Shown here in pieces: positions 1-64,000 of a stretch of 64,000 nt of DNA. A program made the position numbers and the translations under genes. Under the pieces are notes generated by a model, which ran no database searches, was not told the DNA's origin, and saw only the letters and a list, made by a program, of their open reading frames with translations. Location of the stretch: NCBI GenBank assembly GCA_958295745.1, contig OY282370.1:1095990-1159989 (forward strand), given 5' to 3'. The first letter of the stretch is position 1. Every line of letters begins with the position of its first letter. This DNA comes from an uncultured Acidimicrobiia bacterium. GTDB lineage: Bacteria > Actinomycetota > Acidimicrobiia > Spongiisociales > Spongiisociaceae.

Positions 1-330
1 TTTCGCGTTCTAACCGCGAAACTCCCCGGCTTCGCCGGGCCCCTCCCCCGCCGCCACCGATCCACCGTCTTCGTGCCGCGGCGGGCGTGTTCCACCCGAC
101 CGCACCATCTGCGTTCAGCACGGCTAGTTTCAACGCCCGCCTCAGTAAGCCATCGACCCTAAAAGGGTCCGGCGGACCGAGGGGCTGGACGCTGCCTATA
201 TGATCGCAGATGCCCGGGACACCTGCGATATCCATCTCCACAATGTATATCACATGGCTATGACAGAACCAAGACCCTTGTTGCGCATCCCCTCTGATTT
301 TTTTCGCGAGGGGGATTCTCCCCGCCCGAT
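1..330 (+). repeat. Dispersed intergenic repeat, copy A (no gene seen in 1-392)
   Basis: Non-coding stretch that matches three other places in the window. It begins with TTTCGCG-N7-CGCGAAA, runs through GGCTTCGCCGGGCCCCTCCC and CCGCCGCCACC, later has TATATCACATGG, then GACAGAACCAAGACCCTT at 262-279, and ends near a T-run followed by CGCGA (about 309-318). The same order of blocks is seen at 13990-14040 plus 15673-15935, where an IS110 splits it. It may continue leftwards out of the window. I see no RNA gene or ORF of note in it; an SD (GGGAGG) for the next gene lies at the right edge. Confidence 0.7.
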
Positions 331-392
331 CCGGTAGCATTGCCTGACGAGGCGGCTCCTTACGGGGTTGCTTCTCTGCGAAGGGAGGAAGC

Positions 393-836
393 ATGGGCTT
401 GGCCGAGGACTTGGCAGGACGCATCGGCGAGGCGGTCGGGGCGGGCGGCTGGCACACCGTCACCCAGGCGGACATCGACCGGTTCGCCGAGGTGACCGTC
501 GACCGCAACTGGATACACGTGGACGCCGACCGCTCCGCCCGGGGGCCCTTCGGCGCAACCATCGCCCACGGATTCCTGACCCTGTCGCTGATCACCGGCA
601 TCGGCCCCCATCTGGAACTGCCCGCCGGGGTAACCGCTATCAACTACGGCCTCGACCGGGTGCGGTTCATCACTCCGGTCCCGGCCGGGTCGAGGGTGCG
701 GGCGTCGGCGCGGCTGACCGGTGTGAGCGAGACCACCCGCGGGATCAGGGTGGAGCAGAAGGTCACGGTCGAGCTGGAAGGAAGTGACAAACCCGCCTGC
801 GTGGCCGAGACGGTGCTCCTGTTGATTCCAAGCTGA
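393..836 (+). CDS. MaoC family (R)-hydratase
   Basis: Single hot-dog-fold hydratase of 147 residues, the usual length for a one-domain MaoC protein. The hydratase-2 motif is present as D37-R-N-W-I-H42 followed by GPFGATIAHG, giving the Asp/His pair that hydrates trans-2-enoyl-CoA to (R)-3-hydroxyacyl-CoA; substrate chain length cannot be told. The ATG at 393 follows a good SD (GGGAGG, 6 nt). It stands alone and is convergent with proA. The stop region carries a short tandem copy: GATTCCAAGCTGA occurs twice around 823-850, so the last codons are repeated just after the stop. Confidence 0.85.
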   Translation: MGLAEDLAGRIGEAVGAGGWHTVTQADIDRFAEVTVDRNWIHVDADRSARGPFGATIAHGFLTLSLITGIGPHLELPAGVTAINYGLDRVRFITPVPAGSRVRASARLTGVSETTRGIRVEQKVTVELEGSDKPACVAETVLLLIPS

Positions 837-908
837 TCGATTCCAAGCTGACGACCTGAGCCCGGGCCGCCGCCCCAGGCCGCCGAAGGCAGCCCCCCGG
901 TATGGAGG

Positions 909-2195
909 TCAGGCGATGGGCAGGTCCCGATGGGTGTACGACCTCTTGCCCGGCCCGTAGTCCCCCGCCGCATGGCCCTTCCCGCTGAGCAACCACTTGG
1001 TGGTGAACAGGCCGTCCGCCCCCATGGGGCCCCGGGCGTGGACCCGTCCGGTGGCGATCCCCACCTCGGCCCCCAACCCGTAGCGGTATCCGTCGGCGAA
1101 CCGGGTGCTGGCGTTCCAGAACACCGAGGAGGCGTCCACCGTATCGAGGAACCGCCGGGCGGCCTCGGCGTCTTCGGTGACGATCGTGTCGGTGTGGGCC
1201 GAACCGTAGGCGTGGATGTGTTCGATGGCCTCCTCCAGCCCGTCCACCTCCCGGGCGGCGATGGTGAGATCGCCGAACTCCTGCCCGAAGTCGGACTCCC
1301 GGGCGGCGGACACCCCCGGCGCCATGGCCTGCACCGCCTCGTCGCCGCGAACCTCCACCCCGGCGTCCAGGAGCGCCTGCACCACCGCGGCGCCCCCCGG
1401 AAAGGCGCGGTGGATCAGCAGGGTCTCGGCCGCGTTGCATACCGCGGCGTAGTCGGTCTTGGCGTCCACGGCCACCCGCACCGCCATGCCGGCGTCGGCG
1501 GCGGCGTCTATGAACACGTGGCACACCCCGTCGGCATGCCCCAGCACGGGAATCCTCGACGCGGACTTGATGGAGCGGACCAGCTCGTTGGAACCGCGGG
1601 GAATCACGAGGTCGATGTATTCGTCCAGCTCGAGCAGGTCGGCCACGGCCTCGCGGCCTTCGATGTTCTGCACGGCGTCGGGGTCGGCCCCCGCCTCGAC
1701 CACCGCCTCCCGCAGCAAGTCGGTGAGGGCCCGGTTGGAATGACGGGCTTCGGAACCCCCCTTCATGAGAACGGCGTTGCCGGTGCGCAGGGCCAGCGAG
1801 CCGATCTGGACAACCGCGTCCGGGCGGCTCTCGAAGACGATCAGGAGGACACCGATCGGCGCCCGCACCTGCTCCAGGACCAGCCCCTCGTCCAGCTCCC
1901 GCCTGAGCAGCGGCCTCCCCACCTGGTCGGAGTGGCCGATCAGCACCCGGACCCCTTCCCGCAGGGTTTCCAGCTTGGCGGGCGAAAGCGCCAACCGCTC
2001 GATGATGGACCCCGGAAGCTCCCCGGCGCCCGGGGCCTCCAAATCGAGCCGGTTGGCGGCGATCAGGCCGGCCTCCCGCTCGCGCAGGAGCCGCTCGAGA
2101 TGCCGCAGCACCTCGGTCCGGATCTCGCCGCCCGCGGCCGCCAGCCCGCGCTGCGCACGCCGCGCCGCCCGGCCCCTGCCGCTCGGTGTCAACAC
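909..2195 (-). CDS. proA: Gamma-glutamyl phosphate reductase
   Basis: Second enzyme of proline synthesis: NADPH-dependent reduction of gamma-glutamyl phosphate to glutamate semialdehyde in the cytosol. The 428-residue length and the aldehyde-dehydrogenase-fold motifs fit, including the catalytic Cys in DYAAVCNAAE, the cofactor stretch FESRPDAVVQI and the C-terminal GPMGADGLFTTKW. The GTG start at 2195 is the best in-frame choice; no convincing SD precedes it. proB is not in the window, and it is transcribed away from the neighbouring nucleotidase gene across about 230 bp. Confidence 0.93.
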   Translation of the reverse strand: MLTPSGRGRAARRAQRGLAAAGGEIRTEVLRHLERLLREREAGLIAANRLDLEAPGAGELPGSIIERLALSPAKLETLREGVRVLIGHSDQVGRPLLRRELDEGLVLEQVRAPIGVLLIVFESRPDAVVQIGSLALRTGNAVLMKGGSEARHSNRALTDLLREAVVEAGADPDAVQNIEGREAVADLLELDEYIDLVIPRGSNELVRSIKSASRIPVLGHADGVCHVFIDAAADAGMAVRVAVDAKTDYAAVCNAAETLLIHRAFPGGAAVVQALLDAGVEVRGDEAVQAMAPGVSAARESDFGQEFGDLTIAAREVDGLEEAIEHIHAYGSAHTDTIVTEDAEAARRFLDTVDASSVFWNASTRFADGYRYGLGAEVGIATGRVHARGPMGADGLFTTKWLLSGKGHAAGDYGPGKRSYTHRDLPIA

Positions 2196-2427
2196 CTCAA
2201 CATCCTTGCGCCTGCGCCCGTCTCGGTCTTCTTGGTCTGCCTCGTCATCGCAGTCGTCATCCTACCGGCGCCGAACGACGCCTCCTGCCGCACCGGCGCC
2301 GACAGGGAGACAGGGCTTCGGGGGAGGTTCGCGGCGCGCCCGACGTCAGGCGTCTATAGACTCCGCCTCGGCTGTAGGGGCTGTACGAAATCATTGGCTC
2401 GAAGACACTGAAGTAGAAGGAGTGCGC

Positions 2428-4401
2428 ATGACTGATATTCGACCTAGGAGACCGTTCGCGGTACTCGCCGTCCTGGCGCTGACGGCCGGGATGCTGGGGG
2501 CGGCCGCCTCCGCAGGGAACGCCCAGGACGCCGAGGAGGCCGGAGGGTTCACCCTGACGATCCTGCACAACAACGACGGCGAGTCGAAGCTACTGCCCGA
2601 AGAGGGTTCCGATCCGGGGGTGGCCCGCTTCGTAGCCCTGATCAAGCAGCTCCAGGCCGAAGCATCCGGCGACGGGGTGATAACCCTCACTTCGGGGGAC
2701 AACTTCCTGGCCTCCCAGGAGCTGGGCGTGTCCATGAGCCGGGAAGGGCCGCTCTACGACTCCATCGCTCTGAGCGGGGTCTACGACGCCATGGCCCTGG
2801 GGAACCACGACTTCGATCTCGGACCCGAGTTCACCGCCCGGTTCATCACGGGGTTCTCGCCGGCCATCCCCTTCCTCTCCGCCAACATGGACTTCTCGGG
2901 GGAGCCGTCCCTGCAGGCGCTGGTCGACAGCGGCCTGATATCCGGCAGCGCCGTGATCGAGAAGGGCGGGGAGCGGATCGGGGTGATCGGAGCGGTCACG
3001 CCCATGCTGCCCAACATCTCCAGCCCCCGGAACGCGGTGGTCTCCGACGTGCTCACCGCGGTGTCCGGGGAGGCGGAGAGCCTGGGCGCCCAAGGCGTGA
3101 ACAAGATCATCCTGGTGAGCCACCTCCAGGACGTGGCCGAAGAGATCGAGCTGGTGGCGATGCTCTCCGACGTGGACGTGGTGATCGCCGGAGGAGGGGA
3201 CGACCTGCTCCGCAACGAGGGGGACACCTGCATGCCGGACGAGGAACCGGCGTCGCCCTATCCCAACTGGGTGGCCGACTCCGACGGAACCATGGTGCCG
3301 GTGGTCACCGCTCCGGGCGGGTACCGCTGCATCGGGGAGCTGAACGTCACCTTCGACGACGCCGGGAAGGTCACGGCCGCCCAGGGCCGCTCCATCGGGG
3401 TGGGCTTCGACGTGGCGCCCGATCCTGTGGTCCAGGCAGAGGTGATCGAACCCCTGGCGGCGGCGGTGGCAGGCATCGACGCCCAAGTGATCGGAACCAG
3501 CGAGGTGGAACTGGACGGACGCAGGTCCATGATCCGCACGGCGGCGACCAACGAGGGCAACCTGATGGCCGACGCCCTGCGCGCCGCGGCCGCCGGCCTG
3601 GCCGATGATTTCGGCAGCCCGGCGCCGGACGCGGCGGTCCAGAACGGAGGGGGCATCCGCAACGACTCGGTGATACCCGCCGGGGACATCACCTTAGGGA
3701 CCACCTGGGACATCGCCCCGTTCCGCAACTTCGCGGTGGTGGGCGAGGTTTCCCGTGAGACCTTCCATATCCTGCTCGAGCAGGCCGTGGACCGGATACC
3801 CGGCGCCGCAGGCCAGTTCGCCCAGGTCTCGGGGTTCACCCTCACCTACGATCCCTCCGCCCCGGCCCGGGAGATCGCCCGTGACGGCGACTGTTCCCTG
3901 GTCGGAAACCCCGGAGAGCGGGTGAGGGAGGTGGTTCTCTCCGACGGTACGGTCATCGTCAGGGACGGCGCCGTGGTGCCGGGAGACCCGGTGGTGCTGG
4001 CCACCATCGACTTCCTGGCCGGCGGCGGGGACTGCTACCCCTTGACGGATGTCGCCTTCACCAAGCTGGGCGTCACCTACCAGCAGGCCTTGGCCGACTA
4101 CATCTCCACGAATCTGGGCGGGACGATCACCGCGGCGGACTACCCGTCCGGCGGCGGGGGCCGCATCGTCGCTCTGGAACCCGCCGAAGAGGATGACGAC
4201 GGGGATGACGAGGGTTCGGCCGCCCGGCAGGTGCGGGTGGAAGCGGGCGACTACCTGCGGACGATCGCCATGACCCATCTGGGAGACGAGAACCGCTGGC
4301 CGGAGATATACGACCTCAACAAGGGCGTTATGCAGGCCGACGGGCGGTCGCTGACCAACCCCGACCTGATCCACATCGGTTGGTTGCTGCAGCTCCCGTG
4401 A
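2428..4401 (+). CDS. Exported 5'-nucleotidase-like bifunctional metallophosphatase with C-terminal LysM
   Basis: 657-residue protein with an N-terminal signal peptide (basic MTDIRPRRP, then about 20 hydrophobic residues and a likely cleavage near ASAGNAQ). A calcineurin-like metallophosphoesterase domain follows (ILHNND, SGDNFLASQE, GNHDFD), then a UshA-type 5'-nucleotidase C domain with NGGGIRND, an acidic linker EEDDDGDDEG, and a LysM-like module over the last 55 residues that could hold it to peptidoglycan. Two metal motifs are unusual: the first is NNDGE rather than D-x-H, and the GGHTH region reads GGGDD. Known relatives release nucleosides or phosphate outside the membrane. ATG at 2428 is chosen because the signal peptide starts there; the open frame upstream has no signal. 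Confidence 0.85.
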   Translation: MTDIRPRRPFAVLAVLALTAGMLGAAASAGNAQDAEEAGGFTLTILHNNDGESKLLPEEGSDPGVARFVALIKQLQAEASGDGVITLTSGDNFLASQELGVSMSREGPLYDSIALSGVYDAMALGNHDFDLGPEFTARFITGFSPAIPFLSANMDFSGEPSLQALVDSGLISGSAVIEKGGERIGVIGAVTPMLPNISSPRNAVVSDVLTAVSGEAESLGAQGVNKIILVSHLQDVAEEIELVAMLSDVDVVIAGGGDDLLRNEGDTCMPDEEPASPYPNWVADSDGTMVPVVTAPGGYRCIGELNVTFDDAGKVTAAQGRSIGVGFDVAPDPVVQAEVIEPLAAAVAGIDAQVIGTSEVELDGRRSMIRTAATNEGNLMADALRAAAAGLADDFGSPAPDAAVQNGGGIRNDSVIPAGDITLGTTWDIAPFRNFAVVGEVSRETFHILLEQAVDRIPGAAGQFAQVSGFTLTYDPSAPAREIARDGDCSLVGNPGERVREVVLSDGTVIVRDGAVVPGDPVVLATIDFLAGGGDCYPLTDVAFTKLGVTYQQALADYISTNLGGTITAADYPSGGGGRIVALEPAEEDDDGDDEGSAARQVRVEAGDYLRTIAMTHLGDENRWPEIYDLNKGVMQADGRSLTNPDLIHIGWLLQLP

Positions 4402-4446
4402 CGCATGTAGAATGAGATCCCCTTACAAAACTTCCTCACCAGGAAC

Positions 4447-4480
4447 GATGACACCCCGGACCTTCCGCCGGGGTGTCATC
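4447..4480 (+). terminator. Strong hairpin after the nucleotidase gene
   Basis: GATGACACCCCGG and CCGGGGTGTCATC form a perfect 13-bp stem around an 8-nt loop, 46 nt past the nucleotidase stop and well before the CapA start. No T-run follows, so it is a terminator-like hairpin rather than a textbook intrinsic terminator. Confidence 0.6.
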
Positions 4481-4640
4481 GCGCCGGGATCCTCGGATCG
4501 ATGACCCTCGAATAGGGACCTCCTCCGGTCTGCGGCCTCGGGCCTCCTCGAAATGTCACAGCCGGGAGGGATACTTGAACGATGAAGATCGATGCGGACC
4601 GCCGGTGTATCGCCCGGCGCTCTCCCGGTTTCAACCGGTG

Positions 4641-6092
4641 ATGCCTTCCCGCCTGTCCAAAGGAGGCCTGTTGCTCCTGGCCGGCGCGGGCCTGGCGGCG
4701 TCGATCGCCCTGGGCGCCTGCCGCCAGGAACCGAACGGCAGCCCTACACCTGACGACGCCCCCGCTTCTGCTCCCACAACGGCGCCGTCCGCAACCGTTT
4801 TGCCGGCGGCCGCCGCCCTCCCGACGACGACCACCACCCCACCGACAACCGTTGCACCCACGACCACCACCCTTCCGGCGGCCGCCACCATCCCACCGAC
4901 AACCTCTGCGCCGGCGGCCACCACCCCGCCCACAACCGTTGCGCCCACGACCACCACCCCGCCAACGACCACCCTTCCGGCGGCCACCGCCGCCGCCCGG
5001 TCGGACACCGCCGCTTCATCCACCCCGCCCGTCGAGAAGGAACCCCGCTCCTTCACCATCGCCGCCACCGGCGACCTGCTCATCCACGGACCGGTCGCCG
5101 ACCGGGCCCGCACCGCGGACGGCTGGAACTTCACCCCGATGTTCTCGATGGTCGCCCCCCGCCTGCGCTCCGCCGACCTGGCCGTATGCCATGTGGAATC
5201 GCCGATGTCGCCCGACAACACCGGGCTCTCCGGCTACCCGCGCTTCCTGGTTCCCAACCAGCTGGCCGAGGCGATCCGCGAGGCGGGCTACGACACCTGC
5301 TCGCTGGCCTCCAACCACTCCGCCGACTGGGGCGCCGATGGGGTGGCGGGCACGATCGAGGCGCTCGACCGCGCCTGGGTGGCCCACTCGGGAATGGCCC
5401 GCTCCCCTCCCGAGCAGAAGCGGATCAACCTACTGGAGGTGAAAGGCGCCTGGGTGGCCCACCTGTCCTATACGTACGGCTTGAACACGGGGCCCCTGCC
5501 CGCCGAGCGGTCCTACCTCGCCAACCTCGTCGACGAGGCGGCGATCCTCGGCGAAGCCCGCCGGGCCAGGACCGCGGGGGCGGGATTCGTCATCCTGTCG
5601 CTGCACTGGGGCGCCGAATACAGGCGGCTCCCCACCCGCTACCAGACCGGCCTCGGTGCCCGGCTCCTGTCCTCCCCCGACATCGACCTCATCCCCGGCC
5701 ATCACGCCCATGTGGTGCAGCCCGTGGTGGAGATCGACGGTGAATACCTCGTGTACGGGCTGGGCAACTTCCTGTCCAACCAGTCCAACCGCAGGTGCCC
5801 AGGGTGTCCGCCGGGCATCCAGGACGGGGTGATCCTGCACCTCACCGTCACCGAGGACCGCACCTCCGGCAGATGGCGCGTGAGCGCGGTCTCGCACACC
5901 CCCACCCGGGTGGATCTGGCGACCTTCCGGATCGTCGTTGTTATCGACCCCGCGGACGGATACGACACCGATGAGATGGCGGCGTCGGCGAGGCGGACCG
6001 CCTCCGCCCTCGGCGCTCTGGGAACGGCAACGCCGATCCACATATGGCCCGAGCACCGCATCGACAGCCGCTGGCTCTACGGCAAAAGGTGA
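4641..6092 (+). CDS. CapA-family (PGA_cap) metallophosphatase lipoprotein
   Basis: 483 residues. Signal sequence ends in the lipobox LGAC with Cys27 as the lipidated residue, so the mature protein should be anchored on the outer face of the membrane. A low-complexity linker rich in Pro, Thr and Ala (repeated PTT/TTT, about residues 35-130) spans the envelope. The CapA/PGA_cap fold follows, with GDLLIHG, HVES, SNHSADWG, LHWGAEY, GHHAH and GNFLSNQ, the metal-binding signature of the family linked to poly-gamma-glutamate or capsule. No capB/capC partners lie nearby, so the substrate is unknown. The start is set at the ATG that begins the lipoprotein signal; open frame exists upstream. Its 3' end overlaps the convergent DUF4276 gene by 16 bp. 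Confidence 0.85.
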   Translation: MPSRLSKGGLLLLAGAGLAASIALGACRQEPNGSPTPDDAPASAPTTAPSATVLPAAAALPTTTTTPPTTVAPTTTTLPAAATIPPTTSAPAATTPPTTVAPTTTTPPTTTLPAATAAARSDTAASSTPPVEKEPRSFTIAATGDLLIHGPVADRARTADGWNFTPMFSMVAPRLRSADLAVCHVESPMSPDNTGLSGYPRFLVPNQLAEAIREAGYDTCSLASNHSADWGADGVAGTIEALDRAWVAHSGMARSPPEQKRINLLEVKGAWVAHLSYTYGLNTGPLPAERSYLANLVDEAAILGEARRARTAGAGFVILSLHWGAEYRRLPTRYQTGLGARLLSSPDIDLIPGHHAHVVQPVVEIDGEYLVYGLGNFLSNQSNRRCPGCPPGIQDGVILHLTVTEDRTSGRWRVSAVSHTPTRVDLATFRIVVVIDPADGYDTDEMAASARRTASALGALGTATPIHIWPEHRIDSRWLYGKR

Positions 6093-6670
6093 TCTAGCTG
6101 TTCAATAAATCGATTGGCGTAGAAGGAAGCTTTTCGGACCTTATTTGGATCTATCTTCGATAGCAGTTTAAAGCTATGTGAACCCTTATTATATCGGCCT
6201 TTACTGGTATCTTTAGTTGCCTGTTCAAGCTTGTTTATTATATCCTTTTTAGGTATTCGTTCAACATCCTGATTTTGAGGTATCACCTTTTCTCGATACC
6301 CTTGACCATAATAGTCAGCTAGCCCTTTTTTGTCGGCCAGAAACCAGGACTCCATTATCTGGACCATCATATGACACTGCTCATCAGAGGCATCCTCGGG
6401 TCTTTCCCATCCATCCCTGCCCTTTAGATGTTGCCAAGGTCTATTATGTTCAAGGACCTCCTCTTCAGAATCCACAAGTAGCAGAGCTACTTCCTTCTTT
6501 CCATGAGAAGTCTCGAATTTGTCATAAGCTTCCTTACGGCTACCACAGGCAATTATTTTCGGCATCCTTCCTGAAAACCCCGCCCTTTCTATGAACGCCT
6601 GAAAGCCTTTGCGGCAATCCGTTCTGGGCTTCCCTTTACCGCCACCTTCAACATATATCTTAACGCTCAC
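6077..6670 (-). CDS. DUF4276 family protein, TOPRIM-like, partner of the adjacent ATPase
   Basis: 197 residues, matching DUF4276 proteins by eye: VEGGGKG near the N terminus (Glu8), LLLVDSEEEV (Asp67, Glu69) and MESWFLAD. A Glu followed by an acidic D-x-E pair is the pattern of TOPRIM nuclease/primase folds, which is inference here. The gene overlaps the upstream ATPase by 4 bp (ATGA), so the two are co-translated. Such ATPase plus TOPRIM-like pairs include known anti-phage systems (PARIS, OLD/Gabija). Base composition is clearly AT-richer than both flanks, and the codons end in A/T, indicating transfer. The last codons run into the 3' end of capA. Confidence 0.75.
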   Translation of the reverse strand: MSVKIYVEGGGKGKPRTDCRKGFQAFIERAGFSGRMPKIIACGSRKEAYDKFETSHGKKEVALLLVDSEEEVLEHNRPWQHLKGRDGWERPEDASDEQCHMMVQIMESWFLADKKGLADYYGQGYREKVIPQNQDVERIPKKDIINKLEQATKDTSKGRYNKGSHSFKLLSKIDPNKVRKASFYANRFIEQLDHLLP

Positions 6671-7893
6671 CAGCGGTTTCCTCCGAGCTCACCGCTAGTC
6701 CAGAGATCTCCAAGGCGGTATTTCTCCAGCCATGGTTTTAGTTGCCTTTTATTCAGCCTATACAAGCTTGTAACCATTTTTGGCTTCTCACATATTACAA
6801 TTGATTCTGGCGCTTCTGTAAGGGCATCAACCAATATCTCTGAATGAGTAGTCACAATTATTTGACTATTTTTTGATGCTTCTATAAGTAGCTCACCCAA
6901 TCCCGGAATGATATCGGGGTGTAAACCTGTTTCTGGTTCCTCTATACAGATAACTGGAGGAGGATCAGGGTTACAAAGAACAGTCAACAAACAGAGATAC
7001 CGCAGAGTACCATCAGAAAGCCTACTAGATGGTATAGGAAAATCCAACCCTTTTTCATGAAATTGAATTTGTACGGTACCGTCTCTCAGGTGAGGGACTA
7101 TATCATCAACCAACGGATAGAAGGACTTTATGTGTTCCATTATTTTTTTCTTGATAGGTGGACGGGTAAACAGATTATTCAACACTAGACCAAAATTTGA
7201 AGCATCCTCCAATAAGAAATCCTGTATCTGGTCTGTTGCCTGAGGAGATCTGATCGATCCAGTATTGGATACGTCCCACTCGCGATAAAATCTAATATTT
7301 TTGAATCTATCTCCCAGGTAAGTCAGCTCCGGATAAGTATCTGGATCACGACGCTGTGATAGAATTGATTTTTCAAGGCTCACCTCTTCTCTTTGCAAAT
7401 ATCGTTTGTACACTCTTTGTTGAGATAGATTGTCCTTTTCGGTCTCCTCTTTTTCTTGGACATTGAGTACAGGATTGCCGTTCTGAAAGCTATAATACAT
7501 GTAGGGTTCAAGATATCCTGGTTGGGGTTTTTCTTCCTCAACCGCTTCGTCCACGAGTTCAAACCTTTGTCCAGATTCCCGAAAGGACAGCCGGTATCTG
7601 AGAGGTATTCTCCCAGGTTGTGAGTTTTCGGTTGTAACTTCTATGGTAGCTATGTTAAAGGCTTCATGTCCTTTCCAAATCCATTCTCGTGAACCTCCAC
7701 CTAATCGAATGGGATCAAGAAGGTCTCGCGGCGCAGCCGTAAGAAGGGACAATGCCTCGATGAGATTTGATTTCCCTGAAGCATTCGGGCCGATCAGGAC
7801 ATTGAGGGGCTGAAGTTCGAATCTTGGGGTAAGAGGACCGTAGGAAAGGAGGTTCTGCAAACGGATTGTTCGGATGAATCTCCTGCCATCCAT
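6667..7893 (-). CDS. RecF/OLD-like AAA (ABC-type) ATPase, candidate defence ATPase
   Basis: 408 residues with a full ABC-type ATPase set: Walker A GPNASGKS at 35-42, a middle region with coiled-coil-like charged stretches, the signature-like SSRLSDGTLRYL, Walker B VICIEEPETGLHP and the H-loop TTHS. This is the AAA_21 / RecF-SMC-like group found beside TOPRIM-type effectors. It is the first gene of a two-gene unit with the DUF4276 gene (4-bp overlap). AT-rich, A/T-ending codons contrast sharply with the flanking genes. In known systems of this type the ATPase senses an invader trigger and the TOPRIM partner acts as the toxic nuclease; that role is inferred, not shown. Confidence 0.8.
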   Translation of the reverse strand: MDGRRFIRTIRLQNLLSYGPLTPRFELQPLNVLIGPNASGKSNLIEALSLLTAAPRDLLDPIRLGGGSREWIWKGHEAFNIATIEVTTENSQPGRIPLRYRLSFRESGQRFELVDEAVEEEKPQPGYLEPYMYYSFQNGNPVLNVQEKEETEKDNLSQQRVYKRYLQREEVSLEKSILSQRRDPDTYPELTYLGDRFKNIRFYREWDVSNTGSIRSPQATDQIQDFLLEDASNFGLVLNNLFTRPPIKKKIMEHIKSFYPLVDDIVPHLRDGTVQIQFHEKGLDFPIPSSRLSDGTLRYLCLLTVLCNPDPPPVICIEEPETGLHPDIIPGLGELLIEASKNSQIIVTTHSEILVDALTEAPESIVICEKPKMVTSLYRLNKRQLKPWLEKYRLGDLWTSGELGGNRW

Positions 7894-8011
7894 CTTCTGC
7901 TCCTGCTCATGCCCCGTCGAGGTCGGTAATTCTTTATCATAGTCTCTCGGGGCGATAGTCGTCGTAGATTACCAAAACGGGGGTGGCGGGGGGTTGTGAG
8001 GTGCCGGGGAG

Positions 8012-8659
8012 TCAAGGATGTAAGTCGATGTCCACCCTGATGGACGCGCCTAGGCGCCGCACCGAGGTGACCCGCACCGGATGGGCGTCCTCGAGCGTGG
8101 TCCAGGTTCCGCGGAACAGCGGGCGGCCCGTTCCTCCGGCCAGCAGCGGGCCGTAGTAGAGGACGCCCCGGTCGGCCAGCCCGGCGTCGAGGAAGGAGCG
8201 GAACAGGCGGGCGCCTCCCTCGAGCAGGAGGCTCTCCACCCCGAGAGCGGGCAGCCGGATCAGTCCGGCCTCCAGGTCCACCGCCTCTCCCCTGGGGCCG
8301 GGCGCCTCGATCACGGACGCCTCGATCACCCGCCCCGATGCTTCGAGGGGCCCGGGCGCCAGGATGATCGGGCCGCGCCCCAACAGCCGGGCCTGCGGCG
8401 GCAGCGCCCTCCGTCCGGCCACTATCACCGGCCTCGGCTGTCCGGGGGCCGGCGTCTCGTGCTGGCCGAGCCGGACCGTCAGCCGGGGGTCGTCGGCCCG
8501 CACGGTGCCCGCCCCCACCATCACCGCATCCACCGAACCCCGCAGCCGGTGGGCGTCCCGGCGCGCCTCGGGCGAGCTGATCCATTGGGAGGTTCCGTCG
8601 GCGGCGGCCAACTGGCCGTCGAGGGTGAGCGCCGCCTTCAGGATGACGGTAGGCCGCAT
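8012..8659 (-). CDS. RibD C-terminal-domain (DHFR-like) reductase
   Basis: 215 residues covering only the RibD_C fold: LKAALTLDGQLAAADGTSQWISS, the pyrimidine/NADPH-binding VDAVMVGAGTVRADDPRLTVR, and LLLEGGARLFRSFLDAGLAD. In bifunctional RibD this domain reduces 5-amino-6-(5-phosphoribosylamino)uracil in riboflavin synthesis. Here the deaminase domain is missing and no rib genes are near, so it may be either a stand-alone pyrimidine reductase or a related DHFR-family reductase. It lies 84 bp downstream of the MGMT gene on the same strand and may be co-transcribed. About 118 bp separate it from the AT-rich island. Confidence 0.75.
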   Translation of the reverse strand: MRPTVILKAALTLDGQLAAADGTSQWISSPEARRDAHRLRGSVDAVMVGAGTVRADDPRLTVRLGQHETPAPGQPRPVIVAGRRALPPQARLLGRGPIILAPGPLEASGRVIEASVIEAPGPRGEAVDLEAGLIRLPALGVESLLLEGGARLFRSFLDAGLADRGVLYYGPLLAGGTGRPLFRGTWTTLEDAHPVRVTSVRRLGASIRVDIDLHP

Positions 8660-8743
8660 GCCGAAAGCGTACCCGCCGGCCTTGGAGAAGCACCGCCGCG
8701 AGAGCCGGACCGCCCCGACCCGGGGGGGCGTAAGGGCGCGGAC

Positions 8744-9442
8744 CTACAGCCGGCCCGCTGCAGCCCGCTCGTGGTCGAGGAGGAAACGCTTGCGGTCCAG
8801 GCCTCCGGCGTAGCCGTGCAACCGCCCGTCGGCGGCCACCACCCGGTGGCAGGGAAGGACGATGGGGATCGGGTTGGCGCCCAGCGCCCGGCCCACCGCC
8901 CGGGCCGCCTTGGGGTTCCCGGCCATGGCCGCCGTCTCCCCGTAGGTTCGGACCTGGCCCATCGGGATGGCGGCGGCGGCGTCCAGCACCCGCTCCTGGA
9001 AGGGGGTCATCAAGGAACGGTCCAAGCGGAGCTCGGGCGCCGGATGCCCGCGGAAATAGCCGTCCAGCCAGGACCGCACCTCCCGGACGGCCGACGGCAG
9101 ATGGACTATGTCGGGGGAAACCTTGGCCGCCGCCGCCCGCAGCGGCTCGTCCGGGTCGTCGGTCTCGAAGGCCAATGACAGGAGCCCCCGGTGGGTCACC
9201 AGGACGGTCAGGACGCCGAGCGGCGAGGGGGCCTGCGCGTAGGCAATCCGGGCTTCCCCCTCCCGAAAGGCCCGCCGTGCGAACCCGTCCGCAGCGTCCT
9301 CGGGGGATTCGGTCAATCGGGGCGTCAGGTTCCTGACCCCCGTCGCGATGCCGCTCGTGTCAGCTCCTACGAGCAGGTCGCGGCCGCCGACCACCAAGGG
9401 CGAGGCGCCGAAAGTCGGGGTGAAGGGGTTGCGGGCCGCCAT
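8744..9442 (-). CDS. ogt: Methylated-DNA--protein-cysteine methyltransferase
   Basis: 232 residues. The C-terminal half holds the MGMT active site PCHRVV with the alkyl-accepting Cys, preceded by GRALGANPIPIVL and the helix-turn-helix YGETAAMAGNPKAARAVG that flips out O6-alkylguanine. The enzyme repairs O6-alkylguanine by suicide transfer. About 65 N-terminal residues are not part of the usual fold. ATG at 9442 is supported by a -10 box TATACT ending 7 nt before it, so the mRNA would be leaderless; otherwise a later start near the ARIAYAQAPSP stretch would give the normal length. Confidence 0.88.
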   Translation of the reverse strand: MAARNPFTPTFGASPLVVGGRDLLVGADTSGIATGVRNLTPRLTESPEDAADGFARRAFREGEARIAYAQAPSPLGVLTVLVTHRGLLSLAFETDDPDEPLRAAAAKVSPDIVHLPSAVREVRSWLDGYFRGHPAPELRLDRSLMTPFQERVLDAAAAIPMGQVRTYGETAAMAGNPKAARAVGRALGANPIPIVLPCHRVVAADGRLHGYAGGLDRKRFLLDHERAAAGRL

Positions 9443-9480
9443 CCGCGCGAGTATACGGGCAATCGAGGGATATCGAGGGA
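9443..9480 (-). promoter_or_regulatory. Leaderless promoter of the MGMT gene
   Basis: Read on the minus strand, TATACT (9455-9450) is followed by 7 nt and then the ATG at 9442, the spacing expected if transcription begins on the A of the start codon. No SD is present. A -35 hexamer is not obvious. Confidence 0.45.
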
Positions 9481-9486
9481 GGTCCT

Positions 9487-9735
9487 TTAGATTTTTTAGA
9501 TTGCTATAGACTTTATAGATATGTCCGGAGGTCGCCTTGCCGATGGGCGCCTACCCGAGGGAAGCCTCGAACTTGGACACCGCCACCGCCTCGTCCACGT
9601 AGATTGCTGTAGACTTTGTAGATTGCTGTAGATTCTTTAGATTCTTATAGACTTTGTAGATTGCCCGGAGGCGGCCTTACCCGGGTGGGCCTACCCGAGG
9701 GAGGCCTCGAACTTGGACACCGCCTCGTCCACCTC
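9487..9735. repeat. TAGATT-type short repeats with a duplicated argD tail
   Basis: Two similar modules lie in tandem. Module 1 has four TAGATT/TAGACTTT-like units (9487-9522) followed by a degraded copy of the argD 3' end (about 9527-9598, with a copied stop CTA at 9551). Module 2 has seven such units with a 9-10 nt period (9599-9662) followed by the true argD 3' end (stop at 9691). The shared stretch includes CTACCCGAGG and GCCTCGAACTTGGACACCGC. No gene is seen between 9443 and 9690. Confidence 0.75.
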
Positions 9736-10866
9736 GTCGGCGGTGATGATCAAGGGCGGGGCGAAGCGCACCGTATTCGGGGTGACGTTGTTGACCAGCA
9801 GCCCGTTGCCCCTGGCTCTCTCCGTTACTTCGGCGGCCCGGTCCGATTCCAGCACCGCTCCGATCAGCAGCCCGCGGCCTCTCACCCCGACCACCCCCTC
9901 CACCGCCTCGAGGCGTGACACGAACTGCGCACCCCTCTCCCGGCTGTTGGAAAGCAGGCCGCGCTGCTCGATCTCGTCGAGGACCGCCAGGGCCGCCGAT
10001 GTGATCACCGGGCCGCCGCCGAAGGTGGTGGCGTGGTCGCCGTAGTCGAAGGCCGCCGCCCGATCCTTGGACAGGCAGGCGCCTATCGGCAGCCCGTTGG
10101 CCAGCGCCTTGGCGAGGGTGGCGATGTCCGGCTCGACCCCGAGCTGCTGCCAGGAGAACCACGACCCGGTGCGTCCGAGGCCCGCCTGGACGTCGTCGAA
10201 GATCAGCAGGACGTCGCGGCTGTCGCACAGGGAGCGGAGCGCCTGAAGGTAGTCCGCATCCAGGGGCACCACCCCTCCTTCCCCCTGGGTGGTCTCGACC
10301 ATCACCGCCGCGGTCTCCGGCCCCATCACCTCTGCCGCGGCGTCGATGTCGCCGGGCGGAATCTGTATGAAACCGGGCGGGAGGGGGGCGAAGGTCTCCT
10401 GCTTGTGGGGCTGGCCGGTGGCGGCCAAGGCGGCCAGGGTGCGCCCGTGGAAGGAGTCGAGCAACGACACCACCCGGTAGCAGTCCGGGCCGCGCCGTTT
10501 CTGGCCCCACCGGCGGGCCAGCTTGATGGCCGCCTCGTTGGCGGTGGCGCCGTCGTTGGCGAAGAAGACCTTGTCCAAGCCGGAGAGGGCGGTGAGCCGC
10601 TCGGCCAGCTCCACCTGGGGCGCCGTGTAGTAGAGGTTCGACACATGCACCAGCCTGGTCATCTGGCGGGCCGCCGCGGCGGCCACCGCGGCGTTGGCAT
10701 GGCCGACCGCCACCACGGCGATCCCGGCCAGGCAGTCCAGGTAGTCGTTCCCGTCCTCGTCGTAGAGCCGGCAGCCGTCGCCCCTTACGAAGGTGACCGG
10801 CGCCCGCCCGTAGGTCTGGAGGACGGCGGCCGCTTCCCGTTCGGGGATGGTCGGGTGGCTGGTCAT
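9691..10866 (-). CDS. argD: Acetylornithine aminotransferase
   Basis: 391-residue class-III PLP aminotransferase, usual ArgD length. It converts N-acetylglutamate semialdehyde to N-acetylornithine. Seen motifs: YLDCLAGIAVVAVGHA, FFANDGATANEAAIKLAR, SFHGRTLAALAATGQ, LLIFDDVQAGLGRTG, and ATLAKALANGLPIGA with the PLP-binding Lys. The start overlaps the argB stop by 4 bp (ATGA). It is the last gene of the argCJBD operon. Its final ~70 bp are duplicated downstream beside short TAGATT repeats. Confidence 0.95.
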   Translation of the reverse strand: MTSHPTIPEREAAAVLQTYGRAPVTFVRGDGCRLYDEDGNDYLDCLAGIAVVAVGHANAAVAAAAARQMTRLVHVSNLYYTAPQVELAERLTALSGLDKVFFANDGATANEAAIKLARRWGQKRRGPDCYRVVSLLDSFHGRTLAALAATGQPHKQETFAPLPPGFIQIPPGDIDAAAEVMGPETAAVMVETTQGEGGVVPLDADYLQALRSLCDSRDVLLIFDDVQAGLGRTGSWFSWQQLGVEPDIATLAKALANGLPIGACLSKDRAAAFDYGDHATTFGGGPVITSAALAVLDEIEQRGLLSNSRERGAQFVSRLEAVEGVVGVRGRGLLIGAVLESDRAAEVTERARGNGLLVNNVTPNTVRFAPPLIITADEVDEAVSKFEASLG

Positions 10867-11768
10867 GGTGCGCCTCCGGGTGTGATCATGGTTCCTATTC
10901 CTTCGGGCGTGAAGACCTCCAGCAACACCGCATGCTGTATCCGTCCGTCGAGGATGTGGGCCTGGGGCACGCCGTTCTCCAGCGCCTCTACGCAGGACCG
11001 GAGCTTGGGAAGCATACCGTCCGAGAGGCCGCCGGCGTCCAGCATCTCGTGCAGCTCTCCCAGCGACATGCGCTCGATCAGGCTGTTCTCGTCGTCCAGG
11101 TCCCGGTACAGGCCTTCCACATCGGTGAGATAGATGAGCTTGCGGGCTCCCAGCGCCCGGGCCAGCGCGCCGGCCGCGGTGTCGGCGTTGATGTTGTGGA
11201 CGGCGCCCTCCTCGCCCCTGGACAGGGGGGCCACCACCGGGACCATGCCCCGGTCGAGCACCCCTTCGATCAGATCCGGGTCCACGCGGGTTATGTCCCC
11301 CACGAAACCCAGGTCGGGGCTCCGCAGCCGGGAGGTGAACAGGCCCCCGTCGAGCCCGGTGAAGCCCACGGCCTTGGCGCCGTGGTCGGACAGGAGCCGC
11401 ACGATGTCGGGGTTTATCTCCCCCGCCAGGGTGGCCTGGACCACCCGGAGGGCGTCGGCGTCGGTCACCCGCAGACCGTCCACCCATCTGGGCTCCACCC
11501 CGGCCCGGGCCATCGCCCTGGTGATCTGCGGCCCGCCGCCGTGCACCACCACGGGCCGGACCCCGACCAGCTGCAGCAGGGCGATGTCTCCGGCGAAACC
11601 GGCCTGCAGCCCCTCGTCCACCATCGCCGAGCCCCCGTACTTGACCACCACGGTGGCCCCGCCGAACTCCCGTATGTAGGGCATGGCCTCGGTGAGCACC
11701 TTCGCCTTGGTCATGGTGTAGGCGATGCGGGACCGCATCGGCGTCGGGGCGGTGTGGCCGGTAACCAT
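10863..11768 (-). CDS. argB: Acetylglutamate kinase
   Basis: 301 residues of the amino-acid-kinase fold: VVVKYGGSAM, VVVHGGGPQI, and the C-terminal LSDGMLPKLRSCVEALENGV. It phosphorylates N-acetyl-L-glutamate, normally the arginine-feedback step; the long N-terminal helix region (AKVLTEAMPYIREF) is typical of the arginine-sensitive hexameric enzymes. ATG at 11768 shares one base with the argJ stop (TGATG), so it is translationally coupled; internal ATGs a few codons later are possible alternatives. Confidence 0.95.
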   Translation of the reverse strand: MVTGHTAPTPMRSRIAYTMTKAKVLTEAMPYIREFGGATVVVKYGGSAMVDEGLQAGFAGDIALLQLVGVRPVVVHGGGPQITRAMARAGVEPRWVDGLRVTDADALRVVQATLAGEINPDIVRLLSDHGAKAVGFTGLDGGLFTSRLRSPDLGFVGDITRVDPDLIEGVLDRGMVPVVAPLSRGEEGAVHNINADTAAGALARALGARKLIYLTDVEGLYRDLDDENSLIERMSLGELHEMLDAGGLSDGMLPKLRSCVEALENGVPQAHILDGRIQHAVLLEVFTPEGIGTMITPGGAP

Positions 11769-12925
11769 CAGACCCTGCCTCCGTCGTAGGTAACGTAACC
11801 GGGGGTGAGGTCGTTGGTCAGGATGGCCGCCTTTCCGGCGCCGAGCCCCACCTGCATGTCTATGGCGAAGTCGCCGGACAGGCGTTTCCTGAGGGCTTCG
11901 GGGTCGTGGGCCATCGGCATCCCGTACCAGGCCACAACCGTGTTCTCGTAGCGTATGGTCACGTGCTCCGGCAGGACCCCGCAGCCGCCGGCCCCGGCGG
12001 CCGCCAGCAGACGCCCCCAGTTGGGATCCCCCTTGTAGAAGGAGGCGCGGACCCGGGCCGAATCGGCGACGGCTTTTCCTATGCGGCGGGCGTCGTTGTC
12101 GTCGGACGCCCCCCTTATGCGGAGGGTGACCACCCGCGTTGCCCGCTCGGCGTCCTCCGCCATCTGCCGGGCCAGATCCCGGCAGACCCGGGTAAGGCGG
12201 AGGGTGAAGGCCTCCGGGTCGGGCTCGACCCCCGAAGCGCCCGAGGCCAGCACCGCCGCGGTGTCGTTGGTCGACTGGCAGCCGTCGATGTTCAGGCTGT
12301 TGAAGCTGTCGTCGACCGCCTCCCGGAGGGCGGCTCGGAGCACCTCCGGTTCGACGAGGGCGTCGGTGGTCAGGTAGGCCAGCATGGTGGCCATGTCCGG
12401 GCGGATCATGCCGGAGCCCTTTGCCATTCCGCCGATGACCCAGCCGTCCGCCTCCTCCGCCGCCTCTTTGGTCACCGTGTCGGTGGTGAGGATGCCCTCG
12501 GCGGCCGCCCTGCCGTCCTCGGCGCTGTTCCCGAGGGCGGGGACGACCCGGGCCAGCCCGTCGCAGACCGGAGCGGCCGGCAGCACCACCCCGATCGGTC
12601 CGGTGGTCGAGAGCAGCACCTCGCCGGCGCCTGTTCCCAGCAGCTCGGCGGCCCGTTCGACCACCCGGCCGGCCGCCTCCCGGCCGTACGCCCCCACCCC
12701 GGCGTTGGCGCATCCCGACACCGCCACCACCGCCCGGAGCCGTCCGTCGGCCAAAGCCTCCCTGCCCATCTCGATGACCGGCGCCGCGGTGGTGGAAGTG
12801 GTGAACACCGCCGCTGCGGAAGCGGGCTGCTCGGCGGCGATCACCGCCAGGTCGGGCGCTCCGTCCGCTTTCACACCGCAATGACGCCCCGCGGCTTTGA
12901 AGCCCCGGGCGGCCACCACGCTCAC
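11768..12925 (-). CDS. argJ: Glutamate N-acetyltransferase / amino-acid N-acetyltransferase
   Basis: 385 residues. ArgJ moves the acetyl group from N-acetylornithine to glutamate (and may use acetyl-CoA), so the pathway here is the cyclic one. The self-cleavage site is visible in IRPDMATMLAYLTTDA, where the Thr before Met-Leu becomes the N-terminal nucleophile of the beta chain. Other family stretches: GVKADGAPDLAVIA, SGCANAG and FNSLNIDGCQSTND. GTG at 12925 overlaps the argC stop by 4 bp (GTGA), which decides the start although the frame is open further upstream. Confidence 0.95.
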   Translation of the reverse strand: MSVVAARGFKAAGRHCGVKADGAPDLAVIAAEQPASAAAVFTTSTTAAPVIEMGREALADGRLRAVVAVSGCANAGVGAYGREAAGRVVERAAELLGTGAGEVLLSTTGPIGVVLPAAPVCDGLARVVPALGNSAEDGRAAAEGILTTDTVTKEAAEEADGWVIGGMAKGSGMIRPDMATMLAYLTTDALVEPEVLRAALREAVDDSFNSLNIDGCQSTNDTAAVLASGASGVEPDPEAFTLRLTRVCRDLARQMAEDAERATRVVTLRIRGASDDNDARRIGKAVADSARVRASFYKGDPNWGRLLAAAGAGGCGVLPEHVTIRYENTVVAWYGMPMAHDPEALRKRLSGDFAIDMQVGLGAGKAAILTNDLTPGYVTYDGGRV

Positions 12926-13941
12926 GGCAGCCACCCGGCGGCGCTGAGGCCGGCCGTCTCGGGGAACCCCAAGGCCAGGTTGGCGCACTGGACGGCTTGG
13001 CCGGCGGCGCCCTTCCCGAGGTTGTCGATGGCGACCGCGACGATGGCCCGCTCGACGCGCCGGTCTTCGGCGGCGTATACGAGGGCGCGGTTGGACCCCA
13101 CCACCCAGCGGGTATTGGGAGGCCGGTCGATGACATCCACGAAGGTCGAGGAGGCGTATGCGCCCCGCAGGACTTCGTCCACCGCGCCCGGCTTCGTGAG
13201 GTTGGCCGAGCAGGTGGAGAGCAGGCCGCTCTGCATGGGTATCAGGTGGGGGGTGAACTGCACGGGGACCGCCCTGCCCGACGCGGCTTCGAGCCCCATC
13301 TCGATCTCGGGGCGGTGGCGGTGGGAGGCCACGCCGTAGGCCCGGACGCTCTCGTCGACGGCCCCGAAGGTGAGGTCGGACCGCAGCCCGCGCCCCGCCC
13401 CGGTGGCGCCCGACATGGAATCGACCACGATGGGGCCTTCGATCACCCCGGCGGACAGCAGCGGCGCCAGGCCGAGCAGGGCCGAGGTGGGGTAGCACCC
13501 CGGCACCGCCACCTTGTCCGCCCCGGGGAGGGAGGCGCCGAACAGCTCCGGCAGCCCGTACACCCAGGCGCCGAGCTCGTCCGGCATCGGATGAGGCCCG
13601 CCGTATGCATATTCATAACGTTCGGGGGTGTCCATGCGGAAGTCGCTGCCCAGGTCGAACACGGACACACCGGCCCGGGCGAGGCGAAGGCCCGCCTCCC
13701 ACGACCTGCCGTGGGGCAAGGCCAGGAAAGCCGCCTCCACCTCGGGGAGCCGGTCGAGGTCGATGGCTTCGAGCACCCGGTCCGGACCGGGCAGCTGAGG
13801 GTGGACCTCGCCGAGGGCCATGCCCGCCTGGGTGTGCGCGCCCAGATAGACCGCCTCCAACGACGGATGGCCGTCGACGAGGCGAATCATCTCACCTCCG
13901 GCATACCCGGAGGCCCCCAATATTGCGGTTCTCACGCCCAT
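12922..13941 (-). CDS. argC: N-acetyl-gamma-glutamyl-phosphate reductase
   Basis: 339 residues. NADPH-dependent reduction of N-acetylglutamyl phosphate. N-terminal Rossmann motif GASGYAGGEMIRL, catalytic Cys in VPGCYPTSALLGL, and a C-terminal DNLGKGAAGQAVQ. First gene of argC-argJ-argB-argD. The ATG at 13941 is chosen over an ATG 39 bp upstream because a TATAAT box ends 7 nt before it and ARG boxes cover the region between, which would make the mRNA leaderless. Confidence 0.95.
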   Translation of the reverse strand: MGVRTAILGASGYAGGEMIRLVDGHPSLEAVYLGAHTQAGMALGEVHPQLPGPDRVLEAIDLDRLPEVEAAFLALPHGRSWEAGLRLARAGVSVFDLGSDFRMDTPERYEYAYGGPHPMPDELGAWVYGLPELFGASLPGADKVAVPGCYPTSALLGLAPLLSAGVIEGPIVVDSMSGATGAGRGLRSDLTFGAVDESVRAYGVASHRHRPEIEMGLEAASGRAVPVQFTPHLIPMQSGLLSTCSANLTKPGAVDEVLRGAYASSTFVDVIDRPPNTRWVVGSNRALVYAAEDRRVERAIVAVAIDNLGKGAAGQAVQCANLALGFPETAGLSAAGWLP

Positions 13942-13985
13942 GATGTGAATTATAATACAGCTTTCTGCATAATCATGCAAAACCG
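13942..13985 (-). promoter_or_regulatory. argC leaderless promoter with two ARG boxes
   Basis: On the minus strand TATAAT (13954-13949) sits 7 nt before the argC ATG. Two imperfect palindromes of form TGNAT-N4-ATNCA overlap the promoter: TGAATTATAATACA at 13946-13959 and TGCATAATCATGCA at 13966-13979, start-to-start 20 bp. The same pair with the same 20-bp spacing lies before argR, as expected for ArgR hexamer binding at adjacent half-sites on one helix face. Confidence 0.75.
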
Positions 13986-14040
13986 GAGGCTACGCGTTTT
14001 TCGCGTTCTCGGCCCCAAACCGCCGGCTTCGCCGGGCCCT

Positions 14041-14346
14041 CTTACCGTGTTCTGGCATGTCCCCGTGGGATGATTCGGGGATGGTTGCCCGTCACGGCGG
14101 GTAGGGCTGTCGGGCCCTGTCAGATAGATGACTTGGGGCGTGGTGCCGCCCGCCGTGTTGGGTGTGGTTGACCTCTAACAGGAACATGCTCCCCTTACCG
14201 TGTTCTGGCATGTCCCCGTGGGATGATTCGGGGATGGTTGCCCGTCACGGCGGGTAGGGCTGTCGGGCCCTGTCAGATAGATGACTTGGGGCGTGGTGCC
14301 GCCCGCCGTGTTGGGTGTGGTTGACCTCTAACAGGAACATGCTCCC
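14041..14346 (+). repeat. 153-bp tandem duplication in the IS110 left end
   Basis: Units 14041-14193 and 14194-14346 appear identical base for base (start CTTACCGTGTTCTGGCATG, end CAGGAACATGCTCCC). In IS110 elements the non-coding left end encodes the bridge RNA that pairs with donor and target DNA, so the unit may hold all or part of that RNA twice. Several short hairpins are visible within a unit, such as CCCCGTGGGATGATTCGGGG. Confidence 0.85.
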
Positions 14347-14434
14347 AGGTTCTGGGGCTTTGTAAGGTGGTTGACGGCAGCTGCGCCCGTGGGCGGGTGA
14401 CCTGTGGAAAAGCTGATTTCGTTGGAAGGAGACA

Positions 14435-15652
14435 ATGATGGATCCCACAGGGATCGGGGTGTTCGTGGGTGTGGACATCGCCAAAGAAGAACATTTCTGC
14501 CAAGCGATAGGCGCTGGAGGAGCCGAGCTGTTCGCCCGGGCGGTGGGCAACAACGAGGCAGACCTGGAAGGAATGATCGACCAGGCCGAGGTGTCGGGGC
14601 GGGTGGTGCTGGTGGTCGACACCACCAGCTCGGGTGCTCATCTGCTGCTGGCAGCGGCTGCCCGCCGGCGGATACCCGTGGCGTATGTGAGCGGTCTCCA
14701 GATGCGCCGAGCGGCGGAACTGTACGCGGGTTCGGCCAAGACCGACCCCCTGGACGCGTGGGTGCTGGCGGACTTCGCCCGCCGCAACGCCGATCGTCTG
14801 GTATGGGTCGAGGTAACCGACGAAGTGTTGATCCGGATGCGGGTCCTGTCGGGCCGCGATGAGGACCTGGCAGCCGACTCGACTCGGACGATCAACCGTC
14901 TTCGGGACGCGATGGTGTCTGTTTCCCCTGGTCTGGAGCGTGTTCTGGGTTCCAAACTAGTCCAGAGGGGCGTCCGTGAGCTGCTGGTGCGCTGGCCTGT
15001 GCCCACAGATCTGCGAGCAGCGGGTAAGACACGGATAAGAAACTTGTTGAAAAAGTATTATTCCAACAAGCCGCACAAGGCGGTTGAGCTGACAGACCGG
15101 ATCTGGGCGGCGCTCGGAGCTCAGACCCTCACCCTGGCGGGCGAAGCCACCTGGGGGGAGGTCATCACCGACCTGGCCAGCACCCTGGAGGGGATATACA
15201 CCAAACGCGCCCGCCTGTCCGCGGCTATCGAGGAGGCCTTCACCGCTCACCCTTTAGCCGAGATATTGATATCGGTCCCAGGGATCGGCGTCCGGACCGG
15301 CGCCCGTATCCTGACCGAGATCGGTGACCCACACCGGTTCGCCAACGGATCCCGCCTAGCGTCCTACGCCGGCCTAGCCCCGACCATCCGCCGATCCGGC
15401 CGAACCCAAAACACCACCAGACGCAACCCCGGAGGGAACCACCGACTCAAAAACGCCATGTACTGGACCGCGTTCTCAGCCTCCCAACACGACCCAGCCG
15501 CCCGGGCCTACTACCAACGCAAACGAACCGAAGGCAAACGCCACGCCACCGCCGTCACCCACGTCGCCCGCCGCCGATGCGACCTCATACTCGCCGTACT
15601 CAAAAACCAAACCCTCTACAACCCACCCGAACCAGCCCCCGAACCCGTTTGA
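14435..15652 (+). CDS. IS110-family transposase (DEDD recombinase)
   Basis: 405 residues, full length for the family. N-terminal RuvC-like DEDD domain: VGVDIAKEEH, DTTSSGAHLL and AKTDPLDAWVLADFAR carry the acidic residues. C-terminal Transposase_20 domain: ILISVPGIGVRTGARILTEIG, ASYAGLAP and RRSGRTQN, the last with the candidate catalytic Ser. The frame is intact, so the element may be active. SD GGAAGGAG lies 7-8 nt before ATGATG at 14435. From about base 15340 the codons end almost only in C or A, unlike the first half of the gene. Confidence 0.93.
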   Translation: MMDPTGIGVFVGVDIAKEEHFCQAIGAGGAELFARAVGNNEADLEGMIDQAEVSGRVVLVVDTTSSGAHLLLAAAARRRIPVAYVSGLQMRRAAELYAGSAKTDPLDAWVLADFARRNADRLVWVEVTDEVLIRMRVLSGRDEDLAADSTRTINRLRDAMVSVSPGLERVLGSKLVQRGVRELLVRWPVPTDLRAAGKTRIRNLLKKYYSNKPHKAVELTDRIWAALGAQTLTLAGEATWGEVITDLASTLEGIYTKRARLSAAIEEAFTAHPLAEILISVPGIGVRTGARILTEIGDPHRFANGSRLASYAGLAPTIRRSGRTQNTTRRNPGGNHRLKNAMYWTAFSASQHDPAARAYYQRKRTEGKRHATAVTHVARRRCDLILAVLKNQTLYNPPEPAPEPV

Positions 15653-15992
15653 CAAACCGACAGGAACACGCCCCCGCCGCCACCATCCACCGTCTTTCGG
15701 GCTGCCGGGGGCGCGTTCGCCCGGGCCTGCCCGTTGTGTCTCGGCACAGCTAGGTCGGCCGCCCCTGCCCTTGGGGTCGTCCTTTCCCCTGCCGGAGTCG
15801 GCGTCCCGGGGCGGGGCGGCCTCTGCGATCGCAGCATCCGGACGGCTGCGATGTCTGTACCTATATCTATATCACAGGACTGCGACACGGCCAATACCCT
15901 TGCGGCGCGCACTGGGGGATTTTTTTCGCGATCCGGGACTGGTGTCCGCCGACCGGAAGGATTCGGTTCAGCGCCCCGGACCGGGAAGGAAC

Positions 15993-16997
15993 TCAGCGGC
16001 CGGAGGGGGTTCGGCGGGGATCGGGGTTGTTCAGGGCGGTCGGGACCGGGCGTCCGAAGAGGCCGGCCGCCACCGCCTCGGCCACTTGCAGCGCCGCCTT
16101 GTCCTGGGCTTCGACGGTCGAGGCGCCCAGGTGGGGGGTGAGCACCACCTGCGGCAGCTCCACCAGGGGGCCGCCCGACAGGGGCTCCTCGGCGTAGACG
16201 TCCAGGGCGGCGCCGGCTACCTGCCCGGACCGGACCGCTTCGGCGAGGGCGGCTTCGTCGATTATCCCCCCTCGGGAGGCGTTGACGATCCGCACCCCCG
16301 GTTTGGCCTTGGCGAAGGCCTCGCCGTCCAGCAGGTTCTCCGTTTCCGGGGTCCTGGGCAGATGGAGGGAGATGAAATCCGAACGCGCCAGCAGATCGTC
16401 CAGGGCCGACAGCTCGGCCCCCGCGTTCCGGGCCTGCTCGGCGGTGATGTAGGGGTCGTAGGCCAGCACCCGCATGTCGAAGGCCGAGGCCCGCGCCGCC
16501 ACCAGGGCGCCGATCCTCCCCAGCCCTACCAGGCCCAGGGTCTTGCCATGGAGCTCCACGCCCTTGAAGGCGGCCCGGTTCCAGGCTCCGGACCGCATAG
16601 AGGCGTCGGCCGCCGGGATGTTGCGGGCCTGGGAAAGCATCAGCGCGAAGGCGTGCTCCGCCGCCGAGACGCTGTTGGCGAAGGGGGTGTTGGCCGCCAG
16701 CACCCCCAGCCGGGCGGCGGCCTCGAGGTCGATGTTGTCCACCCCCACCCCGGCCCGGCCCACCACCCGCAGGCGGGGGGCGGCCTCCAGCAGTTCCATA
16801 TCCACCCGGGTGCCGCTGCGGACGATCAGCCCCTCGGCCTCCGGCAGGATCTCCAGCAGCTCGGCCCTGGACAGGCCGGCCGCTTCCACCACCTCACAGG
16901 TCTCCCGCAGGTACTCGGCGCAACCCGCCGCCAGCGCCTCGGCGATCACCACTACCGGAAGTCCGTCCGACTCCATTGCCACACCTTTCACGATCAT
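15993..16997 (-). CDS. D-2-hydroxyacid dehydrogenase, short phosphoglycerate dehydrogenase type
   Basis: 334 residues. NAD-binding motif GLVGLGRIGALVA with a downstream acidic residue in LAYDPYI, the Arg in NASRGGIIDE, Glu in YAEEPL and the catalytic His in LTPHLGAST. VGRAGVGVDNIDLEAA and TPFANSVSAAEHAFALML are typical of 3-phosphoglycerate dehydrogenase. Actinobacterial SerA is usually about 525 residues with an ASB and ACT domain; both are missing here, so serine feedback through ACT is absent. It could be SerA or another 2-hydroxyacid dehydrogenase. Divergent from the helicase fusion gene across 130 bp. Confidence 0.8.
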   Translation of the reverse strand: MIVKGVAMESDGLPVVVIAEALAAGCAEYLRETCEVVEAAGLSRAELLEILPEAEGLIVRSGTRVDMELLEAAPRLRVVGRAGVGVDNIDLEAAARLGVLAANTPFANSVSAAEHAFALMLSQARNIPAADASMRSGAWNRAAFKGVELHGKTLGLVGLGRIGALVAARASAFDMRVLAYDPYITAEQARNAGAELSALDDLLARSDFISLHLPRTPETENLLDGEAFAKAKPGVRIVNASRGGIIDEAALAEAVRSGQVAGAALDVYAEEPLSGGPLVELPQVVLTPHLGASTVEAQDKAALQVAEAVAAGLFGRPVPTALNNPDPRRTPSGR

Positions 16998-17127
16998 GGT
17001 TGACTTGCAAAAGATTGTGCCCCAACCCCCCGCCTACCACAAGCCGAGATGAGCCGCACCGAGTTCATCGGAGACCGGCCGCCGCCTGCGCCCCGGCATA
17101 CGGCCCGGCGGCCGGCGTGATCCACCC

Positions 17128-20100
17128 GTGACCGCCCCGCCCGGAGCGGCCCTGCCCGGAACGGCGCCCGAACGGCCGGACACCGGACCGGTGGACCAGT
17201 TCGTCGTCTTCGACCTGGAGACCGACGGGATAAAGGGGGGCATCATCGAGATCGGCGCGGTGCTCTGCTCCGGCGGCCGGGTTCTGGACGAGTTCGAGAG
17301 CCTGGTGCGGCCCGTACACGGCCTGGCGGAGGGGACCACCCTCCTCACCGGCCTCTCGGACGCCGACCTGGCGGCCTCTCCCCCTCCCGCCGAGGTCCTG
17401 ACCCGTTTTCGAGACTTCGCCGGCGGGCGGCCGCTGGCGGCGCACAACGGGTTCGGCTTCGACTTTCCCAAGCTGGACGAGGCCTGCCGGGCGGCGGGGC
17501 TGGATCCGCTCCCCGGAACCCGCCTCGACACCCTGGAGCTGGCCCATGCGGTCTTTCCCCGGGCCGGTGAGGGGATGATCCGGGATTCGCTCGGACGGCG
17601 CCCGCCGCCCGGACGGCGCCTGGATATGCTGGCCGACCGGCTCGGCTCGGAGTACACCGCCCTCCACCGGGCCTTGGGGGACGCCCGGCTCACCCACCGG
17701 GTATTGCTGGCCATGCTGGAACGCATGGAAGCGGACGAACCGGCCCGCCTCCTCCAGCGGTGGATACTGGCCCGGGGCGCCCATCCGTGGGCCGGTTTCT
17801 TCGAGGCGCCCTCCGAACGGCCCGATCTGGCCGAGGCGGTGCCCCTGACGACGGTGGCGCCACGGGGCCAGCCCACCGGGCAGTTCGACGTGTCGGCCCT
17901 CGAGGCGGCCTTCCGGGCGGGCGGGGCGTTGATGGAGGGCCGGGAGCCGAGGCCGCAGCAGGCGGATATGGCCCGAGCCGCCGCCGAGGGGCTGTCCAGG
18001 GGCGGCAGGTACCTCATCGAGGCCCCCACCGGCACCGGCAAGACCCTGGCCTACCTGGTGCCGGCCATCGAATACGCCCGCTCCTCGGGCCGGACCGTGG
18101 TGATATCGACCAACAGCCGCGTCCTCCAGAACCAGATCCTCTCCACCCTGGAGGAATTGGAGGAAGAGCTGGACCCCTTCGATGCGGCCCTTCTGAAGGG
18201 GCGGAACAACTACCTCAGCCTGGAAGCGCTGGAAGCGGAGCTCGACGAGGACCCGCCCGATCACGACACCGCCCTGGCGCTGGCCGTCATATGCGGCTGG
18301 GCGGCGGAGACCCCCACCGGGGACTGGGAGGATCTTCGCGCGGCGGCCATCCGGCGCCGCCCGAACGGAATCCGCCAGTTCTCCCACCTGAGATGGAAGC
18401 TCCGGGTCGAACACATGACCCGGCAGGCCTACACCCCTCTGGAGGAGCGCGAGTTCTACCGCCGGGCGAGGGAAAGAGTGCGGAACGCCCACGTGGCGGT
18501 CTTCAACCACGCCCTGCTGATCTCCACGGACGAATGGCGGGGCGCCGCCCGGCATGTGATCGTGGACGAGGCCCACCAGCTGGAAGACGCCGCCACCGGC
18601 GCCCTGTCGCAGGAGGTCGGCAGCCGCCGGCTCGAGGATCTGTGCGACGCCGTCAGCCCTTCCTCCGGGCAGGGAACCGTCCGGCGGCTGAGCAGGGCCG
18701 TCGCCTGGCAGGCTCTCGGCCAAACCGCCGGGGCGGAGCTCCGGGCGGCCCTCGACGACCTGCAGGCCTCCGCCCGGAGGATCAGGGAACGCCTCGGCGC
18801 CTTCGGCGGCGCGCTGGTGGAGTACGTGCGGGACCGCACCGGGGCGCAGCAGGCCGACATCGAGAAGTACGGGGTTTCCCATCACCTCCGGCGGGGCGTC
18901 GACACCGGCCGGCCCGCCTACCGGGAGGTGGCCCGGCGGGCCAAGGACCTCGAGACCGAGCTGGCGGGGATGGCCGCCGCCTTCAACCGCATCTCCGTAC
19001 CGGCCGGGCTGCGGGGCCGCTACCGGCGCCGAAGGCTGGAGTACGAGGTCGGGCGGCTGGGGCGGGAGGCCCGGGAAGCGGCCGATCTGATCGACAAGGT
19101 GGTCTGGGCCGAGGACCAGGAAATCTGGATCAACATCGCCGACCTCAGGCTCAGGGAAAACGCCTGGTCCTGGAAGCTGCGCCGGGCGCCGGTCTCGGTG
19201 GCGCCCCGGCTCGGCGAGCTCTGGGAAGACCAGGAGGCGGCCTTGCTCACCTCGGCCACCCTCAGCGTGGGGAACGATTTCAGCTTCCTGATAGGCGCCC
19301 TCGGCCTGGGCGGCGCCGTCACGAAGAAGCTGCCGACGCCCTTCGACCGCCTCACCCGCAACCATCTGGTGCTCCTCACCGACTACCTGCCGGCGCCCCG
19401 CGGCGGCCTGATGGACGACTTCACCAACGCCGAAGCATCCGAGATACCGCGGCTGTTCGTGCTGACCCGGGGCCGGGGAATGGCCCTGATGACCGCCCGG
19501 GCCCGCCTGGAGAAGGTGCGCGACCATGCCCGCCCCTACATGGAGGACCTGGGTCTGGACCTGCTCGCCCAGGGAGACGAGTCCTCGCCCGCCCTAGTGG
19601 AGCGGATGAGGGCGGAACCCTCTTCCAGCCTGCTGGCCCTCCGCTCGTTCTGGGAAGGGATCGACATACCGGGCGAGGCCCTGAGCCTGCTGGTGATCGA
19701 GAAGATCCCCTTCGATTCGCCCGCCGATCCGGTGGTGAGCACGCGCATGGGTGCGCTGGAGCTGCGGGGGAAGGACCCCTTCGCCGGGTATCTGATCCCC
19801 CGGGCCGTCCTTCGCTTCGCCCAGGGCGTGGGCCGGCTGATCAGAACCAACCGGGACGTAGGCGTCACGGCGGTGCTGGACAACCGCCTGCGGCGGCCCG
19901 TGCCGTACCGGGACCGGATGCGGCGCAGCCTCACCGGGCCGCCCTCCTTCGCGGAGGCCGACACCTCCGAGGAGGCCTACACGCGGATCGCCGGCCACCT
20001 GGGGATCGACCTCGACGAACACCTCCGGGAACGGATAGCCGCCATTCCCGCCGCCGATCGATGGTCGCGGTTCCTCGACACGGAAGGCCTGCATCTGGAC

Positions 20101-22197
20101 GGGGAGGACCCGGCCGACCCGGGGCGGATCGAGGAGGTCCTGGAGAAGTGCCGGGAGGAGCTCGGCTTCGCCGAGTGGCGCCCCGGCCAGCTGGAAACGA
20201 TGGTCCGGTTCGTGAGCGGCCGGGACGTGCTGGCGGTGCTGCCCACCGGGTCAGGCAAATCCCTCACCTTCCAGCTGCCGGCGCTGCTCTGCCCGGGCGT
20301 GACCCTGGTGATCTCGCCCCTCAAAGCCCTCATGAACGACCAGGTGGAGGGCCTGCGGGCGCGGGGGGTCAGGTCGGTGGCCGCCGTCCACAGCGGCATA
20401 CCGCAGGGAGAGCAGCACGAGATACTCAAAGGCGCCCGGGAGGGCCGCTACAAGCTGCTCTACCTGAGCCCCGAACGGCTGTGGAATCCGGCGTTCGTCC
20501 GGATGCTGGCCGGCGTCGAGATCGGGCGGATCGCCGTGGACGAGGCGCACTGCATCTCGCAGTGGGGGCACTCCTTCCGGCCGGAGTATTCGGCGATCCC
20601 CGAGGCCCTGCTGCGGGCGGCGGGCCGGGACCGCCGCCTGCCGGTACTGGCCGTGACCGCCACCGCCGCGCCCAAGGTGCGGGGCGAGATCGAGGAGCTG
20701 CTGCACCTGGACATCGGCGGGCAGGCCATCGCCATGACGCCCGACCGGCCCGAGATCCGCTACTACGTCGAACGCTGCCGCAACTTCGAGGACCGCCAGG
20801 TCCGGGTCGTCCGAGTTCTCGAGTCCTTCCGCAACCTGAGCTCCATCGTGTACGTCCCCAAGCGCGCCGACACGGTCCGCCTGGCCGGGCTGATCCGCAC
20901 CGCCGGGCACACCGTCCGCCCGTACCACGGCGCCATGCCCGACGAGGAACGGCTGCACGTGGAGGACGCCTTCCGCCACGGCGAGATCGACGTGGTGGTG
21001 GCCACCAAGGCCTTCGGCATGGGGATCGACAAGCCCGACATCGCCCTGATCCTCCACCTCGAGATGCCCGCCTCGATAGAGGAATACGTGCAGGAGACCG
21101 GGCGGGCGGCGAGAGGGGCGGCGGACGGGAAGGGTCCGGAGACCGGTGCAGCGGTGCTGCTGACGACCCCCCGCGACTGCCGCATCCACGAGTACTTCAT
21201 CGAGAACTCGGCGCCCGACCTGACGGAGGTGGAGGCCGTATGGAGGAGGCTGCGGACCGGAACCAACTACCTGCCGCCCGAGTCCGACTCCGAAGACGGG
21301 GCCGATTCGGGAAGGGAGAAAACGGCGCTGGCGGTGCATTATCTGGCGCAGAGCGGAGCGGTCGAGCGGCGCGAGGACGTGGTCTGGAGGGGCAGGGTCT
21401 CGATCATGGAAGACACGCGGGCGAGGATCGAAGATCTCGCCGCCGAAGACCCGGCCCTGGCGGAACGGGCCGCGGCGCTGGTGGACCTGTCCGATATATC
21501 GGGGGATGACCTCTATCACGCCGCCGTCTGGGCGGGGCGGCTGGGGCGCGCAGAGCACGAGGTGGGCGCCGACCTGCTGGATCTGAACCGCCGCGGCATC
21601 CTGGGTTTCGTAGCCTTCGAGTACGCCCTGACCCTCGATCGGGCACCCTATGCGGAACCGGACTGGGCCCGGATCGAAGCCGCCGCCGAAGAACAGCAGG
21701 CGGCCGCCCGGGAACGCTCGGAACAGGCCGTAGAATTTGCCCGGGATCGGAGCAGATGCCGCCGCAAGGCGATGCTCGAATACCTCGGTGTTTCGGACCT
21801 TCCCGACCGTTGCCATGGGTGCGACCGGTGCCTGGAACTGCCGAGGCCCTGGAAGGAGAGCGTGATCACCCGCGACCTGATGGTGGAGGCCATTCCGGTG
21901 CGCCAGATCGTCCTGAGGCTGGCCGCCGACACCGCCTACAGGGAAATCTCGGAGAGCAACTTCATCCGCACGCTGGTCGGCGAGGCCGGCGGCCCGCATC
22001 CGCTGCACGCCAAGGAGAGATCCCATCCCTGTTTCGGGCTGCTTTCCCTATTGGGGAAGGCCGGTCTGAAAGAGCTCATCGAAGACCTGGTCGAAGAGGG
22101 GTTGATATCCCGCGAGGAGAGGCGGTACGAGGGAAGGGTCTATTCGAGGCTGGCCGAGACCCCGAGGGGGCGGGCCGAGCTTTCTAGAATGACGTGA
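17128..22197 (+). CDS. Exonuclease-DinG-RecQ triple fusion helicase
   Basis: 1689 residues with three enzyme units in one frame. Residues about 25-195: DEDDh 3'-5' exonuclease of the DnaQ/epsilon type (FDLETDG with D29/E31, AHNGFGFDF, HRALGD). Residues about 265-960: DinG-like XPD-family helicase with Walker A APTGTGKT at 299-306 and DEAH at 480-483; the FeS-cluster cysteines of E. coli DinG are not present, as in Bacillus DinG. Residues about 1005-1690: RecQ helicase with LPTGSGKS from 1038, DEAHCISQWGHSFRPEY from 1138, GMGIDKPDI, a Cys4 zinc site (C1544, C1562, C1565, C1568) and a winged-helix end. DinG and RecQ are normally separate proteins. It abuts a UvrD-like helicase gene with no gap. 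Start GTG at 17128 is tentative. Confidence 0.88.
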   Translation: MTAPPGAALPGTAPERPDTGPVDQFVVFDLETDGIKGGIIEIGAVLCSGGRVLDEFESLVRPVHGLAEGTTLLTGLSDADLAASPPPAEVLTRFRDFAGGRPLAAHNGFGFDFPKLDEACRAAGLDPLPGTRLDTLELAHAVFPRAGEGMIRDSLGRRPPPGRRLDMLADRLGSEYTALHRALGDARLTHRVLLAMLERMEADEPARLLQRWILARGAHPWAGFFEAPSERPDLAEAVPLTTVAPRGQPTGQFDVSALEAAFRAGGALMEGREPRPQQADMARAAAEGLSRGGRYLIEAPTGTGKTLAYLVPAIEYARSSGRTVVISTNSRVLQNQILSTLEELEEELDPFDAALLKGRNNYLSLEALEAELDEDPPDHDTALALAVICGWAAETPTGDWEDLRAAAIRRRPNGIRQFSHLRWKLRVEHMTRQAYTPLEEREFYRRARERVRNAHVAVFNHALLISTDEWRGAARHVIVDEAHQLEDAATGALSQEVGSRRLEDLCDAVSPSSGQGTVRRLSRAVAWQALGQTAGAELRAALDDLQASARRIRERLGAFGGALVEYVRDRTGAQQADIEKYGVSHHLRRGVDTGRPAYREVARRAKDLETELAGMAAAFNRISVPAGLRGRYRRRRLEYEVGRLGREAREAADLIDKVVWAEDQEIWINIADLRLRENAWSWKLRRAPVSVAPRLGELWEDQEAALLTSATLSVGNDFSFLIGALGLGGAVTKKLPTPFDRLTRNHLVLLTDYLPAPRGGLMDDFTNAEASEIPRLFVLTRGRGMALMTARARLEKVRDHARPYMEDLGLDLLAQGDESSPALVERMRAEPSSSLLALRSFWEGIDIPGEALSLLVIEKIPFDSPADPVVSTRMGALELRGKDPFAGYLIPRAVLRFAQGVGRLIRTNRDVGVTAVLDNRLRRPVPYRDRMRRSLTGPPSFAEADTSEEAYTRIAGHLGIDLDEHLRERIAAIPAADRWSRFLDTEGLHLDGEDPADPGRIEEVLEKCREELGFAEWRPGQLETMVRFVSGRDVLAVLPTGSGKSLTFQLPALLCPGVTLVISPLKALMNDQVEGLRARGVRSVAAVHSGIPQGEQHEILKGAREGRYKLLYLSPERLWNPAFVRMLAGVEIGRIAVDEAHCISQWGHSFRPEYSAIPEALLRAAGRDRRLPVLAVTATAAPKVRGEIEELLHLDIGGQAIAMTPDRPEIRYYVERCRNFEDRQVRVVRVLESFRNLSSIVYVPKRADTVRLAGLIRTAGHTVRPYHGAMPDEERLHVEDAFRHGEIDVVVATKAFGMGIDKPDIALILHLEMPASIEEYVQETGRAARGAADGKGPETGAAVLLTTPRDCRIHEYFIENSAPDLTEVEAVWRRLRTGTNYLPPESDSEDGADSGREKTALAVHYLAQSGAVERREDVVWRGRVSIMEDTRARIEDLAAEDPALAERAAALVDLSDISGDDLYHAAVWAGRLGRAEHEVGADLLDLNRRGILGFVAFEYALTLDRAPYAEPDWARIEAAAEEQQAAARERSEQAVEFARDRSRCRRKAMLEYLGVSDLPDRCHGCDRCLELPRPWKESVITRDLMVEAIPVRQIVLRLAADTAYREISESNFIRTLVGEAGGPHPLHAKERSHPCFGLLSLLGKAGLKELIEDLVEEGLISREERRYEGRVYSRLAETPRGRAELSRMT

Positions 22198-23976
22198 ATG
22201 GCCTACCTCCTGCCGGAGAACATCCCCACCCGCAACGACATCCCCAACCCCCTGAACCTGCTCGGGGGGCAGTTGCGGGATCTGCTGCCCGACGAGGTGA
22301 CCGTCTGGCTGAAAAACGCCGAAGGAGACAGCAGGGAGGATCGCTATCTGCTGGTGCTGGATCCGGCCTGCGGCATCCTGCTGCTGGACGCCCCCCGGAA
22401 AAGCGAAGGCAGGCGGGAAGCGCAGCCGGAAGCGGTGCGTCGGCGGGTGTCCGAGCTTCAGGACCGCGCCCGAGGCCGGCGCCTGGACGGTCTGCCCGTG
22501 GCCTGGGCGGCGGCCCTGCCCGAACTCGATGCGGCCGAGGCCGAGCAACAGGGATGGGCTGCGGCCGGCCCGATCCTGACCTATGAAGACTTCCGTTCCG
22601 GCCGGCATTTGCGGGCCGCCTTCGGACGGGTGCTGGGGGGTCGGGCCGCCCCCCTGGACGAGGCAGAAGTGCGGACGGCCCGCGTGGTGGTGAACCCGAC
22701 GATCCTCATAGACGACCCCGGAGAGCAGGGCCGGCTGGCCTTCCGTCCTCCCGAGCTGTCCCCCGAAGAGACGCTTCGGGCGCTGGACCGCCGACAGGAA
22801 AGAGCCGCCGAGCATATGGGGTGGGGTTACCGGGTGATCCGCGGGGTGGCGGGAAGCGGCAAGACCCTGGTGCTGGTGCATAGGGCCCGGCATCTGGCCC
22901 GTCTCTTCCCGCAGTGGCGCATCCTGCTGCTCTGTTACAACCGGGTTCTTTCGCTTGAATTGAAGCGCCAGATCGGCGATAACGGGCAGGTGGAGGTGCA
23001 GACTCTGGACGGCCTCGCCTATCAGCTCGCCGACCCGGGGGCAAGGAAGGCCAAGGGGAGCGACAGGTTCGAAATACGGCGTCGATCCGCCGTCCGGGCA
23101 GCCAAAAAGCTCCACGACGGCGCCCGGTTCGACGCCGTACTGGTGGATGAGGCTCAGGATCTCGGCCCCACGGGCATGGACCTGGCCTGGGAGATGCTGA
23201 AACAGAAACGGCGGAGATCGATGTCAGGACGGCCGGCGCCGGGAAAGCCGCTGCCAGGAGGGCGCATATCAGGACGGCTCATGTCGGAACCCCGGAACGA
23301 CGGCAACTTCGTGATGGCCATGGACCCCGATCAGGACATCTTCGTCAGCCGCCGGCGCGAGATGAACTGGAATCCGCCCGGGATGACCGCCCGGGGCCGC
23401 ACCACGATCTTCAGGCTCAACTACCGGAACACCCGCCAGACCCTGGAGCTGGCCTGGGGGTTCCTGTCGGAGCTTTCCCCCCGCAGGCCCGACGCGGTCG
23501 TCCCCGAGGCCGCCCGGGAAGGCCCGGCGCCGAAGGTGCTCGCCTGCGCGGATCCGGATGCAGAAGCCCGAACCATCGCCGCCGAAGCGAAGAAGCTGCT
23601 CGACGCGGACGTGGAACCCGGCAGCATCCTGGTGATGTTCGGCCTGTCGAAGCAGCGGATCGGGGAGCTCTGCTACTCCTTCCGGCGGGCCGGGGTCCCC
23701 CATCACTTCGCCCAAGCCACGGCCGAGGCGCGTGACCAGGTGATATCAGCGCGCGGCAAGGTGATAATCTCGAACCTGTGGGGGCTCAAAGGCCTCGAGT
23801 TCAGCCGGGTGTTCATCGGCGGGATCAACCACATCCGAATGCCGGAGGAACAGGACGACCCCGCCGCCCTCGGGCACCTGCTCTACGTGTGCATGACCAG
23901 GGCCATCGACCAGCTGACCATCACCTATTCAGGCGAAGGGCCGGCGGGCGGCGCCCTGCAGAACGCCCTCCGTTGA
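22198..23976 (+). CDS. UvrD-like superfamily 1 helicase with degenerate NERD-like N terminus
   Basis: 592 residues. The first ~120 residues resemble a NERD (nuclease-related) domain (LPDEVTVWLKNAEGD, YLLVLDPACGILLLDAPRK), but the usual E-x-K active site reads D-A-P-R-K, so nuclease activity is doubtful. The helicase part has Walker A GVAGSGKT near 216, LLCYNRVLSLELK, Walker B VLVDEAQDLG near 317, DPDQDIF, LNYRNTRQT, LKGLEFSRVF and the motif VI YVCMTRA. An Arg/Gly/Pro-rich insertion lies between Walker B and DPDQDIF. The ATG follows the stop of the triple-fusion gene with no bases between, so the two are almost surely one operon and probably act together on DNA ends, forks or invading DNA. Confidence 0.85.
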   Translation: MAYLLPENIPTRNDIPNPLNLLGGQLRDLLPDEVTVWLKNAEGDSREDRYLLVLDPACGILLLDAPRKSEGRREAQPEAVRRRVSELQDRARGRRLDGLPVAWAAALPELDAAEAEQQGWAAAGPILTYEDFRSGRHLRAAFGRVLGGRAAPLDEAEVRTARVVVNPTILIDDPGEQGRLAFRPPELSPEETLRALDRRQERAAEHMGWGYRVIRGVAGSGKTLVLVHRARHLARLFPQWRILLLCYNRVLSLELKRQIGDNGQVEVQTLDGLAYQLADPGARKAKGSDRFEIRRRSAVRAAKKLHDGARFDAVLVDEAQDLGPTGMDLAWEMLKQKRRRSMSGRPAPGKPLPGGRISGRLMSEPRNDGNFVMAMDPDQDIFVSRRREMNWNPPGMTARGRTTIFRLNYRNTRQTLELAWGFLSELSPRRPDAVVPEAAREGPAPKVLACADPDAEARTIAAEAKKLLDADVEPGSILVMFGLSKQRIGELCYSFRRAGVPHHFAQATAEARDQVISARGKVIISNLWGLKGLEFSRVFIGGINHIRMPEEQDDPAALGHLLYVCMTRAIDQLTITYSGEGPAGGALQNALR

Positions 23977-24067
23977 CCCGGATCATCCAACGGCCGAGGT
24001 GAGGGAATGGAAACGGCGCAGGCCCGGCGGAAGGCTGGGAACCGCCCCCCCGTCCGGAGCGGCGGAC

Positions 24068-24838
24068 CTACAGGTCGGGAGGGCTGGGGAGGATGGCGGC
24101 GTTGACCCCGCTCAATCCCCCGTCGAGGGCCAGCACCGCCCCGGTCAAGAACTCGGTCGCCTCCGTGCATAGGAAGCCGACCAGCCGGGCCGCTTCCTCC
24201 GGCTGCCCGATGCGGCCCGCCGGCACGCGCTGGTAGTAGTCGGGTCCCGGCGGGGTGATCATGGGGGTGTCGATGGCGCCGGGGGCGACGGCATTGACCG
24301 TGATGCCGTAACGGCCCAGCTCGGCGGCCAGCGCCCTGGTCAGCCCTTCTATCCCGGCTTTACCGGCGCAGTAGGCGGCGTGCCCGTCGATCACCGATCC
24401 CGCCCCGATCGAGGACCACAGGACCATCCGTCCGCCCTGCCCGGCATCCACCATCTGGCGGGCCGCCTCGTCCGCGCAATGAACCGCCCCCAGCAGGTTG
24501 ACGGCCAGAACACGGGCGGTGTCTTCCAGGGGGCGCAGAAACGAATAGCAGGGTTCGGGGAAGACCGCGGCCGCCGCGGCCAGGATGTAGGCGGGGCCCA
24601 GACGGTCGGCGGACTCCGCGAAGGCGGCGGTCACCGCGCCCGGGTCGGACACATCCACCGGCAGCGCCAGCGCCCGCCCGCCGGCCTGCTCGATCTCCTC
24701 GGCCAGGGAAGCCGCCCCCGCCTCGTCGATGTCCAGGGCCGCCACCCGCGCCCCCTTCTCCGCCAACAGGCGGGCGGTTGCCCTCCCCTGCCCGGAGGCG
24801 GCGCCGGTAATCACCGCGGTTCGTCCTGCGATGCTCAT
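24068..24838 (-). CDS. SDR family NAD(P)-dependent oxidoreductase
   Basis: 256-residue classical short-chain dehydrogenase: cofactor motif TGAASGQG, Asp in ALDIDEAG suggesting NAD preference, WSSIGAG with the catalytic Ser and Y-C-A-G-K as the Tyr/Lys pair, then NAVAPGAIDTPM. SD GGGAG lies 5 nt before the ATG. It is a single gene, convergent with the UvrD-like gene, and its substrate cannot be told. Confidence 0.88.
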   Translation of the reverse strand: MSIAGRTAVITGAASGQGRATARLLAEKGARVAALDIDEAGAASLAEEIEQAGGRALALPVDVSDPGAVTAAFAESADRLGPAYILAAAAAVFPEPCYSFLRPLEDTARVLAVNLLGAVHCADEAARQMVDAGQGGRMVLWSSIGAGSVIDGHAAYCAGKAGIEGLTRALAAELGRYGITVNAVAPGAIDTPMITPPGPDYYQRVPAGRIGQPEEAARLVGFLCTEATEFLTGAVLALDGGLSGVNAAILPSPPDL

Positions 24839-25000
24839 ATGCGCTCCCGTCTCTGGCTGTGAAAACCCGCCCGAACCCCGGATGCAGCCCGGTTCCGGCA
24901 GTCCGCGGCGGGAAAATGTGCGCCCCCAGGGGCCGGGCCGAATCCTACCCCTCTCGCCCTCCGGATTCGGGGGAGTACGCCGGGAGGTTGTTTTCTCCAG

Positions 25001-25250
25001 AGAAGGGTATTGAATCTGTCCTAGTTATGATGTATAGTGTTGTATACCAAAACACAAACATCGCCGCCGAGTTCTAGAGAGGGCAGTGATCATATCGAGA
25101 TCCCGCTCGGCTCACCCCCTTGGCCAAGGCCAAGCTAACGCGCCGGCGACGAGGTCCGATACTGCGTGGTGGCGGTGGGGGATGGGCCCAGGAGGGGAGC
25201 GGCGGGGGGCGGCGATTTTCGCGATCTCGGTCTCGGTCGGCGGCGCGATC
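25001..25250 (-). repeat. Dispersed repeat copy C, inverted (24839-25473 otherwise gene-free)
   Basis: Reverse-complement match to copy D at about 59180-59406. Strongest blocks: AAGGGTATTGAATCTGTC at 25003-25020 (end block), TGTATAGTGTTGTATACC from 25031, ATCGCCGCCGAGTTCTAGAG followed by AGGGCAGTGATCATATCG, then GTGGTGGCGGTGGGGG and ATTTTCGCGATCTCGG. Between 25250 and the PhyH gene I see only a likely promoter region with an SD (GAGAGAGG) before ATG 25474; 24839-25000 is unremarkable. Confidence 0.75.
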
Positions 25251-25473
25251 TCGGTCAGCTTGTGTATGTAGGGGGTTGTCCAGAACGGCTGAACCAGGGC
25301 GGGTCTATCCGGGAGCGGAGGACCCTTCCACAGCCTGGTTGCCGGGCGGTGCAGGAGGATCTCGGCGCCCGGACAACGGCGGCGCCTGGGTATCCCGAGC
25401 GGTGGAGCGGGAAGATGTTCGGGGTTCCCCCCCCGATAGACTGCCCTAACAGACGAGTAGAGAGAGGCGGCCG

Positions 25474-26277
25474 ATGAAAGCGCTCACCCCCGAACAGATC
25501 GGCGCCTGGGAACGGGACGGGTTCTTGGTGGTGCGCGATTTCGTGGACGCCGGGGAGCTGGCCGCCGTCCAGTCCATCATCTCCGGGCTGGCTGAGCAGT
25601 ATCCGCCCGACCCTGCGGTGCATATAGACGTCGATCCGGCCTTGGCGGACCGCACCGACCTGCCCGCCTCCCGTACCTTCCGGGCGTTGATCCACGCCGC
25701 CCACGCCAGCCCGGAGCTGCGGGAGGTGTACACCCTGCGCTCCAAGACGCTCGATGTGGTGGAGGACCTGCTGGGGCCGGACATCGTGTTCTACACCGAC
25801 CAGACCTTCCTGAAGCCGCCCGGGGGCAGCCCGGCCCCGCCCCATCAGGACAACGCCTACTGGGAGCCGTACTGGTCAGGCAAGGGCAAGCTGTCGGTAT
25901 GGCTGGCTCTGGACGATTCGACCATCGAGCGGGGATGCACCAACTTCGTTCCCGGCAGCCACCGGTCGGTGCTGGAACACGAGCGGGACTTCTCCAAGGA
26001 CGCCCTGTTCGGGGGGGCGGTGGAGGGCCTGACGCCGGACAAGCTCGATGCGGTGCCGGTGGAGCTGAAGGCGGGGGACGCCTGCATCCACCACGGGGAG
26101 ATCATCCATTTCAGCGGGCCGAACGTGTCCGACCAGCCCCGCCGCGGCCATGTGGCGGTCTACTTCAGCGGCCGCTGCACCTACACCGACCAGGTGAGCA
26201 AGTTCTTTCCCGACAACTTCATCCCCGCCCGCGGCCACACCTACCCGGGTTGCGTAGGCGGCGAGCGGCTGCCCTGA
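25474..26277 (+). CDS. Phytanoyl-CoA dioxygenase (PhyH) family oxygenase
   Basis: 267 residues of the Fe(II)/2-oxoglutarate PhyH fold. The N terminus QIGAWERDGFLVVRDFVD is typical. The iron ligands are the H-x-D in PPHQDNAYWEP and the distal His in the CIHHGEIIHFSGPN region, with Arg in QPRRGHVAVYFSG as 2-oxoglutarate contact. Reaction: oxidative hydroxylation of an unknown substrate. Such genes are very numerous in marine and sponge-associated actinobacteria, but substrates are rarely known. Alone on the plus strand; its end overlaps the decayed helicase fragment. Confidence 0.88.
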   Translation: MKALTPEQIGAWERDGFLVVRDFVDAGELAAVQSIISGLAEQYPPDPAVHIDVDPALADRTDLPASRTFRALIHAAHASPELREVYTLRSKTLDVVEDLLGPDIVFYTDQTFLKPPGGSPAPPHQDNAYWEPYWSGKGKLSVWLALDDSTIERGCTNFVPGSHRSVLEHERDFSKDALFGGAVEGLTPDKLDAVPVELKAGDACIHHGEIIHFSGPNVSDQPRRGHVAVYFSGRCTYTDQVSKFFPDNFIPARGHTYPGCVGGERLP

Positions 26278-26810
26278 CCACAGTCACACGGCCCACGGGC
26301 TCGGCCTTCGTCGCGCGCCCGGCGTATCTCCAGACGGGACATCGTTGTTTCTCGCTGGTCACGCTCTGTGAACATCGCATTGCCGACCTGTTGCACGACC
26401 ATCTCCCGGAGGGTCGCCGCTTCGGGATCGAAGTCGTCCTGATCGACACGTATGTACCGCCATGGGTCACCTGTTGCCGTGCTCGCCCTTCGGCACCAGC
26501 TCCACATAGCGGTGTCCTTTTGTTCGATACCCTCCCAGACGCGCCCCTTCGTCTCGATGATCCAGTTCACCTCTCCCTCTTCGGTTTCCTGGACCGCCAC
26601 CCAATCCGGGTAGTAGGAGTCGATGGCGCCGCTCGGCTTCAGGTAGTCGACGCGGAACGACGATCCTGAGCTGCCCGGCTCGGTCGTGCCCAAGGCCGCG
26701 AAGCGCAGGACATCATCGGCGCGGTCCAGGAACTCTGCGAATCGGCGCTCGAACGGGTTGTAGGTGGCCTCGAAGTTGAAGATGGTTTTCTGCGCTTTCA
26801 GTGGTGGGAG
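26241..26810 (-). pseudogene. C-terminal remnant of a type III restriction-like (Res) helicase
   Basis: The minus-strand frame from about 26810 reads KAQKTIFNFEATYNPFERRF, RADDVLRFAALGTTEPGSSG, FRVDYLKPSGAIDSYYPDW, NWIIETKGRVWEGIEQKD and GDPWRYIRVDQDDF. This matches the nuclease end (D..E-x-K) of type III restriction Res / DEAD helicase proteins, which are ~900-1000 residues. Everything upstream, including both helicase domains, is gone: the frame starts within the 3' end of the DUF433 gene and has no start codon there. The last ~40 codons run into the PhyH gene and look non-native. A dead fragment of a lost restriction system. Confidence 0.7.
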
Positions 26811-27274
26811 GTCGCGCCGCCATTTGCCAGAACAGCCTTTACCTGCTCATAGTCCAACCCGTGACTCCTACAGAAGTCTTGGGGGGTGATCCCGCCCTTC
26901 ATATGATCAAACAGTATCTCAATAGGAAACTCGGTTCCTTTGAATACCGGCCGGCCGTCCCGTCCTGGTTCCGCTACTGAGCACTCGGTCAAGTCGACTA
27001 CATGTACCGGAGGATCGTTCTGTAAGTATTGGAGAGCGACTCTGATATTGTGTTTGCCGACCTGGTAGCTTTCCTCGAACTCATCTACATCGTGACCGCT
27101 TGCTGTCCAGTCGGCCAGGATATCCACCGGCATCCGCATGTCGAGAAACGATGGCCGGCCCGAAACCCTGTCCGGTGCGTATTCGACGACCGGGCATCCC
27201 CGCCAGTCGATCATTTTCAAAACCATTGGTGTGCTTGCAACCATAGGCGCACCCTCGTCCGTGCTGGTGTCCAT
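26798..27274 (-). CDS. Tandem DUF433 protein (antitoxin-like)
   Basis: 158 residues with two DUF433 modules: the first around RVSGRPSFLDMRMPVDILAD, the second around GRDGRPVFKGTEFPIEILFD followed by the helix pair GITPQDFCRSHGLDYEQVKA. Single DUF433 proteins are often VapB-like antitoxins beside PIN or DUF5615 toxins. No toxin gene is seen on either side; the next gene downstream is a restriction-helicase fragment. The ATG could also be the one 10 codons later. Less GC-rich than the main genome. Confidence 0.75.
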   Translation of the reverse strand: MDTSTDEGAPMVASTPMVLKMIDWRGCPVVEYAPDRVSGRPSFLDMRMPVDILADWTASGHDVDEFEESYQVGKHNIRVALQYLQNDPPVHVVDLTECSVAEPGRDGRPVFKGTEFPIEILFDHMKGGITPQDFCRSHGLDYEQVKAVLANGGATSHH

Positions 27275-27322
27275 TATAGGAGGCCGCGCCGACAGCCGAC
27301 TCTACGTTGCCGACCCTGCTCA

Positions 27323-28315
27323 TCACGCATGCGGCCGACGGCGGGCCCGGGCGCGGAACGGGATTCCGATCAGCGGCAGGGACTGCACCAGGCCCGACAG
27401 GGAAAAACGCACCGGCGCCATCGGGGAAAGCGCTATGAACAGTCCTACCATTAGAACATTGCGAGAAAAGGAGATGTTCATCAGCCAGCCGGACCCGAGA
27501 TGGAAGAAGATCAGCGCAATCCCGAAGGGTCGATGCAGATGCGGCCTGAATACAGCGAGGAGGGCAAAGAACTGTACGTAAACGGTAACGATGAGCATGA
27601 ACTGCGCTAAGTATTCTTGCTGAGCAAAAAAGGGCAACAACGGGGGTATGTTGACCGTGTCTTCTGTGGCGCGATCCAGTAAGGTCCTGACCATGCCGTC
27701 TGATGTGAGTATATCTAAATTACTGCGCCAAATCTTCCAGAAGCCAGACAGTGTGTAAGTGATCAGTATGAGACTTTGTGTGAACCAGAGTACTGCTATA
27801 CATGCCATCACGTTCTTGCGCGGCATTCTCCCCGATCTTCTTTCGGTCTTATCTATTGGAGGTAAGAACAACAATGCGAAGCTCACATACAGGATAACAT
27901 GGTTGCCGTGTCCCAGAGAACCATAAGAATTCTGCAAGGTAACGAACAGGAAGAGGTACAAGAATACACCTAGACGCCAGATCAACACTCTTGGAAAGAC
28001 CATAGCCAGAGCTGCGACGGCAACGCTTACTATAGATATAGTCGTTACATGGGCAAGCCATCCTGTACCGGTCAGTTCTGACAACAGGGTAATCGGCCAC
28101 TGAGGATGGGTTGGCGGGCCTCTGGAAGCATTTTGGAATTGCAGTGCGCTGCTGCCGCTCAGTGCTATCGAGTAAACTACGAATAGATAGTAGAACCGCG
28201 TGAGCCAGATGAATCCGTCCGCCGCACGTGAAAAATCTGACGGAGTACGGCGATCACCGTGGTCAAACGACAGCAGTGATTTGCGTGCCAGCTTCACCAA
28301 TCGATACGCGTACAT
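27323..28315 (-). CDS. HTTM-like multi-pass membrane protein
   Basis: 330 residues with about seven to eight membrane segments (FIWLTRFYYLFVVYSIAL, a long stretch around IVSVAVAALAMVFPRVLIWR, VFLYLFLFVTLQN, VMACIAVLWFTQSLILITYT, FMLIVTVYVQFFALLAVF). The motif GHGNHVILYVSFALLFLPP recalls the NH-x-Y stretch of HTTM (vitamin-K-carboxylase-like) proteins. Function unknown. ATG 28315 lies 9 nt past the stop of the upstream gene; an earlier TTG would overlap it by 49 bp. GC is clearly lower than in the flanks, suggesting transfer together with its partner. Confidence 0.6.
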   Translation of the reverse strand: MYAYRLVKLARKSLLSFDHGDRRTPSDFSRAADGFIWLTRFYYLFVVYSIALSGSSALQFQNASRGPPTHPQWPITLLSELTGTGWLAHVTTISIVSVAVAALAMVFPRVLIWRLGVFLYLFLFVTLQNSYGSLGHGNHVILYVSFALLFLPPIDKTERRSGRMPRKNVMACIAVLWFTQSLILITYTLSGFWKIWRSNLDILTSDGMVRTLLDRATEDTVNIPPLLPFFAQQEYLAQFMLIVTVYVQFFALLAVFRPHLHRPFGIALIFFHLGSGWLMNISFSRNVLMVGLFIALSPMAPVRFSLSGLVQSLPLIGIPFRARARRRPHA

Positions 28316-28323
28316 AGGACGGC

Positions 28324-28854
28324 TCACTCGCACAAGTCGATTAGGGAGACACGGCCTTCGCTCGTGCTCCAACAGCCGATGACCTTATTAGGTTGATAGA
28401 ACTCGAATATCATAGCTGTGCCGTCAGCTAGCTCCCTGATATTCTTCTGCACATCACGTAGGTCGATGCCAGCTTTGACGATTATGAATTCGGCGTTATC
28501 TCCCCCGACCAATCGCTTCACAATCGGATTGAGTATCTCTTCTACTACACTGTCGCAGTCTGGATTCCTTACGCAGGCCCTGACTACCGTACCCAGAGCC
28601 TTCAAATCTCTGATATCAGTGTTGGGGATGAGGTATTGAGCGCCGGCCTCCGGAGGAACTCCGTCTATGGAGTAGACAACTAGAGCATTTTCCGTCACGT
28701 GCCAGCTTCGCGGTTCGGCGAACAGCGCCCAAGAATAGAAAGGATGTATCTCCTGATTTTTATCGATGAATGGATTGAGCGGCGTCATAGCTATGTAGAA
28801 CACCAGGAATAAAGGCATCAAATATATGATCATGTGGTAACGGCTCTTGAACAT
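28324..28854 (-). CDS. Single-span membrane protein, partner of the HTTM-like protein
   Basis: 176 residues: one N-terminal membrane segment (YLMPLFLVFYIAMTPL) and a ~150-residue soluble domain, probably outside, with WALFAEPRSWHVTENALVVY and four Cys (two in VRACVRNPDCD, GCWSTS, IDLCE). I do not recognise the family. It lies 9 nt upstream of the HTTM-like gene and shares its lower GC, so the two form a unit. A TAGAAT box ends 8 nt before the ATG, again suggesting a leaderless mRNA. Confidence 0.65.
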   Translation of the reverse strand: MFKSRYHMIIYLMPLFLVFYIAMTPLNPFIDKNQEIHPFYSWALFAEPRSWHVTENALVVYSIDGVPPEAGAQYLIPNTDIRDLKALGTVVRACVRNPDCDSVVEEILNPIVKRLVGGDNAEFIIVKAGIDLRDVQKNIRELADGTAMIFEFYQPNKVIGCWSTSEGRVSLIDLCE

Positions 28855-28930
28855 GGATTACTATTCTAATCCTGAATCCACTGCTCGACTCACTGCTGCG
28901 TCAGCGACCTGCTCGATGCGCCGGCGGCCA

Positions 28931-29319
28931 TCATAGGGGGGCGGGGTCTGCGTCGAGGACGAGGGTGTGGGCGGGTTCCCAGGAGGCCGCCACCCGATCT
29001 CCGGTCCGGAAGGCGGACTCCTCCTCGTGGGACATGCGCTGGCTGACCAGCCGGCCCAGCCCCGGCACGTCCTCGTCCCGGAGCAGCACCCGCCCGGTGT
29101 CGGGTATCTCTCGAAACCGGCGATCATCCGCAGGCTGGTGGTCTTGCCGCACCCGCTCGGCCCCAGCAGCGAGAAGAACTCCCCCTCCCGGATGACGACG
29201 TCGACGTCGTCGACCGCCACCACCTCGCCGAAGCGCTTGGTGATGCCTTCGAGGTAGATCCCGACCTCGGTCGCGGCAACGGCAGCTGAATTATTCGGCG
29301 GGTACTGGGCGGCAAGCAT
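28931..29319 (-). pseudogene. Decayed PotA-like ABC transporter ATPase
   Basis: Starts well: [19 protein letters not shown], then Walker [21 protein letters not shown]. Just after FE the frame shifts; the other frame continues as [20 protein letters not shown] and then jumps straight to [21 protein letters not shown], the C-terminal TOBE end, stopping at 28931. The Q-loop, signature, Walker B and H-loop, roughly 200 residues, are deleted. The ATG directly follows the channel gene stop. No permease or binding protein of this type is nearby. Confidence 0.8.
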
Positions 29320-29943
29320 CTAACTATCCCTCTCTCCTTCGACAAATAAAGCCGCTATGTTGGCGGTCACCACCCCAAAAACACCAATCCCTACCAGCAT
29401 CAAGAGTACGGCCAACCCTCTTCCCCCTGGCGTCTTCGGGACATAATCTCCGTAACCGACTGTAGTCATAGTCACGACCGCCCACCAGAGAGCCTCTCCG
29501 AACTCCCATTCCTCCAACCTCTGCACTACCGAGGTCGCGATCACCAACCCCATCGTCGTGACCAGCGAAGCAGTCCGTATACTCTTCCTCTTAAGGAATC
29601 CTTTCAGGGAAACCATCACCCGGACAAAATTCATCCCCATCCGCAACAAGAGCAACATCCGAAGAAGTCTCAATCCCCTCAACCCACCGACCTGTCCGAT
29701 GGGAGGGACAGAAGCTATAATCAGATCAAACCAATTCTTCCTCAGATACCTGATCGGATGATCTTCGGTCAGAATCAACCGCACCCCTAAATCAAATACG
29801 AAGACCGCCCAGGTAATGTACCCGGCCGCCTCCCATCGATTCAGGAAGGCCAGAACATCTGCCACGGCCGCCAGTATCAAAACAGGCTCCGCCAGCTCGC
29901 GATATATTACGTACCCGATTCCTCTCATCCGAGTTGACGTCAT
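29320..29943 (-). CDS. Voltage-gated-type potassium channel
   Basis: 207 residues, six membrane segments: S1-S4 (with the Arg-bearing RGLRLLRMLLLLRMGMNFVR at 89-108 as S4), then S5, pore and S6. The selectivity filter TVGYGD is at 161-166, so it should conduct K+. No cytoplasmic RCK/TrkA domain is present, only a short tail. SD GGAGAAGGA precedes the ATG. It lies 22 bp after argH and could be read with the argRGH operon. GC is lower than argH. Confidence 0.88.
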   Translation of the reverse strand: MTSTRMRGIGYVIYRELAEPVLILAAVADVLAFLNRWEAAGYITWAVFVFDLGVRLILTEDHPIRYLRKNWFDLIIASVPPIGQVGGLRGLRLLRMLLLLRMGMNFVRVMVSLKGFLKRKSIRTASLVTTMGLVIATSVVQRLEEWEFGEALWWAVVTMTTVGYGDYVPKTPGGRGLAVLLMLVGIGVFGVVTANIAALFVEGERDS

Positions 29944-29965
29944 GATCCTTCTCCGCGGCTTGGAT

Positions 29966-31327
29966 CTACGGTGCGGCGAGCAGCTCTCGCAGGTACTCGA
30001 TCTGTTCCTCCACCGAGGTGAAGTTGGCGCCGCCCTTGGAACGGCGGCGGCGGACCGATTCGACCGGATCGGTAAGGGCCGGGTCCTCGGGCCGGAACCG
30101 GGGATCGACCTCCTCCAGGTCGGCCGGAGCGGCCTCGGCCAGCGTCCGCCCCTCCGCGGCCAGGGCCGACAGCAGCCTCCCCACCGCATGGTGGGCGGCC
30201 CGGAAAGGAACGCCCCGCTCCACGAGAGCTTCGGCCAGGTCCAAGGCGGTCACCGACGGATCGGGCGGAGGCGGGTGGAAGTCGGCGCTCCCTATCAGGG
30301 CGGTCATGGCTTCCAGCGACCCGGCCAGCGCGTCGTCGAGGGCGAACACCGCGGCCTTGTCCTCCTGGAGGTCCCGGTTGTAGGTCATCGGCAACCCCTT
30401 CTGCAGGGACATCAGCCCGGTCAGGCTGCCTATGGCCATGGCCGCCCGGCCGCGGGTCAGCTCGGCTATGTCGGGATTCTTCTTGTGGGGCATGGCAGAC
30501 GACCCGGTGGTGAGGGCGTCGCTGAACGTCGCCCAGCCGAACTCGGCGGTCGCCCACAGCACGCATTCCTCGGCCAGACGCGACAGGTGAACCATGGCCT
30601 GGGTGCAGGCGAAGGCGTACTCGGCAACGTGGTCCCGGGCGGCCACCGCGTCCATGGAGTTGACGAACCGGCCATCCAGTTCCAGCAGCTCCGCCGAGCG
30701 GTCCGGATCTATAGGCAGGCTGCTGCCGCCCAAGGCGCCCGCCCCCAACGGGGAGACCGCCAGGCGCTCCCTAACGCCCCGGAACCTCTGGATGTCCCGC
30801 CAGGCCATGACCGCATAGGCCAGCAGGTGATGGGCGAACGGAACCGCCTGGGCCTGCTGCAGGTGGGTGTATCCGGGAACCACCGTACGGCCGGCCTTCT
30901 CGGCCGCGCCCACCATCGCCAGGGCGAACTCCGCCAGCCCGGCCGTCCGCTCCTCCGCCGTCCGCAGCAGGTGCAGGCGCAGGTCGAGCGCCGCCTGGTC
31001 GTTGCGGGAACGCCCCGTGTGGAGCTTGCCCGCCGCCTCTCCGACCAGCTCGCCGAGCCGCCTCTCCACCGCCGAATGGACATCCTCGTCCTCCTCGAAG
31101 AACACGAAAACCCCCTGCGCGGCTTCTTCGGAGATCGCCTCCAGCCCCCCGGTGAGGGCCGCCGCCTCGCCGGGGTCCAGCAGGCCGGCCCCGCCCAGCA
31201 TGGCGACATGGGCCAGCGATCCGGCGATGTCCTCAGCCAGCAGCCGGCGGTCGCTGTGGTCCACGGTGAAGCGCCACAGCACCTCGTCGGGGCCCTCCGA
31301 GAACCGGCCCCCCCACATCTTGGTCAT
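29966..31327 (-). CDS. argH: Argininosuccinate lyase
   Basis: 453 residues, fumarase/aspartase superfamily. Signature GSSAMPHKKNPD with the catalytic Ser loop, plus MWGGRFSEGP at the start, TGRSRNDQAALD and GYTHLQQAQ. It splits argininosuccinate into arginine and fumarate, the last step of arginine synthesis. It is third in argR-argG-argH, 37 bp after argG. Confidence 0.96.
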   Translation of the reverse strand: MTKMWGGRFSEGPDEVLWRFTVDHSDRRLLAEDIAGSLAHVAMLGGAGLLDPGEAAALTGGLEAISEEAAQGVFVFFEEDEDVHSAVERRLGELVGEAAGKLHTGRSRNDQAALDLRLHLLRTAEERTAGLAEFALAMVGAAEKAGRTVVPGYTHLQQAQAVPFAHHLLAYAVMAWRDIQRFRGVRERLAVSPLGAGALGGSSLPIDPDRSAELLELDGRFVNSMDAVAARDHVAEYAFACTQAMVHLSRLAEECVLWATAEFGWATFSDALTTGSSAMPHKKNPDIAELTRGRAAMAIGSLTGLMSLQKGLPMTYNRDLQEDKAAVFALDDALAGSLEAMTALIGSADFHPPPPDPSVTALDLAEALVERGVPFRAAHHAVGRLLSALAAEGRTLAEAAPADLEEVDPRFRPEDPALTDPVESVRRRRSKGGANFTSVEEQIEYLRELLAAP

Positions 31328-31364
31328 GGCGCCGCCCCGATCTGCCGCCGAGCCGCCCCTACGG

Positions 31365-32588
31365 TCATCCGGCGCCCTCGGATCGGTCCGGTCCTTCCGA
31401 ACCCCGGTTGGCGCGCATGCGGAGCCTGAGGGAGTTGAGCCGGATGAATCCGGTGGCGTCGGCCTGGTCGTAGGCGCCGCCCGCCTCGAAGGTCACCGTA
31501 TCCTGGTCGTACAGGCTGTGGGTGCGGGACCGCCGGCCCACCACCATGGCGCTGCCCTTGTAGAGCCGCATCCGGGCCTCCCCCGTGACGTCTTTCTGTA
31601 TGTCGTCCATGAAGTTCTGCAGCGCCTCCCGCTCGGGCGAGAACCAGAACCCGTTGTAGACCATCTCGGCGTAGCGGGGCATCAGCTGATCCCGCAGGTG
31701 GGCCGCCTCGCGGTCGAGGGTGAGGGACTCCACCGCCCGGTGGGCGTGGTGCAGCAGGGTGCCTCCCGGCGTCTCGTACACCCCCCGGTTCTTCATTCCC
31801 ACGTAGCGGTTCTCCACCATGTCCACCCGGCCCACTCCGTGGGCGCCGGCGATCCGGTTGCAGCAGGCCAGCAGATCGGCCGGGGTCATCGCAACCCCGT
31901 CGACCGCCGCCGGGGATCCCCTCTCGAAGGCGATGGTGACCTCCTGAGCCTCGTCCGGGGCGTCCTCCGGGTCGACGGTCATGTGGAAGATGCCCCCCGG
32001 CGGCGCGGTCCAGGGGTCCTCGAGGACTCCCCCCTCGTAAGAGATGTGGAGGAGGTTGGCGTCGGTGGAGTAGGGCTTCTCGGCCGTCACCGGCACCGGG
32101 ATGCCGTGCTTGTCGGCGTAGGCCACTAGGTCGGCCCGGCCCCGCATGGTCCATTCCCGCCAGGGGGCCACCACCTCGATGTCCGGCTTCAGGGCGTAGG
32201 CGGACAGCTCGAAGCGAACCTGATCGTTGCCCTTGCCGGTGGCGCCGTGGGAGATGGCATCCGCGCCGAAGGCCTCGGCCGCCCGGACCAGGCCCTTGGC
32301 GATCACCGGCCGGGCCAGCGAGGTGCCGAGCAGGTAGTAGTTCTCGTAGACGGCGTTGGCCCGGATGGCCGGCCACACGTAGTCCTCGACGAACTCTTCG
32401 CGCAGGTCCTCGGCGACCGCCTCGACGGCCCCGGTGTCGTAGGCCTTGGCCACCGCTTCGTCGACCTCCTCGCCCTGGCCTACGTCGGCCGTGTAGCAGA
32501 CCACCTCGTAACCCCGCTCCTCGATCAGCCACTTGAGGATCACCGAGGTGTCGAGTCCTCCCGAGTACGCCAGCACCACTCGGCTCAT
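31365..32588 (-). CDS. argG: Argininosuccinate synthase
   Basis: 407 residues. ATP pyrophosphatase motif [12 protein letters not shown] at the N terminus, then [15 protein letters not shown] and the citrulline/aspartate-binding [11 protein letters not shown]. It joins citrulline and aspartate. The ATG overlaps the argR stop by 4 bp (ATGA), so regulator and enzyme are translated together from the argR promoter. Confidence 0.96.
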
Positions 32589-33046
32589 CCGCTCACTCCT
32601 ATCTGTTCGATCAGCTCGGCAACCGCCCGGCCGCCCGTTTCCTCGTCAGCGACGATCAGCATCGTGTCGTCCCCGGCCACCGTACCCAGCACCCCTTCGA
32701 GCTCGGCGCCGTCGACGGCGGCCGCCGCCACATGGGCGGCCCCCGGAGGGGTCTTGACGACCACCAGGTTGCCGCTCCACCGGACCGACTCCGCGTAGGT
32801 GGACAGTACCGCGGCCAGAGCCGCCCTGGCGTCGAGCGGGGAGGCCGGTTCCCTCACATACCTCAACACTCCGTCCCCGGCCCTCGCCTTTACGGCGCCC
32901 ACCGCCCGCAGGTCCCTGGAGACCGTGGCCTGGGTGACCGAAAAACCACGCTCGGCCAGCAGCCCGGTCAGGGCGGACTGGCTGGTGACGATCTGCTCGG
33001 CGAGGATGGCTTTCACGGCCCTCCGGCGGGTTGCGGTCCTATCCAT
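32585..33046 (-). CDS. argR: Arginine repressor
   Basis: 153 residues: winged HTH at the N terminus ([21 protein letters not shown]) and the C-terminal hexamerisation/arginine-binding domain with [16 protein letters not shown]. Arginine-bound ArgR binds ARG boxes. It heads argRGH and two boxes lie just upstream, so it is autoregulated; the matching pair before argC puts the other operon under it too. Confidence 0.95.
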
Positions 33047-33085
33047 GGTGCACAGTTATGCACATAGTTGCATGATTATACAACA
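33047..33085 (-). promoter_or_regulatory. argRGH promoter with two ARG boxes
   Basis: Two TGNAY-N4-ATNCA boxes: TGCACAGTTATGCA at 33049-33062 and TGCATGATTATACA at 33069-33082, start-to-start 20 bp, the same spacing as before argC. A TATAAT lies inside the distal box on the minus strand (33080-33075), which would give a leader of about 21 nt. There is no clear SD before argR. Confidence 0.75.
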
Positions 33086-33144
33086 CCCGCCACCCTTGGG
33101 GGCGCGCCGGGCTGGGCCGCCGCCGGGCCGCGGGCCGCGCGGGG

Positions 33145-34608
33145 TCAGTACTTGTAGTCGTCCCGCTTGTAGGGCCCTTCGGGGTGCACGCCGATGTAGT
33201 CGGCCTGTTCCTTGGTCATCTCGGTCAGCTCCACGCCCAGATGGTCCAGATGCAGCCGGGCCACCTCTTCGTCCAGGTGCTTGGGCAGGCGCATCACCTC
33301 GGTCTCGTAGTCGTTCTGGTGAAGTTCCAGCTGCGCCAGGACCTGGTTGGTGAAGGAGGTGGACATCACGAAGCTCGGATGGCCGGTGGCGCACCCCAGA
33401 TTGAGCAGCCGCCCCTCGGCCAGGACCAACACCCCGCGCCCGTCGGGGAACACGTACTCGTGGTACTGGGGCTTGATCTCTCGGCGTTCCACCCCGTCCG
33501 CCGCCTTCAGCCCGGCCATGTCGATCTCGTGGTCGAAGTGGCCGATGTTGCCCACTATGGCCTTGTCCTTCATCCGCGACATGTGCTCTACGGTTATCAC
33601 GTCGCGGTTGCCGGTGGCGGTGATGAAGATGTCGGCGGTCTCGGCCATGTTGTCCACGGTGTTGACCTCGTAACCGTCCATGGCGGCCTGGAGGGCGCAG
33701 ATCGGGTCCACCTCGGCCACGATCACCCGGCACCCCTGGCCGCGCAGGGCCTGGGCGCACCCCTTGCCCACCTCACCGTAACCGGCCACCAGCGCCGTCT
33801 TGCCGCCCAGCATCACGTCGGTGGCCCGGTTGAGGCCGTCCACCAGACTGTGGCGGCACCCGTACACGTTGTCGAACTTGGATTTGGTCACCGAGTCGTT
33901 GACGTTCATGGCCGGGAACAGCAGCTGCTCCATCTCCTGCATCTCGTACAGGCGGTGGACGCCGGTGGTGGTCTCCTCGCTCACCCCCCGGATGGATTCC
34001 GACATGCGTATGTAGTACTCCTGGTCGGCGGTCAGCCGGGCGCGCAGCTGCTCGAGGATCACCCCCCACTCCTCCGGCTCGCTGTCGGGGTCGTGGGAAG
34101 GCACCGCCCCCAGACGCCCGTATTCCGCACCCTTGTGGACCAGCAGGGTGGCGTCCCCGCCGTCGTCCACTATCAGGGTGGGGCCGTCGAACCCCTTCCA
34201 TTCGAGCATCCGGTCGGTGCACCACCAGTATTCCTCCAGGGTCTCGTCCTTCCAGGCGAAGACCGGCACCCCGCGGGGATCGTCCGGGGTTCCCCCGGTT
34301 TCGGGGCGGCCCACCGCCACCGCGGCGGCGGCGTGGTCCTGGGTGGAGAAGATGTTGCAGGAAGCCCAGCGCACCTCGGCCCCCAGCGCGGTGAGCGTCT
34401 CGATGAGGACCGCGGTCTGGACGGTCATGTGCAGCGATCCGGAGATGCGGGCGCCCGCCAAGGGCCGAGAAGGGGCGTATCTCTCCCGCAGGGCCATGAG
34501 GCCGGGCATCTCGTGCTCAGCCAGCTCGATCTCCCGCCGGCCCTGCGCCGCCAGGCCCAAGTCCCGAACTGCGAATTCGACGGCCATTCCGGGGGTGTTC
34601 CGCATCAT
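33145..34608 (-). CDS. ahcY: Adenosylhomocysteinase
   Basis: 487 residues. NAD-dependent hydrolysis of S-adenosylhomocysteine to adenosine and homocysteine. Motifs: [63 protein letters not shown] (NAD site) and the C-terminal KRDDYKY with the conserved Lys and Tyr. The ~40-residue insertion in the catalytic domain is typical of actinobacterial and eukaryotic-type enzymes. SD GGAAGGAG precedes ATGATG. I looked for an SAH riboswitch in the 200-bp leader and do not see one. Confidence 0.96.
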
Positions 34609-34810
34609 GTAGGAGCTCCTTCCAACCGGCAGGAATCAGTGCCGCGACCCGACCATGTCCCGCCCGACAGGATAAACCGCCCCGCCGCCAACCGATCCGC
34701 GCCCTGCTTATGCCGGCCGAGGCAGGAGGGTTGCTTACGAGGGATGAAGGGGTTGCCGTTAGGCTGTTGCCGATTTCACATTCGCCCGGAAGCCCGGGGA
34801 GAGGAAGAAG

Positions 34811-35095
34811 ATGATCACCATACTGGCAACCTTCGTAGCGGCGCCGGGCAACGAAGACGAGGTAGCGGAGGCGCTGCGCGAATACGTACCTTTGGCGCTG
34901 GCCGAACCCGGCTGCACCGCGTTCGCCGTTTATCGGGGGACGGAAGAGCCTCGCCGATTCATTCTCGTGGAGCGGTACAAGGACCGGGATGCCGTCGATG
35001 CTCATGTCGCATCCGCCCATTACGCAGAGGTGGCGCGCGACCGGATCCGCCCGCTGCTGGAAAGCCGCCGAGTCGAGTTCCTGGTGGACCTGTAG
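34811..35095 (+). CDS. Antibiotic biosynthesis monooxygenase (ABM) domain protein
   Basis: 94 residues, one dimeric alpha/beta-barrel ABM domain: ITILATFVAAPGNEDEVAEA, EPGCTAFAVYRG, FILVERYKDRDAVDAHVAS and a terminal strand VEFLVDL. Members include quinol monooxygenases and autoinducer-2-degrading LsrG-like proteins; which one cannot be told. SD GAGGAAG lies before the ATG. It is divergent from ahcY across about 200 bp. Confidence 0.85.
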   Translation: MITILATFVAAPGNEDEVAEALREYVPLALAEPGCTAFAVYRGTEEPRRFILVERYKDRDAVDAHVASAHYAEVARDRIRPLLESRRVEFLVDL

Positions 35096-35134
35096 GAGGG
35101 TGGCGGGAGACGGCCAACGGCAACCCGGAACCCT

Positions 35135-35311
35135 TCATTCTTCGGTCAACAACGCCCCATAAACTATCCAGAGGTCCCGCAAGCCGGGATCTTCCAGCGT
35201 GTCCGCCTTCCCCTCATCGATGAAAGCCTCGCGCGTCATCCCTTCCTCCTCGAGCCAGGGATCGATCCTCTCCCATAGCTGCTCCTCTGTGAGATAGATG
35301 ACTTTGACCAT
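35135..35311 (-). CDS. Small hypothetical protein, 58 residues
   Basis: Short frame starting MVKVIYLTEEQLWERID and ending WIVYGALLTEE. It is acidic and helical, with no membrane segment, and I do not recognise it. Support: it starts 12 nt after the stop of the peroxiredoxin gene on the same strand, has sensible G/C-ending codons, and fills a gap that would otherwise be empty. It could be a small regulator or an antitoxin-like protein; no toxin gene is adjacent. Confidence 0.55.
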   Translation of the reverse strand: MVKVIYLTEEQLWERIDPWLEEEGMTREAFIDEGKADTLEDPGLRDLWIVYGALLTEE

Positions 35312-35323
35312 TCCTGACGCGCC

Positions 35324-35806
35324 TTATGCCAACGGAGTGGCTTCGTTTCCCCTGGCGAGCTGGATGTCCTGCAACACCCGCTCGGCATGGAGGGGGATCT
35401 GACAGCCGTCCACCACGTATACGAGCCGGACCATCCCCACTGGGTCGATTACGAAGGTGGCCCGCCTGGTTCCGCCGCCTAACGAATCGGGCCGTTCGAC
35501 TCCGTAGGCCGCCGCCGCCTTTCGATCGGTGTCCGACAGCAGGCGGAAATCGAACCCCATGGCCTCGTGCCAGGCCCGGTTGTCCTCCGGGGTGTCGCAC
35601 GAGATGCCGAGGAGGCCTACCCCTTGTCTCTGGAAATCTGGGGTTCGGGCACGGAACCCCCGGCCTTCGAGCGTTCAGCCCTCGGTGGCGGCCTTGGTGT
35701 ACCACCACAGCACCACCCACAGGCCCCGCCACTCCGAAAGACGGACCGGGTTGTTGCGGTGATCCGGCAGTACGAACTCCGGCGCGGGCGATCCGGGAAA
35801 CAACAT
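35324..35806 (-). CDS. Peroxiredoxin with UGA at the peroxidatic cysteine (candidate selenoprotein)
   Basis: Thioredoxin-fold AhpC/TSA (BCP-like) protein, 160 residues if UGA at codon 44 (35677-35675) is read as selenocysteine. The flanks are LWVVLWWYTKAATEG before and TLEGRGFRAR after, i.e. the usual P-K-x-x-T-x-G-C-T-x-E-x-x-x-F-R site with U for C. After it come GISCDTPEDNRAWHEAMGF, RLLSDTDRKAAAAYGV and RATFVIDPVGMVR, all in frame and conserved, ending at 35324. A 7-bp perfect stem-loop starts 14 nt after the UGA. It would reduce peroxides using a selenolate. Sec machinery genes are not in this window. The alternative, a nonsense mutant, would need the stop to hit exactly the catalytic codon by chance. 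Confidence 0.75.
35640..35660 (-). promoter_or_regulatory. Putative bacterial SECIS hairpin
   Basis: On the minus strand GGGGTTC, loop CGTGCCC, GAACCCC forms a perfect 7-bp stem. It begins 14 nt downstream of the in-frame UGA and lies inside the coding sequence, which is where bacterial SelB-binding elements sit. The loop has G and U near its tip as known elements do. The role is inferred. Confidence 0.55.
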
Positions 35807-36027
35807 TCTCTGGCGGCGATGATAGCCCGGCTTCTTCGTGTCCGGGGACGGGGTCGCCGGCGCTGTCCCCGATTCCCCCGTGTCTTCTGTCGAAATGCGT
35901 CGGGTGTTCCGTCCGTTGACCTGGGGAATTGCCCCTCCGCAGGCACCGTCTCCTGTTCCGCGGGATTCACTCGGGCCTGTGTGGGCGGGTATCCTGCTCG
36001 AGTACCCATATATACCTGCGGGGAACC

Positions 36028-37050
36028 TTGAACCCGACCGAACCACGGCCCACTATCCGGGAGGTTGCCCGGCGCGCCGGGGTGGCGCTCTCCTCGGTGT
36101 CCCGGGTGCTGAACGACCACCCCGACGTGAGCGAGCGTATGCGGAAGCGGGTGCTGGCGGCTATCGAAGAGCTGGGCTACGAGCCCAACCTGCTGGCGGC
36201 CGGCCTGCGGAGAGGGAACAGCCGGACGGTCGGGTTCATCGTCTCGGACCTGCACAATCCGTTGTTCGCTTCGATCGTCACCGCCGCCCAGCGGGAACTG
36301 AACCGGCGCAGCTACGCAGCGGTGGTAACCACCTCGGACGGCGAGGCCGCCCGTGATGCGGAGATGGCCGGAGTGCTGCGCCGCCGGCGGGTCGATGCTC
36401 TGGTGGTTTCCCTGGCCGACGAGACCAAAGACCGCGTCATCAGGGAGCTGGGCCGCTTCGAAGGCCCGGTCGTGCTGCTGGATCGGAAGGTCGAAGGGCT
36501 GAGCAACGCATCCATCGTGGAGACGGATCACGACGGCGGGATGAACCAGGCCGCCCGCCATCTCCTGGCTCTGGGGCATCGACGCATCGCCCTGCTGACC
36601 GGACCGCTGCAGGTGCATCCCTCGGTGCGGCGGGTGGAGGCCTTCCGCCGGGCGTATGCGGAACACGGCCTGGCCGTTCCCGAAGAGCTGATCCGGCCGG
36701 CCGGGTTCGCGCCCGAAATAGGCGAGAAGCTGACGGCCGAGATGCTCCGTTCCCCCTCGCCGCCCACCGCCCTCATCGCCGGAGGCAACCAGCTGCTGAC
36801 CGGCGTACTGCGCAGCCTCCGGCGCCTCGGCCTCGGGGCGGGCAAGGACATCGCCCTGGTGTCATGCGACGACGTGCCGCTGTCCGAGCTGCACGAGCCC
36901 CCCATCACGGTGATCGACCGCGACGTGGCCCGGATCGGCGAGGTGGCGGCCCGGTTGGCCTTGGAGCGGATCGAAGACCCGGCCTGCCCGCCCCGCCGGG
37001 TCGTCCTGCCTACCTCCCTGGTGTTGCGAGGCTCGACTCCCCGCCTCTAG
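36028..37050 (+). CDS. LacI-family transcriptional regulator
   Basis: 340 residues. N-terminal HTH TIREVARRAGVALSSVSRVL with the hinge helix region NLLAAGLRRGNSRTVG, then a periplasmic-binding-like sensor domain (VGFIVSDLHNPLFASIV, GHRRIALLTGP, ALVSCDDVPLSE). TTG at 36028 puts the HTH at the usual distance; the frame upstream is not LacI-like. A TATATA sits about 14 nt before it. An inverted repeat GGGTA-N11-TACCC just upstream could be an autoregulatory operator. The sensed sugar is unknown; the nearest sugar transporter is 10 kb away. Confidence 0.88.
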   Translation: MNPTEPRPTIREVARRAGVALSSVSRVLNDHPDVSERMRKRVLAAIEELGYEPNLLAAGLRRGNSRTVGFIVSDLHNPLFASIVTAAQRELNRRSYAAVVTTSDGEAARDAEMAGVLRRRRVDALVVSLADETKDRVIRELGRFEGPVVLLDRKVEGLSNASIVETDHDGGMNQAARHLLALGHRRIALLTGPLQVHPSVRRVEAFRRAYAEHGLAVPEELIRPAGFAPEIGEKLTAEMLRSPSPPTALIAGGNQLLTGVLRSLRRLGLGAGKDIALVSCDDVPLSELHEPPITVIDRDVARIGEVAARLALERIEDPACPPRRVVLPTSLVLRGSTPRL

Positions 37051-37107
37051 ACGTTCTCAGGAGGCGATGCCGCTGAAACTCGCCGTAGAGATGGGAACAG
37101 CGGGCGG

Positions 37108-38073
37108 CTATCCGCATCGATGGCCGCCGTTGGGAAGGGCGGGGTCGTAGATGGGTTTGCCCATAGGACGGAGCTTCAAGGTGCCGTCATAGAGTCGGCG
37201 CACCCGATCCCGGGCGATCTCCACGTACTCGGGGACAACATCGCACCCATAGGCCGTCCTGCCGTGCTTCAGCGCCGCTATGACCGACGATCCCACCCCC
37301 ATGTAGGGGTCGAACACCGCATCCCCTTCATCGGTCATCGACAGCACCAACCGCTCCACCAGCTCGACCGGAAACTGGCAGGGATGAACCGTTTTCTCCG
37401 GATGGTTGCTCTTCACATTGGGAAACATCCACACATCGCTGGGATTCTTGCCCTTGGGATTCCCCGACAGCTTGCCGACGTTCGGGCCCTTGAAATGGCG
37501 CTTTCCCGGATATTTGGAAGGAACGCGGATCGGGTCCAGATGCCACGTATAGTCGTCGCCCTTGGTCCACCAGCTGATGGTCTCGTACCGTCCCGAAAGC
37601 CGCTTGGAACAATGCAGGCCGTGCCCGAAATGCCAGACGATGCGGTTGCGGAGCTTCAAACCCAAGCTGCGAAAAACGGGGTAGAGGACGGTGTCCAGGG
37701 GAACGATCTCCCCGTCCTGAACATAGTTACCCACCTGCCAGCAGATCGAACCCTGCGGATGAAGCAACCGCACGCATTCCCCGATCACCGCCTCCTGCGC
37801 CTCCAGGTAGGAATCCAACGGCGCCTTGGACTCGTACTCCTTGCCCAGGTTGTACGGCGGCGAAGTAACCACCAGCTTCATCCCCCCATCGGGCAGGCCC
37901 CGCATGAAAACCAGATTGTCCTCACACGCCATGACAGGCGCAGGCCCGAGGCTCGGCCCGGCGTCCTCTCTCGGTTGCCCCCTCCCCCACCCCTCATCGA
38001 ACAAGGGGATGAGTCGTCCGGCCCCCGGCGCCTGCAGACCCGGCGGCGGGCCGGGCGTAGCTGCATCCGCCAT
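37108..38073 (-). CDS. Site-specific DNA methyltransferase (N6_N4_Mtase, beta-class order)
   Basis: 321 residues. Catalytic motif IV TSPPYNLGKEY comes before the SAM-binding motif I FDPYMGVGSSVIAALKHGR, the beta-class order seen in N6-adenine or N4-cytosine methyltransferases. A target-recognition region lies between (FGHGLHCSKRLSGRYETISW). No restriction endonuclease gene is adjacent, so it is an orphan methylase, perhaps a CcrM-type housekeeping or a solitary defence remnant. ATG 38073 is chosen for its strong SD GGGAGGGG. Confidence 0.88.
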   Translation of the reverse strand: MADAATPGPPPGLQAPGAGRLIPLFDEGWGRGQPREDAGPSLGPAPVMACEDNLVFMRGLPDGGMKLVVTSPPYNLGKEYESKAPLDSYLEAQEAVIGECVRLLHPQGSICWQVGNYVQDGEIVPLDTVLYPVFRSLGLKLRNRIVWHFGHGLHCSKRLSGRYETISWWTKGDDYTWHLDPIRVPSKYPGKRHFKGPNVGKLSGNPKGKNPSDVWMFPNVKSNHPEKTVHPCQFPVELVERLVLSMTDEGDAVFDPYMGVGSSVIAALKHGRTAYGCDVVPEYVEIARDRVRRLYDGTLKLRPMGKPIYDPALPNGGHRCG

Positions 38074-38234
38074 CAGACGTCCCCTCCCATTCGTCCCCCC
38101 TTCATCGTCTGCCGTCAAGATACACCACCGGTACGACATCTACCGGTCTTGGGGCAATGGAACGGGGCCATCCCGCCAGGGACAACGCTCCGATCGTCAC
38201 AGCGAGACGGATACCGGATCAGAAAGATTGCCGG

Positions 38235-38250
38235 GCCCGCACTCGCGGGC
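38235..38250 (-). terminator. GC hairpin after the lipoyl-domain gene
   Basis: GCCCGC-ACTC-GCGGGC forms a 6-bp stem 11 nt past the stop of the last gene of the E1 operon. It has no T-run, so this is only a likely transcription end point. Confidence 0.35.
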
Positions 38251-38261
38251 GCGGGCCGGGT

Positions 38262-38483
38262 TCAGGCGGTCTCGATACGGCAGACAGGAGCGCCGACCAA
38301 GACGTCGTCGTCGGGCGCCACCAGCAGCTCGACCACGGTTCCACCGACCGGGGAGGGAAGGTCGGCTTCTACCTTGTCGGTCTCGACTCTCATCAGGGTG
38401 TCGCCTTGGGACACGGCGTCGCCGACCGAGACGGTCCATTCGATCACCACGACCTCGTCGACGGTCTCTCCCAGTTTCGGCAT
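38262..38483 (-). CDS. Free-standing lipoyl-domain protein
   Basis: 73 residues that make up one biotinyl/lipoyl domain: PKLGETVDEVVVIEWTVSVG, then the modification loop VETDKVEADLPSPV with the Lys to be lipoylated, and DDVLVGAPVCRIE. In 2-oxoacid dehydrogenases this domain is the N-terminal swinging arm of E2; here it is alone and no E2 catalytic domain follows. It is the last gene of the E1alpha/E1beta operon, 54 bp downstream of E1alpha. It may serve the E1 pair together with an E2 elsewhere, or act like a GcvH-type carrier. Confidence 0.85.
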   Translation of the reverse strand: MPKLGETVDEVVVIEWTVSVGDAVSQGDTLMRVETDKVEADLPSPVGGTVVELLVAPDDDVLVGAPVCRIETA

Positions 38484-38537
38484 CTTTACGGTGGTACGGA
38501 TCTCGATCTCCTTCTCGACTGATTCAGGCGCGTGGAT

Positions 38538-39518
38538 TCAGGGCGCGTAGATGTACCGGAACATATCGGCCACCGTCGCGTCCTCACTGCCCGCCGCCGT
38601 CTCCTCCGCCTCGACGATGCGGCGGGCCGCCCGGTCTTCTATATCGCCGGCCTCTTCGGGGGTCAGCTCCCCCTCCTCTATCAGACGGGTGCGGTAGATC
38701 GCGATCGGGTCCCGCTCCTTCCATCGCTCCAGCTCCCCCTCCGGCCGGTAGGCCCCCGGGTCGGCCCGCGAATGGCCTGCGTAGCGGTAGGTCTTCATCT
38801 CGAGCAGGGTGGGCCCCTCTCCGGCCCTGGCCCTCGCCAGAGCCGCCCCCACCGCCTCGGACACTGCGTCCACATCCTGTCCGTCCACGACATGACCGGG
38901 CATGTCATAGGAAACGGCCCGAACCGCGATGTCCTCGACGGGGGTGGTGAGGTCGATCCGGCTGTACTCGCCGTAATGGTTGTTCTCGCATATGAACACC
39001 ACGGGAAGCTTCCATATCGCCGCCAGGTTCAGCCCCTCGTGGAAGGCGCCGATGTTGGCGGCCCCGTCCCCGAAGAGGGCGATCGCCGCATCGTCGGTTC
39101 CCCTCACCTGGCTGGTGAGGGCCGCGCCGGCCGCCACAGGTATACCGGCCCCGACGATGGCGAAGGTAGGCAGCAGACCTACGGACACCTCGCACAGGTG
39201 CATGGAGCCGCCCACCCCCCCGACCGAGCCGATCCTCTTGCCCATGATCTCTCCCATGACCACCGAAGGATCCATCCCGAGCGCCAAGGCGTGGCCGTGC
39301 CCCCGGTAGGTGCAGGTCACCCAGTCGGTGGGCCGGGCCGCGACGGCCATCCCTACAGACACCGCCTCCTGACCCTGGGAGGTGTGGGTGGTCCCGTGCA
39401 CAAGACCCTCGAAGAACAGAGCCTGGGCCCGGTCCTCGAAAGCGCGTATCTCGCACATGGCCTCGTAGCGGGCCGGACGGCTGGTTTGCAGCTTGCGGCG
39501 GTGTTCCAAAAAGGTCAT
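38538..39518 (-). CDS. Thiamine-diphosphate 2-oxoacid dehydrogenase E1 component, alpha subunit
   Basis: 326 residues, AcoA/PdhA type. The ThDP motif runs from ALFGDGAANIGAFHEGLN to ENNHYGEYS (GDG-x25-NN). It decarboxylates a 2-oxoacid or acetoin-like substrate with the beta subunit and passes the acyl group to lipoamide. ATG 39518 overlaps the beta-subunit stop by 4 bp (ATGA) with SD GGGAGG; an earlier start would overlap more. PdhA-type substrates cannot be told from the sequence. Confidence 0.9.
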   Translation of the reverse strand: MTFLEHRRKLQTSRPARYEAMCEIRAFEDRAQALFFEGLVHGTTHTSQGQEAVSVGMAVAARPTDWVTCTYRGHGHALALGMDPSVVMGEIMGKRIGSVGGVGGSMHLCEVSVGLLPTFAIVGAGIPVAAGAALTSQVRGTDDAAIALFGDGAANIGAFHEGLNLAAIWKLPVVFICENNHYGEYSRIDLTTPVEDIAVRAVSYDMPGHVVDGQDVDAVSEAVGAALARARAGEGPTLLEMKTYRYAGHSRADPGAYRPEGELERWKERDPIAIYRTRLIEEGELTPEEAGDIEDRAARRIVEAEETAAGSEDATVADMFRYIYAP

Positions 39519-40522
39519 CTGTATGCCTCCCACCAGTGCGGAGGCCGCCGCCCGGTCTCCAGCAACGCCCCCACCTGTTCAGCTATGTAGCCGGGGTTGG
39601 GAAGGTACCGCTGCTCCAGCTCCTTGCCGAACGGAACGTGGATATCGGGGCAGGTCACACGGATGGGCGGCGCCTCCAGCTCCCCGAACATCTCCCCGGC
39701 CACGAAGGAGGTGATCTCGCTTCCCCAACCCCCGGTCAGGGGATTCTCCTCGACGGTCACCAGCCGCTTGGTCTTGGCGACCGATTCCAGCAGGGCCTCC
39801 TTGTCGTAAGGAACCAGCGTCTGCAGATCGATGACCTCGGCCGACCACGGCGCTCCTTCGGCCGCCGCCAGAGCGTTCGGAACCATGGCGCCGAGGGCTA
39901 CGAGGGTGACGTCGGCGCCTTCCCGCGCCACCGCGGCCTTTCCCAGGGGGATGACGGCGTCCTCGCCGGTTTCCATCTGGGCGCGCCGTGCGTAGAGGAC
40001 GCGGGGTTCCAGCATGACCACCGGGTTGTTGTCGCGGATGGCGGACCGCAACAGCCCGTAGGCGCTGGCAGGCCCCGAAGCAACCGCCAGCTTCAAACCG
40101 GGGTTGCCGTACATCCAGGTCTCCAAGGTCTGGGAGTGCTGGCACCCGAAACCGAGGCCGGCGCCGACCGAGCCCCGGACAGTGAGCGGTACGGTGATGG
40201 TCCCTCGGGACAGGTAATGGAACTTGGCCGCCTCTGTCACCAGCTGGTCGAGGGCCACCCCGATGAACTCGATGAACATGATCTCGATAACCGGGCGGAG
40301 TCCGGTGGCGGCCGCCCCGACCGCGGCCCCGAGGAAACCCATCTCCGATATAGGGGTGTCCCGCACCCGCAGAGGCCCGAACGACTTCAGCAGTCCGGCC
40401 GAGGTCTTGAAGGGGCCTTCGGCCGCAGCGATGTCCTCGCCGAACATGATCACATCGGGATCGCCGTGCATCTCGTCCGCCAAGGCGGCGGCGATGGCCT
40501 GGTTCATCCGCATCCTGGGCAT
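39515..40522 (-). CDS. 2-oxoacid dehydrogenase E1 component, beta subunit
   Basis: 335 residues, transketolase-like beta subunit: MFGEDIAAAEGPF with the ThDP-activating Glu, FGPLRVRDTPISEMGFLGAA, TVRGSVGAGLGFGCQHSQTL and VTVEENPLTGGWGSEI. It pairs with the alpha subunit encoded next, which it overlaps by 4 bp. ATG 40522 has SD CGGAG; a TTG 24 bp earlier is less likely. It lies about 50 bp downstream of the DapB-like gene in one operon. Confidence 0.9.
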   Translation of the reverse strand: MPRMRMNQAIAAALADEMHGDPDVIMFGEDIAAAEGPFKTSAGLLKSFGPLRVRDTPISEMGFLGAAVGAAATGLRPVIEIMFIEFIGVALDQLVTEAAKFHYLSRGTITVPLTVRGSVGAGLGFGCQHSQTLETWMYGNPGLKLAVASGPASAYGLLRSAIRDNNPVVMLEPRVLYARRAQMETGEDAVIPLGKAAVAREGADVTLVALGAMVPNALAAAEGAPWSAEVIDLQTLVPYDKEALLESVAKTKRLVTVEENPLTGGWGSEITSFVAGEMFGELEAPPIRVTCPDIHVPFGKELEQRYLPNPGYIAEQVGALLETGRRPPHWWEAYR

Positions 40523-40574
40523 GGAAATCTCCGTGGGGTCGTGCAACCGCCACTATACAAAGTTCGGCGGCGGT

Positions 40575-41630
40575 TTATCCAAACGGGGCGGCCGGCGGAG
40601 GGCGGGCGGCCAGCCAGGGAGGGGTGGGCAGCAGGCTCGCCGCCCGGTAGTAGCCCGGCGGGGCCGCCAGCACGGCCGGAATGGTGTTCACCAGCAGCGC
40701 TCCGGTGGTCAGCACCGCCGACAACCCCGGCCGGATCACCAGGTCGATCTCGTTCCGGCCCGAGATGCGGATGCGGTCCAGGGTTTCCCAGCCGACCGCT
40801 CCGGGATCGACATGCAGCGAGAGCTCGAACCTGAGCCAATCCCGGCCCCCCGCCGAGGCGGTAACGAGCTGGGTCGCGCCGGCGGTCTCCGGAGGACGGA
40901 TCGTGTAGTCGGCCAGCTCGTGTTCCTGCTCGGCCAGGACCGGTTCGATCTGCTCGTCGTACTGTTCGATCTCGAGACCCATGGCATGCGCGACCGCCCG
41001 GGCGCTCTCGGCAAAACCGATATGCCCGCGAACCCGGCGTTCCTCGACGGCGCGGCGGAACCCGGCTTCCGTATAACCGATGCCCAGCGAGCGGTGGACG
41101 CCCCGCCCGAACACGGAGGCGTCGAGGGTGCGCCGGGCGACGATCCTCTCCACATCCCAGGCCGCTCCGGCCAGCACGAGCGGCAGGGCGTCGAACACGA
41201 GTCCGGGGTTGATCCCTACCGCGGAGACCACCACCCCTGCTTCCTTCGCGGCATGTTCCAACATGGCGGCGGCCTCCGGCTTTTCCACTTCGGCCCAGGC
41301 GAGCTCCTCGCTGGTCGAGATGACGTGGACACCCCTTCGGACGCACATCTCGACATCGGGGAGTACCTCTTCCAGGGGCGATCGGGTGGCGATGAGCGCC
41401 ACCTCCGGGCGGCCCCGCTCCAGCATCGCGTCCGGGCGCTCCCAGAGCCGCACCCCTTCCCAGGCGGCCGGAAGGGGAAGGCCCGCTCCGACGCCGGTCC
41501 TCGGACGGCGGACCGCCCCGGCCACCTCGATCCAGGGGCGGCTGCGGCTCAGCTCGAGGGCGGCCGTACCCACCCGGCCCACGCCGAAGAAGGCGATCCT
41601 GACCTTCGAATCCCGCCCTACGGCTTTCAT
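40575..41630 (-). CDS. DapB-like NAD(P)H dehydrogenase (2,4-diaminopentanoate dehydrogenase type)
   Basis: 351 residues. N-terminal Rossmann motif IAFFGVGRVGTAAL, ALIATRSPLEEVLPDVEMCV, STSEELAW and VGINPGLVFDALP, which match the dihydrodipicolinate reductase-like family that includes 2,4-diaminopentanoate dehydrogenase and related amine dehydrogenases. A pathway of ornithine breakdown uses such an enzyme, but the other genes of that pathway are not here, so the substrate is open. It starts 13 bp after the Gfo/Idh/MocA gene and leads into the E1 genes. Confidence 0.75.
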   Translation of the reverse strand: MKAVGRDSKVRIAFFGVGRVGTAALELSRSRPWIEVAGAVRRPRTGVGAGLPLPAAWEGVRLWERPDAMLERGRPEVALIATRSPLEEVLPDVEMCVRRGVHVISTSEELAWAEVEKPEAAAMLEHAAKEAGVVVSAVGINPGLVFDALPLVLAGAAWDVERIVARRTLDASVFGRGVHRSLGIGYTEAGFRRAVEERRVRGHIGFAESARAVAHAMGLEIEQYDEQIEPVLAEQEHELADYTIRPPETAGATQLVTASAGGRDWLRFELSLHVDPGAVGWETLDRIRISGRNEIDLVIRPGLSAVLTTGALLVNTIPAVLAAPPGYYRAASLLPTPPWLAARPPPAAPFG

Positions 41631-41643
41631 GGTCGTATGTCCC

Positions 41644-42732
41644 TCATGGTCGTATCCCTACTGCGGCCCCCCGCCGGGCGCTGTCATACGCCGCGCTGAG
41701 TATCTCCACGGTCCTGGCCCCGACCTCTCCGGGCGAACGGTTCTCCGCGTTGAGGCCTCGGGCTAGGTCGATCAGGACGTTGGGGGGATCCTCACATCCG
41801 TAGAGACCGGCGCGGGAAGGCAGCTCCGCCTCGATGTCCACCCCGTCCTCGCGAAATAGCCAGAGAAAATCTCGCTCCAGGTCGGCCACCAGGTACCCCT
41901 CCGCGCCGTAGATGCGCACCTGGAGCTGGTGCCGGGGCCATGGGGCGTCCTCCTGCCGGGCCGCGTTGCCTCCGGGCGGGGCGGACGCTCCCGAGACAGA
42001 GCCGGTCGCTCCCGAGCGGAAGCGCACGCTGATGGCGTCGTGGAGATCGACCCCCGCCTGCTCGTTGTTCATGAAGGCGAACACCTGCGAGGCGCGTAGT
42101 TCCGTGAGCCACAGCGCCAGCCCGAGAGCGTGGCTGAGAGCCGCCGGAGCGTAGCCTCCCCCCGACAACCGCGGTTCGATCCAGGTCTCGGCCGCGGGCC
42201 GGAAGAAGTCATCCTGGCCCCGATACACCGCCGTGCCGTGGAGGAGCCCTCGCAGGCCCGAAGCCATGGCGACCAGAACATGCTGTATCTCGCCGACGCC
42301 GTAGTCCTCGATCAGCTTCTTGGCTTCTATCGCGGTAGGGCGATAGTTCCAGCCCAAGGCCAAGATCAGGTGCCGGCCGCGCTCGGCGGCCAAGCGGTGG
42401 AGATGCCAGGCGTGGCCGGGGTCCGTGGTGAAGGGCTTCTCGCAGAGAACGTGGCAACCCGCCTCGAGCGCCGCCTTCACGTGCTCGTAGTGGAACCCCG
42501 CCGGGCTGGCCACCACCACGGCGTCGAGGTCGAGCTCGAGAGCTTCCCGGTAGTCGCCGCTCACATGGGAAAAGCCGAACCGCTCCTGGAGTAACGCCAG
42601 CGCCTCTCGGTTGGTGCGGATCGCGCTCACCAGCTCCACATCGTTCCGAGCCGCCAGGATCGGGATGTGGTTGGCGACCGCCCACGACCCCGCCCCGATG
42701 ACGCCGACCCGCACCCGTCCGCCGGATCCCAT
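41644..42732 (-). CDS. Gfo/Idh/MocA family oxidoreductase
   Basis: 362 residues. N-terminal NAD(P) motif VGVIGAGSWAVANHIP, the family's conserved EKP in VLCEKPFTTD, LGWNYRPTA, and a C-terminal alpha/beta domain. Members oxidise or reduce sugars, inositols and their derivatives. It starts 4 bp after the VOC gene stop and belongs to the six-gene operon, so its product may feed the DapB-like enzyme or the E1 pair; this is inference. Confidence 0.85.
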   Translation of the reverse strand: MGSGGRVRVGVIGAGSWAVANHIPILAARNDVELVSAIRTNREALALLQERFGFSHVSGDYREALELDLDAVVVASPAGFHYEHVKAALEAGCHVLCEKPFTTDPGHAWHLHRLAAERGRHLILALGWNYRPTAIEAKKLIEDYGVGEIQHVLVAMASGLRGLLHGTAVYRGQDDFFRPAAETWIEPRLSGGGYAPAALSHALGLALWLTELRASQVFAFMNNEQAGVDLHDAISVRFRSGATGSVSGASAPPGGNAARQEDAPWPRHQLQVRIYGAEGYLVADLERDFLWLFREDGVDIEAELPSRAGLYGCEDPPNVLIDLARGLNAENRSPGEVGARTVEILSAAYDSARRGAAVGIRP

Positions 42733-42736
42733 ACGG

Positions 42737-43240
42737 CTATCCGTAGGGGTTGGAATAGGGGCTCTCCACCTGGAACGGCCTGCCCCCTTCCGCGAACTGG
42801 ATCAGCTCGATCGAAATGCCGTCCGGATCGCGCAGGTAGCAGGTGAGGGCGCCTTCGTACCTGCCCCACGCGCACCGGACGGGCTCCGGCGAGACGAACA
42901 CGGCGCGGCCCCGCATCCGCTCGTAGTCCCGGTAGATGTCCTCGGTCTCCAGGCACAGATGGGTGTTGCCGGCGTTGTAGGTCGCCATGTCCACCCGGCC
43001 GGGAGGCGGGTTGTGGTATTGCAGCATCTCGAGCACCGGGCCGCCGGGCAGAGCCCAGAAGGCGCCCGACATGTCACAGTTCGGGTATCCCACGATCCTG
43101 CCCACGTAGTCCTCGACCTCGGCCGCTATCCAGGTGCCCTGGAGGAACGGCGCCTTCTCGAGAAAATGGGTCCACCAAGGGACGGACACCTCGAGATCCG
43201 TAACCGAAACTCCTATGTGGTCGATAGAAATGAAGCTCAT
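42737..43240 (-). CDS. VOC (glyoxalase/bleomycin-resistance) superfamily protein
   Basis: 167 residues, two beta-alpha-beta-beta-beta units. The first starts ISIDHIGVSVTDLEVSV with a metal-type His, the second has NTHLCLETEDIYRDYER and ends YLRDPDGISIELIQFAEG with the Glu ligand. Such proteins are isomerases, dioxygenases or glyoxalases. ATG 43240 has SD GGGAGG with 8-nt spacing. First gene of the operon running to the lipoyl gene. Confidence 0.85.
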   Translation of the reverse strand: MSFISIDHIGVSVTDLEVSVPWWTHFLEKAPFLQGTWIAAEVEDYVGRIVGYPNCDMSGAFWALPGGPVLEMLQYHNPPPGRVDMATYNAGNTHLCLETEDIYRDYERMRGRAVFVSPEPVRCAWGRYEGALTCYLRDPDGISIELIQFAEGGRPFQVESPYSNPYG

Positions 43241-43365
43241 CGCCGTTACCTCCCAGTGGGTCGGCCGCCCGAGGCCCCCGGTTGACTCCAGCGCCGCCGC
43301 CCTCCATCGTGCTCGGTAGAGTTGACAGCGCCCGAAGGCTGAGCGTACTACCGAGGAGGCAGAAC

Positions 43366-45393
43366 ATGCCCGGCTTCGACCGCTCCTATCTCCCCGAAGC
43401 ATCGAGTGAGTTCGTGGTGCTGGCCGACACCCATCACCTGGTCGATCCCGGCATGTATGCGACCAAGGGGGATTCGGTGACCCCGGAGATAGTGCAGGAC
43501 TGGGCGGCCCGCGGGGACTGGGCGCTGGCCCTCGCCGGAGCTCTCGGCGCCGGGCTTGTCTTCCATGTCGGCGACCTGGCCCAGGAATATCCCGGTTCCG
43601 AGCGCTTCGACACCGGCCGGCGGGCCGCCGTCGCCCAGTTCGAGAAAGCGGGCATGTCCGTCGACTTCGCCGCCGGGAACATGGATATCGGGGACAAACC
43701 GGACCCCACCGTACCCGCCGGATGGGTGGAGCCCGGTTTCCTGAAACGGTGGGACGAAGACTTCGGCAAGTCCTTCTACAGCCGCACCGAAGGGAACTGC
43801 CACTTCGTCGTATTGAACTCCCAGATAATGAACACGACCCTCCCCGAGGCGATCGAACAGCGCGAATGGGCGGAGGAGGACCTGGCCTCCCATGCGTCCC
43901 ATCGGATCTTCGTGTTCATGCACCTGCCGCTCTTCCTGGTGGACGAGGACGAACCCGGCCTCGGCAGCTACGACGTGCTCGATGAGCCGGACCGCGGCTG
44001 GCTGCTGGATCTCCTGCGGCGTTACGGGGTGGAGGCTTTTTTCAGCGGGCACACCCACTTCCAGGTGTTCAACCGGGCCGGGGCCGTCCGGCTCTACACC
44101 TTGCCGTCCACCACCACTACCCGGCCCGGCTTCTACGAGGCTTTCAGCGTCTGCCCGCCCGACCGGGGCTGGATCGACACGGCCAAGTTGGGTTTCTATC
44201 TGGTGAGGGTGAAAGACCGGGGCGCATCCGTTCATCTGATCCGCACCGGCGGGGAAACCCCCTCCAACCATCAGGCCGGCGCCCGGATACTGACCGGCGC
44301 CTCCCCCGACCTGCCGCACTCACCGGTCGGCGCCTACCTGCGGCTTCCCCTCGCCAATCAGAGCGACGGGGCGATCTCCTACCCGAACCACGTCCGGCAC
44401 CGGATCCGGGACGACCACCCGCTGCTGGCGTGCGTAGAAGCCGGGATCCGGTATGTGAGGTTCCCGATCCACGACCTCGACCTGACCCTCCAGCGGAAGC
44501 GGCTCGCCGTCCTGCGGGAAGAATCGGTGGAGCTGACCGCCGCCGTCATATGCCCGAGGGCCCGGGACATATCGGCGGCGGCCCGCAAGGCTCCCGAGGC
44601 CGACTGCCTGGAGATCCAGCTGACCGGCCGCGTCGCGCCCGACGAAGAGGACCTGGCGGCCTTGGCAGAGCTGCAGGATGCGGGGGCCGCCGTCGCCTTG
44701 GCGCCCCTCGTGATGGAGGACACCGGCAAGGTCCACCTCCGCAGCCGGACCGGTTACCGGCCCGGTGAGCTGGCCGCCCTCGATCAGGCCCTAGGCGCCC
44801 GTTCCCTGCGCCCCGTCCGGGCGGTCTGCGCCCTCGACGGGTCGGAGTCCGTATGGGACGGGATACGAGCCTTCGACCCGGAACTCCGCTCGGTCGAGGG
44901 CTTGGACTTCCTCGTCCCCCTGACCGCCGACGATGAGGCCAATGTCGTGTCGGTGGCCGAAGCCCTGTTCGCCTCGGCCGTTACTCCCGGATGCCGGGTG
45001 TACCTCGACCCGCTGCAGGATCTGGACCGGGTGACGACGGTCGTACACGGGCTTCTCGACCGGCTGTCGAACCCCCGCCGCGCCTTCCATGCGGCGAGGG
45101 TGCTGAATACGGTGCTGTTCGGAGCGGACGGCCGGCCGGGCGATTACTCGCCGGTCGATCCGTGCCGGGACACCGGCGTGCGGATCGTCACCGGGCGGCG
45201 GAGGGAGCTCTGGCTGGTGCCGCGGCGGGAGGCGGAGCAGGCGGGCGAGGCCATCCGGCGCCGGGCGGGGCCCGATGCACCGGTCAGGCTGATCGACCCG
45301 GCGGCGGGCGCCTCCTGGCAGGACACGGCCGGCGCGGTCTCGGACCGACTGACGACTGCGGACAGTCCGATCCTGGTGGTACAGCTCGCTTAG
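43366..45393 (+). CDS. Metallophosphoesterase with a C-terminal domain of unknown function
   Basis: 675 residues. Residues 1 to about 310 form a calcineurin-like phosphoesterase: VLADTHHLVD, FHVGDLAQ, AAGNMDIGD (the usual GNHD reads GNMD), FMHLPLF and SGHTHFQVF. From about 320 a second domain begins (AYLRLPLANQSDGAISYPNH) with repeated beta-alpha patterns such as GIRYVRFPIHDLDL, DCLEIQLTGRVAPDE, AAVALAPLVM and VYLDPLQDLDRV, which looks like a TIM-barrel; I do not recognise it. No signal peptide, so it is cytosolic. SD GAGGAGG is 6 nt before ATG 43366. Divergent from the VOC operon. Confidence 0.8.
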   Translation: MPGFDRSYLPEASSEFVVLADTHHLVDPGMYATKGDSVTPEIVQDWAARGDWALALAGALGAGLVFHVGDLAQEYPGSERFDTGRRAAVAQFEKAGMSVDFAAGNMDIGDKPDPTVPAGWVEPGFLKRWDEDFGKSFYSRTEGNCHFVVLNSQIMNTTLPEAIEQREWAEEDLASHASHRIFVFMHLPLFLVDEDEPGLGSYDVLDEPDRGWLLDLLRRYGVEAFFSGHTHFQVFNRAGAVRLYTLPSTTTTRPGFYEAFSVCPPDRGWIDTAKLGFYLVRVKDRGASVHLIRTGGETPSNHQAGARILTGASPDLPHSPVGAYLRLPLANQSDGAISYPNHVRHRIRDDHPLLACVEAGIRYVRFPIHDLDLTLQRKRLAVLREESVELTAAVICPRARDISAAARKAPEADCLEIQLTGRVAPDEEDLAALAELQDAGAAVALAPLVMEDTGKVHLRSRTGYRPGELAALDQALGARSLRPVRAVCALDGSESVWDGIRAFDPELRSVEGLDFLVPLTADDEANVVSVAEALFASAVTPGCRVYLDPLQDLDRVTTVVHGLLDRLSNPRRAFHAARVLNTVLFGADGRPGDYSPVDPCRDTGVRIVTGRRRELWLVPRREAEQAGEAIRRRAGPDAPVRLIDPAAGASWQDTAGAVSDRLTTADSPILVVQLA

Positions 45394-45537
45394 AGGGTGC
45401 GCGGATAGGTGTTCACCTGGGAATACACTGCTTGCGGCGGTTGATGAGCCTACAGCCATAGCCAGGGGTTCCGAACTGGATCCTGACCGGCGTTTACGAA
45501 CAGGGTCGGTCGCGGTCCGCCTATCCCCGCACCCTCT
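45392..45537. other. Long inverted repeat enclosing ~110 nt (possible structured RNA)
   Basis: AGAGGGTGCGCGGATAGG at 45392-45409 and CCTATCCCCGCACCCTCT at 45520-45537 pair over 18 bp with one mismatch. The left arm begins inside the phosphoesterase stop codon and the right arm ends just before the DUF2335 stop. The enclosed sequence can form smaller hairpins. It may be a bidirectional terminator, a stable 3' UTR or a small RNA; I match it to no known RNA family. Confidence 0.5.
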
Positions 45538-45544
45538 TAAGACC

Positions 45545-46054
45545 TCAGGTGGTGGGGTCGGAGAGGTTGCGCTCGTCGGTTGCTCCTGCTCTGCCCTGAC
45601 GCCGCCAGCGCCCCGTGATGAAAACTCCCGCCAAGCTGGCAATTGATATGATCACCAGGCCGGCTACCAGGATCGCAACAACACCATTGTCCAATACGGC
45701 CAAGACCCCCGACAACGCCATAGCGGCGAGAGCAAGCGTGTATGCCATCCATTGGCCACGCAAGCGCGCTTTGCGGATAGTCGGCATCATTTCCCGTTCT
45801 ACCTGCATTCTGTGATCTACCTGCTCCTCATAACGATCGAACAGTCTTTTTGTGGCACCGGGTAGGAGTGATTCATATTCGCGCAATACACCCGGGGGTG
45901 GCAGGGGAGCATTCCAGCTCCAACTCGCAGAAAATTCGGCAATGGCAGTTGTCCCCTGTTCCTCAGTATCCTCAACCGAATCGGGGACAATAAAGTCTGT
46001 GGGGGCAGGAGAATCGGCCTGTTCCGGCGACGGTGAATCAGACGAGTTGTTCAC
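45545..46054 (-). CDS. DUF2335 domain membrane protein
   Basis: 169 residues. The N-terminal third is acidic and disordered (DSPSPEQADSPAPTDF). DUF2335 follows: GPLPPP-like WNAPLPPPGVLREYESLLPG, ATKRLFDRYEEQVDHRMQVE, then two membrane spans (MAYTLALAAMALSGVLAVL and VVAILVAGLVIISIASLAGV) and a basic tail. DUF2335 proteins are common in mobile and defence-adjacent DNA, function unknown. GTG 46054 is chosen because it overlaps the small upstream gene by 17 bp; a longer frame upstream only mirrors that gene. Confidence 0.75.
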   Translation of the reverse strand: MNNSSDSPSPEQADSPAPTDFIVPDSVEDTEEQGTTAIAEFSASWSWNAPLPPPGVLREYESLLPGATKRLFDRYEEQVDHRMQVEREMMPTIRKARLRGQWMAYTLALAAMALSGVLAVLDNGVVAILVAGLVIISIASLAGVFITGRWRRQGRAGATDERNLSDPTT

Positions 46055-46277
46055 GCTCTGATCGCAACTCCGGTTCTGTAATTTCCCATGCTCTCGACAG
46101 ATCACCGAGGACCATTCTCCAGTCGTTTTCCAACGCTTCCCGATCTGCTTTCCGGGCGGCAGCGTCGTCGAGGGGGAGGTCGGTCTCGTCGAGCAGACCG
46201 AACAGGTCAAAGATCTGCGCCGCCCCGCTCCAGAACGCGAACCGCGTGGATGGCAAGCCATTCCTACCGTAGAACAT
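46038..46277 (-). CDS. Small hypothetical protein upstream of DUF2335 gene
   Basis: 79 residues, acidic, with LPSTRFAFWSGAAQIFDLFG in the first half and an Arg/Glu-rich helical end (WEITEPELRSEREQLV). I do not recognise a named family. It overlaps the DUF2335 GTG by 17 bp, which suggests translational coupling and a shared task. The composition is a little less GC-rich than the neighbouring operons. Confidence 0.6.
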   Translation of the reverse strand: MFYGRNGLPSTRFAFWSGAAQIFDLFGLLDETDLPLDDAAARKADREALENDWRMVLGDLSRAWEITEPELRSEREQLV

Positions 46278-46330
46278 GGCGGTGGATACTCCGTTCTTAG
46301 TTTTCCCTCTGTTGTCTCAGTGTAACACAC

Positions 46331-47059
46331 TCAGTACATGAGGGCGCCGCCGGTGACGCTGACGGCGGCGCCGCTGATGTAGCTGGCATGATCGGAGGCG
46401 AGGAACACCACCACCGAGGCGACTTCCTCCGGTTGGCCCAGACGTCCCAGCGGGCAGTCCGCCACGCCGGCCGCCACCACCTCCTCGGTGTTGTCGGTGT
46501 GTTGCATCGCCGTGTCGATGGGGCCCGGAACCACCGTGTTCACGGTTATCCCGTGGGGGCCGTACCACCGGGCGAAGTCGCGGCTCATCGACACCACCCC
46601 GCCTTTGGCCGCCACGTAGGCGTGGGCGCCCTTCCTGGTCCCCTTGATGAAACCGGGTGATGAGAAGTTGATGATCCTGCCGCCCCCGCCCTGAGCTACC
46701 AAGGCCTGACCGAACGCCCGGCACAGGAAGAAACCGGCTTTGAGATCCACGTCCAGGTGGAGGTCCCAGTCCTCCTCCCGGATCTCGTCCATCGGCTGAC
46801 GCCTCAGAACCCCCGCCACATGGGCCAGCGCCCAGAGGCCGCCCAGAGACTCTCGGGCCTCTCCTATCAGAGCGCCCAGCCCGTCGATGTCCCGCAGGTC
46901 GTAACACCTCGCCCGGTGACGGGCCGGGTGCGCCAAACCCGCCGCGGTCCTCTCGACGCCATCCCCGTCGCGGTCGACCGCGAACACCCTCGCCCCCACT
47001 GTCGCGAACGCTCGGGCGGCGGCCCTGCCGATCCCCCGGGCGGCGCCGGTGACGACCAC
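46331..47059 (-). CDS. SDR family oxidoreductase of the sugar ABC operon
   Basis: 242 residues. VVTGAARGIGRAAARAF cofactor motif, Asp in FAVDRDGDG, INFSSPGFI with the catalytic Ser, AYVAAKGG with Tyr/Lys, and NTVVPGPIDTAM. GTG 47059 is the only possible start after the preceding stop, so the first strand is short. It lies 58 bp after the ABC ATPase gene and probably oxidises the imported sugar or polyol. Confidence 0.88.
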   Translation of the reverse strand: MVVTGAARGIGRAAARAFATVGARVFAVDRDGDGVERTAAGLAHPARHRARCYDLRDIDGLGALIGEARESLGGLWALAHVAGVLRRQPMDEIREEDWDLHLDVDLKAGFFLCRAFGQALVAQGGGGRIINFSSPGFIKGTRKGAHAYVAAKGGVVSMSRDFARWYGPHGITVNTVVPGPIDTAMQHTDNTEEVVAAGVADCPLGRLGQPEEVASVVVFLASDHASYISGAAVSVTGGALMY

Positions 47060-47117
47060 CCCCCTGCCTTCGAGGCCGGCGCCTACCTGCCAGACGATGA
47101 CGGCACCCCCCGCGGCC

Positions 47118-47903
47118 TCAGTCGAACGCGCCGGTTATGTGGGCGACCACCTCCTGCCGGGAGGTCTCGGACTTGAGGAGGTCGGCCACTAGACGGCCCT
47201 GCCTGAGTATCAGCAGCCTGGTGCATATCGACCAGACATGATCCATGTTGTGGGAGATGACGATCATCGCCATATCCGTTTCCGCCGCCGAGACCATGGC
47301 GCCGATCATCTCGAGCACCGCGGCGGCTTCCTTCACCCCGAGGGCGGCGGTCGGTTCGTCCAGCAAGAGGAGCCGCCCTCCCCAGAAACCCGCCCGTGAG
47401 ATGGCCACCACCTGCCGCTGCCCGCCCGACATGGTCTCTATGAGCGCATCGAGGTTCGGGAATCGGGCCGGGAGGAGCTCGACGGCGGCCCGGGCCCGTT
47501 TCTTCATGGATCGGCGGTCGAGCATCCCGAACCTGCCGCGCCATCCGGTCCGGGTCATTTCACGGCCCAGGTAGAAGTTGGCGGCGATATCGAAAATATC
47601 CACGAGGGCGAGCTGCTGGTACACCGTCTCGATGCCCTCGCGGCGCGCCTCGGCCGGAGTGGAGAAGACCTTTTGCTCCCCATGCAGGTAGACCTCCCCG
47701 GCGGTAGGGATGACCGCCCCCGCCAGGCACTTGACCAAGGTGGACTTACCGGCGCCGTTGTCTCCCAGCAGCCCGACTACTTCGTCCCGGCCCAGGTGGA
47801 AGCTCACATCGTCGAGGGCGCGGATGGTCCCGTAGTGCTTGGACAGACCCCGTATTTCCAGGAGGGGCGCGCCCGCGCGGACAGGTCGGGTCATGGCGGT
47901 CAC
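47118..47903 (-). CDS. CUT2-type sugar ABC transporter ATPase (single cassette)
   Basis: 261 residues: Walker A GDNGAGKST, Q-loop in VYQQLALVD, a signature written MSGGQRQ, Walker B LLLLDEPTAALG and H-loop ISHNMDHV. FrcA-like with one nucleotide domain instead of the two of RbsA. It energises uptake through the permease encoded upstream, which it overlaps by 4 bp (GTGA). Confidence 0.93.
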   Translation of the reverse strand: MTAMTRPVRAGAPLLEIRGLSKHYGTIRALDDVSFHLGRDEVVGLLGDNGAGKSTLVKCLAGAVIPTAGEVYLHGEQKVFSTPAEARREGIETVYQQLALVDIFDIAANFYLGREMTRTGWRGRFGMLDRRSMKKRARAAVELLPARFPNLDALIETMSGGQRQVVAISRAGFWGGRLLLLDEPTAALGVKEAAAVLEMIGAMVSAAETDMAMIVISHNMDHVWSICTRLLILRQGRLVADLLKSETSRQEVVAHITGAFD

Positions 47904-48943
47904 ACCTCCATCCGTACCTCGGACTCCCGGCGTCCCAGCTGATCGAACACCACCGCTCCGAGCAACAGCACACCCCGCATGACCTCCTGCCAGAAGGATT
48001 GGACCTGGAGCAGGACCAGCCCGTTGTCCAGCACCGCCAGGATGAGGATCGCCACCAGGGTGCCGATGACCGAACCACGGCCCCCGTACAGGCTGGCCCC
48101 TCCGACGATCACACCCGTGAGGGCCAGGAACTCCATCCGCTCCCCGGTGGTGGGCGACACCGCCCCCACCTGGGACACGACGATCAGCGCGGCGACGGCC
48201 ACCGTGATCCCGGTCAGGACGAAGGCGATGCCGACCTGCCTCTCGAGTGGAATGCCCGCCAGCCGGGCCGCCTGCGGGTTGGCGCCGATCGCATACATGT
48301 GCTGTCCGTACTTGGTCAGGCGCATCAGGATGTAGAAGAAGGCCACCACCAGCAGCAGCACCAGCACCGCCACCGGTATCTCGACCCCGAGCACTTCGAA
48401 GCGGGTCCTTCCCAGGAACCTGAACCCCTCGACGCGAACGGCGCGTCCGTCCATGACGAGCTTGGAGGCGCCCCGGAAGGCCACCAGCGTGGCGAGCGTG
48501 GTGAGGATCGAGTTCACCCGGAACCTGAGGATGGCCACCGCGTTGATGGCGGCGATCGCCATGGCCGCCGCCACCGCACCGACCACCCCCCAGAACAGAC
48601 CGTAATCCCGTGCTACCACCGCGAACACCGCGCCCGCGAACCCGATCGCCGACCCGACGGATACATCCACCTGCCGGGCCACCAAGAGCAAGGTCATGGC
48701 GCTGCCGATGATTCCGATCACAGCCCCGTTGACCAGGACATTCACCAGGTTGGTGGAGGTGAAGAAGTACTCGGACCGGAAGGTGAAGAAAGCGGCCAGC
48801 AACACTAGGACGCCGACCCGGGCCTGCATGGCGGTGAAGCGCACCCGCCGCGATCCCAACTTCGAAATCACAGCCTCGTACAGGGCGCCGAGGCGTCCGC
48901 CGCCCCTAACGTCCCGGCCCGAACCCCCGTCCTCGGTGCTCAC
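47900..48943 (-). CDS. CUT2-type sugar ABC transporter permease
   Basis: 347 residues with about nine to ten membrane segments and BPD_transp_2 features: GAVIGIIGSAMTLLLVARQVDVSVGS, RFRVNSILTTLATLVAFRG, YAIGANPQAARLAGIPLER (EAA-like loop contacting the ATPase) and GGASLYGGRGSVIGTLVA. RbsC/FrcC-like. GTG start at 48943, 20 bp after the binding-protein stop. Confidence 0.92.
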   Translation of the reverse strand: MSTEDGGSGRDVRGGGRLGALYEAVISKLGSRRVRFTAMQARVGVLVLLAAFFTFRSEYFFTSTNLVNVLVNGAVIGIIGSAMTLLLVARQVDVSVGSAIGFAGAVFAVVARDYGLFWGVVGAVAAAMAIAAINAVAILRFRVNSILTTLATLVAFRGASKLVMDGRAVRVEGFRFLGRTRFEVLGVEIPVAVLVLLLVVAFFYILMRLTKYGQHMYAIGANPQAARLAGIPLERQVGIAFVLTGITVAVAALIVVSQVGAVSPTTGERMEFLALTGVIVGGASLYGGRGSVIGTLVAILILAVLDNGLVLLQVQSFWQEVMRGVLLLGAVVFDQLGRRESEVRMEV

Positions 48944-48963
48944 TTCTCTACGGCGCTCCGTTC

Positions 48964-50961
48964 TCAGCCGCCTGCTTCTGGGTAGTGGTCGGTGAGGTTG
49001 CCGGCGTCGAGGAACCTGTGATCGATGAAGATCTCCCGATCCGGGCTCTCACCCCTCGCCAACGCAACAGCCGCCGGAACCGCCAAACTCCCATACCGAT
49101 CAGGGAAATAAGCCACATCACCAATCCACTGAGGATTGTTCAAAATATCCGACCACGCCGAAGCATCCGCCCCATGAGCCACAATGAACACATCCCCACC
49201 CCGACCCTGAGTCTCAGCCGCCGCGAAAGCCGCCGCCGCATCAGGATCACCAAAACTCGACATCACCAAAACCACCGACGCATCCGGCGCCGTCGTCAAA
49301 ATATCCGTGAACTGACGCCTCACATTCTCCAAAGCATCCGAACCACCCTGACGCTTGTCCACCACCCGAAACTTCCCATCAGGAACCGCCCCACAAACAC
49401 CCTCGAACCCCTCACGCGAACCCCCCGCCCGCTGCGCATTGATATCAGGCGAACTCAAATTCTCGATCGACACATACAAATCGAACTCACACCCAAACTC
49501 CCCCTCCACGAAATCCCCCAACCCAGCCCCCGCCACCAACCCCGCCGCATGACCATTCGACCCCACGAACACCCGCTCACACGGACCCTGCGGCACATCC
49601 ATCGTCACCGTAGGCAAATCACCATACGCCTCACACACCGCCTCCGCCGCATCCGGGAAAAACTGCCAATTGATAACCGCGTCCAAACCCTGAGCATCCA
49701 ACGTCCGCGCACACTGAATCGCCGTATCCGTCGAGAAATTCGCATCACACTCAAACAACTCCACCCCAGCAACAACCGCCGCCTCCCTAATACTCTCCGT
49801 AACAATGAACACAAACGGATCAGCATCACCACCCGAAATATAACCCAACTTCACACCCCCACCCCCAGACACATCCCCGGCCTCGGCCATGCCGACTGCT
49901 TCTGGGTAGTGGTCGGTGAGGTTGCCGGCGTCGAGGAACCTGTGATCGATGAAGATCTCCCGATCCGGGCTCTCACCCCTCGCCAACGCAACAGCCGCCG
50001 GAACCGCCAAACTCCCATACCGATCAGGGAAATAAGCCACATCACCAATCCACTGAGGATTGTTCAAAATATCCGACCACGCCGAAGCATCCGCCCCATG
50101 AGCCACAATGAACACATCCCCACCCCGACCCTGAGTCTCAGCCGCCGCGAAAGCCGCCGCCGCATCAGGATCACCAAAACTCGACATCACCAAAACCACC
50201 GACGCATCCGGCGCCGTCGTCAAAATATCCGTGAACTGACGCCTCACATTCTCCAAAGCATCCGAACCACCCTGACGCTTGTCCACCACCCGAAACTTCC
50301 CATCAGGAACCGCCCCACAAACACCCTCGAACCCCTCACGCGAACCCCCCGCCCGCTGCGCATTGATATCAGGCGAACTCAAATTCTCGATCGACACATA
50401 CAAATCGAACTCACACCCAAACTCCCCCTCCACGAAATCCCCCAACCCAGCCCCCGCCACCAACCCCGCCGCATGACCATTCGACCCCACGAACACCCGC
50501 TCACACGGACCCTGCGGCACATCCATCGTCACCGTAGGCAAATCACCATACGCCTCACACACCGCCTCCGCCGCATCCGGGAAAAACTGCCAATTGATAA
50601 CCGCGTCCAAACCCTGAGCATCCAACGTCCGCGCACACTGAATCGCCGTATCCGTCGAGAAATTCGCATCACACTCAAACAACTCCACCCCAGCAACAAC
50701 CGCCGCCTCCCTAATACTCTCCGTAACAATGAACACAAACGGATCAGCATCACCACCCGAAATATAACCCAACTTCACACCCCCACCCCCAGACACATCC
50801 CCGGCTTCGGTGGTGGCCGGGGCGGTTGCTTCAGTAGCCGCCGCAGCAGGCGGGGTGGTCTCCGGGGTTTCAGAATCGCCGCCTCCGCAGGCCGAGGCGA
50901 ACAGCACGAGAACCGAGACGGCCGCCAGTCTCCTCGACCGATGCCACTGCTTCCTGCCCAT
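48964..50961 (-). CDS. Sugar ABC substrate-binding lipoprotein with two tandem identical domains
   Basis: 665 residues. Lipoprotein signal with Cys25 (FASAC), a Thr/Ala linker, then the same periplasmic-binding domain twice: each starts GDVSGGGGVKLGYISGGDAD and ends FIDHRFLDAGNLTDHYPEA, 308 residues apart. The normal family protein has one such domain (about 340-380 residues). The two DNA copies look identical even at silent sites. Binding domains capture the sugar and dock on the permease encoded next. SD GGAGG precedes ATG 50961. Inside each domain the codons end mostly in T or G, unlike the signal region and all neighbours. A repeat collapse or expansion in assembly is possible. Confidence 0.85.
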   Translation of the reverse strand: MGRKQWHRSRRLAAVSVLVLFASACGGGDSETPETTPPAAAATEATAPATTEAGDVSGGGGVKLGYISGGDADPFVFIVTESIREAAVVAGVELFECDANFSTDTAIQCARTLDAQGLDAVINWQFFPDAAEAVCEAYGDLPTVTMDVPQGPCERVFVGSNGHAAGLVAGAGLGDFVEGEFGCEFDLYVSIENLSSPDINAQRAGGSREGFEGVCGAVPDGKFRVVDKRQGGSDALENVRRQFTDILTTAPDASVVLVMSSFGDPDAAAAFAAAETQGRGGDVFIVAHGADASAWSDILNNPQWIGDVAYFPDRYGSLAVPAAVALARGESPDREIFIDHRFLDAGNLTDHYPEAVGMAEAGDVSGGGGVKLGYISGGDADPFVFIVTESIREAAVVAGVELFECDANFSTDTAIQCARTLDAQGLDAVINWQFFPDAAEAVCEAYGDLPTVTMDVPQGPCERVFVGSNGHAAGLVAGAGLGDFVEGEFGCEFDLYVSIENLSSPDINAQRAGGSREGFEGVCGAVPDGKFRVVDKRQGGSDALENVRRQFTDILTTAPDASVVLVMSSFGDPDAAAAFAAAETQGRGGDVFIVAHGADASAWSDILNNPQWIGDVAYFPDRYGSLAVPAAVALARGESPDREIFIDHRFLDAGNLTDHYPEAGG
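48972..50819 (-). repeat. 924-bp tandem direct repeat inside the binding-protein gene
   Basis: Units 48972-49895 and 49896-50819, period 924 bp (308 codons, so in frame). Every stretch I compared is identical until the outer edges, where the first unit reads GGCCTCGGCCATGCC and the second GGCTTCGGTGGTGGCC. Such identity means a very recent duplication, gene conversion or an assembly effect. Confidence 0.9.
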
Positions 50962-51205
50962 GCTCACACCTCCAGCGATCCACTCCGATTCGGAGGAACG
51001 ACCGGCGCCGCCCTTCGAGTCGCTATCCGGACAGTAGCAGCAGGCGCCGGGGAACGGGCAGGAAATCGGGTCTCGCAGGCGGAACGGCCGGTCATCACCG
51101 ACTCGACTTCGACCGGCCATAGGAATGGGGTGGGGTTGGTTGAACCGGCGGGCGGCCTTTCCGGCCCGGATTCTTGGGTTCGGGATGCTCGGTTCTGATC
51201 GGGGA

Positions 51206-51883
51206 TCAGATATGCCCGTGCTTGGCCAGGCCCTCCATCGGCGTCATTCCGGCCCGCATGTCCACCCGCACCCGGCCCTCCGCTTCTACGATCTCTTCGG
51301 CCCGGAGCAGCACCTGTTCGGCTTGGCGGGCCGGCACCACCAGCACCCCGTCGAACTCGCCCATTATCAGGTCGCCGGGATGGATGGTGATGCCGCCGAC
51401 GGTCACCGGCACCTGCAGGCCGGTCATCTCCCAGCGGCCGATGGCGTTCAGCGGCGAGAGGTCCCGGTAGAAGACCTGCAGGCCGATGGCCCGCAGACCC
51501 TCGATGTCCCGCAGGTTGCCGTCCAACACCACCCCCGCGCACCCGCGGTGCTGGGCCGAGTTGCCGGTCAGCTCCCCGAAGTGCCCCACATGGCTGTCCG
51601 GGTTGACCGACACCAGGATGCTGTCCGCATGTATCTTCTCGAACATCTCCAGGTAGGAGGCGATGCGCTCGATCCCCGGTTCCCAGGCGATGGGCGGGTC
51701 GATGGGCTCCCCCCGCAGTGTGAAGGCCAGCCCCGCCATTCGCTGTTCGGGAAAAAGCGGGCGCAGGTAGGAGGGGAGCACCTGCTCGGGCAGGCCCAGC
51801 GAATACAGGGTGTCGCACACCGCCGACAGGTACAGCCGCCGGTAGCGGGCGACCAGCTCGGAGGGGGGGATAGCGGCGGTCAT
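51206..51883 (-). CDS. RraA-family protein (4-hydroxy-4-methyl-2-oxoglutarate aldolase-like)
   Basis: 225 residues, the RraA/DlpA fold: AVCDTLYSLG, GNSAQHRGCAGVVLDGNLRD with the Arg-Asp pair that binds substrate and metal, and GDLIMGEFDGVLVVP. In bacteria of this type the fold is usually an aldolase/decarboxylase of aromatic or sugar-acid breakdown, or a demethylmenaquinone methyltransferase-named protein, not an RNase E inhibitor. It lies 25 bp after the PPOX gene and 245 bp before the sugar binding-protein gene. Confidence 0.85.
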   Translation of the reverse strand: MTAAIPPSELVARYRRLYLSAVCDTLYSLGLPEQVLPSYLRPLFPEQRMAGLAFTLRGEPIDPPIAWEPGIERIASYLEMFEKIHADSILVSVNPDSHVGHFGELTGNSAQHRGCAGVVLDGNLRDIEGLRAIGLQVFYRDLSPLNAIGRWEMTGLQVPVTVGGITIHPGDLIMGEFDGVLVVPARQAEQVLLRAEEIVEAEGRVRVDMRAGMTPMEGLAKHGHI

Positions 51884-51908
51884 ATTCGCTTCTCCGCGGA
51901 GGGGTTTC

Positions 51909-52463
51909 TCACCGGCGGCTGGCCTTTGCCTCCAGATCGGGCCGCTGTCCGGGATCGAAATAACGCAAGGCCCAGTCCGCCCCCTGCCAGGTGATCAACC
52001 TGCCGCGAGGCGCCAGCCGCACCAGGTAGCGCTCCCAACCCCAGGAGGCCTTCAGCTGTTCGGGTCCGGTGGGGCCGGTGTAACGGGCGGCCATCTCTTC
52101 GGCGATCGGCACCCAGAGCGATCCTTCACCCTTGGCGGGCCCTTCCACGACTTCGGCGGTGCATTGCGCCAGCACCTTGCGGATGCGGGGGTGGGCCGTC
52201 TCTTCGATGCAGACGGCGCACCGCGGGTTGGCCGCCAGGTCATGCACCCATTCCGAGCGTTTGCGGCCCACCACATAGAAGGCTTCCCCGTCCCACCGGT
52301 ACCACAGCGGCACCACCATCGGCCACCCGTCGGGCTTGACGAAAGCCAACTTCAGGAGCCAGGTGCTTTCCGGGCCGGCCAGGAACTCCTCTATCTGCCC
52401 GGGAGGGATGCCGCCTGCGTCGGAACCCTCCTCGTAGTAATGATCCTGTTCGAATTCACTCAT
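51909..52463 (-). CDS. PPOX / F420-type flavin-binding split-barrel protein
   Basis: 184 residues with the split barrel of the pyridoxamine 5'-phosphate oxidase superfamily: LLKLAFVKPDGWPMVVPLWY, FYVVGRKRSEWVHDLAANPR, AVCIEETAHPR. Actinobacterial relatives use F420 or FMN. The N-terminal 30 residues are extra. ATG 52463 gives the normal start; the open frame upstream is not conserved-looking. It is 25 bp upstream of the RraA gene. Confidence 0.8.
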   Translation of the reverse strand: MSEFEQDHYYEEGSDAGGIPPGQIEEFLAGPESTWLLKLAFVKPDGWPMVVPLWYRWDGEAFYVVGRKRSEWVHDLAANPRCAVCIEETAHPRIRKVLAQCTAEVVEGPAKGEGSLWVPIAEEMAARYTGPTGPEQLKASWGWERYLVRLAPRGRLITWQGADWALRYFDPGQRPDLEAKASRR

Positions 52464-52510
52464 GGACGTAACCTTACCGAACGCAGGTGCGCGGCGTTCC
52501 TGCGGCCGGT

Positions 52511-54244
52511 TCAGCCTTCCTCGTACCAACCGGAGCCGAAGAACAGCCCCTCGTGTTCTATGACCCAGGAATGCTTGACGCCCTGCTCACCGGTGGCCGG
52601 ATTCTCGAACATGTAATCCACCCAGACACCCGACTCGGGGGCCTCCATCATCACGGACCCGAAGTCGTAGCCGGTCACGTCGGTGCCGAGCGGACCCGTC
52701 AAGGACTCTCCCAGAAGCCCGGGGTCGGCATGGGCGAGAAGCTCGCCGGCCTCGTCGAAGATGAAGACGTACCACTCCCCGTCCACGCTCTCGGGAGTGT
52801 TGTAGTAGTCGATCACGGCCTGGCGCCCCTCACCTACATAACGCCACAGGGCCTTCTCCACGAGCTGCTTCGTATAAGCCCCCGGCTCGGCCTTGGTGGC
52901 GGGTTCCTGCTCATAGGACGACTCGTACCAGCCGGCGCCGAAGACGAGATCGTCGCGCCTGGCCACCCAGCTGTGCTTCTTCTTGCCTCGGTTGGTGACA
53001 GGATCCAGGAAGACGTATTCGATCCACCCGCCTTCCTCGGTGGCCGACAATATCTCCTTCCCGTAGGGATAACCGGTCACGTCCGACAAGGAGCCGGTGT
53101 CCTTGCCTACCCGACTCGGAAATGCCGAATGGGCAACGAGGGCGCCCGACTCGACATCGGCGACGAAGATGTACCACGGGCCGTCCGCGTCGCCTCCCGC
53201 GTTGTAGTAGTCGAGGGCGGCTTGGCGCCCCTCCCGCTCATAGCGGTCCAATGCCTGCTGCACGTACCACTTGGTATACGCCCCCGGCTCCTCCGGGGTG
53301 GGCGCCTCCTCCGCAGGCGGCGACTCGTACCAACCCGAACCGAAGATGTGTCCTTTGTATTCGATCACCCAGGAATGCTTGACGCCCTGCTCACCGGTTG
53401 CCGGGTTCACGAACACGTAGTCCACCCAGACACCCGACTCGGGGGCCTCCATCATCACGGACCCGAAGTCGTAGCCGGTCACGTCGGTGCCGAGCGGACC
53501 CGTCAAGGACTCTCCCAGAAGCCCGGGGTCGGCATGGGCGAGAAGCTCGCCGGCCTCGTCGAGGATGAAGACGTACCACTCCCCGTCCACACTCTCCGGG
53601 GTGTTGTAGTAGTCGATGGCCTGCTGCCTGTCTATCTCGTAGCGCCATGCGGCCTCCTGCACCAGCCGCTTGGTGTACGCCCCCGGCTCGTCCTTGGTGG
53701 GGGGCGCCGCGAAGTAGGTCGACTCGTACCAGCCGGCGCCGAAGATGAGATCGTCGCGGCGGACCACCCAGGCGTGCTTCCTCCTACCCTCGTTGATGGA
53801 AAGGTCCATGAAGACGTAATCGACCCAGATGCCGTCCTCTGTCGCCTCCAGAATGGCGGCGCCGTATGGGTGCCCGGTCACATCCACGTCGAGGTTGGCG
53901 TCGTCTCCCACCCCATTCGGAATGGTGGCGTGCGCTGCGTACCGCTCGGTCTGGGCGTCGAGGATGAAGATGTACCAGGCGCCGTCCACGCCGCCGCCCG
54001 CGTTGTAGTAGTCGAGGGCGGCCTGGCGGCCCTCCCGCTCATAGCGGTCTATGGCCTGCTGCACGTACCATTTCGTGTAGGCGGCCGGCTCGTCCCGGCC
54101 CGGCGCCGAATCGTCTCGGCCCGGGGCCGGATCCCCGCTTCGGGTGGGCAACGTAGTTATCAAGGCGATGGCGATGACCGCCGCGATGGCCAAGACGGCG
54201 GCAATGGGGGCTTGCCAAGGGCGGGTGAAGAGTTTTCGCGGCAT
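52511..54244 (-). CDS. Membrane-anchored protein with four tandem Cache domains
   Basis: 577 residues. An N-terminal membrane anchor (APIAAVLAIAAVIAIALI), a charged Asp/Pro linker, then four ~125-residue repeats at about 54-175, 188-310, 322-445 and 457-577. Each runs AYTK..V..A..RYE, YYN, G.WY.FI.D, AH, DVTGY.YG, G.WV.Y.F and K.H.WV..D..FG.GWYE, the pattern of single Cache (sCache_2-like) ligand-binding domains. Repeats 1/3 and 2/4 are closest to each other (ABAB), near-identical at DNA level with an offset of about 804 bp. There is no kinase, HAMP or chemoreceptor part. It sits outside the cell and probably binds small molecules. SD GGAGGA. Confidence 0.8.
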   Translation of the reverse strand: MPRKLFTRPWQAPIAAVLAIAAVIAIALITTLPTRSGDPAPGRDDSAPGRDEPAAYTKWYVQQAIDRYEREGRQAALDYYNAGGGVDGAWYIFILDAQTERYAAHATIPNGVGDDANLDVDVTGHPYGAAILEATEDGIWVDYVFMDLSINEGRRKHAWVVRRDDLIFGAGWYESTYFAAPPTKDEPGAYTKRLVQEAAWRYEIDRQQAIDYYNTPESVDGEWYVFILDEAGELLAHADPGLLGESLTGPLGTDVTGYDFGSVMMEAPESGVWVDYVFVNPATGEQGVKHSWVIEYKGHIFGSGWYESPPAEEAPTPEEPGAYTKWYVQQALDRYEREGRQAALDYYNAGGDADGPWYIFVADVESGALVAHSAFPSRVGKDTGSLSDVTGYPYGKEILSATEEGGWIEYVFLDPVTNRGKKKHSWVARRDDLVFGAGWYESSYEQEPATKAEPGAYTKQLVEKALWRYVGEGRQAVIDYYNTPESVDGEWYVFIFDEAGELLAHADPGLLGESLTGPLGTDVTGYDFGSVMMEAPESGVWVDYMFENPATGEQGVKHSWVIEHEGLFFGSGWYEEG

Positions 54245-54315
54245 GGACGGTCCTCCCGATCTCCCGAATCGATTCTCTCTGTCGAGCTCGGCCCAGGATA
54301 ACGGTCCGGCGAACT

Positions 54316-54346
54316 ATCGAAACGCCGTCCAATCGAAACGCCGTCC
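54316..54346 (-). promoter_or_regulatory. 15-bp direct repeat upstream of the Cache gene
   Basis: ATCGAAACGCCGTCC occurs at 54316-54330 and again at 54332-54346, a 16-bp period, about 75-100 bp before the Cache-protein ATG. It may be a regulator site. The rest of the 54245-54422 gap is unremarkable. Confidence 0.4.
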
Positions 54347-54422
54347 GGAGGAACTCACCGACCGGGTCCTATCCGCACCGGGCCGCCCGCCAAGACGCTC
54401 GGCGGCGCCGGGGGTTCGTGGG

Positions 54423-54866
54423 TCAGCGGCGCCGGCCCCGGTGGTAGAGGTCTACGAAAGCCGCCATCGAGTAGCGGGCGATGGCGTCCCCGATCACGTC
54501 CAGCGGCAGGTCGTCGAGGCGGCGGAAGCGCACGCAGCTCTTGCCCATGTCCATACGCTTGCCGGTGGCGTGGTACGCCTCCTCGAAGTCTTGGCGGGCG
54601 TCGGGGTCGGCGTACACGCCGGACAGGTAGACGGCCATGTGCCGTTTCTGGGAAGCGAGGGCGGCGTACATGAGGGGCTTGCCGTTGTAAGTGTTGGGCT
54701 GGACGGCGAGGGGGACCTCGTAGGAGATCATCCCCCAGCGCATCTCCTCGGCGTATCCTTCGGGAAGCCGCTCGAGGATGGCGGAGCGCACCATTGAGAC
54801 GGCCTCCCGCCGATCCTCGGGAAGTCTCTCCAGATACTCCTCTACCGTGGCCGCATCCGATCTCAT
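54423..54866 (-). CDS. DUF1801 (YdhG/YjbR-fold) protein
   Basis: 147 residues: TVEEYLERLPEDRREAVSMV, GMISYEVPL, KRHMAVYLSGVY and KSCVRFRRLDDLPLDVIGDA match the DUF1801 family of small cytosolic proteins related to the iron-chaperone-like fold; function not known. ATG 54866 gives the family's usual start; an ATG 30 codons... upstream frame is open but not typical. Single gene. Confidence 0.8.
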   Translation of the reverse strand: MRSDAATVEEYLERLPEDRREAVSMVRSAILERLPEGYAEEMRWGMISYEVPLAVQPNTYNGKPLMYAALASQKRHMAVYLSGVYADPDARQDFEEAYHATGKRMDMGKSCVRFRRLDDLPLDVIGDAIARYSMAAFVDLYHRGRRR

Positions 54867-54932
54867 CCCCGCCAGCATAAACATCCAGGATTTCAAAACG
54901 TATTGAGTCCTGTCTCCTCCACGAACTCCGTT

Positions 54933-56114
54933 CTAGCCGTCCGTATCGACCAGCCGGGCGATCTCATCGACCTCGGTTCTGTCGAGCCGCAGATAGTCGC
55001 TGAGGTCACGCAGGTTGAGCAAGCCCTGCTCGGAGCCATATATCAGCTTTTCGGTTGCCGCGGCGCCGTATTCGTCGAGACGGATGCGGACGCTCCGCCG
55101 AGATTTACCCCTGCCGAAGCCCTTTTCGCGGTCCCAATTTTCGCGGTCCCAATTTTCGCGGTCCCAAAGGGGCGCTTTCTCGTTTACCAGGGCATATATC
55201 GATCCAGAGGCTGCGCCTAGCCGCTCCAGCCGGATGGCGGCCGCCCGGATGCTCACCCCGAACCTGTCCGCCGCCTTCCTCGGCAACTCGAACCCTTCCA
55301 TATCCACACCGGCAGCCTTCACGAACTCCAATACCGCCTGCCGCGGCAACAGCGCCGCCGCGGCAGCCTCCTCGCACCATCGCTCCTCGTCGACCCCGCC
55401 CAGCCGCCCGGTACCGGCGAAGCGCAGATCGGCGCACGCCGCCCCGCTCCGCAACGTGAGATGACCGATCTCATGGAAAGCCGTGAAGATGCGGGCCGCC
55501 GGGTTGTAGGCCGTGTTGACGGAAATGACCGGGGCGAACTCGTCCCAGACCGAGAAACCCCTGATGCCGTCCCCGCCCAGCTGGAGAGCGAACACGAGCA
55601 TCCCCCGCCGTTCGAGTTGCTCCCGCCACATCCGCCACCAGCTCGCGGCGCCCTCGAGGCCTCGGATGTCGGTGCTCACTCCCAGCCATTTGCGCAGCCG
55701 CCCCCCCGCCCCCTCCGCCGGGTCATCCAGACCAAAACGGGGAAGGTCAACCTGCCGCCCCCAGCGATCGCACAGGAACGACACCAGCTTCTGCAGTCGG
55801 AGAGAGCGCCTTATCCAAAGACGCTCCTGCTCCGAGAGGGCGCGAACCTGCTGGCCGGGGCTGCTGCGCATCGCGGGCAAGGGCGATGGTTCCGGAACCC
55901 TGCCGGCGAAGAACAGGGCGCTCGGCCGCTTCAACACCTCGACCAGCCTGGTGAACTCTCCCCGGGATGGTTTCCCGTCCCCTTCTACCCACCCCGCCAA
56001 CACGGCGGCGTCCACCATCGACCGAGAGGCGACCTCATCCATAGTAAGGCCGCTCTCCTCGACCGCCCAACGAACGACCTCGCCGTTCACCGGCACAAGG
56101 GTCTTCTGCGCCAT
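54933..56114 (-). CDS. HTH plus ImmA/IrrE metallopeptidase protein
   Basis: 393 residues. N-terminal XRE-like helix-turn-helix (WAVEESGLTMDEVASRSMVD), then an ImmA/IrrE (DUF955) domain with the zinc motif FHEIGHLTLRS and the downstream Glu pair EERWCEEAAAAALLP. Such proteins cleave phage-type or stress repressors, or act as the antitoxin/regulator part of mobile loci. An in-frame 15-bp tandem repeat encodes ENWDRENWDREK near residue 315 (about 55125-55170). The C terminus (about 60 residues) is unassigned. ATG 56114 follows SD GGAGGGAGGG. Confidence 0.82.
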   Translation of the reverse strand: MAQKTLVPVNGEVVRWAVEESGLTMDEVASRSMVDAAVLAGWVEGDGKPSRGEFTRLVEVLKRPSALFFAGRVPEPSPLPAMRSSPGQQVRALSEQERLWIRRSLRLQKLVSFLCDRWGRQVDLPRFGLDDPAEGAGGRLRKWLGVSTDIRGLEGAASWWRMWREQLERRGMLVFALQLGGDGIRGFSVWDEFAPVISVNTAYNPAARIFTAFHEIGHLTLRSGAACADLRFAGTGRLGGVDEERWCEEAAAAALLPRQAVLEFVKAAGVDMEGFELPRKAADRFGVSIRAAAIRLERLGAASGSIYALVNEKAPLWDRENWDRENWDREKGFGRGKSRRSVRIRLDEYGAAATEKLIYGSEQGLLNLRDLSDYLRLDRTEVDEIARLVDTDG

Positions 56115-56177
56115 TCGCCCTCCCTCCGGGTGGGAGGCTACCCCGTCCCCTGCCCCCCTCCGATATGTTGGGTGGAA

Positions 56178-56206
56178 CGGCCCGGGTGGGAGGAGAACCC
56201 GGGCCG
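56178..56206 (-). terminator. GC-rich hairpin between the ARH-VWA gene and the ImmA/IrrE gene
   Basis: CGGCCCGGGT and ACCCGGGCCG pair perfectly over 10 bp around a 9-nt loop, 14 nt downstream of the ARH-VWA stop. It has no T-run. It probably ends or attenuates the ARH-VWA transcript. Confidence 0.5.
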
Positions 56207-56220
56207 CCCCTGCGTACCTC

Positions 56221-57972
56221 CTACGAGCGGCGGCGGCGCCGCCGGCCTCGCTCCGCCTCGCGCCTGCGCATGTCTTCCTCGGCCTCCTTGGTGCCCCGGT
56301 AGAAGTCCCTGCTGCTGGTGCGCCTATATTCCGGCGAGGACATTCTGTAGGCGGCCACGGATCGGGAGACCGATCGGTAGGCCGTCTGGGTGCCCATGGA
56401 GTCGGGCGCGTAGTTCTGGATGTTGCCCGCCTCGAAGCCCAGCCGCCCCGCTTCGAGGTAGCTGTCCTGGTTGGCGCCCATGAACACAAACGACCAGCCT
56501 GCCTGCTTGCGTTCCTCGACGGCGGCGTGGAGGCGGGCTCGGGACCAGCGGCGGCTGGCGTTCTCGCGCCCGTCGGTGAACACGACCACTATCTGATCCT
56601 CGGCGGGGGACTCTGCAGAACCGCCCAACCTCGCCAGCCTTCGATCGGCCGATTCGATCAGATCTCCCAGCGCATCGAGCAACGGTGTACTACCCCGAGG
56701 CCGGTACTGGTCCAGGATCATATCACCCACCTCGGCCAAAGGCTTGGCTTCGTGGATCACCTCGAAGGGATCCCCGCTGTCGAACTGCACCAGGGTCAGC
56801 CGGCAGTCTCCGGGCTGGCTGCGCTGGTCGGCGATGAACGCGTTGAAACCGCCCACCACATCCAGCTCCATACCCCTCATCGAGCCTGACCGGTCGATCA
56901 GGAACGACACGTGCACCGGAGCCGAACCGTCCTTCTCGCCGCCCTCGTCACCGGCGCCGACCTTGGCCGGGGTGCGGTCGACCGGCTTGGCAACCGGGCG
57001 GCTGAGCCGGTCAGCCGCGCCAACCGCGTCTAGGCATGCGCCGATCCGGGTGAGGTCGGCGGGCCAGGCCTTCTCACCGTACCGGGCGCCGACCAAGACG
57101 CCGGTGATGGCCGCGATGGTGGCTGTTTCGCCCCCTGCGTTCACCGCTCCCAGCACCGCTTCTTCGGGGGTTCCGGCGTCGACCGCATGCCAGATCGCGG
57201 CGGGTACGGCCTCGGCGGCAAGCGCCCCGGCGTCCTCGAACATCTCGATGCCGCCTCCGGCCGACAGCTCCTCGAGTCGTCGGCTCAGCACCACACCCTG
57301 CACCTCCCACTGGGTAAATCCCGCGCTGATGTCGGCCACCTGTTCCAGCCAGCCGTCGTCGAGCGGGCCGTTCCCCGCGGCTGCCAGCGCCACACCTGCA
57401 GCCGTCGCGGCCGCCGCCGACACCGCCGCCGGATGCCTGTGAGTAACCAGGGCGGAGAGCGCTGCCTCGTAGGCCGCCCGGGAAGGGTCGCCCGCCCAGC
57501 GCAAACCGAACGCCGCACACCGGGCCGCGGCCGCCGAACCGGCCGACTTGCCGGCGGCGGACCACCACGGGCGGCCTCCATGCAGGGCGCGTCGCGCTCT
57601 ATGGATTGCTCCGCCCGGAAAGCGGAAGCGGCTGCCTGCCAGCCGTCTGGCGAAGCGATCCGGGTGCTCGACCGGATCGGCCAACACGCTGTCGGCGGTG
57701 ATCAGGGTGAGCAAGCTGTGGCCGCCCGCTTGGGGATGGTCGATGTAACCGGTGATCCGTCCGAACCGCCGTTCGATCTCCTTGCGGCGCATCCCTGACA
57801 CCTGCAGCCCTAGGGCTTCGCCGACCGCGGCGCCGATCAGCGCCCCGCGGGCCCGCTCCCGATCGGCGGGCTTCACCGCCGGATCGCCGCAGGCCGGCGA
57901 CCCGATCAGATACGCCGTCGCCTTCGCTGCTTCAGCGCCGAATCTCCTCGCGATATCTCTTGCTGCTGTCAT
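56221..57972 (-). CDS. Degenerate ADP-ribosylglycohydrolase fused to a VWA domain
   Basis: 583 residues. Residues about 30-330 follow the ARH/DraG all-helical fold (RARGALIGAAVGEALGLQV, then ITGVLVGARYG), but the metal sites are changed: GDALG reads GEALG, the D-D-T/S stretch reads HSLLTLITADS, and GGDTDT reads GGETAT. It is therefore probably a binding pseudoenzyme. Residues about 370-545 are a von Willebrand A domain with an intact MIDAS start DRSGSM, RGSTPLLDAL and FTDGREN. The tail is strongly basic (RRRRRR). Divergent from an NrtR-like Nudix regulator, which senses ADP-ribose in known cases. ATG 57972 follows AAAGGA. Confidence 0.8.
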   Translation of the reverse strand: MTAARDIARRFGAEAAKATAYLIGSPACGDPAVKPADRERARGALIGAAVGEALGLQVSGMRRKEIERRFGRITGYIDHPQAGGHSLLTLITADSVLADPVEHPDRFARRLAGSRFRFPGGAIHRARRALHGGRPWWSAAGKSAGSAAAARCAAFGLRWAGDPSRAAYEAALSALVTHRHPAAVSAAAATAAGVALAAAGNGPLDDGWLEQVADISAGFTQWEVQGVVLSRRLEELSAGGGIEMFEDAGALAAEAVPAAIWHAVDAGTPEEAVLGAVNAGGETATIAAITGVLVGARYGEKAWPADLTRIGACLDAVGAADRLSRPVAKPVDRTPAKVGAGDEGGEKDGSAPVHVSFLIDRSGSMRGMELDVVGGFNAFIADQRSQPGDCRLTLVQFDSGDPFEVIHEAKPLAEVGDMILDQYRPRGSTPLLDALGDLIESADRRLARLGGSAESPAEDQIVVVFTDGRENASRRWSRARLHAAVEERKQAGWSFVFMGANQDSYLEAGRLGFEAGNIQNYAPDSMGTQTAYRSVSRSVAAYRMSSPEYRRTSSRDFYRGTKEAEEDMRRREAERGRRRRRRS

Positions 57973-58054
57973 GGGGTTTCCTTTCCCACAAAGGGTGACC
58001 GAAGTTGTTTCCAGGCCGCCCACCGGTTTTTGTCAAAATAATTATAACACACTC

Positions 58055-58094
58055 GGCGGGGTAATAGTCAAACTGGGTAAAAGTCGCCTAACAT
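58055..58094 (+). promoter_or_regulatory. Direct repeat between ARH-VWA and the NrtR-like gene
   Basis: GGGTAATAGTC (58059-58069) and GGGTAAAAGTC (58075-58085) form a 16-bp-period direct repeat in a short AT-rich stretch. Its place between divergent genes makes it a candidate operator for the Nudix-HTH regulator. It does not match a named NrtR consensus that I can quote. Confidence 0.4.
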
Positions 58095-58100
58095 GTGTCT

Positions 58101-59009
58101 ATGCCCGATCGACAGGACGGCTACAACCCCGGGAAGTACCCCCCGTTCGCGGTAACCGTCGACATCGTGCTGATGACCGTGGTGGACGGTGACCTCCGGG
58201 TGCTGCTGATCCAGCGGGGGGAGGGTCCGTTCGAGGGAGGCTGGGCCCTGCCCGGCGGGTTCGTGCTCCCGCACGAGAACCTCGACGAGGCGGCGGGCCG
58301 GGAGCTGCTGGAGGAGACCGGCATCCGCCCCGACCAAGGCTACATGGAGCAGCTCGGCGCCTATGGAGAGCCCTACCGCGACCCCAGGATGCGGGTGGTG
58401 ACGGTGGCTTACTGGGCCATCGCCCCCCGGCTGCGGAAGGCGCCCTCCACACCTGCCGCCGCGGCGAGGCCGGAGGCCAAACTGCTTTTCTTCAGCAGAG
58501 AGGCTCCTGCCGCCGCGGCGCGTGCTCCCTCTCCTGCCGAGATGGAGTCGACGGCCCAGCAGTGGAAGTCGAAAATCCGCGCCGGAGGCGACGCCGCATA
58601 TGCCGAGATGGTGCCGCTGGCCGAGATCCAGAGCGGGCGGTTGTCCCTGGCCTTCGATCATCGTCGGATCGTGGACGACGCCGTTGACACGCTCCGAGCC
58701 CGCCTGGAGACCACCACCATCGCCCAGGGTTTCTGCCCGCCCGAGTTCACCATCCGCGAGCTGCAGGAGATATACGAGGCGGTTTGGGGCACCAGGCTCG
58801 ATGCGGGCAACTTCTACCGCGACATGGTGCGCCGCAAGGGTTCCCTCACCCCGACCGAAAGCCGCACCCCCTCCGGCGAGCAGGGCGGACGCCCCGCCAA
58901 ACTGTGGAGGGCCGGAGAGTCACCCACCTTCGACCGGCCTTACTACCGGTCGCCCGGCCGAACCAGACGGAGACGGCGGCGGGACGAAGACGACGACCGT
59001 CCGCGTTGA
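58101..59009 (+). CDS. NrtR-like Nudix-domain transcriptional regulator
   Basis: 302 residues. N-terminal Nudix domain with a complete Nudix box GFVLPHENLDEAAGRELLEE-TG, so hydrolysis is possible; a Pro/Ala-rich insertion (about residues 115-160); then a winged HTH (FTIRELQEIYEAVWGTRLDA, NFYRDMVRRKG) as in NrtR; and a basic, disordered tail. NrtR proteins repress NAD-salvage genes and respond to ADP-ribose. No nad genes are here; the divergent neighbour is an ADP-ribose-type protein, which fits. Start ATG 58101 or GTG 58095; neither has an SD. Confidence 0.85.
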   Translation: MPDRQDGYNPGKYPPFAVTVDIVLMTVVDGDLRVLLIQRGEGPFEGGWALPGGFVLPHENLDEAAGRELLEETGIRPDQGYMEQLGAYGEPYRDPRMRVVTVAYWAIAPRLRKAPSTPAAAARPEAKLLFFSREAPAAAARAPSPAEMESTAQQWKSKIRAGGDAAYAEMVPLAEIQSGRLSLAFDHRRIVDDAVDTLRARLETTTIAQGFCPPEFTIRELQEIYEAVWGTRLDAGNFYRDMVRRKGSLTPTESRTPSGEQGGRPAKLWRAGESPTFDRPYYRSPGRTRRRRRRDEDDDRPR

Positions 59010-59079
59010 ACCATCCGGCCCTCGCTATGCGTTGAACGCCCTTGACGCCGCCGATTCGAGCGGACAGGTGAGGTTCTGG

Positions 59080-59410
59080 GGAAACCCACCCGCAAAACCG
59101 ATACCACCCCCACCCCCGGATACCACCCCCCGCGACCCAGCAACACCCCCCACCACCACCTCCGGATAACCCCTAGAACACCGAGAACGCGAAAACCGCC
59201 GCAACATGCCGCCCCCTCCGGGCCCAGCCCCCACCGCCACCACCTGGTATCAGATCTCTTGCCCGGCGTGTGGGCCTGGCCCCGGCCCGAGAGGTGAGCC
59301 GGGTGAAATCCCGATATGATCACTGCCCTCTCTAGAACTCGGCGGCGATATTTGTGGTTCGGTATACAACACTATACAGCATATAGACGACAGAACCAAT
59401 ACCCTTATGA
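59080..59410 (+). repeat. Dispersed repeat copy D (59010-59481 otherwise gene-free)
   Basis: Matches copy C in inverted order: CCGAGAACGCGAAAACCGCC, then CCCAGCCCCCACCGCCACCACC-like sequence, TATGATCACTGCCCTCTCTA, GAACTCGGCGGCGATATTTG, GGTATACAACACTATAC, and the end block GACAGAACCAATACCCTT at 59389-59406, which is shared with copies A and B. The left arm 59085-59175 is very rich in A and C. I see no gene between 59010 and 59481. Confidence 0.75.
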
Positions 59411-59481
59411 CCCTGATTGTCCATGAAATTTCGGTTGGGGTGGGCAGGGCCGCCGGTCACGCGGTGCAGCCGTGCCGGGCC

Positions 59482-60840
59482 TCAGCGTTCCGACTGCGCC
59501 TCCCATACGGGGCCGAGATCGAGTATCGAGGCGCGCATGGCGGCCACTCCCTCGTCCAGATCGTCGGTCTCGATGGTCAGGGCGGGGGTGAGGGTGGCCG
59601 CATCGCCCACTAGGGCGCTCCCGTGATGCATCGTGCGGGACAGGAACCCCCGTTGCCGCATGGCGTCCGTAAGGGATCGGGCCACCTCGGAGGAAGGCGG
59701 GAACGAAGTGCGGGCGGCCCGGTCCGCCGCCAGCTCGAAACCCTGGCACAGACCACGGCCCCGCACCTCGCCCACCCAGGGCAGGCCGGCGATCCGCTCC
59801 GCAAGCAGGTCGGCCAGCAGCGCCCCCTTCTTCTCCGACTGCCCGGCCAGGCCTTCGGCCTCGATGGCGTCCAGCACCGCCAGGCCCACCGCGCACGACT
59901 GGGCGCTCCCGCTGTAGGTGTGCACCTCGGCCATGCGGCGGCTCTCCGCCCGGATCGCGTCGGCCACAGACCCCCGGATCAGGACGGCGCCCAGCGGGGC
60001 GTAGCCGCCTCCCAGGCCCTTGGCCAGGGTGGTGATGTCGGCCGTCACATCAGCATGGTCGAGCGCCAGGAACCGTCCGGTGCGCCACATGCCGGTGATC
60101 ACCTCGTCGCACACGAACAGGACCCCGTGCCGGTCGCAGACCTCCCGCACCAGGCGCCAGTAGCCGTCGGGCGGGACCGCCATCCCGGTGGAGAGGGCGA
60201 TCGGCTCGGCGATGAAAACCGAAACCGTGTGGGGGCCTTCGCCCTCTATGGCGGCGTCCAGCGCTTCGGCGGCCCGCTGGGCGGCCTCTTCCTCGGCCAG
60301 CCCCCGGTAGGGGCCCCGATAGGTGATGGGGGCGGTTACTTTCCTGACCCCCCGGAACAGGTACGGCTCGTAGCTCCGGTTGATATCCCACCGCCCGGTC
60401 ATCGACAGCGCTCCGGCGGTGGCGCCGTGGTAGCCGGGGGCGAGGCTGACCACCTTCCACCGTTCGGGCTCGCCCCGGGCCAGGTGGTACTGGCGGGCGA
60501 TGCGGAGGGCGATCTCGTTGGCCTCGCTTCCGCCCGAGCTGAACATGACCCGGTCCACCCCTTCCGGCGCCAGATCGGCCAGCCGGCGGGCCAGCCGTTC
60601 CTGGGGAAGGGTGGTGCCCGCCGCGGTATGCATGTAGGAGAGGCGCCGCACCTGCTCCGCCATGGCTTGGGCGATGTCCGGGCGGCCCTGCCCTATGATC
60701 GCCGCCCCCGAAACGCCGCTGGTGAGGTCTACCAGCTCACAGCCGGCCTCGTCCCAGAGCCGGCAGCCCTGCGCCCGCACGAACAGCGGGTACTCGTCGT
60801 CGGGGCTCCGGTAGAAGACGGCCGAGGCCCGTCCGTCCAC
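59482..60840 (-). CDS. Class-III PLP aminotransferase
   Basis: 452 residues: DLTSGVSGAAIIGQGRPDIA, MFSSGGSEANEIALRIAR, APGYHGATAGALSMTG, FVCDEVITGMWRTG (Asp to the pyridine N) and TTLAKGLGGGYAPLGAVLI with the PLP Lys. It resembles omega-amino-acid:pyruvate or taurine-type aminotransferases; the substrate is not clear. GTG 60840 starts 2 nt after the M20 peptidase stop, so the two are coupled. Confidence 0.9.
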   Translation of the reverse strand: MDGRASAVFYRSPDDEYPLFVRAQGCRLWDEAGCELVDLTSGVSGAAIIGQGRPDIAQAMAEQVRRLSYMHTAAGTTLPQERLARRLADLAPEGVDRVMFSSGGSEANEIALRIARQYHLARGEPERWKVVSLAPGYHGATAGALSMTGRWDINRSYEPYLFRGVRKVTAPITYRGPYRGLAEEEAAQRAAEALDAAIEGEGPHTVSVFIAEPIALSTGMAVPPDGYWRLVREVCDRHGVLFVCDEVITGMWRTGRFLALDHADVTADITTLAKGLGGGYAPLGAVLIRGSVADAIRAESRRMAEVHTYSGSAQSCAVGLAVLDAIEAEGLAGQSEKKGALLADLLAERIAGLPWVGEVRGRGLCQGFELAADRAARTSFPPSSEVARSLTDAMRQRGFLSRTMHHGSALVGDAATLTPALTIETDDLDEGVAAMRASILDLGPVWEAQSER

Positions 60841-60842
60841 GA

Positions 60843-62009
60843 TCAGGCGGACCTCTCGGCGGCCTCGGTCCTCAGCGACTCGGACAGCTCGGGGTCGGCG
60901 GCGGCGTCGATGGCCGTCCAAGCCATGGCCACCGCACCGGATATCACCGCCTGGTCGGCAACCGGGCGGGCGGCCGCGGCGGCGAACCCCGGCTGATGGT
61001 TGACGGCGGGCAGCGAATCGATGCCGATGAACGGGTGGATGGTCGGCAGGCGCAGGGAGACGTTCCCCATGTCGGTCGATACGGGGGGAACCGGCCCGTC
61101 GTGGAAGGTCCGCCCGAGCCGTTCGGCGTTGCGGCGGTAGATCCCGCCCAGCTCCGCGTGGTGCTCCAGCTGGCTGTAGGGAGGATACGGGGAGGTGAGG
61201 GACAGCTCCGCGCCCGTCGCCAGGGCGCCCGCCTCGAAGCAGGCCGCCACCCGTTCGCGCAGCGGCGCCAGCCGGTCGATGAGGGGAGTGCGGATCATGT
61301 AGGAGGCCTCGCCCAGAGCCGGGATGATGTTGGCCGCCGTACCGGCCCTGGTCACATATCCGTGTACCCGATCCGAAGCGGGCAGGTGCTGGCGGAGCAG
61401 CCCGACGGCCACCTGCGCCACCACCAGGGCGTCGGCGGCGTTGATCCCCTGCTCCGGAAAGGCGGAGGCGTGGGCCTCCCTGCCCTGATAGGAAACCTCC
61501 AGCCACTCGATGGCCAGAACCGGAGGCGCCACCACGTCGAAGGGGGCGGGGTGGACCATCATGGCCAGATGCGCCGCGTCGAAGGCGCCGGCCTCCAGCA
61601 GCAGCACCTTGCCGCCGCCCGCCTCCTCCGCCGGGGTGCCCAGCACCGCCACCTCCAGACCGATGTCGTCGGCCACCGCCGCCAGCCCCAACCCGGCCCC
61701 CACCGCCGCCGCAGCGATCACGTTGTGGCCGCAGGCGTGGCCGATCCCGGGGAGGGCGTCGTACTCGGCGCAGATCACCACCCGAAGGGGTCCACTCCCG
61801 GCCGCGGCCCGGAAGGCGGTCGGCAGCCCCCCGTAGCCGAGCTCCACCTCGAAGCCGGCCTGCTCCAACACATCGGCCGTGCAACCCGCCGAACGCACCT
61901 CCTCGAAGGCGGTCTCCGCATAACCGTGGACGGCATGGCTCAACCCGATCAGGTCGTCCCGAGCCTGCTCCACCACCCGCTGCGCAACCGCTTTCACATC
62001 CGAACCCAA
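60843..62009 (-). CDS. M20-family amidohydrolase/metallopeptidase
   Basis: 388 residues. Zinc ligands appear in CAEYDALPGIGHACGHN, GTPAEEAGGGK and the MVHPAPF stretch; a dimerisation domain lies in the middle. It is of the aminobenzoyl-glutamate/IAA-amino-acid hydrolase (M20D) kind, which cleaves N-acyl or amide bonds. The TTG start at 62009 has a good SD (AGGAGG, 6 nt). It is coupled to the class-III aminotransferase gene, suggesting release and then transamination of an amine. Confidence 0.88.
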   Translation of the reverse strand: MGSDVKAVAQRVVEQARDDLIGLSHAVHGYAETAFEEVRSAGCTADVLEQAGFEVELGYGGLPTAFRAAAGSGPLRVVICAEYDALPGIGHACGHNVIAAAAVGAGLGLAAVADDIGLEVAVLGTPAEEAGGGKVLLLEAGAFDAAHLAMMVHPAPFDVVAPPVLAIEWLEVSYQGREAHASAFPEQGINAADALVVAQVAVGLLRQHLPASDRVHGYVTRAGTAANIIPALGEASYMIRTPLIDRLAPLRERVAACFEAGALATGAELSLTSPYPPYSQLEHHAELGGIYRRNAERLGRTFHDGPVPPVSTDMGNVSLRLPTIHPFIGIDSLPAVNHQPGFAAAAARPVADQAVISGAVAMAWTAIDAAADPELSESLRTEAAERSA

Positions 62010-62108
62010 ACCGACCTCCTGACACTCACGGCCCGGGCCGGAGGTTACCCGTACGGCACCCCCCTCCGGATGCGATTCGAGGGTTGCGGGCGTTGCGGGC
62101 TTACGGAC

Positions 62109-62657
62109 TTACGAGGAAGATCTTCGCCGCCGCGCCCAGCCCAGCGCCCCGCTCGCGGCGACCCCCATCACACCTGCCAGAACATTGAACAGGATATCGA
62201 TGGGGTCGAACACTCGGCTGGGCAAGACCGCCTGGATGCCTTCGTCGAGCACTCCGAGCAGCGAGGCCGCCAGGATGGCGAGCAGGGGGGCAACGGGAAC
62301 ATGGTGGCCCTGGCCGGCCCGCTCCGTGAGTGCTTCATAGACGAGGACGGCCACCAGGCTGTATTCGATGAGATGGGTGCGCTCCTCGGGTATCGCCATC
62401 CGGGCGAACACCATGAGGTAGACGGCCGCCACGCCCAGCGCGACGCCTATCTCGGCGCCGCCCGGCCGCATCTTCAGCCCCAGTGTTACGACGGTCACCC
62501 CGAGCAGGAGCACACCGATGACGAAGGCGGTGTCGAGCAACTCGCGGTCGCGCAGCTCCTCGGCCAGCGTCCGCGCCAAGCCGAGGGTCGAGTAGATACC
62601 CACCACGACGGCCAGCGCCGAAAGCCAAAGGCGCCGTTCTCGATCAGAGGAGAACAT
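62109..62657 (-). CDS. VanZ-like membrane protein
   Basis: 182 residues with four to five membrane segments (WLSALAVVVGIYSTLGLA, TAFVIGVLLLGVTVVTLGL, EIGVALGVAAVYLMVFARM). The VanZ pattern is seen in ERTHLIEYSLVAVLVYEAL and SLLGVLDEGIQAVLPSRVFDPIDILFN-, with conserved H-x-x-E-Y and DE-x-Q-x-P-R-D. VanZ homologues affect glycopeptide resistance and cell-envelope processes, but most are uncharacterised. It lies between the flavoenzyme and M20 genes on the same strand. Confidence 0.8.
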   Translation of the reverse strand: MFSSDRERRLWLSALAVVVGIYSTLGLARTLAEELRDRELLDTAFVIGVLLLGVTVVTLGLKMRPGGAEIGVALGVAAVYLMVFARMAIPEERTHLIEYSLVAVLVYEALTERAGQGHHVPVAPLLAILAASLLGVLDEGIQAVLPSRVFDPIDILFNVLAGVMGVAASGALGWARRRRSSS

Positions 62658-62738
62658 GGATACCGGGTGGGTATAGCCGGATGTCGTCCACAGCCTCGGT
62701 GAGGCGGCCGAGGATCACGCCCTGCTTCCCCTGCGCCG

Positions 62739-63947
62739 TCACCAGAGCTGGGCGCCGGGGGCCTCGCCGTAGTAGAAGGGGCCTTCGCGGAACTCGAAGG
62801 GTTCTCCGCCGTAGCCGTCGAAGCGGGAGGCCTCTTGGGCGCCGATGTCGTAGAAGGGTTGTTCGTCCATCATGAGCTGGGCCACCGCTTCGGCGGCCGC
62901 AACCCGCTGGACTCCGCCGCCTCCGAAGCCGGTCGCCACATACAGGCCTTCCGGTCCGAAGCGGCCCACCAGCGGCCAGGCGTCCGGCGTGGCGGTCAGC
63001 GCCCCCGCCCAACCGCCGGCCACCGCGGCGTTCTCCAGGATCGGCGCCCGCCGCCGGAGCAGCCGTAGCCATCTGTCCACGGCTTCGGGGTCGGGATTTC
63101 GGGAGAACCCCTCCACGTCCACATCTATGTCGGTGGGCGGCAGGCCCAGCAGCAGCGCCCCCGGGGCCCGCGGCATCACGTAGTGCCCGGCCTCCAGCTC
63201 CGACATGAACGGCAGCCGCCCGCGGTTTCCCACCAGGATCACCGCCTGCAGGATGAAGCTCTTGGTGGGCAGCGCAATGCCGCTCCGGGCCAGCAAGGGC
63301 GCGGACCAGGCGCCGGCCGCCACCAGCACCCGGCGGGCCGCGACCGACCCGTCCCCTATCTCCACACCGGCCGCCCGGCCGCTGCCGGCGATCCTGATCC
63401 GCTCCGCCGGGCACCCCTCCCAGATCTCGGCCCCGGCTTGGCGGGCCACGGCCCCCAGGACCGCCGCCAGGTTCAGGGAGCGTACGAACCCGTCCCCGGC
63501 GGTGTAGTACCCGCCCGCCAGGTCACCGCAGAACAGATCCGGCCAGCGGAGGGCCACATCGTCCGGCGTCAGGAACTCCCCCGCCGCCCCCGGCCCGGCC
63601 GCCTGCGCAGCCCGGGCCGCCAGCGCCTCGGCGCCCTCCGAACCGACGGCCAGCTGGAGGCCCCCCACCTCGCGGAACCGGACCACCCCGCCGGTGGCCC
63701 GGTCCAGCTCGTCGACTATGGCCCGGGTCCGGCGGAGGACAGCCAGGTTGTGCGGGGAGGTCGATTCCTGGGGAACGTGGCCGGCCGCCAGCGCGCTGGA
63801 CTCGGACGCCACCGTCCGCCGCTCCAACACCACCACGTCCTGCCCGCCTTGGGCCAACCGCCAAGCGGCCAGCAGGCCGGGCAGACCGGCGCCGATGACT
63901 ACAGCGTCGCGGACCAACGTGACCCGCTCAGCCCGCCGTGCCCGCAA
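62739..63947 (-). CDS. DAO-type FAD-dependent oxidoreductase
   Basis: 402 residues: FAD-binding AVVIGAGLPGLLAAWRLAQGG with the Glu in VVLERRTVA, a substrate domain (GGYYTAGDGFVRSLNLAAVL), and the second FAD segment YVATGFGGGGVQRVAAAEAV. This is the D-amino-acid oxidase / sarcosine oxidase / glycine oxidase family, oxidising an amine or amino acid. The start is unsure: TTG 63947 overlaps the preceding stop by 20 bp, and TTG 63917 is an alternative. It fits a local amine-catabolism theme with the M20 and aminotransferase genes. Confidence 0.87.
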   Translation of the reverse strand: MRARRAERVTLVRDAVVIGAGLPGLLAAWRLAQGGQDVVVLERRTVASESSALAAGHVPQESTSPHNLAVLRRTRAIVDELDRATGGVVRFREVGGLQLAVGSEGAEALAARAAQAAGPGAAGEFLTPDDVALRWPDLFCGDLAGGYYTAGDGFVRSLNLAAVLGAVARQAGAEIWEGCPAERIRIAGSGRAAGVEIGDGSVAARRVLVAAGAWSAPLLARSGIALPTKSFILQAVILVGNRGRLPFMSELEAGHYVMPRAPGALLLGLPPTDIDVDVEGFSRNPDPEAVDRWLRLLRRRAPILENAAVAGGWAGALTATPDAWPLVGRFGPEGLYVATGFGGGGVQRVAAAEAVAQLMMDEQPFYDIGAQEASRFDGYGGEPFEFREGPFYYGEAPGAQLW

Positions 63948-64000
63948 CCAGGCGGTGGGGCGGCGCCAGCTCCAGCTCCTCGTTGCGGATGCAGGCGCTC
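63928..64000 (-). CDS. Partial gene at the right edge (C-terminal end only)
   Basis: Open frame entering from beyond the window and ending at a TGA at 63928-63930, reading SACIRNEELELAPPHRLVAG near its end. It overlaps the longest possible start of the flavoenzyme by 20 bp, the arrangement of an operon. Too short to name. Confidence 0.4.
   Translation of the reverse strand, partial: SACIRNEELELAPPHRLVAGTAG

Follow-up and report, generated by a model that had tools for sequence, protein, structure and literature searches.

Within a 64,000-nucleotide stretch of an uncultured Acidimicrobiia genome (contig OY282370.1; hereafter, the window), a gene that joins a DEDDh exonuclease, a DinG-type helicase and a RecQ helicase in one chain is followed by a gene for a UvrD-type helicase with a NERD-derived N-terminus. 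The apparent novelty lies in the unit, a cassette of two genes that some members of a genus have and others lack, as one clean block of ~7.2 kb. The triple fusion itself is not new. Our best reading of the cassette is an accessory machine for processing DNA ends and branches, for which defence against mobile elements is slightly likelier than repair.

Domain architecture of the fusion and its partner

The domains of the fusion were placed by Pfam, NCBIfam and PDB sequence searches. In window coordinates, the two genes contain the following features:

17128..22197, + strand: exonuclease–DinG–RecQ fusion gene, 1689 aa, starting at GTG; relatives and copies on Deinococcota plasmids have this architecture too
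17203..17703, + strand: DEDDh exonuclease domain, residues 26-192; D29, E31, D112, H180 and D185 conserved
17935..19932, + strand: residues 270-935, helicase domain of DinG/XPD type with intact Walker A and DEAH but no FeS cysteines
20152..21132, + strand: RecQ helicase core, residues 1009-1335, from sequence searches
21253..21756, + strand: residues 1376-1543, inserted after RecQ lobe 2 and ahead of the zinc site, from alignment and a structure model of low overall confidence
21757..21831, + strand: RecQ Cys4 zinc site, C1544/C1562/C1565/C1568, from Pfam and residue inspection
22054..22158, + strand: putative winged-helix-like C-terminal helix and two strands, residues 1643-1677, from the structure model
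22198..23976, + strand: partner gene, NERD-derived N-terminus and UvrD-type SF1 helicase, 592 aa, ATG start
22198..22692, + strand: residues ~1-165, NERD-like domain lacking the catalytic lysine, from homology and residue inspection
22765..23973, + strand: residues ~190-592, helicase domains of UvrD type with conserved motor motifs

The single 1689-residue frame with exonuclease, DinG and RecQ parts and a Cys4 site, as read in a preliminary description of the sequence, was confirmed by these searches and by residue inspection. The Pfam matches are RNase_T at residues 26-192 (5e-18), Helicase_C_2 at 776-935 (9e-32) and, in the RecQ part, DEAD at 1019-1183 (2e-38), Helicase_C at 1232-1329 (2e-23) and RecQ_Zn_bind at 1518-1569 (8e-9). 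Walker A and DEAH motifs are intact in both the DinG and the RecQ parts, and the latter has the features of a RecQ family member, motor motifs together with the Cys4 zinc site. The key catalytic residues that we inspected are common to 12 fusions, including copies from Thermus and Deinococcus at ~30% identity. After helicase lobe 2 and ahead of the zinc site, the RecQ part has ~160 residues that we take to be extra, judging from the alignment and from comparison with E. coli RecQ; no fold is given for this region because the model of the RecQ part is of low confidence (pTM 0.43).

The four FeS cysteines of DinG are kept in the Thermus and Deinococcus fusions but are absent from the window fusion, and none was found in any Acidimicrobiia fusion checked, including the most distant one (L164). 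Given this loss, the DinG part of the Acidimicrobiia fusion may not be a working helicase.

The TGA of the fusion occupies positions 22195-22197 and the ATG of the partner begins on the very next base, so the zero spacing reported earlier holds. The partner matches UvrD_C (1e-13) and UvrD-helicase (2e-7) in Pfam, and its motor has the UvrD fold (Z 31.7, rmsd 3.0 over 361 residues, against D. radiodurans UvrD). Its N-terminus was correctly described as NERD-like (hhalign probability 97%, E = 1.2e-10), but the catalytic lysine that a nuclease role would call for is missing. The lysine of the D..ExK motif is lost in all partner copies that lie beside a fusion, and kept in the stand-alone NERD-UvrD proteins L039, L040, L042 and L043. 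It is lost as well in two copies of the partner's family that are paired with other helicases, one MkoA-like (L035) and one BrxHI/SngC-like (L037). Without this lysine the domain is a probable pseudonuclease, as judged from its residues. Of the three helicase engines of the preliminary description, DinG, RecQ and UvrD, all have their motor motifs, but with FeS cysteines and NERD lysine both lost, one should not presume that the third helicase is active or that there is a second nuclease.

Conservation of the pair in Acidimicrobiia

At 16 distinct Acidimicrobiia loci (the window, L022-L029, L031-L034, L036, L038 and L164; L030 and L027 are one contig, counted once, under L027) a fusion, whole or in remnants, precedes the NERD-UvrD gene by 0-165 bp. 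Conservation of the UvrD-like gene beside the fusion, a check proposed at the outset, was therefore borne out. Two of these loci, L022 (bin G014) and L023 (bin G004), are counted as loci and not as evidence on those genomes; they may be mis-binned, being far closer to the window than to the copies of their genus neighbours. The fusion is full-length in 13 of the 16, split in L023 and L031, and lacks the second half of DinG in L034. At L164, the copy from another family, identity is 42% for the fusion and 36% for the partner. Genome searches for the fusion took in Actinomycetota genomes, among which 396 sampled genomes yielded one further fusion (G473, cut by a contig edge), and a search of the class added another in G176.

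Distance matrices of fusion and partner correlate closely (r = 0.96 over 120 pairs), which speaks for joint inheritance and not for interaction, because related sequences share their history anyway. The two trees have their main clades in common and differ in places in the deeper branches. Values of dN/dS lie between 0.17 and 0.25 for both genes (four pairs); fusion and partner are under purifying selection.

That the fusion might stem from faulty assembly or from a frameshift that joined normal genes, a thought invited by draft metagenome assemblies and by the broken frames in 3 of the 16 loci (L023, L031, L034), is effectively refuted and retains next to no probability, the frame being open in the window, full-length in 13 loci and conserved on finished Thermus, Meiothermus and Deinococcus plasmids, with no full stand-alone dinG in the fusion-less family members tested.

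Gain and loss as a cassette

Within the genus that we call g4 the fusion is patchy. At one site, between an amidohydrolase gene and an SDR gene, three genomes (G007, G011 and G014) have a spacer of ~127 bp, whereas G013 has a block of ~7.2 kb that holds only the fusion and its partner, and G008 and G012 have a DEAD-box RNA helicase gene in place of the pair. The SDR gene has the pair before it in G009 as well. The block set against the empty sites argues for the two genes moving, or being lost, as one. The inserted Acidimicrobiia block contains no integrase, relaxase or replication gene. With adjacency at 16 loci, congruent trees and joint gain and loss, the earlier suggestion that the two genes form one unit is supported.

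The window genome (3.3 Mb) has two other RecQ-like genes; a search of it returned no second DinG, so that the fusion is the sole DinG found there. In G007 and G008, fusion-less members of g4, no full stand-alone dinG was found, and there were weak partial matches to a DinG C-terminal model. The preliminary description had held that close relatives with separate dinG and recQ genes in place of the fusion would count against it; where we looked, this was not the arrangement.

Copies on Deinococcota plasmids

The preliminary description took the fusion to be undescribed, and DinG and RecQ to be known as separate proteins; neither is so, since a DnaQ-DinG-RecQ fusion was named in Thermus thermophilus HB27, on megaplasmid pTT27, where it is present although absent from strain HB8 (Omelchenko et al., 2005; PMC1274311). 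We find it on many Thermaceae plasmids (Thermus, Meiothermus) and on one Deinococcus plasmid. Three conserved genes, with no Pfam family above the cut-off, follow it in Thermaceae. The T. oshimai fusion has a UvrD-type gene 3 bp upstream of it, with BrxL, tubulin-like and vWA genes near, and that of D. actinosclerus has a UvrD/PcrA-type gene ~107 bp upstream. A UvrD-type helicase thus adjoins the fusion in three different arrangements, those of Acidimicrobiia, T. oshimai and D. actinosclerus. A Tn-seq study of 2026 classed the pTT27 recQ as a highly permissive shell gene (PMC13140390); equating this recQ with the fusion is our own step and not a statement of the paper.

A search of literature that covered few subscription journals yielded no paper on the fusion–partner pair. 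In what was searched, the conserved unit of two genes, the missing FeS site and the dead NERD domain all seem to be undescribed.

Defence and repair genes in the neighbourhoods

The neighbours at the 16 loci are mostly ordinary metabolic genes. Defence genes occur among them: DarTG adjoins L023, a second NERD helicase adjoins L164, HEC-01 lies ~9 kb from the pair in the window, and, outside this set, cas1/cas2 lie ~6-8 kb from the fusion of A. silvanus. Matched with PADLOC, 76 flank proteins gave 20 defence models, several of them generic (WYL, TnpB-like, RNA helicase), against mad3 and PDC-S01 alone in 76 control proteins of arbitrarily chosen regions in those genomes; the loci compared are few. 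In L028 and L029 the pair sits between uvrB and uvrA, which were recognised by eye.

In the window, an IS110 transposase gene lies 1.5 kb upstream of the pair. The fusion was not found in viral-contig scans or in a phage search (phage and viral records), and a phage origin for it was rejected on that ground.

Proposed role and alternatives

We propose that the pair, gained and lost as a cassette, codes for a single accessory machine that processes DNA; that fusion and partner act together on DNA is highly probable. The fusion would load onto DNA ends, gaps, forks or displaced strands. Its RecQ part (3'-5') would open the duplex, the FeS-less DinG module may bind and track single strands, and the DEDDh domain would digest exposed 3' ends. 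The NERD-derived UvrD protein would serve as a second 3'-5' motor, its dead nuclease domain perhaps acting as a docking or DNA-binding part.

That the purpose of this machine is to attack foreign replicating or recombining DNA, whether phage or plasmid, we put at slightly short of an even chance. Patchiness, cassette behaviour, plasmid copies, partner switching and some defence neighbours count for defence. Against it count the mostly metabolic neighbours, the small and partly generic defence signal, the uvrB–pair–uvrA order in L028 and L029 and the failure to find a phage or viral copy. Repair is also where these motor families are best known, a further point against defence. In its fullest form, which we advance tentatively, the proposal is of a new two-gene anti-mobile-element system in which a single chain with a 3'-5' exonuclease and two motors of opposite ancestral polarity would work with a pseudonuclease-translocase, and in which the exonuclease–DinG–RecQ core would have taken up a UvrD-type partner on three or more occasions, a different one each time (in Acidimicrobiia, in T. 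oshimai and in D. actinosclerus).

The strongest rival is an accessory repair or fork-rescue machine for host DNA, which would act by resection and unwinding on stalled forks, on R-loops and on intermediates of recombination, much as the separate exo-DinG, RecQ and PcrA/UvrD proteins do. We think this rather doubtful overall, yet a serious contender. It accords with the known roles of these helicase and nuclease families, with the place of the fusion as the sole DinG found in the window genome, with the uvr genes on either side of the pair in two loci and with the metabolic character of most neighbours; the exo-DinG of B. subtilis, which is also without FeS cysteines, degrades 3' tails at forks (PMC12525004). 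It fits less well with a pair that is optional even inside one genus and is exchanged as a cassette, with two other RecQ-like genes in the window genome, or with Thermaceae copies that are carried on plasmids, the pTT27 recQ, taken as the fusion, being a highly permissive shell gene (PMC13140390). The anti-invader half of the original suggestion of a repair or anti-invader system is plausible but no more than circumstantially supported, with repair a live alternative to it.

A function for mobile DNA itself, by which the pair would help the plasmids or genomic islands that carry it to recombine, persist or transfer, seems improbable. Megaplasmid copies in Deinococcota, the cassette behaviour and the IS110 transposase near the window pair would suit it, but the Acidimicrobiia block consists of the two genes alone, without integrase, relaxase or replication gene, and the chromosomal copies are under purifying selection.

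With these findings the brief 2005 remark on the DnaQ-DinG-RecQ protein of one Thermus strain grows into a unit of two genes that is conserved and under selection, and in which the partner is defined. Because the cassette comes and goes as a block, it offers a small, concrete unit on which defence and repair can be weighed. UvrD-type proteins with dead nuclease domains are also suggested to be recurrent partners of very different large helicases.

Comparison with known systems

The closest known protein is the DnaQ-DinG-RecQ of T. thermophilus HB27 pTT27 (TT_RS10770, WP_011174436.1; PMC1274311), which has the same three domains in the same order and shares all catalytic motifs at ~30% identity, but keeps its FeS cysteines, is followed by three conserved genes and has no NERD-UvrD partner. 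The exo-DinG proteins of Firmicutes (B. subtilis, PMC12525004; S. aureus, PDB 8zef) likewise join a DEDDh exonuclease to DinG, and FeS cysteines are missing from both the B. subtilis protein and the window fusion; unlike the fusion, they have no RecQ part and no known UvrD-type pair gene. Proteins of NERD and UvrD type (PADLOC C3a187; L039, L040, L042, L043) have the domain order of the partner and full-length homology to its closest relatives, but when stand-alone they keep D..ExK, of which the fusion's partner lacks the lysine.

Among multi-gene systems, Gabija resembles the cassette as a two-gene unit in which a UvrD-like protein (GajB) stands beside a larger nuclease protein (GajA). Here, however, the large protein is unrelated, matches to GajB are weak and local, and no GajA model was among the PADLOC matches of the flanking proteins. 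ARMADA type II (PMC12458937) also combines several helicases, one of UvrD type with a nuclease-like N-terminus, but its YprA helicase and methyltransferase are absent here. The RecBCD, AddAB and AdnAB enzymes differ from the cassette in that the large protein of the window has unrelated SF2 motors and a DEDDh nuclease and that the cassette is optional, not core; they share with it the idea of a multi-motor helicase-nuclease, and the motor of the partner resembles their UvrD-type subunits in fold.

Surroundings of the fusion in the window

Three features near the gene encoding the exonuclease-DinG-RecQ fusion were recorded in the window:

6077-7893 (-), AAA_21 ATPase and DUF4276 gene pair
14435-15652 (+), transposase of the IS110 family, upstream of the fusion at a distance of about 1.5 kb
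26241-29319, stretch of lower GC

The first of these matches the candidate defence system HEC-01 of PADLOC (A, 2.2e-166; B, 2.4e-81) and lies in a stretch of 45% GC, compared with roughly 69% in the surroundings. Within the lower-GC stretch are a DUF433 gene and two frames that match no Pfam family, along with a fragment weakly resembling a restriction endonuclease. It also contains part of an ABC ATPase that shares 93% identity with a gene of L023, another Acidimicrobiia locus carrying the fusion, there in split form, and its NERD-UvrD partner.

Neighbors of the fusion in other genomes

At L023, DarT-like and DarG genes (7090-8702) directly adjoin the fusion/partner pair. A second Acidimicrobiia locus with the pair, L164, carries another NERD-UvrD gene (14811-16535), which is divergent from the fusion and contains a D..ExK-like motif. 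Within the Acidimicrobiia genus g4, the spacer between an amidohydrolase gene and an SDR gene is a variable site that is empty, occupied by a DEAD-box RNA helicase, or occupied by the fusion pair (L237-L243).

Downstream of the Thermaceae fusion lies a conserved three-gene set (L018, L019, L021, L249, L250, L251) with products of about 280, 180, and 510 aa; the copy in Thermus thermophilus HB27 has no Pfam matches above the cut-off. On T. oshimai plasmid pTHEOS01, the fusion is preceded by a gene row (L253:16846-26814):

UvrD-type gene
BrxL
677-aa unknown
tubulin-like
vWA

Relatives of the partner beside other large helicases

At L035:337-4860 a relative of the NERD-UvrD partner directly follows an MkoA-like SF1 helicase, and at L037:2491-7283 another directly follows a BrxHI/SngC-like helicase whose N-terminus is nuclease-like; these arrangements are possibly further two-gene units.
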